Of a stretch of DNA of 64,000 nt, positions 1 through 64,000 are shown piece after piece. The notes below the pieces were generated by a model. That model was not told the origin of the DNA, did no database searches, and saw only the letters and a program-made list of their open reading frames with translations. Each line of letters starts with the position of its first letter. The first letter of the stretch is position 1. This stretch comes from Novosphingobium chloroacetimidivorans (GTDB lineage Bacteria; Pseudomonadota; Alphaproteobacteria; Sphingomonadales; Sphingomonadaceae): contig NZ_JACHLR010000002.1 in assembly GCF_014204535.1 (NCBI RefSeq), positions 186,001 to 250,000 of the forward strand. Reading direction: 5' to 3'. The position numbers and the translations under genes were made by a program.

Positions 1-75
1 AACAACGTGCTCGGCCTGCTGCTCGCGGCGTTCGTCATCCTGGTGTTCTTCATCTCGCTGGCGAAGATGGGCTGA
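1..75 (+). CDS. C-terminal end of a small membrane protein of the cytochrome oxidase operon (partial)
   Basis: An open frame runs from the first base of the window to a TGA at 73-75 and encodes 24 residues. They form a hydrophobic helix (LLLAAFVILVFFISLA) ending in KMG. It sits 4 bp upstream of ctaG. Oxidase operons of alphaproteobacteria often carry a small, roughly 40-residue single-pass protein at this position, between the heme O synthase gene and ctaG. The start lies outside the window, so the family cannot be fixed. Identity as this CoxF-like protein is inferred from position and hydrophobicity only. Confidence 0.6.
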   Translation, partial: NNVLGLLLAAFVILVFFISLAKMG

Positions 76-79
76 GCCG

Positions 80-673
80 ATGCAAGTAAAGGCGCTCAAT
101 CGGTTCAACCCCAATCATCGCATCGCGCTGATGGCGCTGGCGATCGCGGCGGCCATGCTCGGCCTGGGCTTCGCGTCCGTGCCGCTCTACCGCCTGTTCT
201 GCGCCGCCACCGGCTTCGATGGCACTACCCAGCGCGTCGACGAGCAGACCGCGTCGCAAGTGAAGGCGCTGTCCAACACCATCTCCATCCGCTTCGACGC
301 CAATGTCGAGCGTGGCATGCCCTGGCAGTTCAAGCCGCTGCAGCGCACCGACGAGATCAGCATCGGCGTGCGCGACATGGCGCTGTTCTGGGCCAAGAAC
401 ACCTCCAACGAGCCGCTCACCGGCACCGCCAGCTTCAACGTGGAACCCGAGCAGGTCGGCAAGTACTTCAACAAGATCCAGTGCTTCTGCTTCACCGAGC
501 AGACGCTGCAGCCTGGCCAGGAGGTGCGCATGCCAGTGCTGTATTATGTCGACCCGGCGATCCTGAACGATCCGGATGCCAAGGACGTGGAGCAGATCAC
601 GCTAAGCTACACCTTCCACCCGGCAGTCAATGCCGGCGCAAAGGCTCTGGACCGCACCGGATCGGGCAAGTAA
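80..673 (+). CDS. ctaG: Cytochrome c oxidase assembly protein CtaG/Cox11
   Basis: CtaG/Cox11 delivers copper to the CuB site of subunit I of aa3-type cytochrome c oxidase. The 197-residue protein has an N-terminal transmembrane helix (about residues 13-33) followed by SVPLYRLFCAATG, typical of the family. The copper-binding motif CFCF is at residues 135-138, inside KIQCFCFTEQ. The C-terminal domain should lie in the periplasm. Length matches the family (about 190-200). The gene follows the small membrane protein by 4 bp and precedes coxC, the usual alphaproteobacterial order. Confidence 0.95.
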   Translation: MQVKALNRFNPNHRIALMALAIAAAMLGLGFASVPLYRLFCAATGFDGTTQRVDEQTASQVKALSNTISIRFDANVERGMPWQFKPLQRTDEISIGVRDMALFWAKNTSNEPLTGTASFNVEPEQVGKYFNKIQCFCFTEQTLQPGQEVRMPVLYYVDPAILNDPDAKDVEQITLSYTFHPAVNAGAKALDRTGSGK

Positions 674-738
674 GGGCGCAAGGAACTCTTTCGCGGCGGG
701 TGCGCTGCGCAACGGCGATCAACAGGGACGAAGGCATC

Positions 739-1560
739 ATGGCCGGTAGCAAGACACACGATTACCACATTCTTCCGCCGGACATCGTTCCCCTGGCGAC
801 CACGGCTGGCGCCCTGATGTTCACCACCGGCATGGTGCTTTACATGCACAAGATGCCCGGCGGCGCATTCGTGCCGTGGCTCGGCATGGCGGTGCTGCTA
901 GCCAGCATGTTCTCGTGGTTCTCCAAGATCATCAAGGAAGCGCATGCGGGCGACCACACGCCGGTGGTGCAGCTGCACCAGCGCTATGGCATGATCCTGT
1001 TCATCGCCTCCGAGGTGATGTTCTTCGTCGGCTGGTTCTGGGCCTTCTTCGACTTCTCGCTGTTCCCCTCCGAACTCGCCGAGAGCGTCGCCGGCCAGTG
1101 GCCGCCCAAGGCGATCGAAGCGGTCATGGATCCGTTCGACCTGCCGCTGCTGAACACGCTGATCCTGCTCTGCTCCGGCACCACCGTCACCTGGGCGCAC
1201 CATGCGCTGATCCACGGTGACCGCGATGGCCTGAAGAAGGGCCTGTGGGCGACGATCCTGCTCGGCGTGCTGTTCACCGGCATCCAGGCTTTCGAATATG
1301 CCAACGCGCCGTTCCCCTTCGGCGCCAACACGTATGGCTCGGCCTTCTACATGGCGACCGGGTTCCACGGCTTCCACGTGCTGATGGGCACGATCATGCT
1401 GATCGTCTGCCTGGTGCGTGCGTACCGTGGCGACTTCACGCCGCGCCAGCACTTCGGCTTCGAAGCCGCGGCCTGGTACTGGCACTTCGTCGACGTGGTG
1501 TGGCTGTTTCTCTTCGTCGCCGTCTACGTCTGGGGCGGTTGGGGCTACCCGACGCACTGA
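739..1560 (+). CDS. coxC: Cytochrome c oxidase subunit III
   Basis: Subunit III is a membrane component of aa3-type cytochrome c oxidase that stabilises subunit I and binds lipid. The 273-residue product starts MAGSKTHDYHILPP; a longer frame upstream has no subunit III similarity, so the ATG at 739, preceded by an AGGGACGAAGG-type ribosome site, was chosen. Family signatures visible include FFVGWFWAFF, a TTVTWAHHALI stretch, TGFHGFHVLMGT and the C-terminal AAWYWHFVDVVWLFLF. Seven hydrophobic segments fit the known topology. A strong hairpin terminator follows the stop codon. Confidence 0.96.
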   Translation: MAGSKTHDYHILPPDIVPLATTAGALMFTTGMVLYMHKMPGGAFVPWLGMAVLLASMFSWFSKIIKEAHAGDHTPVVQLHQRYGMILFIASEVMFFVGWFWAFFDFSLFPSELAESVAGQWPPKAIEAVMDPFDLPLLNTLILLCSGTTVTWAHHALIHGDRDGLKKGLWATILLGVLFTGIQAFEYANAPFPFGANTYGSAFYMATGFHGFHVLMGTIMLIVCLVRAYRGDFTPRQHFGFEAAAWYWHFVDVVWLFLFVAVYVWGGWGYPTH

Positions 1561-1585
1561 TCGACACGATCGCACTCGACATCAT

Positions 1586-1615
1586 GGGGCAGCCGGAGTT
1601 CGCTTCGGCTGCCCC
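1586..1615 (+). terminator. Hairpin with TTCG tetraloop downstream of coxC
   Basis: GGGGCAGCCG at 1586-1595 pairs perfectly with CGGCTGCCCC at 1606-1615. The stem extends inward through a G-T, an A-T and a G-C pair to a TTCG tetraloop at 1599-1602. TTTCGGTTT follows. It lies in the 70 bp between coxC and the SURF1 gene, so it may end or attenuate the oxidase operon before SURF1. Confidence 0.75.
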
Positions 1616-1630
1616 TTTCGGTTTGGACAC

Positions 1631-2203
1631 ATGACCCGACGCCGCATCCCGATTCTCCCCACCCTCCTGGTCCTTGCGGCAGCAGGCGTGATGATCGCCC
1701 TTGGCTTCTGGCAATTGCGCCGTCTGCACGAGAAGGAGGCGTTGCTCGCGCGCTATCAGTCGGCGCATGGATCGGCCGCAGAGGTGCCTTGGCCCGTGAG
1801 CGAGCAGGCGGCACAACTCGCACTGTACCGCCACTCGCGGCTTGTATGCACGCGCGTGATCGAGCGTCGCGGCGTTGCCGGGCGTAACGCCAATGGTGAA
1901 GCGGGGCTGGCGCTTTATGCCCAATGCGTGCTGCCCGGCGGTTCGCAGGCCAAGGTGGTCATGGGCTGGACGCGCGACCCGCGGACTCTCGGCACCTGGA
2001 GCGGCGGCGCAGTGCGCGGCGTGATCGCGCCGGGGCCGCGGCTCGTGGCCGATCCTCCGCTTGGAGGACTGCAGGCGAACGAGCGGCCCGATCCTTCGGA
2101 AATCCCGAACAACCACCTGGCCTATGCCGGGCAGTGGTTCTTCTTCGCGCTGACCGCGCTGGCGATCTACACCGTCGCGCTCAGGAGGCGGTTAGCGCAT
2201 TAA
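1631..2203 (+). CDS. SURF1-family cytochrome oxidase biogenesis protein
   Basis: SURF1 proteins help insert heme a into cytochrome c oxidase subunit I. The 190-residue product has the family architecture: an N-terminal transmembrane helix followed by GFWQLRRLHEKEALLARY, and a second helix at the C terminus after NNHLAYAGQWFFFALTALAIY, the typical SURF1 ending. The intermembrane domain is rather short compared with members of 220-250 residues. The ATG at 1631 begins MTRRRIPILPT; upstream codons in the same frame read through coxC and are not plausible. Location directly after coxC supports the role. Confidence 0.88.
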   Translation: MTRRRIPILPTLLVLAAAGVMIALGFWQLRRLHEKEALLARYQSAHGSAAEVPWPVSEQAAQLALYRHSRLVCTRVIERRGVAGRNANGEAGLALYAQCVLPGGSQAKVVMGWTRDPRTLGTWSGGAVRGVIAPGPRLVADPPLGGLQANERPDPSEIPNNHLAYAGQWFFFALTALAIYTVALRRRLAH

Positions 2204-2212
2204 GCGCGGCGA

Positions 2213-2884
2213 TCAGAGCAGCTGCCTCATGTTCAGGCCCACCACGGTGCCTTGAACGGTGACGCTGAACCAGCCGAAGACGCGCGCCATGCCGGGGTGG
2301 TCGGGCAGCAGCGTGCGCATGACCCAATAGTGCACGCCCGATGTCAGGGCCTTGGCTCCGATGATCACAGCCGGCTTGGGGCGCTTGCCATAGATCGGGT
2401 TCTCCTCCTGGCAATCGTCGCGCTGCAGGCATGTCACAGTCGAGATCGCATCGGCGGCGTTGAGTAAGTGGAAGGCGATCTCCAGCCGCTTGATGTCCAC
2501 CGGGGTGCGGGCGGGCAGCAGGCGATCGCTCCGAGCAAAGCCACGCGCCTCCAGATCCTCCGCCGCGAGCTTGGGGCCAAGTACCGGCTGAGCAGAAGCC
2601 GCCGTGGTTGCCGTTGCTCGCGTAGAGCCTTGAAGAGGTGAGGCGGGCATGGGGACGGCGTGGCCCGAGGCGATCGGCGAAGGGGCAACGAAGATCGGCT
2701 CGGGCAAGGGGCCCGGGGGCTCGGTCCGCCCCGGCAGCGACCAGTGCGTGATCATGGCCATGTCGGCGAAGCGCGTCGTTGCGATCTCCGCCCGCGCGCC
2801 CGTAGACGCGAGCACGGCGCAGGCACTTGCGAGCAGGCCGCACGAAACCTTTCCTCGTCGCTGCGAGGCGAAAAAACCAACCAT
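2213..2884 (-). CDS. Hypothetical secreted or membrane protein
   Basis: I do not recognise the family. The 223-residue product begins with a positively charged stretch and a hydrophobic segment ending in STGARA, a plausible signal peptide. A low-complexity Pro/Ala/Thr linker follows (about residues 45-100). The conserved-looking C-terminal part contains IEIAF-type helical sequence, CLQRDDCQEENPIYGKRP (two cysteines) and a final hydrophobic segment with YWVMRTLL and GWFSVTVQGTVVG. The gene is convergent with SURF1, with 9 bp between stops. A competing frame over the same bases lacks a signal peptide and is Arg/His-rich, so this frame was chosen. Confidence 0.6.
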   Translation of the reverse strand: MVGFFASQRRGKVSCGLLASACAVLASTGARAEIATTRFADMAMITHWSLPGRTEPPGPLPEPIFVAPSPIASGHAVPMPASPLQGSTRATATTAASAQPVLGPKLAAEDLEARGFARSDRLLPARTPVDIKRLEIAFHLLNAADAISTVTCLQRDDCQEENPIYGKRPKPAVIIGAKALTSGVHYWVMRTLLPDHPGMARVFGWFSVTVQGTVVGLNMRQLL

Positions 2885-3220
2885 GTTCGAAAGTCCCCGG
2901 CAATTCGCTTGCTTGTCGGGGCAAGTTTATGGTGCGCGCTTGGGTGGCTGAATCCGTACAACTCCAGAAGGGCGGCGTTCGCGGACAAACGGAAGGCAAG
3001 CTCAGATCGACTAAATCTTTGAATGGGCGCGTATACTCTGCCTGCGATGGACAGGATGGCCGTGCCGCGGGACTATCTCGATCATGGAGCTATAAGCGAC
3101 ACACGCCCAGCTGCACTCGGCAAGGCCAGCGCAGCATAAAGCCGCAGAACTGGAGCTAATCGCGCGCCAGGCCACGCACCATTGCGCCGCCTCTCCGCTG
3201 CGGCTAGGCGCGCAGGCGCA
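2885..3220. other. Divergent intergenic region, no gene seen
   Basis: These 336 bp separate the divergently read hypothetical gene and thrC. Short frames here lack homology or a ribosome site. A TATACT hexamer at 3032-3037 could be a -10 element for thrC, but no convincing -35 lies 16-18 bp upstream of it, so I do not call a promoter. Confidence 0.4.
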
Positions 3221-4630
3221 ATGGAATACGTCAGCACCAGAGGAAGCGCGCCCGCGCTCGATTTCGAAGGCGCCACGCTCGCCGGGCTCGCCAGCGATGG
3301 TGGGCTCTACGTGCCGCGTGAGTGGCCGCGTTTCAGCGCTGCCGAGATCGCCGCGATGCGCGGTCTGCCTTATGCGCAACTCGCGGCCCGGGTCATGCAG
3401 CCCTTCGTCGGCGACAGCCTCAGCGCTGAGCGCCTGCAGGAGCTGTGCGAGGCTGCCTATGGCCGCTTCAGCCACCAGGCCGTCACCCCGCTCGTGCAGC
3501 TCGATGCGCAGCACTGGCTGATGGAGCTGTTCCACGGCCCTACGCTGGCGTTCAAGGACGTGGCGCTGCAGCTGCTCGGCCTGCTGTTCGAGGAGTTCCT
3601 CGGCCGCTCGGACCGCAACCTGACGATCGTGGGCGCGACCTCGGGCGACACCGGCTCGGCCGCGATCGATGCGGTTGCCGGGCGCGCCAAGGTGGACGTG
3701 TTCATGATGCACCCCAAGGGCCGCGTCAGCGACGTGCAGCGCCGGCAGATGACGACGGTGCTGGCGCCCAACGTGCACAATCTCGCGCTGGAGGATGCCA
3801 GCTTCGACGATTGCCAGGCGATCGTGAAGCGCATGTTCAACGATCGCGCGATGACCGACCGCTTCGCCATCGGGGCGGTGAACTCGATCAACTGGGCGCG
3901 GCTGATGGCGCAAGTGGTCTATTACTTCGCGACGGCGCTGCAGCTCGGCGCGCCCGAGCGCGAGGTTGCGTTCTCGGTGCCGACCGGCAATTTCGGCGAC
4001 GTCTTCGCCGGCTATGTCGCGCAGCAGATGGGCTTGCCGGTCGCCAAGCTGATCGTCGCCACCAACGTCAACGACATCCTCCATCGGGCGTTGGCGAACG
4101 GCGATTACTCGCAAGGATCGGTGACGCCCACCGCAGCGCCGTCGATGGACATCCAGGTCTCCTCGAATTTCGAACGCCTGCTGTTCGATCTGGGTGGTCG
4201 CGACGGGGCGGCACTCGCCACCCAGATGGCCGGCTTTGAGGCGAACAAGGCAATGCAGCTCACCAACGCGCAGCGGGAAGGCGCGGCTGCCTTGTTCACA
4301 AGCTGCAGAGCCGACGCCGATGAGATGGCGAAGGCGATCCGCTGGGCCTGGGAGAACTGCGGCGAGCTGATCGACCCGCACACCGCCTGCGCGCTCCACG
4401 CGGCGCGGATCGCGGGGATCGACCCGAGCATCCCGGTCGTCACGCTCGCAACCGCGCACCCGGCCAAGTTCCCCGAAGCCGTCGAGCGCGCCACGGGACG
4501 GCGCCCGGGTCTGCCCGCACGCGTGGGCGACTTGTTCGAGCGCGAAGAGCGCTGCGCGACCGTGCCCGGCGCCTACGAGGCCGTGGCGCAGTACGTCGCC
4601 GAGCGGGCTAGCCCGAAAGCCGATGGCTGA
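3221..4630 (+). CDS. thrC: Threonine synthase
   Basis: Threonine synthase converts O-phospho-L-homoserine to L-threonine with PLP, the last step of threonine synthesis. The 469-residue product starts MEYVSTRG, the usual beginning of the family, followed by GLASDGGLYVP. The PLP lysine lies in FHGPTLAFKDVALQ, with VGATSGDTGSAA and FSVPTGNFGDVFAGY further on as phosphate- and substrate-binding segments. An ATG 39 bp upstream is in frame but gives a non-conserved Arg/Ala-rich extension. The following methyltransferase gene overlaps the 3' end by 8 bp, so the two are probably translated together. Confidence 0.95.
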   Translation: MEYVSTRGSAPALDFEGATLAGLASDGGLYVPREWPRFSAAEIAAMRGLPYAQLAARVMQPFVGDSLSAERLQELCEAAYGRFSHQAVTPLVQLDAQHWLMELFHGPTLAFKDVALQLLGLLFEEFLGRSDRNLTIVGATSGDTGSAAIDAVAGRAKVDVFMMHPKGRVSDVQRRQMTTVLAPNVHNLALEDASFDDCQAIVKRMFNDRAMTDRFAIGAVNSINWARLMAQVVYYFATALQLGAPEREVAFSVPTGNFGDVFAGYVAQQMGLPVAKLIVATNVNDILHRALANGDYSQGSVTPTAAPSMDIQVSSNFERLLFDLGGRDGAALATQMAGFEANKAMQLTNAQREGAAALFTSCRADADEMAKAIRWAWENCGELIDPHTACALHAARIAGIDPSIPVVTLATAHPAKFPEAVERATGRRPGLPARVGDLFEREERCATVPGAYEAVAQYVAERASPKADG

Positions 4631-5510
4631 ACTGGCCCGCGATCCGCTGATCTTGGTCGGCGAAGGCTGGGACGACTACGGCCTGATCGACTCCGGAGAC
4701 GGTCGCAAGCTCGAACGCTACGGCAACTACCGCTTCATCCGCCCCGAGCCGCAGGCGATGTGGTCGCCGCGCAAGCCTGACTGGGACGCGCATGGCGAGT
4801 TCGTCCCCGGTTCGGACGAAGACGGTGGGGGCAGGTGGCAGTTCGACAAGCCGGTTTCGCGCGAAGGCTGGCCTCTGGCGTGGCGCGAAGTCGCGTTCAC
4901 CGCGCAGTGTACCCCGTTCCGCCACCTCGGCTTCTTCCCCGACATGGCGCCGGTATGGGACTGGATGCGCGGGCAGTTGCCGACCGAGAACGCCAGCACG
5001 CTCAACCTGTTCGGCTACACCGGCGTCGGGACCCTGGCGCTCTCGGCCAGCGGGCCGGTCACTCATGTCGATGCGTCGAAGAAGTCGGTGGCGCAGGCGC
5101 GCGAGAACGCCGCGCTGTCCGGCGCGGCCGAGCGCCCGATCCGCTGGCTGATCGACGATGCCGCCAAGTTCGCCGCGCGCGAGGTTCGGCGCGGCAAGCG
5201 CTACGACGGCATCATCCTCGATCCGCCCAAGTTCGGCCGCGGCCCTACCGGCGAAACATGGCGACTGGAGGAGAACCTGCCGGCATTGATGGCCGATTGC
5301 CGCCGGTTGCTCGATGCCGACAGCAAGTTCCTGTTCCTCACCGTCTATGCCGTGCGCATGTCCTCGCTGGCGCTGGCGGGCCTGGTGGCCGAGCTCTTCG
5401 CCGACTTGCCGGGCAAGATCGAGCATGGCGACCTGGCCGTACAGGAAGACGGGGAGGGTGGCCGCCTGCTCCCCACTGCGATCTTCGCGCGCTGGACCAA
5501 TCCGGGCTAA
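4623..5510 (+). CDS. Class I SAM-dependent (rRNA-type) methyltransferase
   Basis: The 295-residue protein has a Rossmann-type methyltransferase fold. The SAM motif NLFGYTGVGTLALSA is near residues 128-142, the acidic residue THVDASK follows, and motif IV is DPPKFGRG, which is characteristic of RlmI/YccW-like 23S rRNA cytosine methyltransferases. No PUA domain is obvious at the N terminus, so the exact substrate is open. It overlaps thrC by 8 bp and is followed 9 bp later by folB. The family is clear; RNA as target is inferred from the DPPKF motif. Confidence 0.85.
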   Translation: MAELARDPLILVGEGWDDYGLIDSGDGRKLERYGNYRFIRPEPQAMWSPRKPDWDAHGEFVPGSDEDGGGRWQFDKPVSREGWPLAWREVAFTAQCTPFRHLGFFPDMAPVWDWMRGQLPTENASTLNLFGYTGVGTLALSASGPVTHVDASKKSVAQARENAALSGAAERPIRWLIDDAAKFAAREVRRGKRYDGIILDPPKFGRGPTGETWRLEENLPALMADCRRLLDADSKFLFLTVYAVRMSSLALAGLVAELFADLPGKIEHGDLAVQEDGEGGRLLPTAIFARWTNPG

Positions 5511-5519
5511 AGCGCGCGC

Positions 5520-5891
5520 ATGGCCGATTCGCTTACCCTCGAAGTCGCCGACTTCACCGTCGACGTGCTCACTGGCATCTATTCGGAAGAAACCGGCAAT
5601 CCGCAGCCGCTGCGGATATCCATTGCGGTCGAGATGAAGCCGATCGATCGCTACGCACCGGATACGCCGCTCAGCGCCAGCAAGAACTACATGGATCTGA
5701 AGTTCGCCGCGAGCGACGCGCTGCCGGCCGGGGTGCACTTCAAGCTGATCGAGGCGGTGGCGGATCACATCTCCGAGACGTTGTTCGTGCAGGATGCGCG
5801 GATCGAGGCGGTGACGGTGAAGATCGTCAAGCTCGCCATTGCCGAAGCGGGCGAGGCGATCGGGATCACGCTCACGCGCGAGCGACGCTGA
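5520..5891 (+). CDS. folB: Dihydroneopterin aldolase (FolB-like)
   Basis: FolB cleaves 7,8-dihydroneopterin to 6-hydroxymethyl-7,8-dihydropterin in folate synthesis. The 123-residue product fits the family length and shows the DFTVDVLTGIYSEE N-terminal strand, the MDLKFAAS segment, and FKLIEAVADHISETLF, the helix carrying the conserved Leu-Glu and Ala. The tail VTVKIVKLAIAEAGEAIGI resembles the family ending in which a Lys-Pro precedes the final strand. The stop overlaps the start of the next gene (TGATG), implying coupled translation. Confidence 0.8.
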   Translation: MADSLTLEVADFTVDVLTGIYSEETGNPQPLRISIAVEMKPIDRYAPDTPLSASKNYMDLKFAASDALPAGVHFKLIEAVADHISETLFVQDARIEAVTVKIVKLAIAEAGEAIGITLTRERR

Positions 5892-6232
5892 TGGCGGTGC
5901 TGCGGGTCGGGGCGCTCCCCGACGAGCCGCTCGCCGCCGCCGCCCGGTTCCATGCCGATATCCTGCCCCGCGCGCTTGCGGCGCTTGCCGGGGGCGAGAA
6001 CATGGTGATCGTGTTCGATGCCGCGGATCACACCCACCGCGACTGGCGACTGGCGATCGTGCGCGGGCTTGCGCGCCAGTATGCGCCCTTGCGCGTCAAC
6101 GCCGTGGCCGGCGGTGCGGACGACGCGATCGAAGCGGGTCTGCGTTATCTCGCCCAGGCGCCGGGCGTGACCGGACAATTGCTGCCGGTAGATGGAACAG
6201 GCGCGGGTCCGATGCTATATCAGCAGGGATGA
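5891..6232 (+). CDS. Short Rossmann-fold protein resembling the C-terminal part of an SDR
   Basis: The 113-residue protein starts on the last base of the folB stop and overlaps moaA by 4 bp (ATGA). Its second half, LRVNAVAGG then GLRYLAQAPGVTGQLLPVDG, closely follows the C-terminal region of short-chain dehydrogenases (RVNAVAPG, then a helix, then VTGQ-x-x-VDGG). The N-terminal cofactor motif GxxxGxG and the YxxxK catalytic pair are missing. Next to folB one often finds an SDR such as the pterin reductase FolM, so this may be a shortened relative with a structural or new role. Function unknown. Confidence 0.65.
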   Translation: MAVLRVGALPDEPLAAAARFHADILPRALAALAGGENMVIVFDAADHTHRDWRLAIVRGLARQYAPLRVNAVAGGADDAIEAGLRYLAQAPGVTGQLLPVDGTGAGPMLYQQG

Positions 6233-7236
6233 CACTTTCGCCCGCACCTCTCGTAGATCAGTTTCAGCGGCGGATCAGCTACCTGCGGCTCTCGGTCACG
6301 GACCGCTGCGACTTGCGCTGCACTTATTGCATGCCCGAGCGCATGACCTTCCTGCCGCGCAAGGACGTGCTCAGCCTGGAAGAGCTGCACGACCTGGCGC
6401 TCGGCTTCATAGAGCGCGGCATCACCAAGATCCGCCTGACCGGCGGCGAGCCGCTGGTGCGGCGCGACATGATGGAGCTGGTGCGTGCGCTTGGCCGCAA
6501 GGTCGGCGACGGGCTGGACGAGCTGACGCTCACCACCAACGGCACGCAGCTGAGTGAGTTCGCGGATGGCCTCTACGAAGCCGGCGTGCGGCGCATCAAT
6601 GTCTCGCTCGACACGCTCGATCGCGCCAGGTTCCAGCAGCTGTCGCGGCGGGACTCGCTGCCGCAAGTGCTGGAAGGGCTCGCCGCGGCCAAGGCGGCGG
6701 GGCTGAAGGTCAAGCTCAACACCGTCGCGCTCAAGGGTTTGAACGAGGACGAGATCCCCGACCTGATCGCCTGGGCGCACGGGCAGGGGTTTGAGGCGAC
6801 GTTGATCGAGGTCATGCCGCTGGGCGAAGTCGAGGAAGATCGCTTCGACCACTACCTGCCGCTGATGGCGGTGCGCGACGAGCTGGAGCAGCGCTGGACT
6901 CTCACCCCATCCGATCACCGCAGCGGCGGTCCGGCGCGCTACTTCGACGTGGCGGAAACCGGCGGCCGGCTCGGGCTGATCACGCCGCTGACGAACAACT
7001 TCTGCGAAGGCTGCAACCGCATTCGCGTGACCGCGACGGGCCAGCTCTACGCGTGCCTGGGCGGTGTCGAGCAGGTCGATCTGCGAGCGGCGTTGCGCTC
7101 GGACGATCCGCACACGGCTCTCACCGAGGGGCTGGATCTGGCGATGCGGATCAAGCCCGCGCGCCACAGCTTCGCCATCGACGCGCGCGGGCAGGCTCCG
7201 GCGTTGCCGAGGCACATGTCGATGACCGGCGGCTGA
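6229..7236 (+). CDS. moaA: GTP 3',8-cyclase
   Basis: MoaA is a radical SAM enzyme that, with MoaC, turns GTP into cyclic pyranopterin monophosphate, the first step of molybdenum cofactor synthesis. The 335-residue protein carries the radical SAM cluster CDLRCTYC near residues 25-32 and the LTGGEPLVRRD segment. The second, C-terminal 4Fe-4S ligands are CEGC followed 13 residues later by Cys. The usual C-terminal double glycine is present (MTGG). Start is the ATG at 6229, overlapping the preceding stop by 4 bp. moaD and moaE follow directly. Confidence 0.97.
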   Translation: MTLSPAPLVDQFQRRISYLRLSVTDRCDLRCTYCMPERMTFLPRKDVLSLEELHDLALGFIERGITKIRLTGGEPLVRRDMMELVRALGRKVGDGLDELTLTTNGTQLSEFADGLYEAGVRRINVSLDTLDRARFQQLSRRDSLPQVLEGLAAAKAAGLKVKLNTVALKGLNEDEIPDLIAWAHGQGFEATLIEVMPLGEVEEDRFDHYLPLMAVRDELEQRWTLTPSDHRSGGPARYFDVAETGGRLGLITPLTNNFCEGCNRIRVTATGQLYACLGGVEQVDLRAALRSDDPHTALTEGLDLAMRIKPARHSFAIDARGQAPALPRHMSMTGG

Positions 7237-7237
7237 C

Positions 7238-7480
7238 ATGGCGCTCAAGCTGGTGTTCCTGGGCCGGCTGGAAGATGCTGCCGGCGCGCCGGAGCTAGAG
7301 GTGGCCGCTGCGTCGTCTCTTGGCCAGGTGCTGGCGGGCCTCGACCCGGAGCTCGCGGCAGCCTTGCAGGGACCGCGCGTGAAACTGGCCGTCAACGGTG
7401 CCCTCGTGCAGGACAGCGATGCGCTGGTGCTGGGCGATGGCGACGAACTGGCGTTCCTGCCTCCCGTCAGCGGCGGTTGA
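7238..7480 (+). CDS. moaD: Molybdopterin synthase sulfur carrier subunit
   Basis: MoaD is the small ubiquitin-like subunit of molybdopterin synthase; its C-terminal glycine is adenylated and then thiocarboxylated to give sulfur to the pterin. The 80-residue product ends in the diagnostic Gly-Gly (FLPPVSGG). The MALKLVFLGRLEDAAG start and GDELAFLPPV segment fit the beta-grasp fold. It begins 1 bp after moaA ends and precedes moaE by 1 bp. Confidence 0.94.
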   Translation: MALKLVFLGRLEDAAGAPELEVAAASSLGQVLAGLDPELAAALQGPRVKLAVNGALVQDSDALVLGDGDELAFLPPVSGG

Positions 7481-7481
7481 G

Positions 7482-7937
7482 ATGGGCGCCGACGTTCGCC
7501 TGCTGACCGAGGCTTTCGATTTCGCTGCCGAACTGAGCGCCTTTACCAGCGCCCATCCCGCAGCCGGTGGTGTCGCAAGCTTCCTGGGCCAGGTGCGTGC
7601 ATCGGCGCATGACAGCGCAGTGGAGGCACTGGAATTGCGCCAATACGGCCCCCTCACCCTGCCGGCGATGGAGGACCTGGCGGCGCGTACGCAAGGCCGC
7701 TGGACGCTGGAAGGACTGTTGATCCTCCATCGCAGCGGCGAGATGCAACCGGGCGATCCGATCGTGCTCGTCGCCGCGGCGTCGCGCCATAGGCGCGAGG
7801 CGTTCGCCGCCGCCGAGTTCGCCATGGACCATCTCAAGTCCGAAAGCTGGTTCTGGAAACGCGAGAAGGTCGCAGGCGCCTGGCGCTGGATCGAGCCGCG
7901 AGCGCAGGACTTCGAGGACATCGCGCGCTGGAGTTGA
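7482..7937 (+). CDS. moaE: Molybdopterin synthase catalytic subunit
   Basis: MoaE is the large subunit of molybdopterin synthase and inserts two sulfurs into cyclic pyranopterin monophosphate. The 151-residue product shows GGVASFLGQVR near the N terminus, the HRSGEMQPGDPIVLVAAASRHR substrate region and the active-site lysine segment KSESWFWKREK. Length is typical (about 150). The ATG at 7482 follows the moaD stop by 1 bp; a longer in-frame start inside moaD is not supported. Confidence 0.95.
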   Translation: MGADVRLLTEAFDFAAELSAFTSAHPAAGGVASFLGQVRASAHDSAVEALELRQYGPLTLPAMEDLAARTQGRWTLEGLLILHRSGEMQPGDPIVLVAAASRHRREAFAAAEFAMDHLKSESWFWKREKVAGAWRWIEPRAQDFEDIARWS

Positions 7938-7949
7938 CGCGCGTCGCGT

Positions 7950-8474
7950 CTATCTCAGGCGTGCATCCAGACGGCTGATCACCGCCGTTTCGGACGAGAC
8001 CCAGCTCTCCACCTGATCGCGGGCTGCGCCGATCGCCGTTGCGGCCGGGCTCACTTGCTCGGGATGGGCGGCGCGCTCGTCGACGTAGAGCTGGTCGAGT
8101 TCGGCCAGCGCGGTCAGCGCGCCGCTGCGCGATGTCTGAAGGTCGGACAGCGCCACTTCCGCTGCCGTCCACCCATCGCTGCGCGCAGCTCCGGCTGCAG
8201 CCACCGCGCGTTCGGTGGCGGCCTGGCGCGCGGTGAAGCGGCCGTGGGCCTGGCGTGCGACGTCGACCAGTCCGGCGAGGCGGGTTGTCAGGTCGGCACT
8301 CGCCGGGGGCAGGGTCGGGATCGCATCGGCGCTGCCTGCCGCGGGGGCTCCGGATCCCTGCACCCGTTCGACCGGGCGCACTGCGAGCGAAGGATAATCG
8401 GTCGAAGCGGCGCATCCCGCCAGCAGCAGGGCGGCACCGAGAAGGAGGGCGGGGCTTGCGCTTGCGCGGATCAT
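7950..8474 (-). CDS. Predicted lipoprotein, unknown function
   Basis: The product (174 residues from the ATG at 8474) begins MIRASASPALLLGAALLLAGC, a signal peptide with lipobox LAGC, so it should be lipid-anchored. The mature part is Ala/Arg-rich and mostly helical, with a likely coiled stretch around TTRLAGLVDVARQAHGRF and LSDLQTSRSGALTALAELDQLY. I recognise no domain. An ATG 75 bp upstream would put 25 extra residues before the signal peptide, so the inner start was chosen. It is convergent with moaE, 12 bp apart. Confidence 0.72.
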   Translation of the reverse strand: MIRASASPALLLGAALLLAGCAASTDYPSLAVRPVERVQGSGAPAAGSADAIPTLPPASADLTTRLAGLVDVARQAHGRFTARQAATERAVAAAGAARSDGWTAAEVALSDLQTSRSGALTALAELDQLYVDERAAHPEQVSPAATAIGAARDQVESWVSSETAVISRLDARLR

Positions 8475-8745
8475 GCAAGCGCCATAGCACGGTGATGACG
8501 CCGCGCGAGAGGCAAATGCCGGCCGGTCGATCCTTTGAAGTCGGGCCATTCCCCGCCCGGCAAGGTATCACTGCACCGTTGACTCGAATCAGGGCTTGGA
8601 CTAACGGCACCGTTCTTCCGGCCACCCGTGCACGCACGGGCTGTCCGGCGCGTCGCCCGTGCTAGGATGCTGGTAGCAGGATCCGCAGCGGCCGGGGCAG
8701 GTTGTTTCGGCCTACGGGCATAGATTGAGATTGGGTAAGGGCACC

Positions 8746-9042
8746 ATGTTCGCAGTAGTGCGCACGGGCGGCAAGCAGTATCGGGTTGCCGCCGGAGACA
8801 AGATCGCGGTCGAGAAGCTGGCGGGTGAAGCCGGCGACAAGATCACGCTGGGTGACGTTCTGCTTGCGGGCAAGGACGGCGAAGTCGCCGACATTGCCGG
8901 CGTGACGGTCGCTGCCGAGATCATCGCCCAGGCCAAGAGCGAAAAGGTGATCGTGTTCAAGAAGCGCCGTCGCCACAACTATCGTCGCAAGAACGGCCAC
9001 CGCCAGCAGATGACCCTGCTGCGCATCGTGTCGGTCGGCTAA
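8746..9042 (+). CDS. rplU: 50S ribosomal protein L21
   Basis: L21 binds 23S rRNA and needs L20 for assembly. The 98-residue protein starts [18 protein letters not shown], the standard L21 beginning, and carries [21 protein letters not shown], the conserved RNA-binding region. An upstream in-frame codon would add seven residues not seen in the family, so the ATG at 8746 was used. rpmA follows after 28 bp, the almost universal rplU-rpmA order. Confidence 0.98.
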
Positions 9043-9070
9043 GCGCCCGCAAAGTTCGGAGTAGTTAGAA

Positions 9071-9340
9071 ATGGCACATAAGAAAGCAGGCGGCTCTTCG
9101 CGCAACGGTCGCGACTCGGCTGGCCGCCGCCTCGGCGTCAAGAAGTTCGGCGGTCAGGAAGTGATCGGCGGCAACATCATCATCCGTCAGCGCGGCACCC
9201 GCGTGTACCCGGGCGTGAACGTGGGCATGGGCAAGGATCACACCCTGTTCGCCCTCGCCGAGGGACGCGTGCGCTTCCACGACGGCAAGCTTGGCCGCAA
9301 GTACGTGTCGGTCGACCAGATGGCCGAAGCCGCCGAATAA
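9071..9340 (+). CDS. rpmA: 50S ribosomal protein L27
   Basis: L27 reaches toward the peptidyl transferase centre of the large subunit. The 89-residue product begins [16 protein letters not shown] and has [30 protein letters not shown] (read here as two adjacent conserved segments) and GRKYVSV, all hallmark sequence. The gene forms an operon with rplU and is followed by three hairpins, the last with a T-tract. Confidence 0.98.
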
Positions 9341-9355
9341 CGGATGGTCGATGAC

Positions 9356-9445
9356 GGGCCATCCTGCCGGGATGGCCCTGCCGGGCTTGCGTCATGCAAG
9401 CACCGGCCTTGGAGGGGAGAGGGCCATCAGCCCGCTCCCTTTTTT
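9356..9445 (+). terminator. Three consecutive hairpins after rpmA, the last a Rho-independent terminator
   Basis: Hairpin 1 is GGGCCATC (9356-9363) with GATGGCCC (9371-9378). Hairpin 2 is GCTTGC (9385-9390) with GCAAGC (9396-9401). Hairpin 3 is GGGAG (9415-9419) plus GGGC (9421-9424), loop CATCA, then GCCC and CTCCC ending at 9439, followed directly by six T at 9440-9445. The third has the classic intrinsic terminator form. Confidence 0.88.
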
Positions 9446-9575
9446 CGTGTCTCCCTTCAGCCACTTGGCACCGTTCGCAAGGAAATGCGTTCCCTTGCCG
9501 GCGGTGCGTAACGCCCCTGTCATCCGCCTGCTCTAACGGGCGGCGCGGGGGATGGTCGACTGGGAGACTTGGGTC

Positions 9576-10163
9576 ATGTTCATTCGCAGTGAGCGGCTGT
9601 TCCTACGCCCCGCGTGGCCGGAAGACGTCGCGGAGCTTCATGCCGCCTTGGCTGACGAGCGCGTCGTGCGACATCTGGCACGTGTTCCCTGGCCTTACAC
9701 GCTGGAGCATGCACAGGATTTCGTCAGCCGCCCCCAGGATCGACGCTACCCCTCGATGTTGATCACATTACCCGGCGCGCGAGGTGCGCGGGTGATCGGC
9801 GGCATCGGCCTGCATGAGGATGCCACCGGCGTCGATGCGCCGGCGCATCTGGGATACTGGCTTACGCCCGAAGCCTGGGGCCGCGGCTATGCGACGGAGG
9901 CAGCCAGCGCTGTCCTGCGGCTGGCACGTACCCTGCGGCACCCCCGTGTCGGTGCCCATCACTTCGTCGACAATCCGGCCTCCGGTCGCGTGCTGGAGAA
10001 GCTGGGCTTCCGGGCCTGCGGCTCCGTGACCGAGCGGTTCAGCCTGGGCCGTGGCGAATGTGCGCCTTCGCGTGGCTACCTGCTGCGCTTCGACACGGCC
10101 GGCGATTGCGACGACGATGCACCGCCCGAGGGTTCGCCAGAAATCGGCAAGCGAGCGGCCTGA
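9576..10163 (+). CDS. GNAT family N-acetyltransferase (copy 1)
   Basis: The 195-residue protein belongs to the RimJ/RimL-like branch of GNAT acetyltransferases, which move acetyl from acetyl-CoA to protein N-termini or small amines. It starts MFIRSERLFLRPAWPED, then GGIGLH, LGYWLTPEAWGRGYATEAASAVL (the acetyl-CoA pyrophosphate loop GRGYATEA) and ASGRVLEKLGF, the usual C-terminal motif. An earlier in-frame start at 9552 is possible, but the paralogue 700 bp downstream starts with the same MFIR. Substrate unknown. Confidence 0.85.
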   Translation: MFIRSERLFLRPAWPEDVAELHAALADERVVRHLARVPWPYTLEHAQDFVSRPQDRRYPSMLITLPGARGARVIGGIGLHEDATGVDAPAHLGYWLTPEAWGRGYATEAASAVLRLARTLRHPRVGAHHFVDNPASGRVLEKLGFRACGSVTERFSLGRGECAPSRGYLLRFDTAGDCDDDAPPEGSPEIGKRAA

Positions 10164-10283
10164 AACGACGGCGAGCGCCCGGCGCAGCCAGGCTCGCTTC
10201 GTGCGGCGCCTGCCGTTTTCTTCGTGCAATCGGATGCACAAGGAGTCATGTTCCGTCCGCGGCATTGGGACGGAGAAAAGAAC

Positions 10284-10847
10284 ATGTTCATCCGCACGGA
10301 GAGGTTGTTTCTAAGACCGGGCTGGCCCGAGGACATGGGCGAATTGGTCGAAGTCCTGGACGAAGACGCCGTGAGGCGCAGCATCGGCATATCCGCGTTA
10401 CCCCGCTCGGCAGTGGCTTTGCGGGAATACATATCCCGTCCGCGCGATCCGCTGTTGCCGCACTTCTTCATCAACTTGCGCGACGATGCCGGCGCGCGGC
10501 TGATCGGCGGCATCGGGCTCGGGCGGTACGGCAAGGACGTGGAGCTAGGATACTGGATTGCGCAACGGCATCGTGGCCTGGGCTACGCGACCGAAGCCGT
10601 TAGGGCGGTCCTGGCCGAAGCGCGCATGCTGGGCCATCGCGAGATCGTCGCGCTGCACTTTGCGGACAACGAAGCCTCGGCCAGGGTCCTGCAGACATCC
10701 GGGTTCAAGCCGACGGGGGAGACCCGTGCGCGGCTCAGCATCGGGCGGGGAGCCGAAGCGCAGGCGCGACTCTACGTGGCGACCCTGGCGGACAAGCTGT
10801 TCGACCTCTTGGGCGTGGGGCCGCAGAGCGCCGCGCAGGCGGCCTAG
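10284..10847 (+). CDS. GNAT family N-acetyltransferase (copy 2)
   Basis: This 187-residue protein is a paralogue of the gene just upstream: it starts MFIRTERLFLRPGWPED and shares IGGIGLG, LGYWIAQRHRGLGYATEA and ASARVLQTSGF at matching positions. A GGAG ribosome site lies 8 bp before the ATG at 10284. The C-terminal 25 residues (ADKLFDLLGVGPQ) differ. The pair looks like a tandem duplication that has since diverged. Substrate unknown. Confidence 0.85.
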   Translation: MFIRTERLFLRPGWPEDMGELVEVLDEDAVRRSIGISALPRSAVALREYISRPRDPLLPHFFINLRDDAGARLIGGIGLGRYGKDVELGYWIAQRHRGLGYATEAVRAVLAEARMLGHREIVALHFADNEASARVLQTSGFKPTGETRARLSIGRGAEAQARLYVATLADKLFDLLGVGPQSAAQAA

Positions 10848-10937
10848 AGCATTTTCAAGTTGACCGTTCACGGTCAATGGCTCGCAAAAATGCGGCATCG
10901 AAAACCTGGAGCGTCTTCGCACATAGTGAAGACGCTC
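10848..10937. repeat. Nested inverted-repeat element between convergent genes
   Basis: Three palindromic parts are packed into 90 bp: GCATTTT near 10850 with AAAATGC near 10887 as outer arms, TTGACCG-TTCA-CGGTCAA at 10860-10877 as an inner hairpin, and GAGCGTCTTC (10909-10918) with GAAGACGCTC (10928-10937) as a second hairpin. CTAGAGC occurs at one end and GCTCTAG at the other. It lies between the convergent GNAT and YgfZ-like genes and could act as a two-way terminator or be a dispersed repeat unit. Confidence 0.6.
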
Positions 10938-10944
10938 TAGCTCA

Positions 10945-11688
10945 TCAGGTTTCGCGAGGTTCCAGCTTCATCCACGGCGGTGCGATCTGCGCCGTGATAT
11001 CCTCCACTCGCAAGTGATCGATGGCCAGGTTGAGCTCGGGATAGGCCATGCGCTGCCGCTTCGGATCCGAACGGTCGAGTGGGACGACGACCAGGCGCCG
11101 ATTGACCTTCTGCCGCCAGTTCATGCGGGCCGTGTTCTCCTGCCCTACGTAGCAGCCCTTGGTGAAGCTGACGCCGTTCAGTTCGACGGCGTTGCACTCC
11201 AGCCAGAGTGTCGCATCCTGCCCCAGCTCGGCCCGTCCCTCGACCACGCCGTGCCCCAGGCGGTGCCTCAGGTACGCGTCGTCGGCACTGGCGCCGGTCG
11301 CGTCCGCAGGGCCGATCCAGCGGCTGCCCAGTGCGTCCAGGCGTGGGTCGACGGCGGCACCCTCATGCGGTCCTGCGCTCCAGTGCACCGCCAAGCTTGG
11401 ATCGATGGCGATGTCGATGGCACGTCGCAGCCGGTACAGCGAGAGGCGTTTGGCCAGGGCCTCGGCAACCTCGACTTCGCAATCGATCAACAGGTCGTCC
11501 CCCGAGCGCCAGACCAGGAAATCGAACAGGACCTTGCCCTGCGGGCTCAGCAGCGCGGACCATGCCGGCAGTGGGCCGGTCACGTCCGAAGTGACGAGGC
11601 CCTGCAGGAACGCGGCCACGTCCTCGGCCGAATTCTCGCGAGGCGAGATGCGGATCACGGCGCGGCGGGCAAGATGCGTGGCGGTCAT
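10945..11688 (-). CDS. YgfZ/GcvT-domain folate-binding protein
   Basis: YgfZ-type proteins use tetrahydrofolate to help build or repair iron-sulfur clusters, for example in MiaB. The 247-residue product contains the diagnostic KGCYVGQE motif (about residues 183-190), where the Cys is essential in characterised members, plus LLSPQGKVLFDFLVW near the N terminus. The ATG at 11688 (MTATHLARR) was chosen; the frame extends further upstream into the LysR gene without similarity. Expected in the cytosol. Confidence 0.9.
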   Translation of the reverse strand: MTATHLARRAVIRISPRENSAEDVAAFLQGLVTSDVTGPLPAWSALLSPQGKVLFDFLVWRSGDDLLIDCEVEVAEALAKRLSLYRLRRAIDIAIDPSLAVHWSAGPHEGAAVDPRLDALGSRWIGPADATGASADDAYLRHRLGHGVVEGRAELGQDATLWLECNAVELNGVSFTKGCYVGQENTARMNWRQKVNRRLVVVPLDRSDPKRQRMAYPELNLAIDHLRVEDITAQIAPPWMKLEPRET

Positions 11689-11734
11689 GGCGCGCAAGGT
11701 GGGGGTGCGGCTTGCGCGCCGCAACCGCGAGCGT

Positions 11735-12643
11735 TCACACGGGACAGCTGGCGAACAAGCCAGGAAGAGCGTCAAGCACCCAGGTCGCGGCCGGGCCTGG
11801 CGGCGTGTCCTTGCGCCAGATCGCCACCAGGGCATAGTCCATCGGCGGTCGCTCGGGCAGCGAGAGTTCCACAAGCGTGCCTTGGGCGATATCCTCGCGC
11901 ACCAGGTTGCGCGGCATCGAGCCCCAGCCGATCCCTTCCTTCAGCAGCGCGTGCTTGGCACTGAGGTCCGCCAGACGCCAGGTGCGCGGGCTGAAAACAG
12001 AAAAGTCACGCCCCTCCGTCAGTGGCGAGCGGTCGGTGAGGACCAGTTGCAGGTGCTTGCGCGCCTCGCCGGCCGGCACTCGGGGCATCTGCGCAAGGGC
12101 ATGGCTGGGTGCCGCCACCGGAACCAAGGCGACCGCTCCTACCGTCTCGCGCTCCAGATCGGGCAGGTCCATGATGTCGGGGCCGGCGATGCCGAAGGTC
12201 GCGCGCCCTTCCAGCACGAGCGCCGCCACCGCGCCGAGCGCCTCGACATGGAGCCGCAGGGCAACGCTGGGATACATGGTCTGGAAGTCGCGAAGGAGCC
12301 GGGCAAGCGCCTGTCCCGGGACCATCACGTCCACGGCGAGCGCCACTTCCGCTTCCAGGCCCTGCTGCAGGGAACGGACCTTGGCGAGCAGTGCATCCAC
12401 GCTGTCCGACACGCCATGCGCCTCGCCCACCAGTGCCTTGCCGGCATCGGTGAGTTCCGGACGGCGCGACCCCTCGCGCGCGAACAGCCGAACGCCGAGC
12501 TGCGCCTCGAGCTGCGCGATCGCATAGCTGATGACCGAGACAGCCCGCCCGAGCTTGCGCGCGGCGCCATTGAAGCTGCCCTCTTCGCACACCGCCAGAA
12601 ACACGCGGAGATGGTCAAGGCTGGGAGCTACTAGGTCCGGCAT
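11735..12643 (-). CDS. LysR family transcriptional regulator
   Basis: The 302-residue protein has the LysR layout: an N-terminal winged helix-turn-helix (LDHLRVFLAVCEEGSF, then AARKLGRAVSVISYAIAQLE, then FAREGSRRPELTDAG) and a C-terminal effector-binding domain. It is read divergently from a pirin gene, with 103 bp between start codons, and the pirin is followed by a nitroreductase. LysR proteins usually regulate the neighbour they diverge from, so control of the pirin-nitroreductase pair is a reasonable inference. The effector is not evident. Confidence 0.9.
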   Translation of the reverse strand: MPDLVAPSLDHLRVFLAVCEEGSFNGAARKLGRAVSVISYAIAQLEAQLGVRLFAREGSRRPELTDAGKALVGEAHGVSDSVDALLAKVRSLQQGLEAEVALAVDVMVPGQALARLLRDFQTMYPSVALRLHVEALGAVAALVLEGRATFGIAGPDIMDLPDLERETVGAVALVPVAAPSHALAQMPRVPAGEARKHLQLVLTDRSPLTEGRDFSVFSPRTWRLADLSAKHALLKEGIGWGSMPRNLVREDIAQGTLVELSLPERPPMDYALVAIWRKDTPPGPAATWVLDALPGLFASCPV

Positions 12644-12746
12644 TCAACTCTCTCGATCATCTGACGCGATTTTATCCCAGTTATCCGATTGCCCGGCAAG
12701 CGCCATATTGCGCTCGACACACCACTTCCCACACCGGGAGAGCGCC

Positions 12747-13445
12747 ATGATCGAACTTCGACCCTTCGCCACCCTGGGTGCCGCCAACCACGGCTGGCTC
12801 GACGCCCATCATCACTTCGCCTTCGCCGACTACCACGACTCCGATCGCGTGAACTGGGGCCGGCTGCGCGTGTGGAACGACGATACCATCGCGCCCAAGT
12901 CCGGTTTCCCGGCCCATCCGCACCGCGACATGGAGATCGTGACCTACGTCCGAACCGGCGCGATCACGCACCGCGACAGTCTGGGCAACGAAGGGCGCAC
13001 CGGCGCCGGGGACGTCCAGGTGATGAGCGCGGGCAGTGGCATCCAGCATGCCGAGTTCAATCTGGAGGACGAGCCGACCACGCTGTTCCAGATCTGGATC
13101 CTGCCCGACCAGCGCGGCGGAACGCCCAGCTGGGGCGCGCGGCCCTTTCCCAGGGATGCGCGCGACGGCCGCTTTGTCACGCTCGCCTCGGGCTTTACCG
13201 GCGACACCGATGTGCTGCCGATCCGGGCCGATGCGCGTGTTCTGGGCGCCACGCTCAAGGCTGGCGAAACCGTGACCTACGACACCCGCGCAGATCGACA
13301 CGCCTACCTCGTTCCCGCCACCGGGCGGGTGCAGGTCGGCGAAGTCGAGGCACAGGCCCGCGATGGCGTTGCCATCACCGGGCTAGAGACGATCACCGTT
13401 ACCGCGCTCGAGGACGCCGAACTCGTCCTCGTCGACGCCGCCTGA
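12747..13445 (+). CDS. Pirin family protein
   Basis: Pirins are bicupin proteins; several bacterial members are metal-dependent quercetin 2,3-dioxygenases, others bind regulators. The 232-residue product contains the N-terminal cupin metal ligands in GFPAHPHRDMEIVTYV (two His) and SAGSGIQHAEFN (His, Glu nearby), which match the pirin pattern. The shorter C-terminal cupin seems to have lost metal ligands, as in the YhhW type. ATG at 12747 follows a GGGAGAG ribosome site. It forms a likely operon with the nitroreductase 22 bp downstream. Confidence 0.9.
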   Translation: MIELRPFATLGAANHGWLDAHHHFAFADYHDSDRVNWGRLRVWNDDTIAPKSGFPAHPHRDMEIVTYVRTGAITHRDSLGNEGRTGAGDVQVMSAGSGIQHAEFNLEDEPTTLFQIWILPDQRGGTPSWGARPFPRDARDGRFVTLASGFTGDTDVLPIRADARVLGATLKAGETVTYDTRADRHAYLVPATGRVQVGEVEAQARDGVAITGLETITVTALEDAELVLVDAA

Positions 13446-13467
13446 TTTCCCACGAAAGGACCTGACC

Positions 13468-14046
13468 ATGACCGGACGTACCGCTCATCCCAAAGTCGAG
13501 AAGTTGATTGTCGATCGCTGGAGCCCGCGTGCATTCGACGAGAGCGAGATGCCGCAGGAGGATCTCGGCGTGATCTTCGAGGCCGCCGGGTGGGCGCCGT
13601 CCGCCTACAACGTCCAGCCGTGGACCTTCCTCTACGCCCGGCGGGGGGATGCCAACTGGGATCTGCTGCTCTCGCAGCTGATCGACTTCAACCAGGGCTG
13701 GGCGAAGGACGCCTCGGCGCTCGTGTTCATCGTCTCGGACCGCTACATGCGTTCGGACAAGGGCAACACCGAGAACCACAGCCATAGCTTCGACGCAGGC
13801 GCGGCCTGGGCCCTTGCGGCCTTGCAGGCACAGGCGCTCGGCTACCATACCCATGGCATGACCGGGCTGAAGTTCGGCGAAGCGGAAGCGGCGCTGGGCA
13901 TCCCCGAGGATCATCGGCTCGAAGCCGCCTTCGTGATCGGCAAGGCGGCCGGTAAGGAGAAGCTGCCGGACTTTCTGCAGGAGCGCGAAGTGCCGAGCAG
14001 CCGTAAGCCGTTGAGCGAAATCGTCAAGCCCGGCAAGTTCGCCTGA
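13468..14046 (+). CDS. Nitroreductase family flavoprotein
   Basis: The 192-residue protein fits FMN-dependent nitroreductases that use NAD(P)H to reduce nitro compounds or quinones. Visible are DRWSPRAFDESE at the N terminus (Arg contacts FMN), AAGWAPSAYNVQPWTFLYA (the Ser-x-x-Asn-x-Gln-Pro-Trp FMN motif) and GLKFGEAEAALGIPEDH near the C terminus. An AAAGGACC ribosome site precedes the ATG. Coexpression with the pirin suggests a role in handling quinone-like aromatics; this is inference. Confidence 0.88.
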   Translation: MTGRTAHPKVEKLIVDRWSPRAFDESEMPQEDLGVIFEAAGWAPSAYNVQPWTFLYARRGDANWDLLLSQLIDFNQGWAKDASALVFIVSDRYMRSDKGNTENHSHSFDAGAAWALAALQAQALGYHTHGMTGLKFGEAEAALGIPEDHRLEAAFVIGKAAGKEKLPDFLQEREVPSSRKPLSEIVKPGKFA

Positions 14047-14054
14047 AGCCTCCT

Positions 14055-14085
14055 CCGGAGCCGCGTATGTGCTGCGCGGCTCCGG
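14055..14085 (+). terminator. Hairpin downstream of the nitroreductase gene
   Basis: CCGGAGCCGCG at 14055-14065 pairs perfectly with CGCGGCTCCGG at 14075-14085 around a 9-base loop. No T-tract follows, so termination is likely but not certain. Confidence 0.6.
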
Positions 14086-14377
14086 TCGTACGCCAAGCGT
14101 GTTCGCCTTTGGTACCTCGAGGATGGCGCGGGTTCAGCGAGCAAGGTGCACTGCCGCAGGAGCGGACGTGCCATCACTGGCTTTGCCGACGTAAAACGAG
14201 GGGGCGCGATGCCCCCGCGCGAGCGAAGCGCCGCCGATGCGATGGTCGCCGGACGGCCAACCGTTCAAGCTTGTTCGGGCCCGCCCCTCGCTCAGCTCTT
14301 ACGGCAAGCACGCGGTCCAGCGTCGGCTTAGCGAAGGTGCTATGCGCTGTCCGCGCGAATTGGGTACACCCGACATC
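14086..14377. other. Intergenic region, no gene seen
   Basis: Between the hairpin and the convergent ROK kinase gene I see no credible coding frame, tRNA or repeat. Frames present have Arg-rich, non-conserved sequence. Confidence 0.4.
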
Positions 14378-15262
14378 CTAGCGCGAGGCTCGCTTGGCCA
14401 GGCACAAGCTCCCATTGGGACCCGCGTCGTTGCCGAGCGCGGGGGCGACGATACGGTGAGCAAGGTCGGCCCGGGTGGTCGCGCCCAGGTAGCCGGCGAG
14501 ACGCTCGGGGATTTGGTCGATGGCTGCGGCGAGCAGTTGCGGTTGGCGCATGGCGACGCCGCCTCCGACGATGATCCGCTCCGGCGAAAACGCCAGCAGC
14601 AGGTTCGCGAGCAGTTCCGCCAAGTCGGAGGCAATGGGATGCCAGCGCGGATCGCCCCAGGGCACCTCAGCCGGCACGCATCCGAACCGCGCTTCTATGG
14701 CCGAACCGCTGATCAGTCCTTCGACGCAAGCGCCGTGGTAGCGGCATGCGCCTTCGAAGCGGTCGCCGACAGCACGGCGCAGGCGCATATGGCCGATTTC
14801 GGGATGCATGACGCCGTGCATCGGATCGCCTCGCACGAGCACGCCACCGCCCACACCCGTTCCGATCGTCAGGTAGATCAGCGAGGCGCAGCCCCGTCCG
14901 GCGCCCATTTCATGTTCGGCCATGGCTGCTGCGTTGACGTCTGTGTCGAGTGCGATCGGACCGGGGAAGCCAGCACGCAGGATCCCAACCACCTGCGTGC
15001 CCCGCCAGCCGGGTTTCGGAGTGTCGAGGATGGTGCCATAATCCGGTGCTGTTCGGGCCAAACGAACGGGCCCGAAGCTTGCGACACCCAGGCCGGCGAT
15101 CCTTCCATCGCGGTGCCACCGCCCCACTTCGCTCGCGGCGCGGCCGAGAGTCTCTTCCGGTGTGCTGGTCGCAAATTCGATCCGTTCGCGGATGGCGCCC
15201 GGTTCGCCCAGCACCACGATGGTTTTCGTCCCGCCCATCTCGAGCCCGGCATAGAGCGGCAT
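14378..15262 (-). CDS. ROK family sugar kinase (fructokinase-like)
   Basis: The 294-residue protein starts MPLYAGLEMGGTKTIVVLG, the ATP-binding phosphate-1 motif of ROK kinases. It carries ALDTDVNAAAMAEHEMGAGRGC (catalytic Asp and Asn), IGTGVGGGVLV, and the zinc segment starting HPEIGHMR with the later Cys-x-x-H-x-x-C (CRYHGAC). These are shared with bacterial fructokinases of the ROK family, so phosphorylation of fructose or a related hexose is likely. It lies 78 bp downstream of the sugar transferase, on the same strand, and could supply sugar phosphates for polysaccharide precursors. Confidence 0.9.
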   Translation of the reverse strand: MPLYAGLEMGGTKTIVVLGEPGAIRERIEFATSTPEETLGRAASEVGRWHRDGRIAGLGVASFGPVRLARTAPDYGTILDTPKPGWRGTQVVGILRAGFPGPIALDTDVNAAAMAEHEMGAGRGCASLIYLTIGTGVGGGVLVRGDPMHGVMHPEIGHMRLRRAVGDRFEGACRYHGACVEGLISGSAIEARFGCVPAEVPWGDPRWHPIASDLAELLANLLLAFSPERIIVGGGVAMRQPQLLAAAIDQIPERLAGYLGATTRADLAHRIVAPALGNDAGPNGSLCLAKRASR

Positions 15263-15340
15263 GGTCAGCCTTCGGTTACACCATCAGTCGTGCCGACCAT
15301 GGCAGAACGCGAAGTCGAGGAAAACGGGAACGTTCGGTAC

Positions 15341-16030
15341 TCAGTAGCAGCCTGAGCCGGTCAGAACGGCGGGCACGGTGCGTGCAAGGATCGCCAGATC
15401 GAGTGCGACGGTCCGGCTGCGGGCATAAGCCGTATCCAGCGCGACACGGCGGCGATACGTCGTGTTATTGCGACCGCTGATCTGCCACAGCCCGGTTATG
15501 CCGGGTTTTACCGACATATAATCGACGATGTACTGGCGGTACCGGATCATCTCGCCCTCGACGATGGGACGAGGGCCGACCATGCTCATCTCGCCGCGCA
15601 GGACGTTGAAGATCTGAGGCACCTCATCCAGGCTGGTGCGGCGCAGCAAACGCCCGATCGGGGTGACGCGCGGATCGTTGCGCAGTTTCTGATCGCGCTG
15701 CCATTCGGCGCGAGCCTGTGGATTCTCGGCCAGGTGCTGCTCGAGCACTTCGGCGGAGTTCACCACCATGGAACGGAACTTGTAGCACGGGAATGCCTGC
15801 CCACCCTTGCCGATGCGGCGATGCGCGAAGAGGACAGGGCCAGGCGAGGTCAGCTTCAAGCCTACGAAGATCAAGAGCAGCAACGGCAGCAGCACCATCA
15901 CCGCGCTGACCGCGATGGTGATGTCGATTGCCCGAATAAGCAAGGCATCGCGTGCCGCGGCGCGCGATGCCGCCCGGGGAAGCGGCTCGAGGCCCTGGAA
16001 GGGCAATGGGGGCGTAGCGCTGAGATCCAT
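15341..16030 (-). CDS. Polyprenyl-phosphate sugar-1-phosphate transferase (priming glycosyltransferase)
   Basis: Members of this family start exopolysaccharide repeat units by moving a sugar-1-phosphate from a nucleotide sugar to undecaprenyl phosphate. The 229-residue protein has one N-terminal transmembrane segment (about residues 33-58), the SPGPVLFAHRRIGKGG entry, KFRSM, TSLDEVPQIFNVLRGEMS with MVGPRP, and KPGITGLWQISGR, the full catalytic signature. It is the short ExoY-like form without extra transmembrane helices. Neighbouring glycosyltransferases, polymerase and export genes support an exopolysaccharide role. Confidence 0.94.
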   Translation of the reverse strand: MDLSATPPLPFQGLEPLPRAASRAAARDALLIRAIDITIAVSAVMVLLPLLLLIFVGLKLTSPGPVLFAHRRIGKGGQAFPCYKFRSMVVNSAEVLEQHLAENPQARAEWQRDQKLRNDPRVTPIGRLLRRTSLDEVPQIFNVLRGEMSMVGPRPIVEGEMIRYRQYIVDYMSVKPGITGLWQISGRNNTTYRRRVALDTAYARSRTVALDLAILARTVPAVLTGSGCY

Positions 16031-16071
16031 GACGTCCTCGCGTGTCGCAGGAAATGACGGTGTGGGCAGGT

Positions 16072-16095
16072 CGCCCCGGGACCATGCCCGGGGCG
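16072..16095 (-). terminator. GC-rich hairpin downstream of the PEP-CTERM-like gene
   Basis: CGCCCCGGG (16072-16080) pairs with CCCGGGGCG (16087-16095) across a 6-base loop. It lies between the stop of the PEP-CTERM-like gene and the start of the sugar transferase, both on the minus strand. No T-run follows, so it may reduce rather than end transcription into the transferase. Confidence 0.55.
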
Positions 16096-16101
16096 TCCCG
16101 A

Positions 16102-16620
16102 TCAGAAAGCGTAGTTGACGCTGTAGGCCGCCTTGCGGCGACGCATCGCGAAGCCGGTGAAGCCGACGCCTGCGATCATCATCAGCCAGGTCGCAAGCTC
16201 GGGAACCGCGGCCGAGAAGGTGACGTTGCCCGAATACGAACCGTTTCCGGTCGAGGTGCCGCCGACGAGGATGGTCTGGATGCCCGCGCCGACCGACTTG
16301 CTGACGCCGCCCGCAAACAGGCCGCCGCCGACCTCGACGAGGTTGATAGGCGTACCGTTGAAGGATGCAGTCAGGCCGGTAATGCCCGACAGTACCTTGA
16401 AGTAAAGAACGCCGACATCGGCTGTGCCGACGGACGGCGTGGTGAAGTTGATCTCGTCGTTAAATACACCAACCGGGATCTGCGCGTCCGAGAACGCGCC
16501 AGTGCCGTTGATGATGGTCTGCGTGCCGTTACCGGCAAACGATGTCGCGCTCGCAGGAGCACTGACGGCCAATGCCGAGGCGATCGCTGCGGAAGCAAAT
16601 AGAACTTGGCGTCCAGGCAT
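16102..16620 (-). CDS. Secreted protein with a PEP-CTERM-like sorting signal
   Basis: The 172-residue protein has an N-terminal signal peptide (VLFASAAIASALAVSAPASA) and a C-terminal tripartite sorting tail: VPELATW at residues 139-145, a hydrophobic helix (LMMIAGVGFTGFAM) and RRRK. This follows the PEP-x-x-W pattern common in sphingomonads, but with PEL in place of PEP, and with a further AAYSVNYAF tail. The body is Gly/Thr/Ser-rich with no known domain. The exosortase gene 0.9 kb away is its likely processing enzyme. Surface or exopolysaccharide-associated role is inferred. Confidence 0.85.
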   Translation of the reverse strand: MPGRQVLFASAAIASALAVSAPASATSFAGNGTQTIINGTGAFSDAQIPVGVFNDEINFTTPSVGTADVGVLYFKVLSGITGLTASFNGTPINLVEVGGGLFAGGVSKSVGAGIQTILVGGTSTGNGSYSGNVTFSAAVPELATWLMMIAGVGFTGFAMRRRKAAYSVNYAF

Positions 16621-16997
16621 AGTTACACACTCCTACTGGAAATTACGTAGCCGTTTGTTGAGGCGAATCAGAAATGTTCTGTGCCCATGCCAAGTTCTCA
16701 TGATTTATTTTGCAGTGCAACGTCAGCGCTAAGCGACGGATAAACGCCAAATTAACCGCGTTTGGAAGAGATAATCGAGATAGTTCACTCGATCGGCATT
16801 ATAAAACCAGGTAAACATACGTAGAAATCGCGCAGATTTACGTAGTTTATCGTCTCGATATTGGAGATATTAGGCCGGCGCTGGCCTATCTCCGCCCAGC
16901 TCGTTAACCGCAGTTGCGAGAAACGACGAAAGGCTGCAACCGGGCAGGCCGCCCTTCCTCAACGACCCTACCGAAGTGCGCAATCGCGTCGGGGAGC
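16621..16997. other. AT-rich upstream region with a near-palindrome, no gene
   Basis: The part from about 16680 to 16870 is far richer in A and T than its surroundings and contains no credible frame. It should carry the promoter of the minus-strand PEP-CTERM-like gene. A near-palindrome at 16818-16844 is described separately. Confidence 0.5.
16818..16844. promoter_or_regulatory. Near-palindromic candidate operator
   Basis: TACGTA (16818-16823) and AAATC (16825-16829) mirror GATTT (16835-16839) and TACGTA (16839-16844) around GCGCA. One extra G interrupts the left arm. Its place about 200 bp upstream of the PEP-CTERM-like gene and inside an AT-rich stretch suggests a protein-binding site; the regulator is unknown. 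Confidence 0.4.
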
Positions 16998-17171
16998 TCA
17001 GGTTAAGGTGACGAAGGCGACGATTCCAAGCAGCCACATGGCAGCGCCGACCGCAAGGCCCAGGATCAGTCCACGCGGCGCCCGGGCGGCATCGCGTCCG
17101 CCCGACCGATCACATTCATCCTGGTCCAATCTCATGCTCATCAATGGCTCGAAGTTTCGGGCGTGCAGCAT
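16998..17171 (-). CDS. Small single-pass membrane protein, unknown function
   Basis: From the ATG at 17171, which has a GAGGAAAG ribosome site just upstream, the frame encodes 57 residues. It has a charged N-terminal half (RLDQDECDRSGGRDAAR) and a C-terminal transmembrane helix (GLILGLAVGAAMWLLGIVAF). I recognise no family. The clear ribosome site and the helix favour a real gene, but the short length leaves doubt. It lies between the PEP-CTERM-like gene and the exosortase gene. Confidence 0.5.
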   Translation of the reverse strand: MLHARNFEPLMSMRLDQDECDRSGGRDAARAPRGLILGLAVGAAMWLLGIVAFVTLT

Positions 17172-17469
17172 GCCATCTTTCCTCGACGATGCCGACTCGT
17201 CCACGCACGAGTTTTCGCGGCCTCACGCATGGGCGTACGCTGAAATGGTGGCGGGCTGCTGAAGAGGCACGTCGGACATTCCCTGAGAGGATGATCCTCT
17301 AGGCAATAGATCCAAAACGGCTTCAGTGCACCCCATCTGCGCGGCAGCCCATCTTCCGGAATAGCACCGCGCCACACCTCCGCTCACGTGTTTCTACGTG
17401 GCCTAATCGGATCACCTTGGACATGATCTCGATAGGCGAACCGCCCCGCCTCGCTCTACGCGAAGGGCC

Positions 17470-18375
17470 ATGCAAGCTCTTGCGCCCGATCTGGTCGAAG
17501 TCGACACCTGCGTGAGCGACACGTATCGCGCGGAGCCGCGCTGGTGGGTCCGCCACTGGTACGTGGCTCTGTCTGCGCTCATCATGGCCATTCCCGGCCT
17601 TGCTGCCTTGGCGCGTAACTACTGGTCGACCGAGCAGGGCGCCGCCGGTCCGATCATACTGCTGACCGGGTTGTGGTTGCTGCACCACGAGGCATCCGGG
17701 CTGCGCACGCAATTCGATCGCGCGGCCGGGTGGCTGGTGCCGCTCGGGCTCGTGGTCGTCGGACTATGCACTGTGATCGCCGCCGTCACGGCCAAGCAGT
17801 GGCTCCAGTTACTCGGTATCTATCTGAGCCTGATCATGCTGCTCTATGCGATGATTGGATGGCGTCAGCTGCTGTCGCTGCGCATACCGATCCTCTATCT
17901 TGCCTTCGTCATTCCGCCGCCGGACAACCTTGTCGTGCCGCTGACGCACGCGCTGAAGGATCTCGTCGCCGGCGGGGCGGTCGGCGCTCTGGGCATGCTT
18001 GGTTATCCCGTCGCTCGGGATGGGGTGCTGCTTTACATCGGGCAGTACGAGCTTGTCGTGGCGGCTGCTTGTTCGGGAATGAATTCGATCCTCAGCCTGA
18101 CCGCGATCGGGCTGTTCTACGTGTACCTGCTCCATCGCGCCCACATGAGATATGCCGCGCTGTTGGCGCTGCTGATGGTGCCGGTGGCACTGTTCGCGAA
18201 TGCGGTGCGGGTCATCGCCTTGCTGCTGATCACGTACTACGGCGGCGAGGCTGCCGGGCAAGGGATCCTGCATGACGCGGCAGGCCTGTTCATCTTTCTT
18301 GTCGCGCTGGGCACGCTGCTTGCGCTCGATCGCATGCTCGCGCCGCTGCTGATCCGTGGGCGAGCATCGCGGTGA
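17470..18375 (+). CDS. xrtV: Exosortase (XrtV-like)
   Basis: Exosortases are multi-pass membrane transpeptidases thought to cleave and transfer proteins with PEP-CTERM-type tails. The 301-residue protein has about eight hydrophobic segments and the three catalytic residues: Cys201 in AAACSGMNSI, Arg247 in FANAVRVIAL and His268 in ILHDAAGLFIF. It is followed without a gap by an EpsI-domain gene (GTGA overlap) and then by a PPIase-like gene. Assignment to the V subtype rests on this gene order and on a small accessory-like protein at 51983-52225; membership in the exosortase family is firm, the subtype less so. Confidence 0.88.
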   Translation: MQALAPDLVEVDTCVSDTYRAEPRWWVRHWYVALSALIMAIPGLAALARNYWSTEQGAAGPIILLTGLWLLHHEASGLRTQFDRAAGWLVPLGLVVVGLCTVIAAVTAKQWLQLLGIYLSLIMLLYAMIGWRQLLSLRIPILYLAFVIPPPDNLVVPLTHALKDLVAGGAVGALGMLGYPVARDGVLLYIGQYELVVAAACSGMNSILSLTAIGLFYVYLLHRAHMRYAALLALLMVPVALFANAVRVIALLLITYYGGEAAGQGILHDAAGLFIFLVALGTLLALDRMLAPLLIRGRASR

Positions 18376-19100
18376 CTGCGCTTCCCTTCAACCTGCGCCA
18401 GCCCTTGCCTAGGGCGAGCCGCCGAGAGGTGCTGATCGGATCACTGGCGCTTGCGGTGACTGCGGCCTCCGAACTGATGCAGCCGCGCCGCATGTTCGCG
18501 CGATTGTCCCAAGACCAGCTGGATGCGGCGATCCCCAAGCGCGTAGGTGCCTACCGCTTCGCATCCAGCTCGGGGCTGATCCTTCCGGCCGGCGACGAGC
18601 TGTCGCAGAAGCTATATGATCAGGTGCTCACCCGGGTGTACCAGGCCGACGGTTTGCTGCCGATCATGGCGCTGTTCGCCTACGGCAGCGTGCAGAACCT
18701 GTCGCTTGAGCTGCATCGACCCGAAGAATGCTACCCGCAGCAGGGCTTCACGATAACCGAACCGCAGCCAGTGCCGCTGGTGATGAGCGAAGCGACGATC
18801 CCGGCCAGCGTGCTCACGGCGCGTCGCGCCAACGGCTATGTGGAGCAAGTGCTATTCTGGTCGCGCATCGGCACGCATTTCCCTGAGAGCCGCACGGCGC
18901 AGTCGATCCTGGTGGCGAGGGAGAACTTTGCCGGGCGCGTGCCCGATGGATTGCTGGTCCGCCTGTCCGTGCCGACTCCGGACCTGCCGCTCGGCCTGCA
19001 GGCGGCACGATCGTTCACCGCCGAGCTTGACCACGCGCTGTCGCCGCGTGGGCGCACGATCGTGTTCGGCGACAAGGATAGAGAGGACAGCCTGCCATGA
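18372..19100 (+). CDS. EpsI-domain protein associated with the exosortase
   Basis: The 242-residue product begins at a GTG overlapping the exosortase stop by 4 bp. After an N-terminal segment with Arg-Arg (SRREVLIGSLALAVTAASE) comes an EpsI-type (DUF3485-like) domain: the family hallmarks seen are LPIMALFAYG, LHRPEECYPQQGF with the conserved Cys, and EQVLFWSRIG. EpsI proteins accompany exosortases in exopolysaccharide loci, either fused or separate. It probably acts at the periplasmic face of the membrane. Its exact biochemical role in the family is unknown. Confidence 0.83.
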   Translation: MTALPFNLRQPLPRASRREVLIGSLALAVTAASELMQPRRMFARLSQDQLDAAIPKRVGAYRFASSSGLILPAGDELSQKLYDQVLTRVYQADGLLPIMALFAYGSVQNLSLELHRPEECYPQQGFTITEPQPVPLVMSEATIPASVLTARRANGYVEQVLFWSRIGTHFPESRTAQSILVARENFAGRVPDGLLVRLSVPTPDLPLGLQAARSFTAELDHALSPRGRTIVFGDKDREDSLP

Positions 19101-19927
19101 TCACGCCGTATCAAGCCGCAAAGCCGCTCGTGATGATGGCGTGCTGCCTGGCAGCGCTGCTCGCCGGCTGTGACAAGAAGGCTCCCGAAGGCCAGGTGGT
19201 GGCCGTTGTGAATGGCGAGGAAGTCACTCGCCGCGAACTCGCCACCGAGCCTGGAGCTGCAAACGGCGATGTTGCGCAGCCGCAGCTCGCGGCGATGTTG
19301 AGCGGTGTCGTCGATCGCAAGCTGGCTGCCGCCGAAGCCAAGAGGCTCGAACTGGATCAGACGCCTCGCTTCGTAGCCCAGGCCAAGCGGCTGCAGGAGG
19401 TGATGCTCAGCCGCACGCTGTTCGATCGGTGGATCAGCGAGATCCCGCCACCGCAGCCTGCCGCCATTGCTGCTTACGTGGCCCAGAACCCGCAACGCTT
19501 CGATGGCCGCAAGCTGTTTCTTATCGACCGGATCGAGACGGCGGATAGTGGTCCCAACAAAGAGGCCATTGGGCCGCTTCAAACCAATGACGCGATCGCG
19601 GCGTACCTCGATGCGCACGACCAGCCTTATCGTCGGGAGCGAGCGGTGCTCGATTCGACCGGCCTGCCGCTCGCACTGTATCGTAAGCTGGTGACGCTCC
19701 CGCCGGAAACGCCGATCGCCGTGGCGCAGGGCGGACGGCTGCTGATTGTCGCCGCACAGCAAACGCGCGATGCACCGCTGCCTCCGGCCGAGAAGTCGGC
19801 CGCAGCTGTGCTGGCGCTAAAGCAGGTGAAAGTGCAGGAGAAGCTGGCGGCGCTCCGCAAGACAGCCAAGGTTTCCTACCAGCCGGGCTACCGGCCGAGC
19901 AGCTCGGATGCAAGTCAGGCGCCCTAA
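19097..19927 (+). CDS. EpsD-like peptidyl-prolyl isomerase lipoprotein
   Basis: The 276-residue protein overlaps the EpsI gene by 4 bp (ATGA). It has a lipoprotein signal peptide ending in LLAGC and a SurA/EpsD-like body: VVAVVNGEEVTRREL, the usual start of the chaperone N-domain, then helices ending in LQEVMLSRTLFDRW, then a parvulin-like region (residues about 120-230) that lacks an obvious complete active site. EpsD homologues are regular members of exosortase/EPS loci. A chaperone role in the periplasm is inferred. Confidence 0.8.
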   Translation: MITPYQAAKPLVMMACCLAALLAGCDKKAPEGQVVAVVNGEEVTRRELATEPGAANGDVAQPQLAAMLSGVVDRKLAAAEAKRLELDQTPRFVAQAKRLQEVMLSRTLFDRWISEIPPPQPAAIAAYVAQNPQRFDGRKLFLIDRIETADSGPNKEAIGPLQTNDAIAAYLDAHDQPYRRERAVLDSTGLPLALYRKLVTLPPETPIAVAQGGRLLIVAAQQTRDAPLPPAEKSAAAVLALKQVKVQEKLAALRKTAKVSYQPGYRPSSSDASQAP

Positions 19928-20216
19928 TCGTTTGGCGCGATGGAGCTTAGGCTGATTGCTTTGGAGGTTCACCGTGCGCAATTGGCGCCAAAGCAAGACT
20001 CCACCTCGGCGACGCTAGACCTGAAGGCTGATCGCCTGCGGCTTGGGCCACCTGATTGGTCGTCCTCATGTGATGGTCTGCGTGGCGTGCTGCTTGGATG
20101 CACTTGCATACTGCAATCGTAACAAGCGACGATCTCGATTGTCGGCAGCCCATAAGTGAGTGGAATAGGGCGCTGCGTCGTTAGGTACCACTCGATCTTC
20201 CGAAAGTCCTACGGCT
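19928..20216. other. Intergenic region between convergent genes, no gene seen
   Basis: This 289-bp gap separates the PPIase-like gene from the convergently read GT4 gene. No conserved frame, RNA or clear terminator was found. Confidence 0.4.
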
Positions 20217-21311
20217 TTAGTCGCTGGTGACTGCCTCGATCAGCGTGCGAGCACTTCTCTCCCACGTGAAGCGCTCAAGTCTCTCACTGGCAGCCGATCG
20301 CTGTGCGCTTCCACGCTGCGGAAAGTCCCAATGCTGCCTGAGCAGGCTGACTAATCCATCCAGATCGGACAGACTGAAGTAACTGGCGGCATCGCCACAG
20401 ACCTCGCGAAGAACCGGAATGTCGGATACGATCGTGGGACAGCCACTTGCCATCGCTTCAAGGGGCGGGATGCCGAAACCTTCGTAGACGCTGGGGAAAA
20501 CATGCGCGGTCGCATGCGAGTAGAGCGCGGCAATTTTCGCATCGCTGAGCCCGGGGGCGAGCACGACATCCTCGCCCCCTATGGCGCGACCGTCTCCGAA
20601 GACGCCGCGGTCGAGCGAGCCGGCAACCACCAACTTGGCGCCCGCGCGTCCGATGTGCGAGAATGCCTCTAGCAGGAAGCGCAGGTTCTTGTTGGGCGCA
20701 TGGTTGCCGACGAACAGGAAATAGCGCTGAGGCTCCACACCGAGAGCATCGAGCACCCTTTCGTCTCTGTCGCGTCCGATGAAATGGTCGCATCCATTGT
20801 TGATCACGACGATCCTGTCTGGATCGAGATGCAGCACTTGCGAAAGCTCGTCCCGGGAGAACTGCGACACGGTGCCGATCCGGCCGGTTGCCGCCAGCGC
20901 TCTGCCGAGCGCTTTGTGCATCAGACGATAGCGCCGGCCGAAGTTGCCGGGTGTGCGGAATACCGCCGCATCATGGATCACCACCAGACGGTCGCGGTGC
21001 AGCAGCGGGCCTGAATTGCCCAGGTTGACCAGTCGGGCTCCCCGCGAGGCAACCGCCAAGTCGCGCTGCTCCCACAGATGGCCGTCGCCGGCCCCCACTT
21101 GCTCGATGCGGATGGCCTGCAATCGGAACTGTGGATCTGCGCCGGAAGGCACCAGCAGCCGCCACTGCCGGCCACCGAAACGTGTATGTTCAGAATGGAT
21201 CAAACGATCGGCTGCTTGAACGATCTCACGACTATAACGCTGAACACCGCTGAGTTTCTGCGTAAGAAATCGGCCATTGATGACAATATCCTTTGGCGGT
21301 GTCGCAGTCAT
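20217..21311 (-). CDS. GT4 family glycosyltransferase
   Basis: The 364-residue protein has the GT-B architecture: an N-terminal domain starting DIVINGRFLTQKLSGVQRYSREI and a nucleotide-sugar-binding C-terminal domain with FLFVGNHAPNKNLRFLLEAF and the E-x7-E motif in VYEGFGIPPLEAMASG. The form with GVQRY near the start is common in mannosyl/rhamnosyl transferases of exopolysaccharide loci. Donor and acceptor cannot be read from sequence. Its start lies only 37 bp from the start region of the divergent GT4 gene, leaving very little room for two promoters. Confidence 0.88.
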   Translation of the reverse strand: MTATPPKDIVINGRFLTQKLSGVQRYSREIVQAADRLIHSEHTRFGGRQWRLLVPSGADPQFRLQAIRIEQVGAGDGHLWEQRDLAVASRGARLVNLGNSGPLLHRDRLVVIHDAAVFRTPGNFGRRYRLMHKALGRALAATGRIGTVSQFSRDELSQVLHLDPDRIVVINNGCDHFIGRDRDERVLDALGVEPQRYFLFVGNHAPNKNLRFLLEAFSHIGRAGAKLVVAGSLDRGVFGDGRAIGGEDVVLAPGLSDAKIAALYSHATAHVFPSVYEGFGIPPLEAMASGCPTIVSDIPVLREVCGDAASYFSLSDLDGLVSLLRQHWDFPQRGSAQRSAASERLERFTWERSARTLIEAVTSD

Positions 21312-21348
21312 AATTCGCCAGGTTTCCAGATTTATGGGGTCTTAGGCC

Positions 21349-22569
21349 ATCATCATACTTCACCTCAGCTCCCTTTATCCACCCGCATCGGTCGGCGGAG
21401 CGGAGAAAGTTTCCGCCATATTGGCCGAGACGCAGGTTCTGGCTGGTCATCAGGTCCATGCCTGTTCGCTCGTTCGTGACCCGCAACCGCGAGGGGAGCG
21501 ACACGGCGTCGCCACGCGCCCACTCGGCGCGCGCAACCCATTGTGGATCGAAAGCTCGCACCGCTATCCGTCTCCGCTCCGCCTGGCGAACAAGGCGGTT
21601 ACGGTTCTGAACCGGCGGGTTGGCTCCGAATTCGCGGCGCTTCTGGACGACATAGAACCGGATGTTCTGCACACCCACTCCATGGTCGAACTGCCGCCTT
21701 CTGTATGGGACCGGGCCGCCCGCCGTGGGGTGCCGATCGTGCACACGCTGCACGACTACGATTTGCTGTGCATCCGCGGTGCGCTCTACAAGGACGGACG
21801 CAGGTGCCGGCCGCGCCACGCGGCCTGCCGCCTGCTGTCGGCGCCCAAGCGCGCCTTGCACGATCGGATCGACGTGGTCGCGGCCGTGTCGCGCACGGTG
21901 CTCGACACCCATCTCGAGCATGGACTGTTCCATCATCTTCCGCCGGAGCGGCGCCGGGTGGTGTGGAACCCGGCAAGGCTGGCCCAGGCAGGTCCGCGGA
22001 CTCCCCGCAAGGCAGGCGAACCCTTGAGGTTCGGATTTCTCGGTCGTCTCGTGGGAGAGAAGGGCCTCGGGCCGATCCTGGACGCATGCCGCCTGGTGGG
22101 GGGCAGTGGCTGGACGCTGCGCGTGGCAGGCGACGGACCAGAGCGCGCGGCCTTCGAACATCAGTCGCGCGGGCTCCCCATACGCTTCGAGGGATATGTG
22201 GAGGCCGCCGCGTTCCTCAGCGAGATCGATGTCCTGATCTGCGCACCTTTATGGGACGAGCCGTTCGGCCTGACCATGGTCGAGGGCTACGCCGCAGGGT
22301 GCCGCGTCATCGGGACCCGTGCCGGCGTGATCGGCGAAGTCGTCGAACGCGTGGAACCGGGCTGGACCGTCGCTCCGGGCGATGTGGCGGCCATGGCTGC
22401 TGCCATCGCGCGCGCGATCGCCGAAGGGCGAGCGCTACCCGCTGATAGGCAAGGCGCGGTCGCAGCCCTGCTCGAAGAACTTGCGCCCCGCACCGTCGCT
22501 CAGACCTATCTCGAACTTTACCGCACTGCGGGCGACGCGGCGACGCCGTCGCTTGCGGCACACGGGTGA
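21349..22569 (+). CDS. GT4 family glycosyltransferase lacking a standard start codon
   Basis: Alignment with its paralogue at 22575 (MRILHLSMLYPPHILGGAE) shows the conserved N terminus begins at 21349: the codons ATC ATC ATA CTT CAC CTC match M-R-I-L-H-L, but the first is ATC, and a TAG stands at 21343-21345. The nearest standard start in frame is the TTG at 21421, which would remove the donor-site GGAE segment. The rest is a full GT4 enzyme with FGFLGRLVGEKGLGPILDA and an E-x7-E-like WDEPFGLTMVEGYAAG. Either a rare start codon is used (GGGG lies about 9 bp upstream) or the gene is damaged. Confidence 0.75.
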   Translation: MIILHLSSLYPPASVGGAEKVSAILAETQVLAGHQVHACSLVRDPQPRGERHGVATRPLGARNPLWIESSHRYPSPLRLANKAVTVLNRRVGSEFAALLDDIEPDVLHTHSMVELPPSVWDRAARRGVPIVHTLHDYDLLCIRGALYKDGRRCRPRHAACRLLSAPKRALHDRIDVVAAVSRTVLDTHLEHGLFHHLPPERRRVVWNPARLAQAGPRTPRKAGEPLRFGFLGRLVGEKGLGPILDACRLVGGSGWTLRVAGDGPERAAFEHQSRGLPIRFEGYVEAAAFLSEIDVLICAPLWDEPFGLTMVEGYAAGCRVIGTRAGVIGEVVERVEPGWTVAPGDVAAMAAAIARAIAEGRALPADRQGAVAALLEELAPRTVAQTYLELYRTAGDAATPSLAAHG

Positions 22570-22574
22570 CCGCC

Positions 22575-23783
22575 ATGCGCATACTCCATCTCAGCATGCT
22601 CTATCCGCCACACATCCTGGGCGGCGCGGAGCGCTCCGTCGCCATGCTGGCCGAGGCGCAGACCGCGCTTGGTCATCGCGTGGCTGCGGCATGCACCACT
22701 CCGGGGGCTTTCGTGCGCGAGGAACGCAACGGCGTGCAGGTCTTCCGCATGCCGCACGAGACGCGTTTCTGGGCGGAGGAATGGCCCCAACACGGCAAGC
22801 TCGAACGTGGGTGGCGCAAGTTCTCGCAGCAGTTCAACTATCGCCTGCGTGACCATTTCGCCCGCGTCATCGAGGAGTTCGCGCCGGACATCGTCCACAC
22901 CCATTCGATGGTCGATGTCTCGACCACGGTGTGGGAGGCGGCGGCCGAGCGGAACCGCCCGATCGTGCACACCTTGCGCGACTACGACCTGCTCTGCGCC
23001 GACGCATCGATGTGGCACGATGGAGGGCCTTGCGGGGTCAAGTGCAAGGTCATGACCTTCGCAAAAGTCGGGCGTCACCGCCTGACCGATGGCGTTGCCG
23101 CGGTCGGTCAGGAGACGCTCGAAATCCATCGACGCGCCGGCTTCTTCGACCATCTGCCCTCGGACCTGCAGCGCGTGATCTGGAACCCTGCCGTGGTCGA
23201 AGGCGCGGGCGAGGACTATGAGCGCCCCTCGCGCGAAGGGCAGCCCTTCACGATCGGCTATCTGGGCCGCATCAACGAAGAGAAGGGCGTCGGCACCCTG
23301 ATCGATGCCGCGCGACGGCTTCGTCCCGGCAATTGGCAGGTGGTGATCGCGGGCAAGGCCAACAATTCGCTCGAGCCGTTCGTCGAACGGGCCGCAGGCC
23401 TGCCCGTGACGTTTCCCGGCTTCATGGATGCACGCGCGTTTTTCGAAGGCATCGATGTCATGGTCGCCCCGTCGATCTGGGCCGAGCCTCTGCCGCGCAC
23501 GATCCTGGAGTCCTATGCGATGGGCGTGCCGGCGATCGGCGCGCGGTCCGGAGGCATCCCGGATTTGATCGGCCATGACAACGCCGAGTGGTTGTTCGCC
23601 CCGGGTGATGCCGAGCAACTCGCCGACCGGCTGCAACGAGCCGTCGATCACGGTCGCGAACGGCTGCCTGGCAAGACCGCATTCGGGCACGTGCTGCGCG
23701 AGACTCGCCCTCCGATCGTCGCGGAGCGCTATCTCGCGTTCTACCGCGATGTGATCGCCGCGCGCCTGGCGCGGGCAGCCTGA
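22575..23783 (+). CDS. GT4 family glycosyltransferase
   Basis: The 402-residue protein is a paralogue of the upstream gene. It shows MRILHLSMLYPPHILGGAERSV (read here as two adjacent conserved segments), THSMVDVSTTVWEAA, the TLRDYDLLC segment, IGYLGRINEEKGVGTLIDAA and an E-x7-E-like WAEPLPRTILESYAMG in which the usual Gly-Phe is changed. A GTG at 22566 overlapping the previous stop is an alternative start adding three residues; the ATG at 22575 was preferred because it matches the conserved N terminus. Substrates unknown. Confidence 0.88.
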   Translation: MRILHLSMLYPPHILGGAERSVAMLAEAQTALGHRVAAACTTPGAFVREERNGVQVFRMPHETRFWAEEWPQHGKLERGWRKFSQQFNYRLRDHFARVIEEFAPDIVHTHSMVDVSTTVWEAAAERNRPIVHTLRDYDLLCADASMWHDGGPCGVKCKVMTFAKVGRHRLTDGVAAVGQETLEIHRRAGFFDHLPSDLQRVIWNPAVVEGAGEDYERPSREGQPFTIGYLGRINEEKGVGTLIDAARRLRPGNWQVVIAGKANNSLEPFVERAAGLPVTFPGFMDARAFFEGIDVMVAPSIWAEPLPRTILESYAMGVPAIGARSGGIPDLIGHDNAEWLFAPGDAEQLADRLQRAVDHGRERLPGKTAFGHVLRETRPPIVAERYLAFYRDVIAARLARAA

Positions 23784-23791
23784 GGGCGGCC

Positions 23792-24964
23792 ATGCGTATC
23801 CTGCACGTCGCGGAGTCCGTCAAAGGGGGATGCGGCACCTATCTGAACCAAGTCGTCGCATCGCAACTGAGCGACCCGGCGATACACGATCTCCATGTCG
23901 TGGTGCCTGATGAACACATCGTGCAAGTGCCGGACATTCCCACGGCCAAGCGCAGCCTCTTTGCCAGTCGGGGTCGCTCTCCGGCATCGCTCCTGGCGCT
24001 CTGGCGCGCCACCGACCAAGCCGTGCGCGAATTCAAGCCGGACTGCGTCCACCTGCACTCGACTTTCGCGGGTGCCGTTGGACGGATAGGCCTGATGCTG
24101 AGGGCGCAGCGCCCGCCAATCGTCTACTGCGCGCATGGCTGGGCCTTCGACATGGCAGGTTCGATTGCAAAGCAACGGTGTGTCGCCCGCGTGGAGCGCT
24201 GGCTCTCGCGCCGGTGTGAAGGCGTGATCGCCATCTCCGACTACGAGCGGGCGCGCGGCATCGAAGTCGGCATTGCGCCGGAACGCATCGTCACCGTGCC
24301 GAACGGCATCGGCGACGCGCCGCCTCCGCCTCCGCCTGAGTGCAGTCCGATCCGTCGCGTCCTATTCGTCGGCAGGCTGGATCGGCAAAAAGGCGTCGAC
24401 GTGCTGCTGCAGGCCATGCGCGACTTGGGCGGACGTGTCGACTTGCGGGTGATCGGCGCGTCCGTTGTCGGTGACGAGGCGCCGGTGCTCGATCAACCGG
24501 GAGTGACCGCACTGGGATGGTGCGATCAGGACCGGATATGCCGCGAACTCGCCTGGGCCGACTGTGTGGTCGTTCCCTCACGATGGGAGGGGTTCGGGCT
24601 TGTCGCGGTCGAAGCCATGCGAGCCGGCCGGGCGGTCGTGGCGTCCGATGTCGGAGGTCTCGCGCAAGTGGTCGAGCACGGCCGTACCGGCTGGCTGGTT
24701 CCACCCGAAGATCCCGTTGCGCTGGCAATGGCGCTGGTCGCGCCGAGCGATGCGGATCTGCGCGCGGCGGGCGTTGCCGGGCGGCAGCGCTTCCTGCGGC
24801 ACTTCACCATCGATCGGACAGTCACGGCCCTGCGTGCCGTATACCGGCAAGCCATCGCCATGCGCAGCAGCATCAATCACGCCTTTGCCCACGAGTTCGG
24901 GGAGGTCGGCATGGCACCACTCGGCGCTCGCGCCGAGCGCTTGCCGCGGATGTCCTCTCTGTGA
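23792..24964 (+). CDS. GT4 family glycosyltransferase
   Basis: The 390-residue protein, 8 bp downstream of the previous gene, has MRILHVAESVKGGCGTYLNQ, CAHGWAFD, the donor-domain entry RVLFVGRLDRQKGVDVLLQAM and the canonical E-x7-E motif SRWEGFGLVAVEAMRAG. A proline run (six Pro) links the two domains near residue 182. The last 25 residues are poorly conserved. It is the last of the glycosyltransferase run before the arabinose island. Confidence 0.88.
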   Translation: MRILHVAESVKGGCGTYLNQVVASQLSDPAIHDLHVVVPDEHIVQVPDIPTAKRSLFASRGRSPASLLALWRATDQAVREFKPDCVHLHSTFAGAVGRIGLMLRAQRPPIVYCAHGWAFDMAGSIAKQRCVARVERWLSRRCEGVIAISDYERARGIEVGIAPERIVTVPNGIGDAPPPPPPECSPIRRVLFVGRLDRQKGVDVLLQAMRDLGGRVDLRVIGASVVGDEAPVLDQPGVTALGWCDQDRICRELAWADCVVVPSRWEGFGLVAVEAMRAGRAVVASDVGGLAQVVEHGRTGWLVPPEDPVALAMALVAPSDADLRAAGVAGRQRFLRHFTIDRTVTALRAVYRQAIAMRSSINHAFAHEFGEVGMAPLGARAERLPRMSSL

Positions 24965-25530
24965 TGCGCGGTGCCTTCGTGTCATCCGGGATGCGTGAGC
25001 GCTGGACGAGCGCGACGGTTTGAGCCGCCGGGAGTGACAAGGGTCACGACCCGTGAGCCACTTGCCTGCGTAGACCTTCGCGCGGTGAAGCCCTGCTCTA
25101 GATCCAGTTTGAGTGCTGCCGCAGTGTCTTTGGTGCTGTCATGCCCGTCGCAGCAGGATCAACGAACAGGCGGCCAGGCTCATGGCCAGCCAACGCGCTG
25201 TTGGTGACGCGCGTGACCGGTGCTGGAATCATGATGTCGAGCTGCTCGGTGCGAGAGCAGGGCACTCTGCCTGATAGAACGCCTGATCGTACGCACACTG
25301 CAGGCCACTTTCACCGAATCACCACTGCTCTCGCTTCTTCTCGTACGATCGATCGGGTCCGTTTCCGTTGCGCCTGGGACCGACCCGGCAAGCCGGGATC
25401 GATTGCAGGACCAGCCCCTGTCCAGCCTCCCACGATCGTGCGCTTCGTGAGAGGCTCGACGGCGGCATGGGCCGGTGCCGCACCCATGTCAGTCAATGAA
25501 ACGGCCGTTGGAGCGGCAGGCCATCGCGTG
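24965..25530. other. Intergenic boundary region, no gene seen
   Basis: This 566-bp gap lies between the last glycosyltransferase of the first polysaccharide block and the 3' end of the arabinose island. Frames here are short and Arg/Thr-rich with no recognisable domain. No direct repeat, integrase remnant or tRNA end was identified. Confidence 0.45.
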
Positions 25531-27339
25531 TCAGTGGTTATCGCGCGGAAGGCCCATGGTCTGCGCGATGCGCTGGTACTTGTCCGCACCTTCCAGGATC
25601 GCGCCGGTGTCCAGCTGGCCGACGACGGCCCGCTGTATTTCCTGCCACGGGGTCTGGGAGGCGGGGTACTTGTACCCGCCTTCCGCTTCCAGGGCAGCAC
25701 GGCGCTCGGCGAGCTCTTCGTCGGAGATCAGCACGTCGACGCGGCCCTGCTTGAGGTCCATGCGGACGCGGTCGCCGGTCTTGAGCAGGGCCAGGCCACC
25801 CATCGCCGCGGCTTCGGGAGAGGCGTTGAGGATCGAGGGACTGCCAGAGGTGCCCGATTGGCGGCCGTCGCCGATGCAGGGCAGGGCGTGGATGCCTTCG
25901 GTGATGAGGTAAGACGGCGGACGCATGTTCACGACTTCGGCGGCGCCCGGGTAGCCGATCGGCCCGGCCCCGCGCATGAACATGAGCGTCTGGTCGGTGA
26001 TGCCCAGCGCGGGATCGTCGATGCGGTCGTGGTAGTCCTCCGGACCATCGAACACGACGGCGGGGCCCTCGAACGCTTCCGGATCCTCGGGGTTCGAGAG
26101 ATAGCGCTGGCGGAACTCGGACGAGATGACGCTGGTCTTCATGATCGCGGCATCGAAGAGGTTGCCGGTCAGCACCAGGAAGCCGGCCTCCTCGACGAGC
26201 GGCTGGTCGAAGGTCTTGATGACCTTTTCGTCCTCGATCGTGACATCGCGGCAGTTCTCACCGATGGTGCGGCCGTTCACCGTCATCGCGTCCTCGTGGA
26301 TCAGCCCCTGGCCGATCAACTGTGCAACGACCGCGGGAACGCCGCCGGCGCGGTAGTAGTCCTCGCCCAGGTACTCGCCCGCGGGCTGCAGGTTGACCAG
26401 CAGCGGGATCTTGTGCCCGTAGGTCTCCCAGTCCTTGAGCGGCAGGTCGACGCCAATGTGGCGGGCGATGGCGGCCAGATGGATCGGGGCATTGGTGGAG
26501 CCGCCGATCGCGGCATTGACGGCGATCGCGTTGCGGAACGCTTCGAGCGTCAGGATGTCGGAGGGCTTGAGGTCCTCGTGCACCATGTCGACGATGCGCT
26601 TGCCGGTACGCCACGCGACTTCCTGGCGATCGCGGTAAGGCGCGGGGATGGCGGCCGAGCCGGGCAGCATCATGCCCAGGGCCTCGGCAAGCGAATTCAT
26701 GGTCGTCGCCGTGCCCATCGTGTTGCAGTAGCCGGTGGACGGCGCAGATGAGGCGACGAGCTTGATGAAGCCTTCCTCGTCAAGCTCGCCCGCCGCCATC
26801 ATCTGCCGGCCCTTCCACACGATCGTGCCCGATCCGGTGCGCTCGCCCTTGTGCCAGCCGTTCAGCATCGGCCCGACCGACAGCGCGATGGCCGGGATGT
26901 TCACGGTCGCGGCCGCCATCAGCAGAGCCGGGGTGGTCTTGTCGCAGCCGGTCGTCAGCACCACGCCGTCAAGCGGGTAGCCGTAGATCGCCTCGACAAG
27001 CCCGAGGTACGCGAGGTTGCGGTCGAGCCCGGCCGTGGGGCGCTTGCCGGTTTCCTGGATCGGGTGGACCGGAAACTCCATCGCGATGCCGCCGGCCTCG
27101 CGGATGCCCTCGCGGATGCGCTCGGCCAGGACGATGTGGTGGCGGTTGCACGGGGACAGGTCGCTGCCGGTCTGGGCGATTCCGATGATCGGCTTGCCCG
27201 AGCGCAGCTCTTCCAGGCTGATCCCGAAGTTCAGATAACGCTCTAGATAAAGCGAGGTCATGTCGATGTTGGCGGGATTGTCGAACCAGGCGCGCGAACG
27301 CAGCTTGAACGTCGGGGCGGGAACGGTCTTGTCAGTCAT
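25531..27339 (-). CDS. IlvD/Edd family sugar-acid dehydratase (L-arabinonate dehydratase)
   Basis: The enzyme dehydrates a pentonate, here most likely L-arabinonate to 2-keto-3-deoxy-L-arabinonate, with an iron-sulfur cluster. The 602-residue protein has the three cluster cysteines in [20 protein letters not shown] and STGYCNTMG, and [22 protein letters not shown] near the active site. Length and sequence fit the sugar-acid branch rather than dihydroxy-acid dehydratase. The mutarotase gene lies 21 bp upstream on the same strand, and the remaining pathway genes are nearby. Confidence 0.9.
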
Positions 27340-27360
27340 GGTGGTGTTCGTTTCCGTGGC

Positions 27361-28527
27361 TCAGCGCGGCGATGTCGTGACGCGATAGATCATCACGTGG
27401 CGATAGGGCTTGCCCGGATCCACGCGGGTCGAGGCGAAGTTGGGGTGGTTGGGTGCATCCGGGAACTTCTGCGGCTCGAGCGCGATCCCATCGCCCATGC
27501 GATAGAGGTGCCCCTGCTTGCCGAGGTAAGTCCCGTCGAGAAAATTGCCGGAGTAGAACTGGAGGCCAGGCTCTGTAGACAGCACTTCGAGCACGCGACC
27601 CGAAACCGGATCCTCCAGGCGGGCGGCGAGTTGCGGGTCCTGGGTCACGCCCTTGTCCAGTGCAAAGTTGTGGTCGAACCCGCGGCCGTAGACGATCTGC
27701 TGGTCGCGACCATCCCGGATACCGACCGCAACCCGCTTGGGCCTGGTGAAGTCGAACGCAGTACCGGTGACCGCACGCAGCTCGCCGGTGGGGATCAGCT
27801 TGTCGTCCACCGGTGTGTAGCGGCTGGCCGGGATGGTCAGCACATTGGTCAGCGCATCGCGCTCAGAGCCTTCGCCGGCCATGTTGAAGATGGCGTGATT
27901 GGTAAGGTTGAGCACGGTCGGCTTGTCGGTGGTCGCGTCGAAGGCGATCGTGAGGTTGCCGGCCTCGTCGAGCGAGTAGGTGGCCTTGACCTTCACGGTG
28001 CCGGGATAGCCGGAGTCGCCATCGGGGCTGACGAGCGAGAGCACGGCCGTTGCCGTCTTGCCGGACTTGACGGACTCCAGCTTCCAGTTCTTGACGTCGA
28101 AGCCCTTGCCGCCACCGTGCAGTGACTGCCCGTGATCGTTTTGCCGCAGAGTGTGGGTCCTGCCATCCAGCGTGAACCGACCGCCGGCGATGCGGTTGCC
28201 GTAGCGGCCGATCGTGGCACCCCAGAAGTTCGGACGCGTCTCGAAATCGGAAACCTTGTCGTAGGCGAGCAGGACATCGGCCACCTTGCCATCACGATCG
28301 GGTACCTCTAGCTTCCACAAGGTAGCGCCAAACGTGAGGATCGTAGCGGATATGCCGTTGTCGGCCTTGAGCGTGACCGCGGTGACCGGGCTGCCGTCCG
28401 ACAGCGTTCCCGCGTTCGCCTGGGTTGCCTGCGCGGCAAGGGCCGGGCTGGCCCCCAGCGCGAGTGCCAGGCCAGAGGCGAGTGCCGGTGATAGACGCGT
28501 CGCAGAAGGTGTCGCCATATTCCTCAT
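27361..28527 (-). CDS. Secreted aldose 1-epimerase (mutarotase)
   Basis: Mutarotases interconvert alpha and beta anomers of aldoses. The 388-residue product has a signal peptide (SGLALALGASPALA) so it should act in the periplasm. Family residues include GRYGNRIAGGRF, the LHGGGKGFD loop, the catalytic His in NLTNHAIFNMAG and the catalytic Glu in GIALEPQKFPDAPNH. It heads the minus-strand unit with the dehydratase. A second ATG nine bases in (28518) is an equal start candidate. An operator-like TAGTCCGACAA lies 85 bp upstream. Confidence 0.92.
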   Translation of the reverse strand: MRNMATPSATRLSPALASGLALALGASPALAAQATQANAGTLSDGSPVTAVTLKADNGISATILTFGATLWKLEVPDRDGKVADVLLAYDKVSDFETRPNFWGATIGRYGNRIAGGRFTLDGRTHTLRQNDHGQSLHGGGKGFDVKNWKLESVKSGKTATAVLSLVSPDGDSGYPGTVKVKATYSLDEAGNLTIAFDATTDKPTVLNLTNHAIFNMAGEGSERDALTNVLTIPASRYTPVDDKLIPTGELRAVTGTAFDFTRPKRVAVGIRDGRDQQIVYGRGFDHNFALDKGVTQDPQLAARLEDPVSGRVLEVLSTEPGLQFYSGNFLDGTYLGKQGHLYRMGDGIALEPQKFPDAPNHPNFASTRVDPGKPYRHVMIYRVTTSPR

Positions 28528-28611
28528 GTCCTCGATCCCGCTACACGACTTGCCTCGCGGCTGCGCCAGGGTCGATCAGGCCAGACCATTGACGAAGCTA
28601 TTGCCGACCTA

Positions 28612-28622
28612 TAGTCCGACAA
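28612..28622 (-). promoter_or_regulatory. Candidate GntR/FadR-type operator, divergent mutarotase/permease promoter
   Basis: On the minus strand this reads TTGTCGGACTA, an exact fit to TNGTNNNACNA, the consensus known for FadR-subfamily GntR regulators. It overlaps a likely -10 (TATAGT, 28610-28615, after TTGACG at 28589-28594, spacing 15) toward the permease, and a TATAGG preceded by TTGCGC (spacing 18) toward the mutarotase. Binding would block both directions. Confidence 0.7.
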
Positions 28623-28684
28623 ATAGAAGAAGCGCAAGCTGGTTCGCCGGGCATTGTGCAAGCGCTGAATAGAGAGGACCTTGC

Positions 28685-30025
28685 ATGCCCCCTGTGGCCT
28701 CATCCACTGCCACCCAGGCCGCTTCGGCACAAACCGGCACCGTGCGCTACGCACCGGCTCTCACGCTGCTTGCCAGCCTGTTCTTCATGTGGGGCTTCAT
28801 CACCGTCATCAACGGCACACTGCTGCCGCATCTTCGGTCGGTGTTCGAGCTCAGCTACTTCCAGGCGGCGCTGATCGAGTCGGTCTGGTTCATCGCCTAT
28901 TTCTTCGCGTCGATCCCCTCCGCGCTGCTGATCGAGCGGATCGGCTACAAGAAGTCGCTGGTCACCGGCCTGTTGATCATGGCGACCGGAGCCGTGGGCA
29001 TGACGGTTGGGGCGATCATTCCATCTTACGGCGTCACACTGCTGATGCTGTTCGTCATCGCTAGCGGCATCACGCTGCTGCAGGTGGCGGCAAACCCCTA
29101 CGTGGCCGTGATCGGCAAGCCGGAAACCGCCTCGGCCCGCCTCAACCTGGTGCAGGCGATGAACTCCGCCGGGACGATGCTGGCGCCGCTCTTCGGCGGT
29201 TATCTCATCCTTGGCCGCAGCAAGGGCGGGACGGCCGACGCCGGCACGGTCCTGACCCAGGCCGAGCGCCTGGCCGATGCTCAGTCGGTCATCCTGCCCT
29301 ACTTGCTGGTGGCGGCGGTGCTGGTGGTGCTGGCCTTGATCATCGGTCGCTTCCCCCTGCCTGCGCTCGGCGCGGCGACGCAGCGCTCCAAGGTGCACGA
29401 GAAGACGGGCTCGATCGTCTCGCGGTTCTGGAACCATCCCTTATGGCAGCACCGCAACCTGACCTTCGGCGTCGGTGCGATCTTCATCTACCTCATTGCC
29501 GAGATCGGCGTCGGCAATCTTTTCGTGAACTTCGTGGTGCGGCCAGAGATCGGCAACATGACCGCCACCGAGGCGAGCCACTACCTGACCCTGCTGTGGG
29601 GCGGGATGATGGTCGGCCGCTTCGTGGGTTCGGCGATCATGGCCAAGGTGGATGCGGCCAAGGTGCTGGCGGTGGCGGCCGTCGGCGCGTTCGTGGTCAT
29701 GGCGATAGCGGTCTTCTCCACCGGTCACGTGGCCATGTGGGCGCTGATTTCGGTCGGCCTGTTCCACTCGATCATGTTCCCGACGATCTTCACGCTGGGC
29801 ATTCGCGGCCTGGGCCCGCTGACCGAGGAAGGCTCGGGCCTGCTGGTCATGGCGATCGCCGGTGGCGCTCTGGTGGCGGTGCAGGGCTGGATCGCGGATC
29901 ACTATGGCCTGCAGACTTCCTTCCTGCTCACCGCCGCATGCGAGCTCTACATCCTGTTCTACGCGCTGTGGGGCAGCAAGCCGACCCATGTCGAGCCGGA
30001 CGTGGCACCAGTCGGGAACGAGTAA
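28685..30025 (+). CDS. FucP-family sugar/proton symporter (MFS)
   Basis: The 446-residue inner-membrane protein has about twelve hydrophobic segments and the FHS (fucose-glucose-galactose) hallmarks: FFMWGFITVINGTLLPHLRSVFEL, FFASIPSALLIERIGYKKSL and GITLLQVAANPYVAVIGKPETASARLNLVQA (each given here in overlapping conserved parts). In this context the likely substrate is L-arabinose or a short arabino-oligosaccharide. It is divergent from the mutarotase gene and shares its operator region. Confidence 0.88.
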   Translation: MPPVASSTATQAASAQTGTVRYAPALTLLASLFFMWGFITVINGTLLPHLRSVFELSYFQAALIESVWFIAYFFASIPSALLIERIGYKKSLVTGLLIMATGAVGMTVGAIIPSYGVTLLMLFVIASGITLLQVAANPYVAVIGKPETASARLNLVQAMNSAGTMLAPLFGGYLILGRSKGGTADAGTVLTQAERLADAQSVILPYLLVAAVLVVLALIIGRFPLPALGAATQRSKVHEKTGSIVSRFWNHPLWQHRNLTFGVGAIFIYLIAEIGVGNLFVNFVVRPEIGNMTATEASHYLTLLWGGMMVGRFVGSAIMAKVDAAKVLAVAAVGAFVVMAIAVFSTGHVAMWALISVGLFHSIMFPTIFTLGIRGLGPLTEEGSGLLVMAIAGGALVAVQGWIADHYGLQTSFLLTAACELYILFYALWGSKPTHVEPDVAPVGNE

Positions 30026-30034
30026 TCCGACCTC

Positions 30035-30055
30035 GTCCCGGGCTCGACCCGGGAC
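30035..30055. terminator. Palindromic hairpin between convergent permease and GntR genes
   Basis: GTCCCGGG (30035-30042) pairs with CCCGGGAC (30048-30055) across CTCGA. Its symmetry and place between two convergent genes suit a bidirectional terminator; no T-run is present. The same short motif type is often dispersed in sphingomonad genomes. Confidence 0.55.
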
Positions 30056-30145
30056 CGGTTCCGCCATGTGGCGCGTTTAGCGGATTGCTTCGGCTCGGTC
30101 CGTCGTCGCGGAAGTCCGGGGCGGTCAGCCCGGTCCGGCTTCCTG

Positions 30146-30898
30146 TCAGTCCGGCATCGATCCGCGCATGTCTTCCAGCGCGAGATCGACGAGAACGTTC
30201 ATGGCTTCGGCCGCAGCCCCCGGATCGCCGGCGACAATCGCGTCATATACGCGGACGTGATCGGGTATGGGATTGCGTGGCAGCGCGCGGGCGCGTTGCT
30301 TGAACACGGTGGTCCAGTTCACCGCCGCTCCGATCGAAGCGCTGAGCACCAGCAGCGCGTCGTTGCGCGTCGCCTGGAGGATGGCCTTGTGAAAGTCCCG
30401 GTCCGCGGCGCGTCCCGCCTCGGTCGTGAGCGTGTGCTGGCGCATCGCGGTCAACGCCGTCTTCATCTCGCGCAGATCCGCTTTGTCACGGCGCTGCGCG
30501 GCGAGCCTGGCTGCCGCCGGTTCGACGATGGCGCGCAATTCGAACAGGTTGCGCACGAATTCCTTGTCCGGCTCGCCCGTGAAGGCCCAGCCGAGGACCT
30601 CGGGGTCGAGCAGGTTCCAGCGATCGCGCGGCAGCACGCGCGTCCCGGCCTTGGGCCGGCTGGCGACGAGGCCCTTGGCCGTAAGCACCTGGATCGCCTC
30701 GCGGTAGGCACTGCGCGAGACGTTCAACTCCTCGGCAAAGGCGACTTCGCCCGATAGGATATCGCCCGGAGCATATTTGCCCGACAAGATATCGGTGCCG
30801 AGTCTATGGGCGATGGCGCCGTGAAGGCGGCGGCCAGGCCCGCGGCCCGCATCGATGTTCCTGGCGCTATCATCGGTCGTCAGATCGGTATCCGTCAC
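30146..30898 (-). CDS. FCD-domain GntR family regulator (FadR subfamily)
   Basis: The 250-residue protein has a winged helix (LGTDILSGKYAPGDIL, EELNVSRSAYREAIQVLTAKGLV, RPKAGTRVLPR) and an FCD effector domain with the metal-site pattern Asp/His in DRDFHKAIL and His in IPDHVRVYDAI. A GTG at 30898 with GGAGGA 10 bp upstream was chosen as start; the frame runs further but into the divergent dehydrogenase gene. Position inside the arabinose island and the matching operator sites nearby make it the likely repressor of these genes, released by a pathway intermediate. Confidence 0.88.
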   Translation of the reverse strand: MTDTDLTTDDSARNIDAGRGPGRRLHGAIAHRLGTDILSGKYAPGDILSGEVAFAEELNVSRSAYREAIQVLTAKGLVASRPKAGTRVLPRDRWNLLDPEVLGWAFTGEPDKEFVRNLFELRAIVEPAAARLAAQRRDKADLREMKTALTAMRQHTLTTEAGRAADRDFHKAILQATRNDALLVLSASIGAAVNWTTVFKQRARALPRNPIPDHVRVYDAIVAGDPGAAAEAMNVLVDLALEDMRGSMPD

Positions 30899-30982
30899 TG
30901 TGGGCAGTTCCTCCGCCGAGGAACGTAACAGCGCTTTCCCAAGGAAGGAATACAAACGTTGCCTTTCTTCCGCACAGGAAAT

Positions 30983-30993
30983 ATGTCGGAGTA
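30983..30993 (+). promoter_or_regulatory. Degenerate operator copy at the aldehyde dehydrogenase promoter
   Basis: ATGTCGGAGTA matches nine of eleven positions of TTGTCGGACTA. It overlaps a likely -10 (TATGTC at 30982-30987) that lies 17 bp after TTGCCT at 30959-30964. It is 15 bp before the dehydrogenase start, immediately upstream of its AGGAGA ribosome site, and 85 bp upstream of the regulator's own start. Confidence 0.55.
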
Positions 30994-31007
30994 AATAGGA
31001 GACATCC

Positions 31008-32534
31008 ATGACCGAGTTCCGATCCGTCGTCGCTGCCACGGGAGAGTTCCAGGGCGAACCTATCCCGGTAAGCACTCCAGCCGATGTGGCCGCAGCCTGC
31101 GCCGCCGCCGCCGAGGCGTTCGATGTCTACCGCGCCACCGACCGCGAGACGCGCGCCGCCTTCCTCGAGCGAATCGCCGATGAGATCGTGGCCATCGGCG
31201 AGCCGCTGATCGAAGCCTACATGGCCGAGAGCGGCCTGCCACGCGGCCGGGGCGAGGGCGAACGTGGCCGCACCGCCGGCCAGCTGCGTCTGTTTGCCGA
31301 TGTCGTGCGCAAGGGGCAGTGGCAGCAACTGCGCATCGATCCCGCGCTGCCCGACCGCCAGCCGCCGCGCCCCGACCTGCGCCTGCGCATGATCCCGGTC
31401 GGGCCGGTCGCGGTGTTCGGTGCGTCCAACTTCCCGCTCGCCTTCTCGACGGCGGGCGGCGACACTGCTTCCGCGCTTGCCGCCGGTTGTCCGGTGGTGG
31501 TGAAGGGCCATCCGGCCCACCCGATCACCGGCTCGCTCATCGCCGCCGCCATTACCAAGGCCGTGCGCGACGCCGGCCTTCCCGCTGGCGTGTTCGGCCA
31601 CCTCGTCGGGCCGTCGAACGACCTTGGCGCCGCCCTGGTGCAGGATCCGCGTATCATGGCGGTGGGCTTCACCGGTTCGCGTGCCGGCGGTCTGGCGCTG
31701 GTCAAGCTGGCGCAGGCCCGCGAAGTGCCGATCCCGGTCTATGCCGAGATGTCCAGCATCAACCCGGTCGTGCTGCTGCCCGCAGCCTTGAAGGCGCGTG
31801 GCGAGGCCCTGGGCGAGGGCTTCGTCGGATCCCTGACGATGGGCGCGGGTCAGTTCTGCACCAATCCCGGCCTGGTCCTGGCGCTCGAAGGCGAGGGACT
31901 GGACGCTTTCGCCGCGGCAGCCGCAACGGGTGTTGGCGCCGCCAAGCGGCAGACGATGCTGACGGCGGGCATCGCCTCGGCCTATGCCAAGGGCGTCGAG
32001 GCCCTGGCGGCGCTGCCGGGCGTGGAGAAGCTGGCCGAGGGCGAGATCGGCTCCACCACGTGTGGAGGCGCGGTGCTGTTCTCGACCACGGCGGAGAAGT
32101 TCCTGGCCGACAAGGCGCTGGGCAACGAGGTGTTCGGCGCTTCCTCGGTGATCGTGCGCTGCAAGGACGAGGCGGAACTGCTGCGGGTGCTGGAAAGCCT
32201 GGAGGGTCAACTCACCGCCACCTTGCACATGGACGATGCGGACGAGGCCCTGGCCGCTCGCGTGCTGCCGGTGCTCGAGCGCAAGGTCGGTCGGATCCTG
32301 GCGAACGGCTGGCCGACTGGCGTCGAAGTGACTCACGCGATGGTGCATGGCGGCCCCTTCCCGTCGACATCGGACCCGCGCACCACTTCGGTCGGCAGCC
32401 TGGCGATCGACCGCTTCCTGCGTCCCGTCAGCTACCAGAACCTGTCGCAGACGCTGCTCCCGCCCGAACTGCGCGACAGCGCGGCAGGCGAAGGCAGCCC
32501 GCGCCTGGTGGACGGCGTGCTCACCATCAACTGA
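31008..32534 (+). CDS. 2,5-dioxovalerate (alpha-ketoglutaric semialdehyde) dehydrogenase
   Basis: The enzyme oxidises 2,5-dioxopentanoate to 2-oxoglutarate with NAD(P)+, the last step of non-phosphorylating pentose pathways. The 508-residue protein is a type III-like member of the aldehyde dehydrogenase superfamily: [30 protein letters not shown] for cofactor and substrate entry (two adjacent segments), the general base Glu247 in YAEMSSINP and the nucleophile Cys284 in GQFCTNPG. It starts the unit AraD1-like, Gfo/Idh/MocA, GH51, GH43, GH43. Confidence 0.92.
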
Positions 32535-32592
32535 CCCAATCCAACGTCCGCGGCGCGTCCTCGAGAAGACGCGCCGCGACAGGGAGAGATCC

Positions 32593-33588
32593 ATGACTTA
32601 CCTTCGCCTGCTCCAGCATCTGAGCACGGACAACGTGCGCTCCGTTATCCTGGCCGAGGGCGATGCCGCGCACGTACTGCCCGGCGTCACCACCGTGCGC
32701 GAACTCGCGCTGCGCGCCATCGCGCAAGGCACGACGCTGGCCGAGGCGGCGCGTGGCTGCGGGCAGGGCGAGAGCATCGACATCGCCGCCGAGTTCGCCG
32801 CCGGACGCCTGCTGGCGCCGATCGATCACGAGGACGCCGCCCATCTGCTGATGACCGGCACCGGCCTGACGCACCTCGGCTCGGCCGAAGGCCGCGACAA
32901 GATGCACAAGGCGGCCGCATCGGGCGAACACGTGACCGACTCCATGCGGATGTTCCTGGAGGGGCTCGAAGGCGGCAAGCCGGCCGAGGGCGCCGAAGGC
33001 CAGCAGCCCGAGTGGTTCTACAAGGGTGACGGATCGCAGCTGGTCGGACCCACCGAGCCGCTGACGATGCCAGCCTTCGCCAAGGACGGTGGCGAGGAGC
33101 CCGAACTCGCCGGCGTCTACCTGATCGGCGAGGACGGCACGCCCTATCGCCTGGGCGTCGCGCTCGCCAACGAGTTCTCCGATCATGTGACGGAGCGTCA
33201 CAACTACTTGTGGCTCGCGCACTCCAAGCTGCGCCAGGCCGCGCTGGGCCCCGAACTGCTGCTCGGCGACGTGCCTGCCCACGTAGAGGGTACCAGCCGC
33301 ATCCTGCGCGATGGCACGACGATCTGGGAGAAGCCATTCCTCTCGGGCGAAGCGAACATGTCGCACAGCTTCCACAACCTGGAGCAGCACCACTTCAAGT
33401 ACGACTTGTTCCGCCGTCCCGGCGACCTGCACGTACACTTCTTCGGCACGGCCACGCTGTCGTTCTCGGACGCGGTGCAGACGCAGGAAGGCGATGTGTT
33501 CGAGGTGTCTGCCGCACCATTCACCTTGCCCGTCTCGAACCGCCTGGCGCGCGCCGCTGCGGCGCCCGTCATCGTCAAGGCGCTCTGA
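32593..33588 (+). CDS. AraD1-type 2-keto-3-deoxy-L-arabinonate dehydratase
   Basis: The 331-residue protein belongs to the fumarylacetoacetate-hydrolase-like family named AraD1, whose members in L-arabinose pathways dehydrate 2-keto-3-deoxy-L-arabinonate to 2,5-dioxovalerate. Segments typical for it are LLQHLSTDNVRSV at the N terminus, LLMTGTGLTHLGSAEGRD, EWFYKGDG, and GLYLIGEDG-like GVYLIGEDGTPYRLGVALANEFSDH (metal site with Glu and Asp, two adjacent parts). AGGGAGAGAT precedes the ATG. Direct neighbours, the dioxovalerate dehydrogenase before and the sugar dehydrogenase after, fit. Confidence 0.9.
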   Translation: MTYLRLLQHLSTDNVRSVILAEGDAAHVLPGVTTVRELALRAIAQGTTLAEAARGCGQGESIDIAAEFAAGRLLAPIDHEDAAHLLMTGTGLTHLGSAEGRDKMHKAAASGEHVTDSMRMFLEGLEGGKPAEGAEGQQPEWFYKGDGSQLVGPTEPLTMPAFAKDGGEEPELAGVYLIGEDGTPYRLGVALANEFSDHVTERHNYLWLAHSKLRQAALGPELLLGDVPAHVEGTSRILRDGTTIWEKPFLSGEANMSHSFHNLEQHHFKYDLFRRPGDLHVHFFGTATLSFSDAVQTQEGDVFEVSAAPFTLPVSNRLARAAAAPVIVKAL

Positions 33589-33591
33589 GCG

Positions 33592-34518
33592 GTGGACCCG
33601 ATCCGCATCGCGGTGGTCGGCGTGGGCAAGATCGCCCGCGACCAGCACTTGCCCGCCATCGCCGGCAACCAGGCCTTCAGCCTTGCCGCTACCGTCAGCC
33701 CGCATGATCCCGGCGTGGACGGCGTGCCGCACGCCAGGACCCTCGACGAACTGATCGAGAGCGGCCCAGCGGTCGATGCCGTGGCGCTCTGCACGCCGCC
33801 GCAGGTCCGCTACGACCTGGCGGTGCAGGCGCTGAAAAAGGGCATGCACGTCTTCCTCGAGAAACCGCCCGGCGCCACGCTGAGCGAAGTCGCGGCGCTT
33901 TCCAGCCGCGCCGAGAGGGTGGGGGCGACGCTGTTCGCGGCCTGGCATTCGCGCTTCGCGGCCGGCGTCGCGCCGGCACGCGCGTGGCTGGCCGAGCGGC
34001 GGGTCCAGAGCGTGTCGATCGTCTGGCGCGAGGATGTGCACGTCTGGCATCCGGGGCAGGCCTGGATCTGGGAGCCGGGCGGCCTCGGCGTGTTCGATCC
34101 CGGCATCAACGCGCTCTCGATCCTGACGCACATCCTGCCGCGGCCGGTGTTCCTGACCGGCGCCACGCTGGAGATCCCCTCGAACCGCGCGGCGCCGATC
34201 GCCGCCGACATCCAGTTCCGCGACACCGGCGGCGCGGCGATCCACATGGACCTCGACTGGCGCCAGACCGGTCCGCAATCATGGGACATCGTCGTCGAGA
34301 CCGACGCCGGCACGCTCAAGCTGTCCAACGGCGGCGCGGTGCTGACGTTGCCCTCGGGCGTCCAGCACAGCGAGGACCTGGAGTACCCGGGCCTCTACGC
34401 CCGCTTCGCCAGCCTGATCCGCACCGGTCGCAGCGACGTCGACGCGGCGCCGTTGCGCCTTGTCGCCGATGCGTTCCTGCGCGGGCATCGCAAGGTGGTC
34501 GCCGAATTTCACGACTGA
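33592..34518 (+). CDS. Gfo/Idh/MocA-family dehydrogenase, probable L-arabinose 1-dehydrogenase
   Basis: The 308-residue protein starts at a GTG 3 bp after the AraD1 stop. It has an N-terminal NAD(P)-binding fold (IAVVGVGKIARDQHLPAIA), the conserved EKPPG motif with the catalytic Lys, and HxxxF-type substrate residues in the C-terminal domain (WEPGGLGVFDPGINAL). This matches the D-galactose/L-arabinose 1-dehydrogenases of the family. The reaction would turn L-arabinose into L-arabinono-lactone, the substrate of the SMP-30 lactonase further down. Confidence 0.88.
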   Translation: MDPIRIAVVGVGKIARDQHLPAIAGNQAFSLAATVSPHDPGVDGVPHARTLDELIESGPAVDAVALCTPPQVRYDLAVQALKKGMHVFLEKPPGATLSEVAALSSRAERVGATLFAAWHSRFAAGVAPARAWLAERRVQSVSIVWREDVHVWHPGQAWIWEPGGLGVFDPGINALSILTHILPRPVFLTGATLEIPSNRAAPIAADIQFRDTGGAAIHMDLDWRQTGPQSWDIVVETDAGTLKLSNGGAVLTLPSGVQHSEDLEYPGLYARFASLIRTGRSDVDAAPLRLVADAFLRGHRKVVAEFHD

Positions 34519-34541
34519 CAAAGCCTCAGGGAGAGGACACG

Positions 34542-36107
34542 ATGATCACCACCCTACGCCGCGCCACGCTGGCCATGCTGATGGCCGCCACGGCCCTATC
34601 CGGCCCGGCCTGGGCCGACACCGACAACCAGCCCACCACCGCCACGATCCAGGCCGACAAGCCGGGTCCGGTCTACCACAAGGAAGTCTTCACTCAGTTC
34701 GCGGAGCACTTGGGCCACGGCATTTATGGTGGCCTGTGGGTCGGCAAGGGCAGCAAGATCCCCAACACCAACGGCTTCCGCAACGATGTGGTGATCGCAC
34801 TTCGCAACCTCTCGGTGCCGGTCATCCGCTGGCCGGGCGGCTGCTTCGCGGACGAGTACAACTGGCGCGAGGGCATCGGTCCGCAAAAGAACCGCCCGGT
34901 GAAGATCAACACGCACTGGGGTGGCGTGACCGAGCCGAATACCGTGGGCACGCACGAGTTCTTCGAGCTGATCCGCCAGGTCGGCGCGGAAGCCTATGTC
35001 GCGGGCAATGTCGGCAACGGCACCGCGCGCGAGATGGCCGAATGGGTCGAGTACATGACCTCGCCCGCCGGCTCGCTTGCCGATGAGCGCGCACGCAATG
35101 GCCACAAGGAGCCCTGGCGCGTCGCCTACTTCGGCGTCGGCAACGAGCTGTGGGGCTGCGGCGGCAACATGCGGGCCGAGTTCGCGGCAGACGAGACCCG
35201 TCGCTACGCCACCTTCATCAAGGCGCCGGCCGGTACCAAGATCCTGAAGGTCGCGGCGGGCGCCAACGTCGACGATTACAACTGGACCGAGACGATGATG
35301 CGCGTCGCCGCGCCGCAGCTCGACGGACTTTCGCTGCACTACTACGTGCACCCGGCGGGTGGCTGGCCGCCGCGTGCGCCGGCGGTCGACTTCGACGAGA
35401 GCGGCTGGGCCGATGCGCTCGCCGGCGCGCGGCGGATGGACGAGCTGATCACCAAGCACACCGCGATCATGGACAAGTACGATCCCGACAAGCGGGTCTT
35501 CCTGGCCGTCGACGAATGGGGCGCCTGGTATGCGCAGGATCCCGGCACGCACCCGGGTTTCCTGCGCCAGCAGAACACCTTGCGCGATGCCCTGATCGCA
35601 TCGGTGCACCTCGACATCTTCGCCAGGCACGCCGACCGCGTGCGCATGACCGCTATCGCGCAGATGGTGAACGTGCTCCAGGCGATGATCCTGACGGACG
35701 GCAGCAAGATGGTGCTGACACCGACCTATCACGTCTTCGAGATGTACAAGCCGTGGCAGGACGCGACGGTGCTGCCGATCGAGATCAAGTCGCCGTGGTA
35801 CTCGAAGGATCAGTTCACCATGCCGGCGGTCAGCGGGTCGGCGGTTAGAGGCAAGGACGGCAAGGTCCACGTCGCGCTCTCCAATCTCGATCCGAACCAA
35901 GCGAACACGGTGACGATCAACCTTGGCGGCGTCAATGCAAGCAGCGTGACCGGTCGCGTGCTGACGGCGTCGGCGATCAACACCCACAACACGTTCGATG
36001 CGCCCGAGGTAGTTCGCCCCGTGCCGTTCAGCGGCGCCACGGTGCAGGGCGGCCAGCTGTCGGTCACGCTACCGGCCAAGTCGGTCGTCGTGCTCGAACT
36101 GCAATGA
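34542..36107 (+). CDS. Secreted alpha-L-arabinofuranosidase, GH51
   Basis: GH51 enzymes remove terminal alpha-L-arabinofuranose units with retention. The 521-residue protein has a signal peptide (ATLAMLMAATALSGPAWA). The acid/base is Glu202 in GVGNELWG and the nucleophile Glu325 in VDEWGAWY; NLSVPVIRWPGGCFADEYNW, a conserved barrel segment, is also present. The C-terminal beta-domain (from about residue 400) is as expected. ATG at 34542 follows GGGAGAGGAC. The GH43 gene overlaps its stop by 4 bp. Confidence 0.95.
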   Translation: MITTLRRATLAMLMAATALSGPAWADTDNQPTTATIQADKPGPVYHKEVFTQFAEHLGHGIYGGLWVGKGSKIPNTNGFRNDVVIALRNLSVPVIRWPGGCFADEYNWREGIGPQKNRPVKINTHWGGVTEPNTVGTHEFFELIRQVGAEAYVAGNVGNGTAREMAEWVEYMTSPAGSLADERARNGHKEPWRVAYFGVGNELWGCGGNMRAEFAADETRRYATFIKAPAGTKILKVAAGANVDDYNWTETMMRVAAPQLDGLSLHYYVHPAGGWPPRAPAVDFDESGWADALAGARRMDELITKHTAIMDKYDPDKRVFLAVDEWGAWYAQDPGTHPGFLRQQNTLRDALIASVHLDIFARHADRVRMTAIAQMVNVLQAMILTDGSKMVLTPTYHVFEMYKPWQDATVLPIEIKSPWYSKDQFTMPAVSGSAVRGKDGKVHVALSNLDPNQANTVTINLGGVNASSVTGRVLTASAINTHNTFDAPEVVRPVPFSGATVQGGQLSVTLPAKSVVVLELQ

Positions 36108-37105
36108 AGGCGCTGGTAACGGCAGCCCTGAGCGCGCTGGCATGCGCCGGCGCGGTTCAGGCGCAAGCTCCGAGCGGGACGGCAACCCTCAATTCGCAGC
36201 TGACCGGCGACCTGACGGTGCACGATCCGGTGATCATCCGCGAGGGCGACACCTACTACGTGTTCAACACCGTGGGTCGCTACATCGGCGTGCGAACCTC
36301 CACGGACCTCAAGTCCTGGAAGGACGCCGGCGCGGTCTTCCAGGAGATTCCCGCCTGGGCGAGGCAGGCCATCCCCGGCACGGACGGGATCTGGGCGCCC
36401 GACATCGCCTACGTCGATGGCCAGTACCGGCTTTACTACTCGGTTTCGACCTTCGGTTCGAACCGCTCCGCGATCGGCGTGGCGACCAGCCCGACGCTGG
36501 GGGCAGGAGCCAAGTGGACCGACCACGGCCAGGTGGTCATGTCCACCAGGGAGAGCGACTTCAACGCTATCGACCCCAATTTCGTGGTCGATGCGCAAGG
36601 CAAGCACTGGCTGGCGCTGGGAAGCTTCTGGACCGGCATCAAGCTGTTTCCGCTCGACCGGAAGACCGGCAAGGTCGTGAACGGCGCGAAGCCCTCCGCG
36701 ATCGCCCGCCGCCCTGCGCCCGCGGGCGGCCCGGCGCCGGTCGAGGCGCCCTTCATCATTCCGCACGGCGGCTGGTACTACCTGATCGTCTCGTACGACT
36801 ACTGCTGCAAGGGCGTGAACAGCACATACTACACGGTGGTAGGGCGCGCGAAGGCGATCACCGGGCCGTACCTGGGCGGGGACGGCAGCGCATTGATGCA
36901 AGGGGGGGGCTCGATCCTGTTGCGGGCGGACCTGCAGGAGCAGCAGCGCTATCGGGGCCCCGGCCATGCCGGAGCTTTCACCGACAAGGATGGCACGACC
37001 TACCTGGTCTACCATGCCTACGACAAGCAGGCGGACGGCAAGCCGGTACTGCGCATCGCGCCGCTGCGCTGGGATGCGCAGGGCTGGCCCGTCGCACGAT
37101 ACTGA
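36104..37105 (+). CDS. Secreted endo-alpha-1,5-L-arabinanase-like GH43
   Basis: The 333-residue protein has a signal peptide (LVTAALSALACAGAVQAQ) and a five-bladed propeller GH43 fold. The three catalytic acids appear as Asp in TVHDPVIIREG, Asp in NAIDPNFV and Glu in APVEAPFII. GTDGIWAPDIAYVDGQYRLYYS and GPGHAGAFTDKDG are typical of arabinanases, including the GPGHN-like calcium/active-site loop. It should cut the alpha-1,5 backbone of arabinan, providing substrate for the GH51 enzyme. It overlaps the GH51 stop (ATGA). Confidence 0.92.
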   Translation: MKALVTAALSALACAGAVQAQAPSGTATLNSQLTGDLTVHDPVIIREGDTYYVFNTVGRYIGVRTSTDLKSWKDAGAVFQEIPAWARQAIPGTDGIWAPDIAYVDGQYRLYYSVSTFGSNRSAIGVATSPTLGAGAKWTDHGQVVMSTRESDFNAIDPNFVVDAQGKHWLALGSFWTGIKLFPLDRKTGKVVNGAKPSAIARRPAPAGGPAPVEAPFIIPHGGWYYLIVSYDYCCKGVNSTYYTVVGRAKAITGPYLGGDGSALMQGGGSILLRADLQEQQRYRGPGHAGAFTDKDGTTYLVYHAYDKQADGKPVLRIAPLRWDAQGWPVARY

Positions 37106-37134
37106 CCACGAAGAATACGTCGGGAGAGGACACA

Positions 37135-38568
37135 ATGACCATCCGCCTTTCGCGCCGCAGCTTTGCCGCTGCCGGATCGCTGCTGCCGATCGCCTGCTCC
37201 CAGGCTGGCCGAAGCGGGCTAGCCACCGCGGCGGCGCCGAGTGCAGCTCCGCTGGCCGTCAATCCGCTGGTGAGGCAGCGCGCCGACGCGCAGGTGTTCC
37301 GGCACGAGGACGGCTGGTACTACATGACCGGCTCCGTGCCCGAGTACGACCGACTGGTCCTGCGCCGGTCCAGGACGCTGGCCGGGCTCTCCACGGCGGA
37401 AGAGCGGGTGCTGTGGCGCCACCAGGCGCGTGGGCCGATGTCCGGCTTCCTCTGGGCGCCGGAGCTGCACTTCGTCGACGGCCGGTGGGTCATGTACTTC
37501 GCTGCCGGCCCCAGCGGCGGCGGCGAGGACGTGTTCCGCATCCGCACCTATGCGATCGTATGCGACGGTGCCGATCCGATGACCGGCGACTGGACCGTGC
37601 TCGGCCAGTTCCAGGCGCCCTGGGACAGCTTCAATCTTGATTCCACGATCTTCACCCACAAGGGCGTGCGCTACTTCTCCTGGGCGCAGCGCGAGGCTGG
37701 GATCGACACCAACTCCAACGTCTACATCGCGCCGATGAAGGATGCGCTGACCCTGGCCGCCGCGCCGGCGCGGCTGACCGTGCCGACGCTCGACTGGGAA
37801 GTGCGTGGGTTCAAGGTGAACGAGGGTTCGGCGTTCCTGGTCAAGAACGGGCAGGTCTTCATGACGTATTCGGCGAGCGCCACGGATGCACGCTATTGCC
37901 TCGGGCTGCTCTCGATCGACGAGAACGCGAACCTCATGGACCCACGCGCCTGGACCAAGTCGCAGCAGCCCGTGTTCGTCACGTGCCGCGAAACATCGGT
38001 CTATGGTCCCGGCCATAACAGCTTCACCGTCGATGAGCAGGGCCGCGATATCCTGGTCTATCACGGCCGTGACTACGAGGCGATCGCGGGCGATCCGCTG
38101 TTCAACCCGGATCGTCACACGCGCATCCAGAGACTCTATACCGATGCACGGGGCAATCCCAATTTCGGTGTGCCCGTCGGTAACGGACCGCTTCCGGAGC
38201 GGTTTACACCCGCGGTGCGGCGCAACGTCATGCTGGCGCATGAAGGGGAGCGACTGCTCATCGGCAACGCGCCCCTGCCGCAGACGCAGTTCCGTTCGCT
38301 CTCGTTTGAGGATGGCAGCGTTCAGCTGTCGCCGATCCTCAAGCCCGGCCATCGCCTGGTCGCGAGTGCCGAGGGTTCCGTCACGCTCGTTGCGATGGAC
38401 ACGTCGAGTGTTGGCCCGGGGGCCGACCGGTTCCGCCGCATGGCCGGGCCCGGCGGCACCGTCCAGTTCATTTCGCAGGCTTTCGAAGGCAGGGCGCTCG
38501 CTCATTCCTCAGACAAGGTCCGTCTCGCGCAAGCGACGGATGCAGCGAGCACATGGCTGGCTGACTAG
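37135..38568 (+). CDS. GH43-family arabinosidase with C-terminal accessory domain, probable lipoprotein
   Basis: The 477-residue protein has an N terminus RLSRRSFAAAGSLLPIACS: a twin-arginine-like start and a lipobox-like cysteine. The GH43 propeller shows Asp in RADAQVFRHEDGWYYMTG, FLWAPELHFVDGRW, Asp in NLDSTIFTH and Glu in KVNEGSAFLV. After about residue 350 a beta-rich region (SFEDGSVQLSPILKPGHRLVAS) resembles an AbfB/CBM42-type arabinose-binding module; this is tentative. The ribosome site GGGAGAGGACACA is nearly the same as that of the GH51 gene. Confidence 0.85.
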   Translation: MTIRLSRRSFAAAGSLLPIACSQAGRSGLATAAAPSAAPLAVNPLVRQRADAQVFRHEDGWYYMTGSVPEYDRLVLRRSRTLAGLSTAEERVLWRHQARGPMSGFLWAPELHFVDGRWVMYFAAGPSGGGEDVFRIRTYAIVCDGADPMTGDWTVLGQFQAPWDSFNLDSTIFTHKGVRYFSWAQREAGIDTNSNVYIAPMKDALTLAAAPARLTVPTLDWEVRGFKVNEGSAFLVKNGQVFMTYSASATDARYCLGLLSIDENANLMDPRAWTKSQQPVFVTCRETSVYGPGHNSFTVDEQGRDILVYHGRDYEAIAGDPLFNPDRHTRIQRLYTDARGNPNFGVPVGNGPLPERFTPAVRRNVMLAHEGERLLIGNAPLPQTQFRSLSFEDGSVQLSPILKPGHRLVASAEGSVTLVAMDTSSVGPGADRFRRMAGPGGTVQFISQAFEGRALAHSSDKVRLAQATDAASTWLAD

Positions 38569-38634
38569 CTTGCGGAGGCTGCGGGCACGAGGACAGCCGT
38601 GTTCAAGGCCAGCTTTTAAGCCGTTTCTTCGCCG

Positions 38635-38645
38635 AAGTCGGACAA
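38635..38645 (-). promoter_or_regulatory. Second operator-like site upstream of the TonB receptor gene
   Basis: On the minus strand this reads TTGTCCGACTT, matching TNGTNNNACNA at every fixed position but the last. It lies 58 bp (start to start) upstream of the main site at 38693, a spacing close to five and a half DNA turns. Confidence 0.5.
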
Positions 38646-38677
38646 GCGGATCCAGATTGTGACAGATCGGGAGCTTT

Positions 38678-38707
38678 TTGCTTGCGTTCTAATTGTCTGA
38701 CTAATAA
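38678..38707 (+). promoter_or_regulatory. Promoter of the TonB receptor gene with embedded operator
   Basis: TTGCTT at 38678-38683 and TAATAA at 38702-38707 are 18 bp apart and form a plausible sigma-70 promoter 60 bp upstream of the receptor ATG. The operator TTGTCTGACTA at 38693-38703, an exact fit to TNGTNNNACNA, fills the spacer and touches the -10 element, the classic place for repression. Confidence 0.7.
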
Positions 38708-38767
38708 TCTGCCGCGAGAAGACGGGGGCATGGTAACGGGCCAGCCTCACCTTGGGAGGGTTGAACG

Positions 38768-41644
38768 ATGGCCATGAAGCCATTTGCTCTGTGCACTGCA
38801 TCCATTTTCGCACTTGGCCTGGCCAGCGTCGCCCACGCACAGGACGTACCGCTGAACCCCAGCGGCGATACCGCCTCGCCGGATTCCGCGCCCGCAGCGA
38901 CCGGTGATGCGGCCGGTGCTTTCGCGGAAGGCGGCGACGCGATCGTCGTGACCGGCGTGCGCGCCTCGATCGTCGGCGCCATCAACAGCCGCAAGGAAAA
39001 CGTCCAGATCGTCGACTCGATCGTCGCCGAGGACGTCGGCAAATTGCCGGACAACAATGTGGTCGAGGCGCTCCAGCGCGTGACCGGCATCCAGGTCACC
39101 GATCGTGGCGGCGGCGAGGCCGGCGCGATCAGCATCCGCGGTCTGACCGACCCGCTGACGACGCTGAACGGCCGCAACATCTTCACGGCCGCGGGCACTT
39201 CGTTCGCGCTGCAGGATATCTCGGCCAATCTCGTCAAGAAGGTCGACGTCTACAAGACTCGCTCCGCCGACCAGATCGAGACCGGCCTTGCCGGCCAGAT
39301 CGACGTCCAGACGCGTCGCCCGCTCGATTTCGACGGCTTCACCATCTCGGGCCTGGCGCGCGGCGTCTACAGCGAGCTGGCCGACAAGATCAATCCCAAC
39401 GCCGCGCTGCTCGTCAGCAATCGCTGGGAGACCGGCATCGGCGACATCGGCTTCCTGATCAACGCCAGCTACACGCGCACGCAGTTCCGCAACCAGCTCC
39501 TGCAGGCAGGCGCGATGGTGCCCTTCGCGACGCAGAACCCGCCAGCGGGCTCGGGCCTGACGCCGCTGCAGCGCATCTTCCCCGGCGATCGCAACCAGAA
39601 CTGGACGCCCGGTCTCGACGCCGGCCTGCCGACCGCGCCCGGCTCGACGCTGAACATCAACGGCGTCGCCACGCCGTACTACCTCTCGCGCGATGCGGTG
39701 ATCAGTTCGGACCTGTATGGGAAGCGCACACGTCCGGCGATCAACGCCGCGCTGCAGTGGGCGCCGAACGAGCGGTCGGTCTACACGGCCGAGTTCTTCT
39801 ATACCGGGTTCAAGCAGAAGACCTTCAACAGCCTGCACTTCAGCTTCGTCGACTGGTGGGGCAACCTTGGCGCCAACCCGGGTTCAACATTCGAGCTCTA
39901 TGACGGCACCAACATCATCAAGTCTCGCCAGGTCGGCGCCGTCGCCGGCTTCAACAGCGGCGACACCACGACCAGCAAGACAGACAGCTTCGTCTATGCA
40001 TTCAATGCCAAGTGGGACGTGGGCGATCGCGGCAAGATCTCGGCCGACCTCGCGTACCAGGACAGCAAGAACACGACGTCGTTCTTCGCCATCCGCACCG
40101 ACCGTGGCCCGCTCGATATCGATGTCGACTTCAATGCCGGGGGCGGCCTGCCTTCGTTCAGCTTCGCCAACCAGGGCGTCCTGACCGACCCGAACGCCTG
40201 GACCGTCGGCAACCTGTTCGACAGCGGCACCAAGAACACCGGCAGCGCGCTTACGTTCATGCTCGATGGCGAGTATGCCTGGGACGAAGGCTTCCTGCGC
40301 CGCATCAAGGCCGGATTCCGCTACGACGACCGCAAGGCCGCCAACTTCGTGCGCGACCAGGGCGCCGGAGCGCTTGGCGTCACGCTGGCTTCGCTGGGCG
40401 GCGACGCGGCGTTCACCAACAAGGACTTCTTCGACAACCGGGCCGACATCCCGACCAGCTGGGTGCTGGCCGACACGCGCAACATGGATCGCGACGCAAT
40501 CCGCTCGCTCTATCGCTCGGTCGCGCCGGGGCTGCTGCTGTCGGATCAGCTATCGTTCGGCAAGGTGTTCGGCATCAACGAGATCAACATGGCGGCCTAC
40601 CTGATGGCCGATGGCGAGATCTCGATATTCGGTCGCCCGCTCCAGCTCCAGGGCGGCGCACGCTTCGTGACGATCGACACCAACTACGACTATTTCGATC
40701 GTGGTGCCGGGTTCGCCCAGACCAAGGTGGGCACCTCGTCGTCGAAGTTGCTGCCGGCATTCACCGCCCGCTACGACATCACCGACAACCTGCGTATCCG
40801 CTTCAATTATGGCGAGACGCTGCGCCGGCCCGACTTCGGAGCCCTCAACCCCAACCCGATCCTGACCGGTGACTTGTCGCGCATCGGCTTTGGCAGCGCG
40901 AGCGCGGGCAATGCCGATCTGGGCGTGACGCACTCCAAGAACATGGACCTGGCGCTGGAGTGGTATTTCGAGCGCAACAGCGCGATCTACGTGACCGGCT
41001 TCCGTCGCGAGATCGACGGGCTGGTGGTGCCGCTGACCATCCGCGAGTTCATCCCGAACAACTACCTGCCGCGCAACGAGACTTATACCGAATTCTTCAA
41101 CGTGACCCGTCCGGTGAACGCATCCAACGGCGTGCTGAAGGGCGTGGAACTGGGGCTGACCTACTTCCCGACCTATCTGCCCGGTCCGCTGGACGGCCTT
41201 GGCTTCACGGGCAGCGCGACGGTGCTGGACTCCGAGCAGACGATCCCGGTCACCGACGCGGTGGGCAACATCACCGGCAACACCAAGTCGGCGTTCTTCG
41301 GCGTGTCGAAGCTTTCGTACAACGCGACGCTTGCGTACGACAACGGGCCGATCGGTGCGCGCCTCTCCTACGTGTGGCGCAAGGGCTTCCTACGCGTGAA
41401 TGAGGGACGCAGCTTCGCCAACCCGATCGGCATCTGGCGCAAGCCCGAGAAGAGCCTGGACCTCCAGCTGACCTGGAACGTCAACGAGGACATCGGCGTC
41501 ACCTTCGATGCGGTGAACCTGACCAAGGCCAAGCAGCAGGAGTATTACAAGTTCAGCGATGTGGGCAACGCGGAGCAGTTCAACACCACCAACCTCCTGA
41601 TTGACCGGACCTTCGCCATCGGCGTCCGATTCAAGTTCGACTGA
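38768..41644 (+). CDS. TonB-dependent receptor for arabinan-derived oligosaccharides
   Basis: The 958-residue outer-membrane protein begins with a signal peptide (ASIFALGLASVAHAQ), a Pro/Ala linker and the TonB box-like DAIVVTGVRASI. The plug follows: VAEDVGKLPDNNVVEALQRVTGIQV and ISIRGLTDPLTTLNGR, as in the large Xanthomonas/Caulobacter-type receptors. The beta-barrel ends in the terminal Phe-containing strand AIGVRFKFD. Substrate is inferred from the arabinanase operon next door and its operator. An ATG two codons on is an alternative start. Confidence 0.93.
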   Translation: MAMKPFALCTASIFALGLASVAHAQDVPLNPSGDTASPDSAPAATGDAAGAFAEGGDAIVVTGVRASIVGAINSRKENVQIVDSIVAEDVGKLPDNNVVEALQRVTGIQVTDRGGGEAGAISIRGLTDPLTTLNGRNIFTAAGTSFALQDISANLVKKVDVYKTRSADQIETGLAGQIDVQTRRPLDFDGFTISGLARGVYSELADKINPNAALLVSNRWETGIGDIGFLINASYTRTQFRNQLLQAGAMVPFATQNPPAGSGLTPLQRIFPGDRNQNWTPGLDAGLPTAPGSTLNINGVATPYYLSRDAVISSDLYGKRTRPAINAALQWAPNERSVYTAEFFYTGFKQKTFNSLHFSFVDWWGNLGANPGSTFELYDGTNIIKSRQVGAVAGFNSGDTTTSKTDSFVYAFNAKWDVGDRGKISADLAYQDSKNTTSFFAIRTDRGPLDIDVDFNAGGGLPSFSFANQGVLTDPNAWTVGNLFDSGTKNTGSALTFMLDGEYAWDEGFLRRIKAGFRYDDRKAANFVRDQGAGALGVTLASLGGDAAFTNKDFFDNRADIPTSWVLADTRNMDRDAIRSLYRSVAPGLLLSDQLSFGKVFGINEINMAAYLMADGEISIFGRPLQLQGGARFVTIDTNYDYFDRGAGFAQTKVGTSSSKLLPAFTARYDITDNLRIRFNYGETLRRPDFGALNPNPILTGDLSRIGFGSASAGNADLGVTHSKNMDLALEWYFERNSAIYVTGFRREIDGLVVPLTIREFIPNNYLPRNETYTEFFNVTRPVNASNGVLKGVELGLTYFPTYLPGPLDGLGFTGSATVLDSEQTIPVTDAVGNITGNTKSAFFGVSKLSYNATLAYDNGPIGARLSYVWRKGFLRVNEGRSFANPIGIWRKPEKSLDLQLTWNVNEDIGVTFDAVNLTKAKQQEYYKFSDVGNAEQFNTTNLLIDRTFAIGVRFKFD

Positions 41645-41696
41645 TCCGGCCGGCCCGCGGTGCCGAGGCGACAAGCCGGGCATGCGGGTGGCTGAA

Positions 41697-41751
41697 GGCG
41701 GCCGCGCTTCCCTCGTTCTCCCCCCTCTCTCCGCGAGGGGACGCGGCCGCC
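41697..41751. repeat. Large two-part inverted repeat downstream of the TonB receptor
   Basis: Outer arms GGCGGCCGCG (41697-41706) and CGCGGCCGCC (41742-41751) are perfect complements. Inner arms CCCTCG (41710-41715) and CGAGGG (41734-41739) continue the stem around a pyrimidine-rich loop. It begins about 50 bp after the receptor stop. Confidence 0.65.
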
Positions 41752-41828
41752 CCGAAACAGTTGCGATCACCCGGCCGGAAACTGAGAAAGGCACGAGCCT
41801 TCGGGTCGTTCAGGCTGCGGTGATCTCT

Positions 41829-41866
41829 GGCGAGTTCTGCGTGGCTTCGGCCAGGCAGAACTCGCC
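41829..41866. terminator. Long hairpin with TTCG tetraloop between convergent genes
   Basis: GGCGAGTTCTGC (41829-41840) and GCAGAACTCGCC (41855-41866) form a perfect 12-bp stem. Beyond one G-G mismatch the stem continues as TGGC-TTCG-GCCA. It is the strongest hairpin in the gap and could serve as a terminator for either convergent gene. Confidence 0.7.
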
Positions 41867-42136
41867 TTCCGTCCAGATGAGAATCGGTTCGCGGCGACGC
41901 GTTAGGGCCGGGATCAAATCCCGGCGCGGGAGCCGCCATGGCGTCAGGCAAGGGAACCCTGCTGGCCGAGATCACGATCCTGTTTCCGCCAGGCTCGTTC
42001 GACGTCGCGGTCGCATGTCGTGCCTTGGTGCGGCACCGCCCGCGCCGAGATCGCCGTCGATCTTCCCGGCTGCAGATGGCGTCCTGTTCGCTTGATCAGA
42101 GAGCGCCAAGGCGACGAACGGCCAAGGCGCCGGGCT

Positions 42137-42997
42137 TCAGGTGCGCATCGCCGGTTGTGGGCGACCTGGTACATCGACGCGGAATGTGAACAGGCTGCCC
42201 GCCAACGGCTGCTCGGCCAGCGCGGCATCGTCAAGGCCGACGCGGGCCGTGGTGACGTAGGCCGTTCTCAGATCCGGACCGCCCAAAGCCAGCTTGGTGA
42301 CGCGGGCGCAGGGCAGCGGCACGTGCAGCAGCATCGTCCCATCGGGCGCATAACGGCGAACGCCCCAGCCATCCCACAGCGCCACCCAGACGCAGTCCTC
42401 GCTATCGAGGACGATGCCATCGGGATAGCCTTCGTCCTGGCCCAGCGTCACGAATGGCTCCGGCTCGCCCAGCCGGCCCTCGGCATCCACCGGATAGCGG
42501 CTGATGGTGCGAGCGCCCGAATCGACATGGTAGAGCGTACGGGCGTCCGCCGTGATGGCCGGCCCGTTGGTGACGACGGCAGACGTGCCGGCATGACGCA
42601 GCGTCGCTCCGTCAAGGCACCAGAGCGTTCCAGTTTCCGCCTCCTCCGGATCATGCATCGTCGCGATCCAGAGACGACCCAGACTGTCGACCGCGGCGTC
42701 GTTGGTCCGGTTGTCGGCGGGCTGATCCAGTGTTGCAACGATAGGACCAAGCCGTCCGCCATCGGCGCGCAACACCTTGTCGCGCGAACCGATCACCAGG
42801 CCACCATCGTCGGTGGGTACGACGAAGCTGGGATTGCCACCCACTTCGAACGTCTCTGCACTGCCGGTCTGCGGATGGAAGCGGTGCAAGTGACCGCGCT
42901 TGATGTCCACGAACCAGAGCGCCTGCTCCTCGGGTAACCAGACCGGCCCTTCGCCAAGTGCTGCATCGAGGTGCCAGACAGCTTCGGGCTGGGTCAT
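42137..42997 (-). CDS. SMP-30/gluconolactonase family L-arabinolactonase
   Basis: The 286-residue protein is a six-bladed propeller lactonase that should open L-arabinono-lactone to L-arabinonate. The N-terminal metal-site Glu lies in LGEGPVWLPEEQALWFVDI, with later ligands in the Asn of PADNRTNDAAVDSLGRLW and in the Asp of GYPDGIVLDSE, which fit the SMP-30 divalent metal site. ATG at 42997 (MTQPEAVW) was chosen over one 33 bp upstream because it begins the conserved region. A perfect operator copy lies 59 bp upstream. Confidence 0.92.
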   Translation of the reverse strand: MTQPEAVWHLDAALGEGPVWLPEEQALWFVDIKRGHLHRFHPQTGSAETFEVGGNPSFVVPTDDGGLVIGSRDKVLRADGGRLGPIVATLDQPADNRTNDAAVDSLGRLWIATMHDPEEAETGTLWCLDGATLRHAGTSAVVTNGPAITADARTLYHVDSGARTISRYPVDAEGRLGEPEPFVTLGQDEGYPDGIVLDSEDCVWVALWDGWGVRRYAPDGTMLLHVPLPCARVTKLALGGPDLRTAYVTTARVGLDDAALAEQPLAGSLFTFRVDVPGRPQPAMRT

Positions 42998-43055
42998 CGT
43001 CGCGCTCCTGCGACCACCATTGTCGCGCAAGGACCGACCCCAGGGTCGACCTCAA

Positions 43056-43066
43056 TTGTCGGACTA
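43056..43066 (+). promoter_or_regulatory. Candidate GntR/FadR-type operator upstream of the lactonase gene
   Basis: TTGTCGGACTA, identical to the reverse of the site at 28612-28622. It lies 59 bp upstream of the lactonase start. On the minus strand a weak TTGATC-17-TAGTCC pair would place the operator over the -10. Confidence 0.68.
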
Positions 43067-43195
43067 GACCGCGCTCGGTGTCCGATCAAGCGTGCAGCAC
43101 AAGGCCTGACGTCGCGTTTTTTGGGAGTGATGCTCTCGGTTCGACACCATACCCGCCGGTTGCAGGCAAGGCGTCAGCCTCGCCTGCTGGACACA

Positions 43196-43504
43196 TCAGC
43201 GCCGGTAATAGCGATCCCGGTCATACCGATCGTAACGGTCGTGGCGGTTCCGATCATACCGGTTCCAACGCTGATCGCGCCAACCGCGCCGCGAATCGCG
43301 CTGCGCCTGGCTGATCTCGCGGCGGCACTCGCGGCGTTCGCGCTGATACTCCCGACGGCTGTCGGCCCGGCGCAGTTCGCGACGACACTCGCGCACCTCT
43401 TGCCGCACTTCACGACCGTTGCCCGAGTAGTAGCGCTGAGCCGAAGCGACGCCGGGTACAAAGGTCAGGGCAGCCACGACTGCGCTGATGATGAACTTGC
43501 GCAT
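43196..43504 (-). CDS. Small secreted Arg/Tyr-rich protein, unknown function
   Basis: From the ATG at 43504, which has a GGAGGAAG ribosome site, the frame encodes 102 residues: a signal peptide (FIISAVVAALTFVPGVASA) then a body unusually rich in Arg, Tyr and Asp, with REVRQEVRECRRELRRAD, two Cys-Arg-Arg units and a C-terminal run of short Arg-Tyr-Asp repeats. It should be a highly basic exported protein. Similar short secreted RYD-rich proteins occur in sphingomonads without a known role. It is not obviously part of the arabinose set. Confidence 0.72.
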   Translation of the reverse strand: MRKFIISAVVAALTFVPGVASAQRYYSGNGREVRQEVRECRRELRRADSRREYQRERRECRREISQAQRDSRRGWRDQRWNRYDRNRHDRYDRYDRDRYYRR

Positions 43505-44282
43505 CCTTCTTCCTCCAAGTTGAATTTGTAAGGTACGCACCGCCGTCTGAACGATGCCCATCCGGAGCGTTCATCTGCACCTCACCTTCGCGTGACCCGC
43601 TTAGGCCCGCGTACGTTGGTGATGCCAGTCACCGAGCACCGCGACACCATTGCTGGCGTCGCCTAGACGCCGCAGATTGACTGCAAAGCTTCGCGGCAGG
43701 GGCGCAAGGCTTCGCCGACCGCACGGATGACGATGCGGGGAAGAGGCCGGCCTGGTTTATTCCGTCCATCATCGCCGTCGAGCCACTGTTACCGGGCACG
43801 CCCGAGTTCGTCGCCATCAAGCTCCAGCCGGCGAGAGCATGGCTGAGCCTGCATGGACAGGGGCGAACTGCGAGAAGGTCCCTGCGTCTGCCTTCACCTA
43901 GAGCCTTGCATCGCGCTCTTTGCCGCCGGAGCCGATCGCCCGGCAAGCCTCGCTCACGCGCTCTGCCGATGGCAGCGGCAGCGCTGGTTGCCTTCGCGAT
44001 AAGCCTTCGCGGCTTGGCTGCGCAGGAGCGTCGAAGCGGTTTGATCCGAAACGGACGAGATCTGCCGCCGGCGAGCAGCGTGCTGGCCGAGCCGATCGGT
44101 GCTGCTGCGCTTGCGAAACAGCGTCAGGCTCCATTGTACCCGCAGGGCGCGCTCGAAGCACTGCAGAACCGATCCATCCCGGCTTGCGCGCAGCGCGGCA
44201 TCGGTCAGGGATCATGGCCGCTGCGGCACCCGGCGAACGTGCTGGGTGCCGAACGTCGGCGAGATCGAGAAGGCGCAGGATC
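43505..44282. other. Intergenic region, no gene supported
   Basis: About 780 bp between the small secreted protein gene and the acyltransferase gene. Frames exist on both strands but are Arg/Ala/Ser-rich, with no domain and no ribosome site. A minus-strand reading around 43660-43745 (IRAVGEALRPCREALQSI) has protein-like character but quickly stops, so a decayed gene is possible. Confidence 0.4.
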
Positions 44283-45377
44283 ATGGCGAACGGTGGAAGC
44301 TATCTTGGGCGCGTGCAGGTGTTGCGCTTCTTCGCCGCAACCGCTGTGCTCTTCGCCCATCTCCAGCATGAGATCGCGACGCGGCTGCCGGCGGGCGGCT
44401 CGTTCCGGCCGTTCTCGCTGATCGATGGCGGATTTGGCGTCGACCTGTTCTTCGTCATCAGCGGGTTCATCATGTACCATGTCTCGGCCGACAAGTTCGG
44501 GGAGCCGGGCGGCGCGCGCACGTTCCTGGTGAGACGATATTTACGCATCGCTCCGCTGTACTACCTGGCGACGGCGCTGATGCTGGCTGCCACGTTCACC
44601 TTCTCCGGCGCGGTCTCCATCGCGCAGCCGGATGCCGGCCACGTTCTGGCATCGCTGCTGTTCCTTCCGGCAACGAACGCTCTGGGCCAGCCGGTGCCGG
44701 TCTTGAAGCTGGGCTGGACGCTGAACTTCGAGGCGTACTTCTACGTGACCTTCGCGCTGGCGCTGCTGTTCAGCCGACGCGTCGGGCTCACGGTACTGGT
44801 CCTCGTCCTATCGGCGGTCGTGGTGGTTGCCCAACTCGTGCCCGATCCGCCCGTCTGGCTCTCGTTCTGGGGGCAGTCGCTGGTCTTCGAGTTCCTGGGC
44901 GGCGTCGGGATAGCGATGCTGTATCGGCGCGGGATGGCCATGCCTCTTGCAGGCGCCTGGGCCTTGATCGCAGCGAGCCTGGTCGTTCTGGCGCTGCTGC
45001 GAGCGGGGGGGGCGATCCCCTATCTGCCGCGAGCGGTTTATGCGGGGCTTCCGGCCTGGTTGATCGTGCTGGCCGTCGTGGCAGCACCGTTCGCGCAGCG
45101 TGGCGGGGCCATGACGCGCCTCCTGATCGCCGGAGGAGAGGCATCCTACGCCATCTACGTCATTCATCCCTTCGGCATCCGCGCGGGCGCGCTCCTGTGG
45201 GCACGGCTTGGCCTGCCGCCGCAGCCGTGGCTCTACATCGCGACGCTGATGGTCATCGTGATCGCCGCCGCCCTAGCGGTGAACGTGCTGGTCGAGCGGC
45301 CGCTCGATCGCGCGCTCCGCCGCTTGCTGGATCGCGCGCGGCGGCAAGCGCCGGTCGCGGCGATGCCGCGGACGTGA
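44283..45377 (+). CDS. Acyltransferase family 3 membrane protein
   Basis: The 364-residue protein has about ten transmembrane segments and the family signatures RVQVLRFFAATAVLFAHL (with the conserved Arg and His), GGFGVDLFFVISGFIM and RRYLRIAPLYYLAT. Such enzymes O-acetylate or otherwise acylate polysaccharides at the inner membrane (OafA/ExoZ type). The ATG at 44283 begins MANGGSYLGRVQ; upstream codons in frame are not membrane-like. Its 3' end overlaps the convergent polymerase-like gene by 105 bp. Confidence 0.9.
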   Translation: MANGGSYLGRVQVLRFFAATAVLFAHLQHEIATRLPAGGSFRPFSLIDGGFGVDLFFVISGFIMYHVSADKFGEPGGARTFLVRRYLRIAPLYYLATALMLAATFTFSGAVSIAQPDAGHVLASLLFLPATNALGQPVPVLKLGWTLNFEAYFYVTFALALLFSRRVGLTVLVLVLSAVVVVAQLVPDPPVWLSFWGQSLVFEFLGGVGIAMLYRRGMAMPLAGAWALIAASLVVLALLRAGGAIPYLPRAVYAGLPAWLIVLAVVAAPFAQRGGAMTRLLIAGGEASYAIYVIHPFGIRAGALLWARLGLPPQPWLYIATLMVIVIAAALAVNVLVERPLDRALRRLLDRARRQAPVAAMPRT

Positions 45378-46850
45378 CCGCGCTCCGCCTTGACCCAGAA
45401 GCAGCAAGCCCAATTCGATGATGAGGATCACGACCAGCCACCGCAGCGAGTAGATGCTGCCGATCACCCACGGCGCGGCTTGCACGATCGAGGCTTGTAG
45501 CTGATTCAGGACATAGGCGGCGAAGAGCGCGCTCAGCAAGGAGCGGTTCTCGATGGCATAGGCCATGTAGGAGCATGCCAATCCCACCAGCATGCCGACG
45601 ATGGCCATCATCAGGCCCAGGCCCAGCCAGCCGAACAGCACCAGCCCCATCGGTTCGGCGACCTCGGTGTACGTGACTGATCCGGCATTGCGGTGCAGCG
45701 ACGAGCGCAAGTAGTCGGGCGCGTAGCGATTGGAGAAGTAGTGCGCGCCCAGCGAATTCTGGGCCGCGAACAGATCGGTCGCCTTGACCGTGAAGGACTG
45801 TGCATAGCGTTCGATCAAGGTGGCGTTCCAGTCGATCAGCGGGGCGCCGATGCTGGACTGGAGGAACCATAGCTCGCCTTGGCCCACCATGCGCCCGCTC
45901 AGTCGCTTGACGGTCGCCGCGCGCGTTTCCGTAAAGCCCTTGGAGTAGATGTACGTCGTCATCGTCATCACCCCGCTGAGGGCGATCGCGGCAATGATAG
46001 CGTAGAGCCATATGCGTCGGCCCACCTTGGCGTAGTGACGATAGAGGTAAGGTGACCCGAACGCGCTCAGGAAGCCGAGCTGGGTGAAGAACTTGTCGCC
46101 GAACAGGAAGTACAGCGCCATCATGCCGGCGAACGTGCCGATCGCCGCCTTGCGCAACCAGGGTCTCGCCGGCAGCGCAAAGGCAACGAAGCCCAGTGCA
46201 TAGCCGATTACGAACTTCAGGTTCAGCGCATAGAGCGTGACCTTGTCGGCGGCGAAGCGGCGAAAGCTGAAGCGATCGATGCCGGCCAGCAGCGGAAAGC
46301 CGTACTGCAGCCCTCGCACCACCAAGGCCAGCGCGATGACGGCGGTGAGCGCGAGTGCGATCATGGCCAGGGCGTTGGCATAGCGATCGAGCAGCGGCGA
46401 GAGCGCGTACTCGCCCCGCCGGTCAAGCGCCCGGATCAAAGTGCGGAAGGTGAGCAGGAACCCGATGCACAGCATGAGGTCGCTCAGCACCAGAGCGCTC
46501 GACCAGGGGCCGGCTCGGCCGACGAGGCCGAGTTCGAACATCTCGCCACCGGACTCGATCATGATCAGGGCGACGAGGCACGACGCCCCGTTGAACATCT
46601 GCGGCAGGAACAGGACCGCGCCGCGCGGCTCCAATCGGAACACCAAGGCACAGAGCCAGCCGTAGTTGGCCAGCGCTACGAGCGACCAGGCCGGGTGTAC
46701 CCAGCGGGAAGAGGCATAGAGCGCGGCCAGCATGGACAGCAGCAAGACGCCGATCTCCAGCGCCCGACCGGCGTAGCTTTGCCCGGAAGCGCTCGACGCC
46801 GGCCGACGGAGGCGCGCGGATGGGGAGCGGAACGCGGTAGCTGCAGGCAT
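45273..46850 (-). CDS. Multi-pass membrane protein, probable polysaccharide (Wzy-like) polymerase
   Basis: The 525-residue protein has about twelve hydrophobic helices and a large periplasmic-type loop between residues about 290 and 390 (IYSKGFTETRAATVKRL, ERYAQSFTVKATDLF). That layout is typical of Wzy/EpsG-like O-antigen and exopolysaccharide polymerases, which share little sequence. Placement beside the acyltransferase and Wza-like genes supports the role. The last 40 residues are Arg-rich and encoded opposite the acyltransferase 3' end, so the functional C terminus may be shorter. Confidence 0.75.
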   Translation of the reverse strand: MPAATAFRSPSARLRRPASSASGQSYAGRALEIGVLLLSMLAALYASSRWVHPAWSLVALANYGWLCALVFRLEPRGAVLFLPQMFNGASCLVALIMIESGGEMFELGLVGRAGPWSSALVLSDLMLCIGFLLTFRTLIRALDRRGEYALSPLLDRYANALAMIALALTAVIALALVVRGLQYGFPLLAGIDRFSFRRFAADKVTLYALNLKFVIGYALGFVAFALPARPWLRKAAIGTFAGMMALYFLFGDKFFTQLGFLSAFGSPYLYRHYAKVGRRIWLYAIIAAIALSGVMTMTTYIYSKGFTETRAATVKRLSGRMVGQGELWFLQSSIGAPLIDWNATLIERYAQSFTVKATDLFAAQNSLGAHYFSNRYAPDYLRSSLHRNAGSVTYTEVAEPMGLVLFGWLGLGLMMAIVGMLVGLACSYMAYAIENRSLLSALFAAYVLNQLQASIVQAAPWVIGSIYSLRWLVVILIIELGLLLLGQGGARSRPRHRRDRRLPPRAIQQAAERAIERPLDQHVHR

Positions 46851-47003
46851 ATGTCTTCAGGTCCTCGTATTGCGGCTGGGGTTCGGGAGGCCGCGTCACC
46901 GGAAGCCTCGCGGGCGCCAGCGAAGCGGAGCGCCTGCGATGGCGAACGGTTCTGGCTGTTGGGGCCTCGGAGCCTGGGCCGCCGACGCCGCGAGCATCGC
47001 CCG

Positions 47004-47576
47004 TCAGAAGTGTCGTTCGGGTATGCGGATCGTGTCGCCAGGGGCCACCGCCGTTCCTGGCGAGAGCTTGTAGGGCACCTCGCTGGTCTCACCCCAGCGG
47101 GTGATCATGGCGTTGCCTTGCTGCGCCCGGTAGGTGTAGCCCTTGGCCGTGGCGATCGCCTGGCGCACCGTCATGCCCGGGATGAACGGGTATTGTCCCG
47201 GCGCGTTCACTTCACCCAGCACGAAGAATGGGCGGTACTGGAGGATTTCCACCGCCACCTTGGGGTCGAGCAGGTACCCACCCCGGGCGTAGGCGGTGCG
47301 CACCGCTTCCTGCAGTTCGGGAAGCGTCCTGCCGCTCGCCTCGATGCTGCCCACGAGGGGCAGGGCCACCCGCCCATCGCTGCCGATGCTGTATTCGCCA
47401 TTCAGCTTGTCTTCGCCGTAGAAGATCAATCGCAGCCCGTCCCCGGCACCCAGGCGATAGTCGCGCACCTCGCTCACCGTGGGGGCCGCCTGCTTGGGTG
47501 TGGATGCGCAGCCGCCCAGAGCCATCGCTGCCCCAAGGCCTGCCGCAGCGGCCAGTCGTATCTTTGAACTCAGCAT
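47004..47576 (-). CDS. Polysaccharide export lipoprotein (Wza/GumB-like, short)
   Basis: The 190-residue protein has a lipoprotein signal (LGAAMALGGCAS), a polysaccharide export (Poly_export) domain (DYRLGAGDGLRLIFYGEDKLNGEYSI and VGSIEASGRTL, two segments) and one SLBB-like domain (FVLGEVNAPGQYPFIPGMTVRQAI). This is the small outer-membrane export form found with GumC-like partners. It lies upstream of the polymerase-like gene on the same strand and is divergent from the outer-membrane barrel gene. Confidence 0.92.
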   Translation of the reverse strand: MLSSKIRLAAAAGLGAAMALGGCASTPKQAAPTVSEVRDYRLGAGDGLRLIFYGEDKLNGEYSIGSDGRVALPLVGSIEASGRTLPELQEAVRTAYARGGYLLDPKVAVEILQYRPFFVLGEVNAPGQYPFIPGMTVRQAIATAKGYTYRAQQGNAMITRWGETSEVPYKLSPGTAVAPGDTIRIPERHF

Positions 47577-47813
47577 CTCGCTGTCTCCCCGAAGGTCCTG
47601 AATCGGAAGTTACCACGATGCGGCCAAAATGGATTTAAACGCCGAAACCGTCCAAATTGGAGTAAATGCGTCAGACATCGGATAACTGCCTAGTTTTAGG
47701 CATTGTTACGAGCCAAATTGTAGATCGAATGTTTGCAGCTGCAACACGAACAACATCGATCATCGTGGAGATTGCGGTTGCGGGTCTTAACGCTGCCGAT
47801 ATGACTTGCCGGC

Positions 47814-49112
47814 ATGAGGATCAGAGCTTTTACATGTGTCTGCGGAGCGGGATCGCTCATGGCGTTATTCGCCGGGCATGCTGCACGCGCGCAGGACGTG
47901 TCGGCCTCACCCTCAGCCGGCACGCAGTTCGATCGGCTGCGGACGGTATCGGTCGCCGATCGGGTGCAGCCGGGCTACGAAGAGGTGGGAACACGCACCA
48001 GCGGGTTCGTCTTCTACCCGCGGGTGCGCGCCCAGGTCACTTACGACGACAACGTGCGCGCAGGCACGTCCGACAAGGACGATGATGTCGCGTTCACGAT
48101 CGAACCGTCGGTTCGTGCCGTTTCGGAATGGTCCCGGCATCAACTCGGCCTACTGGCCTCGGCGAACCTGACGCGCTTCGCACGGCTCGATACGGAGAAC
48201 GCGGAAACCTACTCGGTCCAGGGTCAGGGGCGCTACGATGCGGGCGACGAGGTCCGCTTCTATGGCGATGTCGGCTACCGACGAGACGTAGAGCGGCGTT
48301 CGGCGCCCGGTGCCCTGCGCAACAGCCGCAAGCCGGTTTCGTACCGCACGGCCTCCGCCGGCGGACAGGCCACCTGGCAGGGTAACCGCCTGCGCCTCAC
48401 CGCCACCGCCAGGGCCGCCAAGATCAGCTACGAGGATGTCGATCTTGGCGATGGAGTGACGATCGACTCGCGGGAGCTTGACCGCAGCCGCTACCAGGCC
48501 GGACTGCGTGCCGACTACGCGGTCACGGCGGACCTGGCTGTGCTGGTCAGTGGTACGCTCAGCAAGCTCGACTACAATCGCTCCGCCAACCCGCTGATAC
48601 CGGATCGCACCGCCCGGCGTGCCGAGCTCCTGGCGGGTGTGAGCTTCGAGTTCACCGACCTCCTGCGCGGCGAAGTGGCGGTGGGCTACATCCACCAGAA
48701 CTTTCGAAGCGCGGGCATCCGCAACTTCTCGGGCTTCGGCGGTCGCGCCGAGGTCGAGTACTTTCCCACTCGCCTGACCACCGTTCGGCTGGATGCATCC
48801 CGAACTCTGCAGGAGGCCGGCAACCCGCTGGCGCCCAGCTATCGCCGCACGCATTTCGGTCTGCGCGTCGACCACGAGCTGTACCGCTACATCGTCGTGT
48901 CCGGTTTCGCCGATTACGAAAGCGATCGGTTTCAGCTTCCCGAACGCACGGAGCGTCGGCGTCATTTCGGAGCCAGCGCGCAGTACCTGGTCGATCGCCA
49001 CATCACCTTGTTCACGCGCTACGACAACTTGCATGTGACCTCGCGCCCAGCCGCGTTCGGCAGGCGCCTGACGGACAATGCCATCAGCGTGGGCGTCCTA
49101 ATCAAACTATGA
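47814..49112 (+). CDS. Outer-membrane beta-barrel protein of the exopolysaccharide locus
   Basis: The 432-residue product has a signal peptide (GSLMALFAGHAARAQ) and a body of alternating amphipathic strands ending in ISVGVLIKL, typical for an outer-membrane barrel. Segments such as YPRVRAQVTYDDNVRAG and GYIHQNFRS match the BBP2/EpsL-like barrels that occur in exopolysaccharide and exosortase loci. It may guide polymer secretion or be a channel subunit. Function in detail is unknown. A Wzc-like gene follows 88 bp downstream. Confidence 0.8.
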   Translation: MRIRAFTCVCGAGSLMALFAGHAARAQDVSASPSAGTQFDRLRTVSVADRVQPGYEEVGTRTSGFVFYPRVRAQVTYDDNVRAGTSDKDDDVAFTIEPSVRAVSEWSRHQLGLLASANLTRFARLDTENAETYSVQGQGRYDAGDEVRFYGDVGYRRDVERRSAPGALRNSRKPVSYRTASAGGQATWQGNRLRLTATARAAKISYEDVDLGDGVTIDSRELDRSRYQAGLRADYAVTADLAVLVSGTLSKLDYNRSANPLIPDRTARRAELLAGVSFEFTDLLRGEVAVGYIHQNFRSAGIRNFSGFGGRAEVEYFPTRLTTVRLDASRTLQEAGNPLAPSYRRTHFGLRVDHELYRYIVVSGFADYESDRFQLPERTERRRHFGASAQYLVDRHITLFTRYDNLHVTSRPAAFGRRLTDNAISVGVLIKL

Positions 49113-49200
49113 CCGGTCGCAGCCCCGCCCGGCCGAACTGCCACACAACCGCAACCAAGGCGCCGCTGCAGCGGCTTGCTATCGCGACGGGAACAGCACC

Positions 49201-51357
49201 TTGAGCAACGAACTGACAGCCGGGCAACATCATGCGCTTGCAGAGCGCGGGCGGCACTTCGGTATCGAGGATGGCGGCTATGCCGGCGGAGCCGCCCAGC
49301 TCGACGGATCGCGGTTCGGCCGCTTCGTGCGGGATAACTACAAGCTGTTGCTCGGCATCATGGCGATCGCGCTTGGCCTCGCCGCGCTCTACACCTTGCG
49401 GCAGGATCCGGTGTTCGAGACCAAGGCGAGCGTGCTGCTCGATCAGCGCAAGAAGCAGGTCGTGCAGGGGCTGGAAGATGTCGTCTCGCCGCTGCCGGCC
49501 GATTCCAGTGTCGTCGACACCGAGGTGGAGCTGCTGTCCTCTTCCGGCATGGCGATGCAGGTGGCGCGGCGTGCCGGGCTGATCCCCGATGTGCCGGTCG
49601 AGCGCATGTCGCACGAGCAGCAGGAAGATGCCGCCCTGGTCGTGCGTGACGTTCTCGATCATCGCACCATCAGCCGCGTAGGCCTGACGTACCTGATCGA
49701 CATACGCTATAAGTCGAGCGACCCGGAAACGGCTCAGCGCATGGCCAACCTCTATGCGCAGACATACATCGAGTCGCAGGTCGGGGTTCGCGTCGACGAG
49801 AACACCCGTGTGCGCCGGCATCTGGAAAACGAGATCGCCAGGTTGCGCGGCCAGGTCAAGCAAGCGGATGCCGCCGTCGCAGCCTACAAGGCGCGCACGG
49901 GCCTTAACGGCAACACGGCCGCGGGCACGCTGACCGAGCAGGAGATCTCGAGCTACAACCAGACCCTGGCGGTGGCGCGCGCGCAGGCAGCCGAAGATGC
50001 GCAGCGCCTGGACGCGGCGCGCTCGCAACTCGCGCGGGGCGCGGACAAGCTGGGTGAACTGAACACGCCGGGCATGGCCGACTTGCGCGCGCAGCAAACC
50101 AGCACCAGCGCCCTCGTGGCGCAACTTGCCAGCCGCTATGGCCCCAACCACCCCGAACTGATCACCGCGCGCCAGCAACTCGCGGAGATCAACCGGCTGA
50201 TCGCGAATCAGGGCTCGCGCGTGGTGTCCGGCTTGCAGGCACAGGCACAGGCCTCTGCCGGACGCGCGGCAGAGATCGCCAGCAAGCTTTCTGCCACCGA
50301 GGGCGAACTGGCGAGCGCCGACACGGCGGCAGTGCGATTGCGCGAGTTGGAGGCGGAAGTGACCGCGCCCAAGACCCTGCTTGACGCCTATATGACGCGC
50401 CTGGCGCAGATCTCGACGCAAAGCGGGATCGAGCAGGCCGACGCGCGTGTCGTCGCCTTCGCTCCCCTACCCGTGCAGGCCGCAGGGCCGAGCCTGATCG
50501 TCAATCTCGTGATCGGCGCGGTGCTGGGAGCGATCCTGTTCGCCATCGTCGCGCTTCTCAAGCAGGTCTTCGCGGTCGGCGTCAGCTCGCCCGAGGAGGT
50601 CGAGACCATCTTCGGCGTGGAGTTCCTCGCCGCCGTGCCCCGCCTGCGCAACGAGGATGACATGGCGATCATCAACCAGGTGGTCGAAGCTCCCAATTCG
50701 CCGTACGCGGAATCCTTGAGAGCGCTTGCAGCCGGCCTGTTCGTGCCTGGACAAGCGCAACCCGGCGTCATCGCGCTGACCTCGCCCCAGGCGGCCGAGG
50801 GCAAGTCGACCACGGCCATCGCTTTGGGCCGCAGCCAGGCGCTGCGTGGCCGCCGCGTGCTGGTCATCGATTGCGACTTGCAGCGCCCCACGTTCCACCA
50901 GCGTTTCGGCTTCGGACGGTTCGGACCCGGGCTCGTCGAGGTTTTGCGTGGCGAGGCGCACCTGGCAGACTGCCTTGTGGCGGACGGCCTGACCCCGGCG
51001 CGGTTCCTGCCGGTGGGCGAGGTGGTGGAAGCCGGGCAGTCGATCGCCTTCGACCAGTTGCAGGCCTTGGTCGCGGAAGCGAGGACCCAATTCGATCTGG
51101 TGCTGCTGGACCTGCCGCCGGTCCTTCAGGTCGCCGAGGCGCGCGTCATCGCCGCGGCAAGCGATGGCGTGGTGCTGCTGACCCGGTGGAAACACACCTC
51201 GCGCCAGGCCATCGAGTTCGCGATCACCGTTCTGACGCGAGCGGGTAACTCCGTTCTGGGTCTTGTTCTGACCGAGGTGCCGGTCGGCAGCGAGATCATG
51301 ATGGGCAGCTACCAGGAGCCAGCGGTCGGCAAGCTGCGCTTCGCGGGAAACGGTTGA
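49201..51357 (+). CDS. Wzc/GumC-like chain-length and export protein with a kinase-type ATPase domain
   Basis: The 718-residue protein starts at a TTG with GGGA upstream. It has a Wzz domain (first helix about residues 47-65, YKLLLGIMAIALGLAALY), a long coiled-coil section (residues about 180-390), a second helix (NLVIGAVLGAILFAIVALL) and a BY-kinase-like cytosolic ATPase: Walker A EGKST at 534-537, A' VLVIDCDLQRP and Walker B FDLVLLDLPPVL. The C terminus ends in a single-Tyr tail (SYQEPAVGKL) rather than the usual tyrosine cluster, so autokinase control may be altered. It controls polymer length and export. Confidence 0.92.
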   Translation: MSNELTAGQHHALAERGRHFGIEDGGYAGGAAQLDGSRFGRFVRDNYKLLLGIMAIALGLAALYTLRQDPVFETKASVLLDQRKKQVVQGLEDVVSPLPADSSVVDTEVELLSSSGMAMQVARRAGLIPDVPVERMSHEQQEDAALVVRDVLDHRTISRVGLTYLIDIRYKSSDPETAQRMANLYAQTYIESQVGVRVDENTRVRRHLENEIARLRGQVKQADAAVAAYKARTGLNGNTAAGTLTEQEISSYNQTLAVARAQAAEDAQRLDAARSQLARGADKLGELNTPGMADLRAQQTSTSALVAQLASRYGPNHPELITARQQLAEINRLIANQGSRVVSGLQAQAQASAGRAAEIASKLSATEGELASADTAAVRLRELEAEVTAPKTLLDAYMTRLAQISTQSGIEQADARVVAFAPLPVQAAGPSLIVNLVIGAVLGAILFAIVALLKQVFAVGVSSPEEVETIFGVEFLAAVPRLRNEDDMAIINQVVEAPNSPYAESLRALAAGLFVPGQAQPGVIALTSPQAAEGKSTTAIALGRSQALRGRRVLVIDCDLQRPTFHQRFGFGRFGPGLVEVLRGEAHLADCLVADGLTPARFLPVGEVVEAGQSIAFDQLQALVAEARTQFDLVLLDLPPVLQVAEARVIAAASDGVVLLTRWKHTSRQAIEFAITVLTRAGNSVLGLVLTEVPVGSEIMMGSYQEPAVGKLRFAGNG

Positions 51358-51982
51358 TGGGCGGGCTGTGCAAGGAGCAGGCCAGCGTCCACGATGCGTC
51401 GTGCGGGCAAAAGCGACGGCGCCACGCCGAGTGCCGATCGCGCATGCACGCCCAGGCAGGGCTAACGGATGGACAACGCCAGCGACGAGATGGACGCGCG
51501 GTCAACGACCTAGGGCCACGCACAGCCCGCAGCCGGAACGATCGCCAGACTGGCGGCAGGATAGCAGTCGCTCGTGCCGCTTCGATCTTGCCGTGCGACG
51601 GTGACGAGCACGCCGGGCCTGGTATGATCAACTTCGGGCGAGAAGACGGGCGGTCGTCGCGCCCACGCCGCTGCTGGAGCGATCGCGAGGCCGGCGGCGA
51701 GGGAGCAGATGCTCGTGTCGCGTCGCTCTTGCCATGCGATGGTCGTGCGCAGGTGGTATCTGGTGCGATCCATTCCGGACAATACGTAGGGCGAAGTCTG
51801 CTTGCCTCACGGCAATGCCAGCCTCTTCGACGCAGCTTTGTGAATCGGCCGGCGAAGCGATCTTTCAAGCTGCGTTCCCTGCTCGATCAGCCTGGACCGG
51901 CGGCGAAAGCGGGTGAGCTTCGCGCCTCGCGTCTGGTTGGTATGGGCGGCGCGGCGATACTGATCGTCTCGAAGGCGGCAAC
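51358..51982. other. Region without supported gene, contains a diverged tandem duplication
   Basis: A long frame covers this stretch (51354-51986) but its product is Arg-rich, with no domain, and the opposite strand is open as well, which suggests open frames caused by high GC. A diverged tandem duplication inside it is listed separately. Confidence 0.5.
51527..51780. repeat. Diverged tandem duplication, period about 141 bp
   Basis: The stretch around 51532-51640 is similar, base by base, to the stretch around 51673-51780. Shared pieces include CGATCGC, GGCGGC, GCTCGTG, TCTTGCC, TGCGA and CTGGT, all in the same order and at a constant 141-bp offset (for example TCTTGCC at 51586 and 51727). 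The copies differ at roughly three bases in ten by eye. Confidence 0.6.
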
Positions 51983-52225
51983 ATGAGCACGGTCTTCGAT
52001 TGGCTGACCGTCGCGATCTTCGCCGGTCTTGCCGTGGTCTACCTGCAGCGGTCCGTCGGGCCTCGTCCAGCGCATGATGCGGTATGGAAGTATGCACCAC
52101 CGGCGATCGCCTGTGTGGCCGCCAATCAGTTCGGCAACGAAGGTTGGGTTCTGCTCGGCACTATGCTGATGTTTGCAGCGCTGGTTTACGTCTGGTTCGT
52201 CATCAGGCCGCTGGATCGCGCATGA
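51983..52225 (+). CDS. Small membrane protein resembling an XrtV sorting accessory protein
   Basis: The 80-residue protein has two hydrophobic helices (TVAIFAGLAVVYLQRSVG and LLGTMLMFAALVYVWFVI) joined by a loop with WKYAPPAIACVAANQFGNEG. Size, the FDWLTVAIFAGL start and the LQRSVGP segment agree with what I recall of the small accessory protein of XrtV exosortase loci. It lies 34 kb from the exosortase gene. If correct it links the two polysaccharide blocks. Its biochemical role is unknown. Confidence 0.65.
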   Translation: MSTVFDWLTVAIFAGLAVVYLQRSVGPRPAHDAVWKYAPPAIACVAANQFGNEGWVLLGTMLMFAALVYVWFVIRPLDRA

Positions 52226-53084
52226 GGTTGGTTGCGCAAGCGAACAAATGTGGGAGGGCGGCGGATGCCTGCGGATCAGACGGGTCGCTGGTGCGGCGTG
52301 GTCTGGCCTGCGTCTTGTCCCCCGAATCCGACCCGGCGCCTGCGATCGATTGCTTCAGGCCGTGCGTTCACAGAGATCGATCGACGGCTTGGTCGAAAGG
52401 CTCAGTCCGACTGAAGGCAGTTCGGTCGAGGCCAATCTGGCAGAAGACTGACGCGGCGATCGTGCAAGACGTCACCCAGCCGATGCAAGGGCGCCACTGT
52501 GATCAGCGCAGAAGTGTCAAAAGCACTATCCACAAGAGCGCCGAGAAACAAAGCCCATCCACGATCGCAGCGGGCACGCCAAGCTGCGTTCTTGCGCTCA
52601 AGCGCGGGGAGGTCCCTTCGGACAAGGGACGCCACGGCGCAGTGATCCCAGATCTCATCTCAAACATCCTCGGTTTCTATCTTGGCGACACCTTAACACG
52701 GTCGAGCCTGCAAACGTTCATCTGCTCAAGCGTCGAATGGTCCAGATCGGATGAGCGTCCAGCAGTTTGCCGACAGGGCCGGATGCGCTGCGCACATGCA
52801 TCGGAGGTGGGTGGTGGTGAATGCCCGCAGCGGCACGGCACACTCGCTGTGCCATGCCGCCAAGAACGCCTGTACCGTGCTCCCGCAAGCCGATCGCTTG
52901 TCGAGCCGAGCCGAGACGCTGGACATCTTCGCCATGGCCGCCCTGTGCCAATGCGTCGGAACGACAAGCCGCACTTTCGTTGTGGAATGCCGGTCTTGCG
53001 CCAATCAATCCTGGTTCTTCCCGCGTCCGTCGCCGGCGAGATGGTGTTAGGATCGCAACGCCCATTCCTCGCAGTCTCGCCTTC
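52226..53084. other. Intergenic region, no gene seen
   Basis: These 859 bp hold only short or Arg/Cys-rich frames on both strands. I found no RNA gene, repeat or transposase remnant. It should contain the promoter of the cell-wall hydrolase gene. Confidence 0.45.
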
Positions 53085-54512
53085 ATGAACCGCGGTGTTG
53101 GTGCGGTTGCTGATTTCGGCGATGTCAGCCGCCGCGTCAGCCGTGGCTCGGCCAGGCGAAGCGCGCCAAGGTTGGCCCGTGGCATGGGGTTGCTGCATCT
53201 GGCGGCGGCTGCCTGGGCGCATCCCCCGGCGCGATGGCGGCTCGTCGGGGCGGCTGTGCTGAGTGCGGCCTGGTTCATCCTGCTCGCGCTCTGGCTGCTC
53301 CCGCACGCACCGGGGCGCGTGATCGGGTCTGCTCCCCAGGAGCTTCGCATTTCCGACGTGAGCACGCTGCCTGGGCGACCATCGGTGGACACGCTCACAA
53401 GCCAGCCGACTCCGGCACCGATCAAAGGCAGCGAGGCGTTCAGACGCAACGCGATGACGCCGTTTGTGGCCACGGGCCGAGCCGCCGCCCCCTTCCACTT
53501 GGGCGGAACCCCGCAGGAGTATGTCCAAGCCCGCGCCTGCCTTGCTGCGGCCATGCTCTATGAGGCCGGGAGCGATGCGGCCGGGCAGATGGCGGTGGGC
53601 CAGGTAATCCTCAACCGTGTGCGGCATCCCGCATTTCCTCATAGCGTCTGCGGTGTGGTGTTGCAGGGCAGTGAGCGTGCGACCGGGTGTCAGTTCACCT
53701 TCACCTGCGACGGTGCGCTCTCTCGCCGTCATGCCGATGCCGCGATCGATAGGGCACTGGCCCGCGCAGGGCTGATGCTGGATGGAATGGTGTATCCCGG
53801 TGTCGGCCTCGCCACCCACTACCACACCGAGCAGGTCTATCCGTGGTGGAGCCCGAAACTGGAGAAGATCGCGCGGGTGGGGACGCACTTGTTTCTGCGC
53901 TGGCCGGGGTTTTGGGGCTCGGCAGCGGCGTTGACCGGCCGGCACCGGACGCCCGAGCCCGGCACCAATCTCTTCGCGCACTTCGGCTCCCTTGGTGCCG
54001 AGGCTCTCGCCGCATCCGCCGCGCCTTCCGCGACCTCTGTACAAACGGCTGCCCGTATCGAGCCGCAACTCGCCGCTCTGGACCATGATCCGTTGCAGAC
54101 GGCGACCCGGCGGTTCGAAGTGCCGGCCAGTCCGCCACGCTCGGCGGGAAGCGCCGATGCCGTTCCGATCTCGCGCCGGCTCGATGCAGCATGGCAGCGG
54201 CCTGCGAAAGCGGCATCTGCGGTGATGGGCGCGCCAGTTGTTCAGGGAATGCGGCTCCTTCGCATGTTCCCCGACAAAGGGGCCTTTTATGTCGAGCTTG
54301 CACCGGGTTCGAGCGAAGGTACCCGGCGCCGATCGGCCCAGGCACTATGCGGAGGCCGCGACAGGTGCGACGTCTATGGCTGGTCGAGCGCGGGCGAGGC
54401 GCCCTCGATCTTGCCGTCGGACCGCCAGTTCAAGCCGGCTCCGGCCTTTCACTTCGTCTGGGAGCCTGCGAGAGGCGGGCGAGCGGTTCCGCCGTCCGCG
54501 AACGCCTTGTGA
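53085..54512 (+). CDS. SleB-like cell-wall hydrolase with membrane anchor
   Basis: The 475-residue protein has an N-terminal transmembrane helix (VGAAVLSAAWFILLALWLL, about residues 48-66), and a Hydrolase_2/SleB-type domain at about residues 148-260: CLAAAMLYEAGSDAAGQMAVGQVILNRVRHP with the catalytic-type Glu, then CGVVLQGSER, QFTFTCDG and ATHYHTEQVYPWW (segments listed separately). Such domains cleave peptidoglycan. The remaining 200 residues are Ala/Pro-rich and low in conservation. It may open the wall for the export machinery encoded on either side. Confidence 0.82.
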   Translation: MNRGVGAVADFGDVSRRVSRGSARRSAPRLARGMGLLHLAAAAWAHPPARWRLVGAAVLSAAWFILLALWLLPHAPGRVIGSAPQELRISDVSTLPGRPSVDTLTSQPTPAPIKGSEAFRRNAMTPFVATGRAAAPFHLGGTPQEYVQARACLAAAMLYEAGSDAAGQMAVGQVILNRVRHPAFPHSVCGVVLQGSERATGCQFTFTCDGALSRRHADAAIDRALARAGLMLDGMVYPGVGLATHYHTEQVYPWWSPKLEKIARVGTHLFLRWPGFWGSAAALTGRHRTPEPGTNLFAHFGSLGAEALAASAAPSATSVQTAARIEPQLAALDHDPLQTATRRFEVPASPPRSAGSADAVPISRRLDAAWQRPAKAASAVMGAPVVQGMRLLRMFPDKGAFYVELAPGSSEGTRRRSAQALCGGRDRCDVYGWSSAGEAPSILPSDRQFKPAPAFHFVWEPARGGRAVPPSANAL

Positions 54513-54801
54513 GCGCCGCTGCAATTCCGACTGGCTGCCATGCTCTCCGGCATGGGCCAGGCCTCAGGCATGGCCGCGGTGGAAGCCGAGAAGAAGCCAT
54601 GCCTGGGCCGCGTTTCGACAATGCCTGGACGCATCGGCGCTCCACACGATGGGCAGGTGGAGCGCCGGGCTGGAGGCGATTGGCAATTGTCAGGACGATG
54701 GTTAGCGGCTACAGCGGATACTCGGCTCAAGTAAAGCGCATGAATTACAAGCGCTTGGATGGCAAAAGTCAGAGAAGCAAGGTTCAAGCGGGGACTTACG
54801 A

Positions 54802-55569
54802 GTGAAAGCCGTCATACTGGCGGGCGGATTGGGCACCCGCTTGGGCGAGGAAACCAGCGTCCGTCCCAAGCCCATGGTCGAGATCGGCGGGATGCCGATC
54901 ATCTGGCACATAATGAAGATCTATGCCTCGCACGGCATCAACGATTTCGTGATCTGCCTTGGCTACAAGGGATACGTCATCAAGGAGTTTTTCTCCAATT
55001 ACTTCCTGCACGCGTCCGACGTGACGATCGATCTGTCGAAGAACGCGATGGAGGTGCATCAGAACTGGAGCGAGCCTTGGCGGATCACCCTGGTCGATAC
55101 CGGGGCGGACACGCAAACCGGTGGCCGTTTGCAGGCGGTGCGGCGCTATCTCGATGACGGCGAGTCTTTCTGTTTCACGTATGGCGATGGCGTGTCGAAC
55201 GTCGATATCACCAGCGAGATCGCCTTCCACAAGCAGCATGGTCGCAAGGCAACGATCGCAGCGGTGACGCCTCCGGGCCGCTTCGGTGCGCTCGAGTTCG
55301 AAGGCGATCTCGTGCGCAGCTTCCGAGAGAAGCCGGCGGGTGACGGCGGCTTGATCAACGGCGGCTTCTTCGTCCTCGAGCCCGAGGTCATCGACCTGAT
55401 CGAAGGTCCCGCGACCCTCTGGGAGCGCGAGCCGCTCGAGGCCCTGGCCCACTCGGGCGAACTCGTTGCTTTCGTGCACGAAGGCTTCTGGCAGCCGATG
55501 GATACCCTGCGCGACAAGCAGCATCTCGAGGAGTTGTGGCAGAAAGGCGCGCCTTGGAAGACCTGGTAA
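54802..55569 (+). CDS. rfbF: Glucose-1-phosphate cytidylyltransferase
   Basis: RfbF makes CDP-glucose from CTP and glucose 1-phosphate. The 255-residue product starts at a [21 protein letters not shown] with [10 protein letters not shown], the nucleotidyltransferase signature. [21 protein letters not shown] (metal-binding Asp) and the C-terminal [19 protein letters not shown] are characteristic of the CDP-glucose branch. It begins an operon with rfbG and rfbH that is followed by further sugar-modifying genes. Confidence 0.96.
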
Positions 55570-56651
55570 GCGACGCCTTCTGGGCCGGTCGCCGCGTCTT
55601 CCTGACCGGGCATACGGGCTTCAAGGGTAGCTGGCTCGCGATCTGGCTGGCGCGCATGGGGGCGCACGTCACCGGCTTCGCGCTGCCGGCCGAGGAGATC
55701 AGCCTGTTCGGCATGGCGCAGGTGGCCGAACTGGTCTCCCATGTCGAAGGCGACATCCGCGACCTGGCGGCGGTCGAGGCGGCGATGGCTGCCTGCGATC
55801 CCGAGGTCGTGTTCCATCTCGCCGCGCAGCCGCTCGTGCGTGAATCCTACCAGACCCCGGTCCAGACTTTCGCGACCAACGTGCAGGGCACTGTCCATGT
55901 GCTCGACGCCTGCCGCCGCATGCCGGCGCTCAAGGCCATCGTCTGCGTTACCTCGGACAAGTGCTACGAGAACAACGAGTGGGTGTGGCCCTATCGCGAG
56001 AGCGATCCGATGGGCGGGCACGATCCGTACAGCGCCAGCAAGGGCGCTGCCGAACTGGTCATATCGGCCTACCGGCGCAGCTTCTTCCACGGTGTCGAGG
56101 GAGCTCCGCTGCTCGCGTCCGTGCGGGCCGGCAATGTGATCGGTGGCGGCGACTGGGCCAAGGACCGCCTGATCCCCGACATCGTGCGCGCACTGATCGC
56201 CGGCGAGCCGCCGCTCATCCGCTCGCCAGGCGCGATCCGTCCCTGGCAGCACGTCCTGGAAGCGCTTGGCGGATACCTGTTGATCGCCGCGCGTCTGCTG
56301 CAAGGCCGCGAGTGGGCTGCCACCGCATGGAACTTCGGCCCGGCCGACAGCGACGTGCAGCGGGTGGACTGGATTGCCGATCGTCTCACCGCCCGCTGGG
56401 GGACCGCAGGGTGGGAGCGTGGCAACGAGGCCGGCCCGCATGAGGCGCATATCCTCAAGCTTGATTGTGCCAAGGCGCGCAGCGTACTGGGCTGGCGTCC
56501 GGCACTGACGCTGGGTGACGCGCTTGCAATGATCGTCGATTGGCACCGCCCGGTGGCTGCCGGCGAAAACGCAAGAAAAATAACGTATTCGCAGCTTGAT
56601 GAATATCGCTACAAGTTTCAGTCCGCATTGGCGGGAGCAGGTATTGAATGA
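55536..56651 (+). CDS. rfbG: CDP-glucose 4,6-dehydratase
   Basis: RfbG converts CDP-glucose to CDP-4-keto-6-deoxyglucose with NAD+. The 371-residue protein has the Rossmann motif [15 protein letters not shown], the [10 protein letters not shown] segment, the [11 protein letters not shown] stretch and the catalytic YSASK, plus GPADSDVQ near the substrate site. The GTG at 55536 overlaps rfbF by 34 bp; a TTG at 55554 would also leave the fold intact. Its stop overlaps rfbH (ATGA). Confidence 0.96.
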
Positions 56652-58045
56652 CGATTGAGAACGCCAAGGCAGATCTCGCCGCGCTTGCGGCAGGCTGCGA
56701 CGAGGCGCAACTTCGCGACATGATCCGGGGTCTGACGGGAGAGTACGCGCGCCGGTTCCATGCGCCGCGTCCCTTCGTGCCCGGCGAAAGCCCGGTGCCG
56801 GTGTCCGGCAAGGTCTATGGCGACACCGACATGCAGTTGCTGGTCGATTCCGCGCTGGATTTCTGGCTCACGACCGGCCGCTTCAACGATCAGTTCGAAG
56901 CCAGGCTGGCGGCCCGCCTCGGCGTGGCGCATGCGCTCACGACCAACTCGGGCTCATCGGCGAACCTGCTCGCGCTCTCGACGCTGACCTCGCACTATTT
57001 TCGCGGCGACGCGTTGAAACCGGGCGACGAAGTGATCACGGTCGCCACCGGCTTCCCGACCACGGTTAATCCCTCGTTGCAGTACGGGCTCGTACCCGTC
57101 TTCGTCGATGTCGACATCCCGACCTACAACATCAAGCCCGAGATGATCGAGGCGGCCGTCACCAGCAAGACGCGCGCGATCATGATTGCGCATACGCTGG
57201 GCAACCCGTTCAACCTCGCCGAGGTCATGCGGGTCGCCGAGAAGTACGACCTGTGGGTCGTCGAGGATTGCTGCGACGCACTCGGCGCCACGTACGACGG
57301 CAAGGGTGTCGGCACCTTCGGCCACATCGGCACGCTCAGCTTCTACCCCGCGCACCACATCACCATGGGTGAGGGCGGGGCGGTGTTCACCGACAAGCCG
57401 CGCCTGAAGCGCGTGATCGAGTCCATGCGCGACTGGGGTCGTGACTGCTGGTGCGCGCCGGGGCAGGACAACACCTGCGGCAAGCGGTTCGGCCGCAAGT
57501 TGGGCACGCTGCCCAAGGGCTACGATCACAAGTACACCTACAGCCACGCCGGCTACAACCTGAAGATCACCGACATGCAGGCCGCGGTCGGTCTGGCGCA
57601 GCTGGATCGGCTCGAGGACTTCATCGCGGCTCGCAAGCGCAACTTCGCGCTGCTCACCGAGATGCTCAAGCCGCTGGAGGACATCCTGATCCTGCCGCAG
57701 GAAACGCCCAACTCCGAGGCGTCCTGGTTCGGCTATCCGATCACCATCCGGCCCGAGAGTCGCGTCAATCGCGACGAACTGGTCGAGCGGCTGAACGACT
57801 TCAAGATCGGCACCCGCCTGCTGTTCGGCGGCAACCTGCTGCGCCAGCCTTACATGAAGGGCCGCAACTATCGCGTCGTCGGCGACCTGACGAACGCCGA
57901 TCTGGTCACCACCAATACGTTCTGGATCGGGCTCTATCCCGGTCTCACCGAGGCCCACCTCTCCTATGCCGTGGAGACGATGACCAAGCTCATCAAGTCG
58001 CAGACCACGGGGATGGCGGTCACTGTTGCAGGGAGCACAACGTGA
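56648..58045 (+). CDS. rfbH: CDP-4-keto-6-deoxy-D-glucose 3-dehydrase (E1)
   Basis: RfbH is a PMP- and iron-sulfur-dependent dehydrase that removes the C3 hydroxyl, giving CDP-3,6-dideoxy-sugars with the help of an E3 reductase. The 465-residue protein has the aminotransferase fold with His in place of the PLP-lysine ([19 protein letters not shown]), the mark of this enzyme, and the [2Fe-2S] cysteines in [23 protein letters not shown]. It directly follows rfbG. An RfbI/E3-type reductase was not seen in the window. Confidence 0.96.
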
Positions 58046-58839
58046 ACAACACCGAAAAAAAGATGCTCGAGATCCTGAAGTCGGCGCGCGACTACGGTGT
58101 GGTCGCGGTCAAGGCCGAGTTCGAGGCAGAGGGCACGCGTAACGACGAGTTCCTGCGCCTGCTCGAGATCGCTCGTCGGGCCGACCTCAAGGTCGCGTTG
58201 AAGATCGGCGGCTGCGAGGGCATTCGCGATCTGATCGAAGCGCGCAACTTCGGCGTGGACTACATCATCGCTCCGATGGTCGAGACGCCCTACGCGCTCA
58301 CCAAGTATGTCGCGGCCAAGGACAAGATCTATCCCGCCGACGAGCAGCAGGACATGCGCTTCCTGTTCAACATCGAAACCCGCACCGGGTTCGAGAATCT
58401 CGCCGGCATGGCCGTGGAAGCGGAGAAGGGCAAAGTCGGCTTCGTGTTCGGCCGCGTCGACTTTGCCGGCTCGCTCGGCAAGGGCCGCGAGATCGTCAAC
58501 GCGCCCGAGACGATGGACTGCGTCGAGAAGGTTGCGCAAGTGGCCAAGGACCGCAACCTGGAACTGGTCGTGGGCGGCGGCGTCAACCCGGACTCGATCG
58601 CGCCCCTGCAGCGTATCCGCAAGATCCGCCTCGATCGCTTCGAAACCCGCAAGGTCATCTTCGACGGAGCCTGCCTGGAGAACGGCGATGCCGAGCAGGG
58701 CATGGAGCACGCCATCGAGTTCGAGCTGCTGTGGCTCAAGAACAAGCGCGACTTTTACAAGTCGATCGCGGCCGAGGACGAAAGCCGGATCGCGATGATG
58801 GAAGCGCGCCAGCAGAGCAGTTTCCAGCCGGTCGGCTGA
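58042..58839 (+). CDS. HpcH/HpaI aldolase-like protein
   Basis: The 265-residue protein starts at a GTG overlapping the rfbH stop by 4 bp. It resembles the citrate lyase/HpcH barrel: [29 protein letters not shown], a metal-type Glu in [13 protein letters not shown] and [17 protein letters not shown]. Enzymes of this barrel form or break carbon-carbon bonds to pyruvate or related ketoacids. In the middle of a CDP-dideoxysugar operon it may deliver a carbon unit. Its actual reaction is unknown. Confidence 0.82.
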
Positions 58840-58846
58840 TCCTGTC

Positions 58847-60745
58847 ATGGCAAGTTCTGGGGCTAAGATCCGGGTCGCCGATCTCATCGCGCGTCTGCTG
58901 GTCGAACACGGCATCTCCGATGTCTTCATGCTCACCGGTGGCGGTGCCATGCATCTCAACGATGCGCTTGGACGCGAGCAGGGCCTGCGCAAGGTCTTCA
59001 CGCACCACGAGCAGGCAGCCGCGATCGCGGCGGAGAGCTATACCCGCCTCTCGGGTCGCCCTGCGGCGGTCAACGTCACGACCGGCCCGGGCGGCGTCAA
59101 TGCGCTGAACGGCGTCTATGGCGCCTATGTCGATTCGATCGGCATGGTCGTCGTCTCCGGCCAGGTGAAGCGCGAGACCTGCGCTCCCAACTTCCCGATG
59201 CCGTTGCGGCAGCTGGGCGATCAGGAAATCGACATCGTTTCGATGGTGCGCGGCATCACCAAGTACGCGGTGGTGCTCGACGATCCGCTGCAGGCGCGCA
59301 AGGTGGTCGAAAAGGCGCTCTACCTGTGCACCCGCGGTCGTCCCGGCCCGGTGTGGATCGACGTGCCGATCGATGTCCAGGCGGCTCCGGTCGACCCCGA
59401 CGCGCTCGAAGGCTTCGATCCGGCCGAACTGGACGAGGCCGATGCGATTGCGACGGGTGAGGCGCCGAACAACGCAGCCGAGCTCGGCGCGCTGACCGGC
59501 GAGGCGCTCGATGCCGAAGTCGCGGCGATGCTGGCGGAGATCCATGCGGCCGAGCGGCCGGTGGTGCTCGTCGGCGCCGGCGCCCGCATCTCGGGCCAGC
59601 ACGCGCAATTCCTCCGCTTCGTGGAGAAGCTCGGCGCGCCGGTCGTCACCGGATGGAACGCGCACGATGCCATGCCCGATGCGCACCCGCTCTATGCCGG
59701 GCGCCCGGGTTCGGTCGGCGATCGTGGCGGCAACTTCGCGGTGCAGACGGCCGACTACCTGCTGGTGCTCGGCTCGCGCCTGAACATTCGCCAGATCAGC
59801 TACAACTGGAAGGCCTTCGCGCGCCACGCTCGCATCGCCATGGTCGACATCGACCGGGCGGAGCTGGAGAAGCCTACCCTGTCGCTGCACCGGCCAATCC
59901 ACGCCGACTTGCGCGACTTCTTCGCCGCGGCAGAGCGCGCCGCCGCTCCGGCCGTCGACAAGGCGGCCGAGCGCGCCGAGTTCCTGCGCTTCAGCCGCGA
60001 ACGCAGCGCGCGCTTCCCGGTCGTCCTGCCCGAGTACTGGTCGGACGAAGGACCGATCAATCCCTATGTCTTCGGCAAGGTCCTGTTCGATCAGCTGGAA
60101 GAAGGTGACATCGTCGTTTCCGGGGACGGCACTGCCTGCGTCACCATCTTCCAGGTGGCGCAGATCAAGGATGGGCAGCGGCTCTACACCAACTCGGGCT
60201 GTGCCTCGATGGGGTACGACTTGCCGGCCGCGATCGGTGCCTACTATGCCGCCAACCCACGTGGCACGTCGGGCAAGCGGATCATCTGCCTGGCGGGCGA
60301 TGGCTCGATCATGATGAACCTGCAGGAACTGCAGACGATTTCGGGGTCGAAGTTGCCGGTCAAGCTGTTCGTGCTGAACAATGACGGCTACCACTCGATC
60401 CGCCAGTCGCAGCAGAACCACTTCCCCGACAACATCGTGGGTTGCGGGCCGGATAGCGGGCTCACGTTCCCCGAGTTCGATCGCCTGGCCGGCGGTTTCG
60501 GCATCCCGGCGAGCAAGGTGAGCCGCGACGCGGACCTTGCCGCCGCCATTCGGGCGACGCTGGACAGCGAAGGGCCGCACTTGTGCGAGGTCATGATCGA
60601 CAAGCGGCAGGAGTTCGCGCCCAAGCTCAGCTCGCGCCGGCTTGAGGACGGGACCATGGTGTCGCCGCCGCTAGAGGATCTCAGCCCCTTCCTGGAAACC
60701 GAGGTCCTGGCCGAGGCGATGGCGCCGTGCGAGGTCCTGCGGTGA
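58847..60745 (+). CDS. ThDP-dependent enzyme, YerE-like candidate
   Basis: The 632-residue protein has the three-domain layout of acetolactate synthase-like enzymes: a Pyr domain with the catalytic Glu in THHEQAAAIAAESY, a central Rossmann-like domain (RPVVLVGAGARISG), and a PP domain with the ThDP/Mg motif AGDGSIMMNLQELQT. Acetolactate synthase itself is unlikely given the setting. In Yersinia, the related YerE adds a two-carbon unit from pyruvate to a CDP-3,6-dideoxy-4-ketohexose. The rfbFGH genes upstream would make just that substrate. Confidence 0.85.
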   Translation: MASSGAKIRVADLIARLLVEHGISDVFMLTGGGAMHLNDALGREQGLRKVFTHHEQAAAIAAESYTRLSGRPAAVNVTTGPGGVNALNGVYGAYVDSIGMVVVSGQVKRETCAPNFPMPLRQLGDQEIDIVSMVRGITKYAVVLDDPLQARKVVEKALYLCTRGRPGPVWIDVPIDVQAAPVDPDALEGFDPAELDEADAIATGEAPNNAAELGALTGEALDAEVAAMLAEIHAAERPVVLVGAGARISGQHAQFLRFVEKLGAPVVTGWNAHDAMPDAHPLYAGRPGSVGDRGGNFAVQTADYLLVLGSRLNIRQISYNWKAFARHARIAMVDIDRAELEKPTLSLHRPIHADLRDFFAAAERAAAPAVDKAAERAEFLRFSRERSARFPVVLPEYWSDEGPINPYVFGKVLFDQLEEGDIVVSGDGTACVTIFQVAQIKDGQRLYTNSGCASMGYDLPAAIGAYYAANPRGTSGKRIICLAGDGSIMMNLQELQTISGSKLPVKLFVLNNDGYHSIRQSQQNHFPDNIVGCGPDSGLTFPEFDRLAGGFGIPASKVSRDADLAAAIRATLDSEGPHLCEVMIDKRQEFAPKLSSRRLEDGTMVSPPLEDLSPFLETEVLAEAMAPCEVLR

Positions 60746-61407
60746 TCCGCCAGCTCATCTTCGATCTCGACGGCACCTTGGTCGACAGCTGTTCGATCTG
60801 CGTCCAGATCCTGAGCGGCATGCTGGAGGATCGCGGCAGCGACCACCGCATCGACACGGTGACGGCGCGGCCGTGGATGAGCGTGGGCGGTGCCGCGATG
60901 GTCGCCGCCCTGCTGGGGCCGGCATGCGGGGACCCGCAGCGCGAGATCATCGAGTTTCGTGCCCGCTATCGTGAGACGGTCACGCCGCCCGAAATGCTGT
61001 TCGACGGCGTGGCGGAAGGATTGGCGCGCCTTCACGACCAGGGTTTCACCATGGCGATCTGCTCGAACAAGCCGCAGGACTTGTGCGAGCAGGTGCTGCG
61101 CGACACCGGCATCGATGGTCTGTTCCGCACGGTAACGGGATTGCGCCCAGGCCTGCGCGCCAAGCCGGAGCTCGACCTGCTGGACGCCACCCTCAGCGCG
61201 CTGCGCTGCATGCCGGGCGAGTGCCTGTTCATCGGCGACAGCGAGATCGACCATCACGTGGCCGACCGTGCCGGCATCCCGTTCGTGTTCATGTCCTATG
61301 GCTATGCCGTGCCCGAATACGAGCCCGAGGAAAGCGTGAGCTACGACTGCTTCCTGGCAATGAGCGACTCCATCTTGCGCCGCGCGCTCGCCGCACGCGC
61401 GGCCTGA
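60742..61407 (+). CDS. HAD family hydrolase, Gph-like
   Basis: The 221-residue protein starts at a GTG overlapping the previous stop (GTGA). It has the four HAD motifs: DLDGTLVDS at the start, the Ser/Asn stretch MAICSNKPQ, a Lys in GLRAKPELDL, and IGDSEIDHHVADRAG. The cap is helical, as in phosphoglycolate and sugar phosphatases. It may remove phosphate from a sugar phosphate in this pathway. Substrate unknown. Confidence 0.85.
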   Translation: MIRQLIFDLDGTLVDSCSICVQILSGMLEDRGSDHRIDTVTARPWMSVGGAAMVAALLGPACGDPQREIIEFRARYRETVTPPEMLFDGVAEGLARLHDQGFTMAICSNKPQDLCEQVLRDTGIDGLFRTVTGLRPGLRAKPELDLLDATLSALRCMPGECLFIGDSEIDHHVADRAGIPFVFMSYGYAVPEYEPEESVSYDCFLAMSDSILRRALAARAA

Positions 61408-61421
61408 CGGTCGGCCAAGCC

Positions 61422-62363
61422 ATGCTCGACCCGCGCGTGGCGCAGGCGCTTGCGGCCTCGGGCCGTCGCGTCGTCATCACCGGTGCCGGCGGATGGCTGG
61501 GCCTGGCGACGCTCGACAGCCTCGCATCCGCGCTTGGCCCGCAGTTCGCGCGCAGGATTCGCGCATTCGGCTCGTCGGCGCGCACGCTGCACCTTCGCGA
61601 TGGCATCGACATCGAGCAGCGCCCCCTTGCCGAGCTCGCCGCCCTGTCCGCGGCGCCGACGTTCGTGCTCCACTTCGCCTTCCTGACCAAGGATCGTGCC
61701 GAGGAGATGGACGAAGCCGCCTATCGCACTGCCAACGAGGCCATCGGCGACCAGGTCCTGGCGGCGCTGGAGCCGATCGGCGCCGAGGCCGTGTTCGTCG
61801 CCTCGTCGGGTGCGGCCTACAAGGCGCACGATGCCGCTGCCTCTCCGGCCATGCGACTCTACGGCGAGCTCAAGCTGGCCGAGGAGGATCGCTTCGTCGC
61901 CTGGGCCGAGGCGCACGGCAGGCGTGCGGTGATCGCACGGATCTTCAACGTCACCGGGCCCTACATCAACAAGCACCAGGCTTATGCTCTGGCCAGCTTC
62001 ATCCTCGACGGTCTGGCCGGACGCCCGATCGTGGTGCGGGCGCCGCGCGAAGTCATGCGCGGCTATGTCGCGATCGACGAGCTGATCTCGCTCGCTCTTG
62101 CCGAAATGGCCGCAGCGCCGAGCGGTGTCGTGCGCTTCGACTCTGGCGGACAGGCGCTCGAGTTGGGCGAAGTGGCGCATGTCGTAGCCGGTCACTTCCC
62201 CAGGGTTACGGTGGACCGGGCGCCGATCGTCGAGGACGGGCCGGACCTGTATTTCGGGGACGATGCGGCTTACCAGGCTCGGCTTCGCCGCCACGGAATC
62301 GTCGCCCAGCCGCTGGCCGAGCACGTCGCCAAGACCATTGACTATCTTCGTGGCGGTCAATAG
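61422..62363 (+). CDS. NAD-dependent epimerase/dehydratase-type sugar enzyme
   Basis: The 313-residue protein is an extended SDR: cofactor motif VVITGAGGWLGLATL near the N terminus, FVASSGAAYK with the catalytic Ser, YGELKLAEE with the Tyr-x-x-x-Lys pair, and ARIFNVTGPYINKHQAYALASF. It is the last gene of the dideoxysugar operon, 14 bp after the HAD gene. In a yersiniose-like pathway this would be the reductase acting on the branched sugar (YerF step), which is a guess from position. Confidence 0.85.
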   Translation: MLDPRVAQALAASGRRVVITGAGGWLGLATLDSLASALGPQFARRIRAFGSSARTLHLRDGIDIEQRPLAELAALSAAPTFVLHFAFLTKDRAEEMDEAAYRTANEAIGDQVLAALEPIGAEAVFVASSGAAYKAHDAAASPAMRLYGELKLAEEDRFVAWAEAHGRRAVIARIFNVTGPYINKHQAYALASFILDGLAGRPIVVRAPREVMRGYVAIDELISLALAEMAAAPSGVVRFDSGGQALELGEVAHVVAGHFPRVTVDRAPIVEDGPDLYFGDDAAYQARLRRHGIVAQPLAEHVAKTIDYLRGGQ

Positions 62364-62451
62364 CAGCGCGAGGGATGCGGGGACGACACATGAGGCAGGT
62401 CCGGCGCCTGGGTGGGGACTGCTGCCAATGCGGCTTGCAAGCGGAAACGTC

Positions 62452-64000
62452 ATGAAAAAACAGAGCTTTCGGCCCGCTGCGGTGCGCGGCGTCGTGCCCT
62501 CGCGCAAGGCGCTGGCCGCCGCTCTCGCGATGGTGGCGAGCTTCGCATTCGTCGGCGAGGCGATGGCTCAGGCGATCGTCGTCGATGCGCGATCCATTCC
62601 GGGCGGCTCTCCCCTTCAGGGCCAGGGGGCATCCGGCGCGTCGGCGGCGCAGCCGGCCAGTGGCTCGGAGGAGCTGCCGTCTTCGGTGAGTACGGGCGTC
62701 AGCGCGACCCCGGCTTTCCGTGCCGGCAATATCGGCTCGGCGACCGTGAACGCGGCCGATGCCGAGCTCGCGGCGCAAGAGGCTCAGCAGTCCAGGCTGA
62801 CGCGGCCGCGCACCGCACCCAAGCCCAACGAGTTCGAAGTCTACGTGCGTTCGGCCATCGGTCGCAGGATACCTCGCTTCGGTGAGGACCTGCTGGTGTC
62901 CCCGGCGACGAACTTCAACGTGCCGGCGACCAGCACGATCCCCGGCGACTACCCGGTCGAGGTGGGCGACACGATCTCGGTCAACACGACCGGCTCGGTC
63001 GAGGGCAGCGCCGACTTCATCGTTGATCGCAACGGCGAGATCTTCATGCCGAGCGTCGGCAGGGTCAGGCTGATCGGCGTGCGCAACCGCGATCTGCGCG
63101 ACCGGATCGCCGGGGCCATCGGCACGAAGTACCGGGATTTCGAGGTCACGGTCAGCATCAAGCGGCTGCACGGCCTGCGGGTCTACGTCACCGGCTTCGC
63201 CAATCAACCCGGCGCCTATAACGTCAACAGCCTGTCCACCCTGGTCAATGCGGTCCTGGCCGCCGGCGGTCCGTCCGCAGGCGGTAGCTTCCGCTCGATC
63301 AAGCTGTATCGCAACGGCCAGGAAGTCCGCGACTTCGATCTCTACGATCTGGTGCGCGGGGGCGACCGCAGCCGCGATGCGATCCTGCAGAACGAAGACG
63401 TCATCTTCATCGCGCCGGTCGGCCAGCAGATCGCGGTGATCGGCAGCGTCAACGAGGAAGCGATCTACGAAGCGCGGCCCGGTGAGTCCGTGGCCGACAT
63501 GTTGCGCATCGCGGGCGGTGCCAGCACCCTGGCGGACTCCTCGCGCGCCATCCTCTACAGCCTCGATGACAAGGGCACGGTCGGCAGCCGCGAGTTGATC
63601 CTGGGCGACATCGCCAGCCGGCCGGTCACCGGCGGCGACATCGTGCAGGTCCTGTCGCAGGGCTCGCTCGCCTTCCCGCTGGAGCGCCAGTCGGTGGTGG
63701 TGCGCCTCGAAGGCGAAGTGAACCGCCCGGGCAACTACTTCGTGGCGCCCAATACGCCGCTGTCGCAAGTGATCGAGCAGGCCGGCGGCCTGACCTCGCG
63801 CGCTTACGTGTTCGGCACCAAGCTCACCCGCGTCACGGTGCGCGAACAGCAGCGCGAGGGCTACGCGGAAGCGCTCGATCAGCTCGAGACGATGCTGGCC
63901 TCGGCGCCGCTCAGTTCGGATCAGCTGATCGCGGCGGGCGAGCGCGAGTCCCAGCTGCGCGCGGCGAACGCCTTGCTCGACAAGCTGCGCCGCAGCGAGC
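62452..64000 (+). CDS. SLBB-domain polysaccharide export protein (large form, partial)
   Basis: An open frame begins at the ATG 62452 (MKKQSFRPAAVRG) and continues to the window edge, at least 516 residues. A signal peptide (LAAALAMVASFAFVGEAMAQ) is followed by a Ser/Gly/Ala-rich linker, the Poly_export domain (YPVEVGDTISVNTTG, IFMPSVGRVRLIG), then SLBB domains (VYVTGFANQPGAYNV; AVIGSVNEEAIYEARPGESV; VVRLEGEVNRPGNYFV). A coiled-coil stretch begins near residue 460. It resembles KpsD/CtrA-type large export proteins and is a second exporter in this locus, next to the short one at 47004. Confidence 0.92.
   Translation, partial: MKKQSFRPAAVRGVVPSRKALAAALAMVASFAFVGEAMAQAIVVDARSIPGGSPLQGQGASGASAAQPASGSEELPSSVSTGVSATPAFRAGNIGSATVNAADAELAAQEAQQSRLTRPRTAPKPNEFEVYVRSAIGRRIPRFGEDLLVSPATNFNVPATSTIPGDYPVEVGDTISVNTTGSVEGSADFIVDRNGEIFMPSVGRVRLIGVRNRDLRDRIAGAIGTKYRDFEVTVSIKRLHGLRVYVTGFANQPGAYNVNSLSTLVNAVLAAGGPSAGGSFRSIKLYRNGQEVRDFDLYDLVRGGDRSRDAILQNEDVIFIAPVGQQIAVIGSVNEEAIYEARPGESVADMLRIAGGASTLADSSRAILYSLDDKGTVGSRELILGDIASRPVTGGDIVQVLSQGSLAFPLERQSVVVRLEGEVNRPGNYFVAPNTPLSQVIEQAGGLTSRAYVFGTKLTRVTVREQQREGYAEALDQLETMLASAPLSSDQLIAAGERESQLRAANALLDKLRRSE

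Follow-up and report, generated by a model that had tools for sequence, protein, structure and literature searches.

An exosortase V locus of Novosphingobium chloroacetimidivorans and the repertoire-wide loss of the second proline in the PEPxxWA-type tails of its genome

Exosortase systems are regarded as bacterial machinery for trimming surface proteins and sorting them, and which residues exosortases read is, to our knowledge, still an open question. In the PEP-CTERM/EpsH system, the Pro-Glu-Pro of the tail is described as nearly invariant in the excerpt of PMC1569441 used here. Some exosortases go with non-PEP tail motifs, as do XrtC (VPDSG) and XrtD (VPLPA). The literature search found no paper for PEPxxWA, none on exosortase V as judged on titles and the first part of abstracts, and none combining exosortase with Novosphingobium.

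The window analysed here is a stretch of 64,000 nucleotides of N. chloroacetimidivorans (contig NZ_JACHLR010000002.1). It carries an exosortase gene, an EpsI-type gene and an EpsD-like gene, in this order, with 4-base overlaps between the successive frames of the plus strand, and a 172-aa protein encoded on the minus strand which ends in VPELATWLMMIAGVGFTGFAMRRRKAAYSVNYAF; in this tail VPELATW is followed by a hydrophobic stretch, RRRK and then AAYSVNYAF. The initial annotation had read the locus correctly at the level of the letters (position of the open reading frames, tail and catalytic residues). The features are as follows.

15341-16030, minus strand: bacterial sugar transferase, exopolysaccharide initiation type (PF02397, 205.5 bits)
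16102-16620, minus strand: FxDxF-family PEP-CTERM protein, putative exosortase substrate, 172 aa (NF038126, 66.5 bits, cut-off 50)
16105-16131, minus strand: nine-residue C-terminal extension AAYSVNYAF, with a V-x-V/N-x-YA-like end as in four other XrtV-linked substrates
16132-16143, minus strand: basic cluster RRRK, from the translation
16186-16206, minus strand: VPELATW motif, PEPxxWA type with the second Pro changed to Leu (NF035944, 36.6 bits, cut-off 35)
16998-17171, minus strand: unlisted ORF of a 57-aa single-TM miniprotein, between substrate and exosortase (tblastn)
17470-18375, plus strand: exosortase V (XrtV), 301 aa (NF035943, 332.3 bits over the full length, cut-off 313; PF09721, 174.2 bits)
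18070-18072, plus strand: codon of Cys201, presumed nucleophile (60/60 aligned XrtV proteins)
18208-18210, plus strand: codon of Arg247 (59/60 in the same alignment, one gap)
18271-18273, plus strand: codon of His268 (60/60)
18372-19100, plus strand: EpsI-family exosortase-associated protein, nearest to the V-type (general EpsI model TIGR02914, 71.3 bits, cut-off 42.8)
19097-19927, plus strand: EpsD-like PPIase lipoprotein, lipobox LAGC (TIGR02925, 76.5 bits, E 2.3e-21, below the cut-off of 108.9)
20217-24964, mixed strands: glycosyltransferase genes of an exopolysaccharide neighbourhood (Pfam group-1 glycosyltransferases in 3/3 scanned: 20217-21311, minus; 21421-22569, plus; 23792-24964, plus)

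The scores of the NCBIfam models NF035943, NF038126 and NF035944 lie above their cut-offs, indicating that the matches of the exosortase and of the substrate are not due to chance. The substrate reaches the PEPxxWA-CTERM model with VPELATW in place of the literal Pro-Glu-Pro of that family, and is borderline for the general Pfam PEP-CTERM model (19.0 bits for the protein and 22.7 bits in the genome search; cut-off 20.7). The V-type EpsI model (NF045608) is the best-scoring one for 18372-19100, although its cut-off is not reached (216.1 against 228 bits). The earlier assignment to an XrtV with EpsI- and EpsD-type partners was right, with the enzyme above its cut-off and the V-type EpsI and EpsD models falling short of theirs. 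The AlphaFold2 model of the exosortase, a confident one (pLDDT 87.3, pTM 0.81), matched no PDB structure at E up to 0.001, and the PDB held no sequence relative of the protein (one chance match, E 0.66). A promoter scan gave no site, and terminator-like sites were about as numerous as the shuffle mean.

The miniprotein ORF has a similar ORF at the equivalent place in N. fluoreni (locus L041; tblastn E 8e-6) and a counterpart in N. lentum (L042), about 2.4 kb before its XrtV (tblastn E 4e-4); the other loci searched gave nothing below E 0.5. Further along the window, a gene cluster for the use of sugars occupies positions 27361-41644, with an aldose epimerase, an MFS transporter, an aldehyde dehydrogenase, a C-terminal domain of an arabinofuranosidase, two GH43 genes and a TonB receptor.

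The genome (4.61 Mb, 88 contigs) encodes three exosortases: the window XrtV, a second XrtV on contig C33 (316.6 bits, cut-off 313) sharing 36% identity with it, and one XrtA (319.8 bits, cut-off 208). The second XrtV lies in a full cassette of its own (L039, G000 C33:2000-20000; 5729-9458), together with an FxDxF substrate ending in VPEASTW, a V-type EpsI (NF045608, 237.5 bits, cut-off 228) and an EpsD-like gene. Nineteen tails of the genome exceed the Pfam cut-off and 16 exceed the PEPxxWA cut-off; the three Pfam-only tails were rejected as additional PEPxxWA tails, those on C1 and C12 being of the classic kind without Trp and that of C53a having a stop before the basic cluster. This last one (G000:C53:1379-1441) is a PEP-CTERM tail, VPEASSW, which ends early near an intact PEP-CTERM gene on contig C53. 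With three exosortases and 16 PEPxxWA tails in the genome, the window substrate is not alone: the description of a solitary substrate holds at the locus, but genome-wide the tail census leads to the rejection of a single-substrate reading.

Positions 1 (V), 2 (P), 3 (E) and 7 (W) are invariant in the 16 tails, and the T before W is replaced by V in one of them. The second Pro, at position 4, is replaced in 11/16 (A in seven, T in two, L in two) and kept in five. Two paralogs with 78% identity over 100 residues outside the tail (C20a and C45) differ at this letter, one being PEP and the other PEA, and the second PEL tail of the genome (VPELSTW, contig C30) otherwise resembles its PEA and PET tails. 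Because position 4 varies across the 16 tails and between these paralogs, the Leu of the window tail is read as occupying a permissive position. Judged from the tails, position 4 is permissive in this genome, and the second Pro of the tag does not seem essential in N. chloroacetimidivorans; many tagged proteins of the genome carry a change of this kind, the odd letter in the window tag being one case.

Within the family, tails that have lost the second Pro are the exception. A DNA pattern (V-P-E-x-x-T-W-x-[ML]) was run on 298 family genomes in three parts according to the position-4 codon, with matches in 81 genomes for the second Pro, in 32 genomes for codons starting with A, G or T, and in one genome for CA, CG and CT codons; the pattern requires E and T, and tails departing there fall outside the counts. 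It gave 869 tails in 84 genomes, 787 of them with Pro, and 19 of 20 fetched tails were confirmed as real C-termini. Pro was kept in 783/854 tails from the other genomes of the draw versus 4/15 in N. chloroacetimidivorans, the lowest Pro share among the 60 genomes that had at least four tails; in 32 of these, Pro was the only residue at position 4. The corresponding Fisher p of 2.8e-9 is too strong, because several tails of the genome resemble one another and close paralogs occur in two pairs (C43/C53 with 84% and C5/C26b with 92% identity outside the tail). PEL was found in two of the 869 tails, both in N. chloroacetimidivorans, with no TTA or TTG among the A/G/T-codon matches; outside the draw, it was found in N. 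fluoreni and G084.

The scan of named genomes yielded 60 XrtV loci, the enzymes nearest to that of the window being those of N. fluoreni (67%) and N. lentum (63%), with which it also groups in a quick tree of 74 rows (the second exosortase of G028, which gave no match, is left out, and the placement of the C33 enzyme and other long branches is unsure). The neighbour of the N. fluoreni XrtV is a VPELATW ortholog of the window substrate (64% identity over 172 residues), and the three matching tails of that genome have L, T and V at position 4. In N. lentum the matching tail is PEI and belongs to a protein similar to the window substrate, encoded 24 kb away from the XrtV gene of that species. Under the tail filter, the 60 loci had 25 PE-x tails in their flanks, 24 PEP and one PEL, that of N. 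fluoreni. Other XrtV-linked relatives of the window substrate are PEP (L061, L082) or PEA (C33). The XrtV-linked FxDxF substrates share an ending after the basic cluster: YSVNYAF in the window and in L041, VRVRYAF in L061, VRVRYAM in L082 and VRVAYA in the C33 paralog.

Relaxed tails are not confined to these three species. They are also present in genus g29, whose enzymes fall in another XrtV clade (Pro in 3/7 tails of G028, 19/25 of G272, 7/17 of G317, 15/24 of G387 and 1/2 of G354), in G084 (Pro in 2/8), in G040 (0/2) and in G116 (1/4), where the only exosortase found is of the XrtA branch. G107, also with an XrtA-branch enzyme as the only one found, has PEP in 4/4 tails, and G113, which shares the genus of N. 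chloroacetimidivorans and has an XrtV of another clade, in 12/12. G350 (35 pattern tails) and G010 (7) gave no exosortase at E 1e-8, assembly gaps being possible. A strict link between the relaxed position and a single XrtV clade was not established, as relaxed tails accompany other XrtV clades and the XrtA-only G116. Kinship of the organisms and enzyme specificity account equally well for the tail pattern, and the two are not separable here. Tentatively, and with rather long odds, the XrtV clade of the branch of N. chloroacetimidivorans, N. fluoreni and N. lentum might have relaxed its recognition, V-P-E-x-x-T-W without the second Pro being the working signal and the repertoire drifting there as a consequence.

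Very probably, this is one of the two XrtV loci of the genome and of an ordinary kind; its substrate is one of about 16 and has Leu at a position no longer fixed in the tails of this genome and of its nearest XrtV relatives, the signal being carried by V, P, E and W. The gene content, the family memberships, the tail census and the conservation are observed here and speak for it; the cleavage, the acceptor and the pairing of enzyme and tail we infer. The PEA-tailed FxDxF substrate of the second XrtV cassette counts in favour of a permissive position, and the V-type EpsI and EpsD models below cut-off at the window locus count against the explanation as a whole. Following the model in the excerpt of PMC1569441, Sec-dependent export would most likely leave the FxDxF substrate anchored through its C-terminal helix; XrtV would cleave it close to VPExxTW, using Cys201 (with Arg247 and His268), and it would go on to an acceptor; the EpsI and EpsD-like partners would take part, in an exopolysaccharide setting.

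The initial annotation had raised a different reading, in which the window XrtV and its neighbour form a pair with a private PEL specificity, apart from the other substrates. N. fluoreni shows the same adjacency, both species having PEL, and PEL is rare in the draw, its only two tails being from N. chloroacetimidivorans; however, the second of these lies on another contig and resembles the PEA and PET tails, the XrtV-linked relatives of the substrate carry PEP or PEA, and the similar protein of N. lentum has PEI and is encoded away from the XrtV gene. A specificity of its own is not supported, given 16 PEPxxWA tails, three exosortases and a changed position where the tails have A, P, T or L, and we regard it as improbable. 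Of the two observations named beforehand as speaking against it, many other substrates were found, whereas PEL tails proved rare and not common among unrelated exosortases. Even less credible is a decaying window tail that has ceased to be processed: its deviation from the norm of the family does concern a residue that the excerpt of PMC1569441 describes as nearly invariant, but all its other features are intact, the N. fluoreni ortholog keeps the Leu, and the change is present across the whole repertoire.

It is conceivable, though on balance doubtful, that XrtA or the second XrtV processes most VPExxTW tails and that the window XrtV is secondary. The four tails each of G116 and G107, with a single XrtA-branch exosortase, favour this, and the PEPxxWA tails of these genomes and of G350 and G010 are the reason why XrtV is not established as acting on every one of the 16 tails. 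Against it, the C1 and C12 tails without Trp look like a natural XrtA set, which is suggestive, and the NF035944 tail family is presumably linked by name to XrtV.

What deserves to be retained is that the second Pro has been lost across the repertoire, which amounts to a natural experiment, of modest scale, on exosortase recognition: most tails have lost this letter with V, P, E and W fixed, which suggests which letters matter, and the paralogs differing by PEP and PEA at one letter are ready-made test substrates.

Among known systems, the locus resembles the exosortase V and PEPxxWA-CTERM system (NF035943, NF035944) in its enzyme and tail, both over the cut-offs, and in the order exosortase, EpsI, EpsD-like, and differs from it in the second Pro, replaced in most tails here and kept in most tails elsewhere in the draw. 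Exosortase B (TIGR03113) and the B-type EpsI (NF045609) are the next-best models, at 165.7 and 131.8 bits well under their cut-offs of 275 and 220. The non-PEP motifs of XrtC and XrtD offer a parallel at the level of the tail, but the window enzyme is far under the cut-offs of both (41.4 against 300 and 100.6 against 400 bits, respectively). With the PEP-CTERM/EpsH system, as outlined in the excerpt of PMC1569441, it shares the motif, helix and basic cluster of the tail, the Cys, Asn-x-x-Arg and His-x-x-x-Gly of the enzyme, and the exopolysaccharide setting; unlike that system, the tails of N. chloroacetimidivorans have mostly lost the second Pro.
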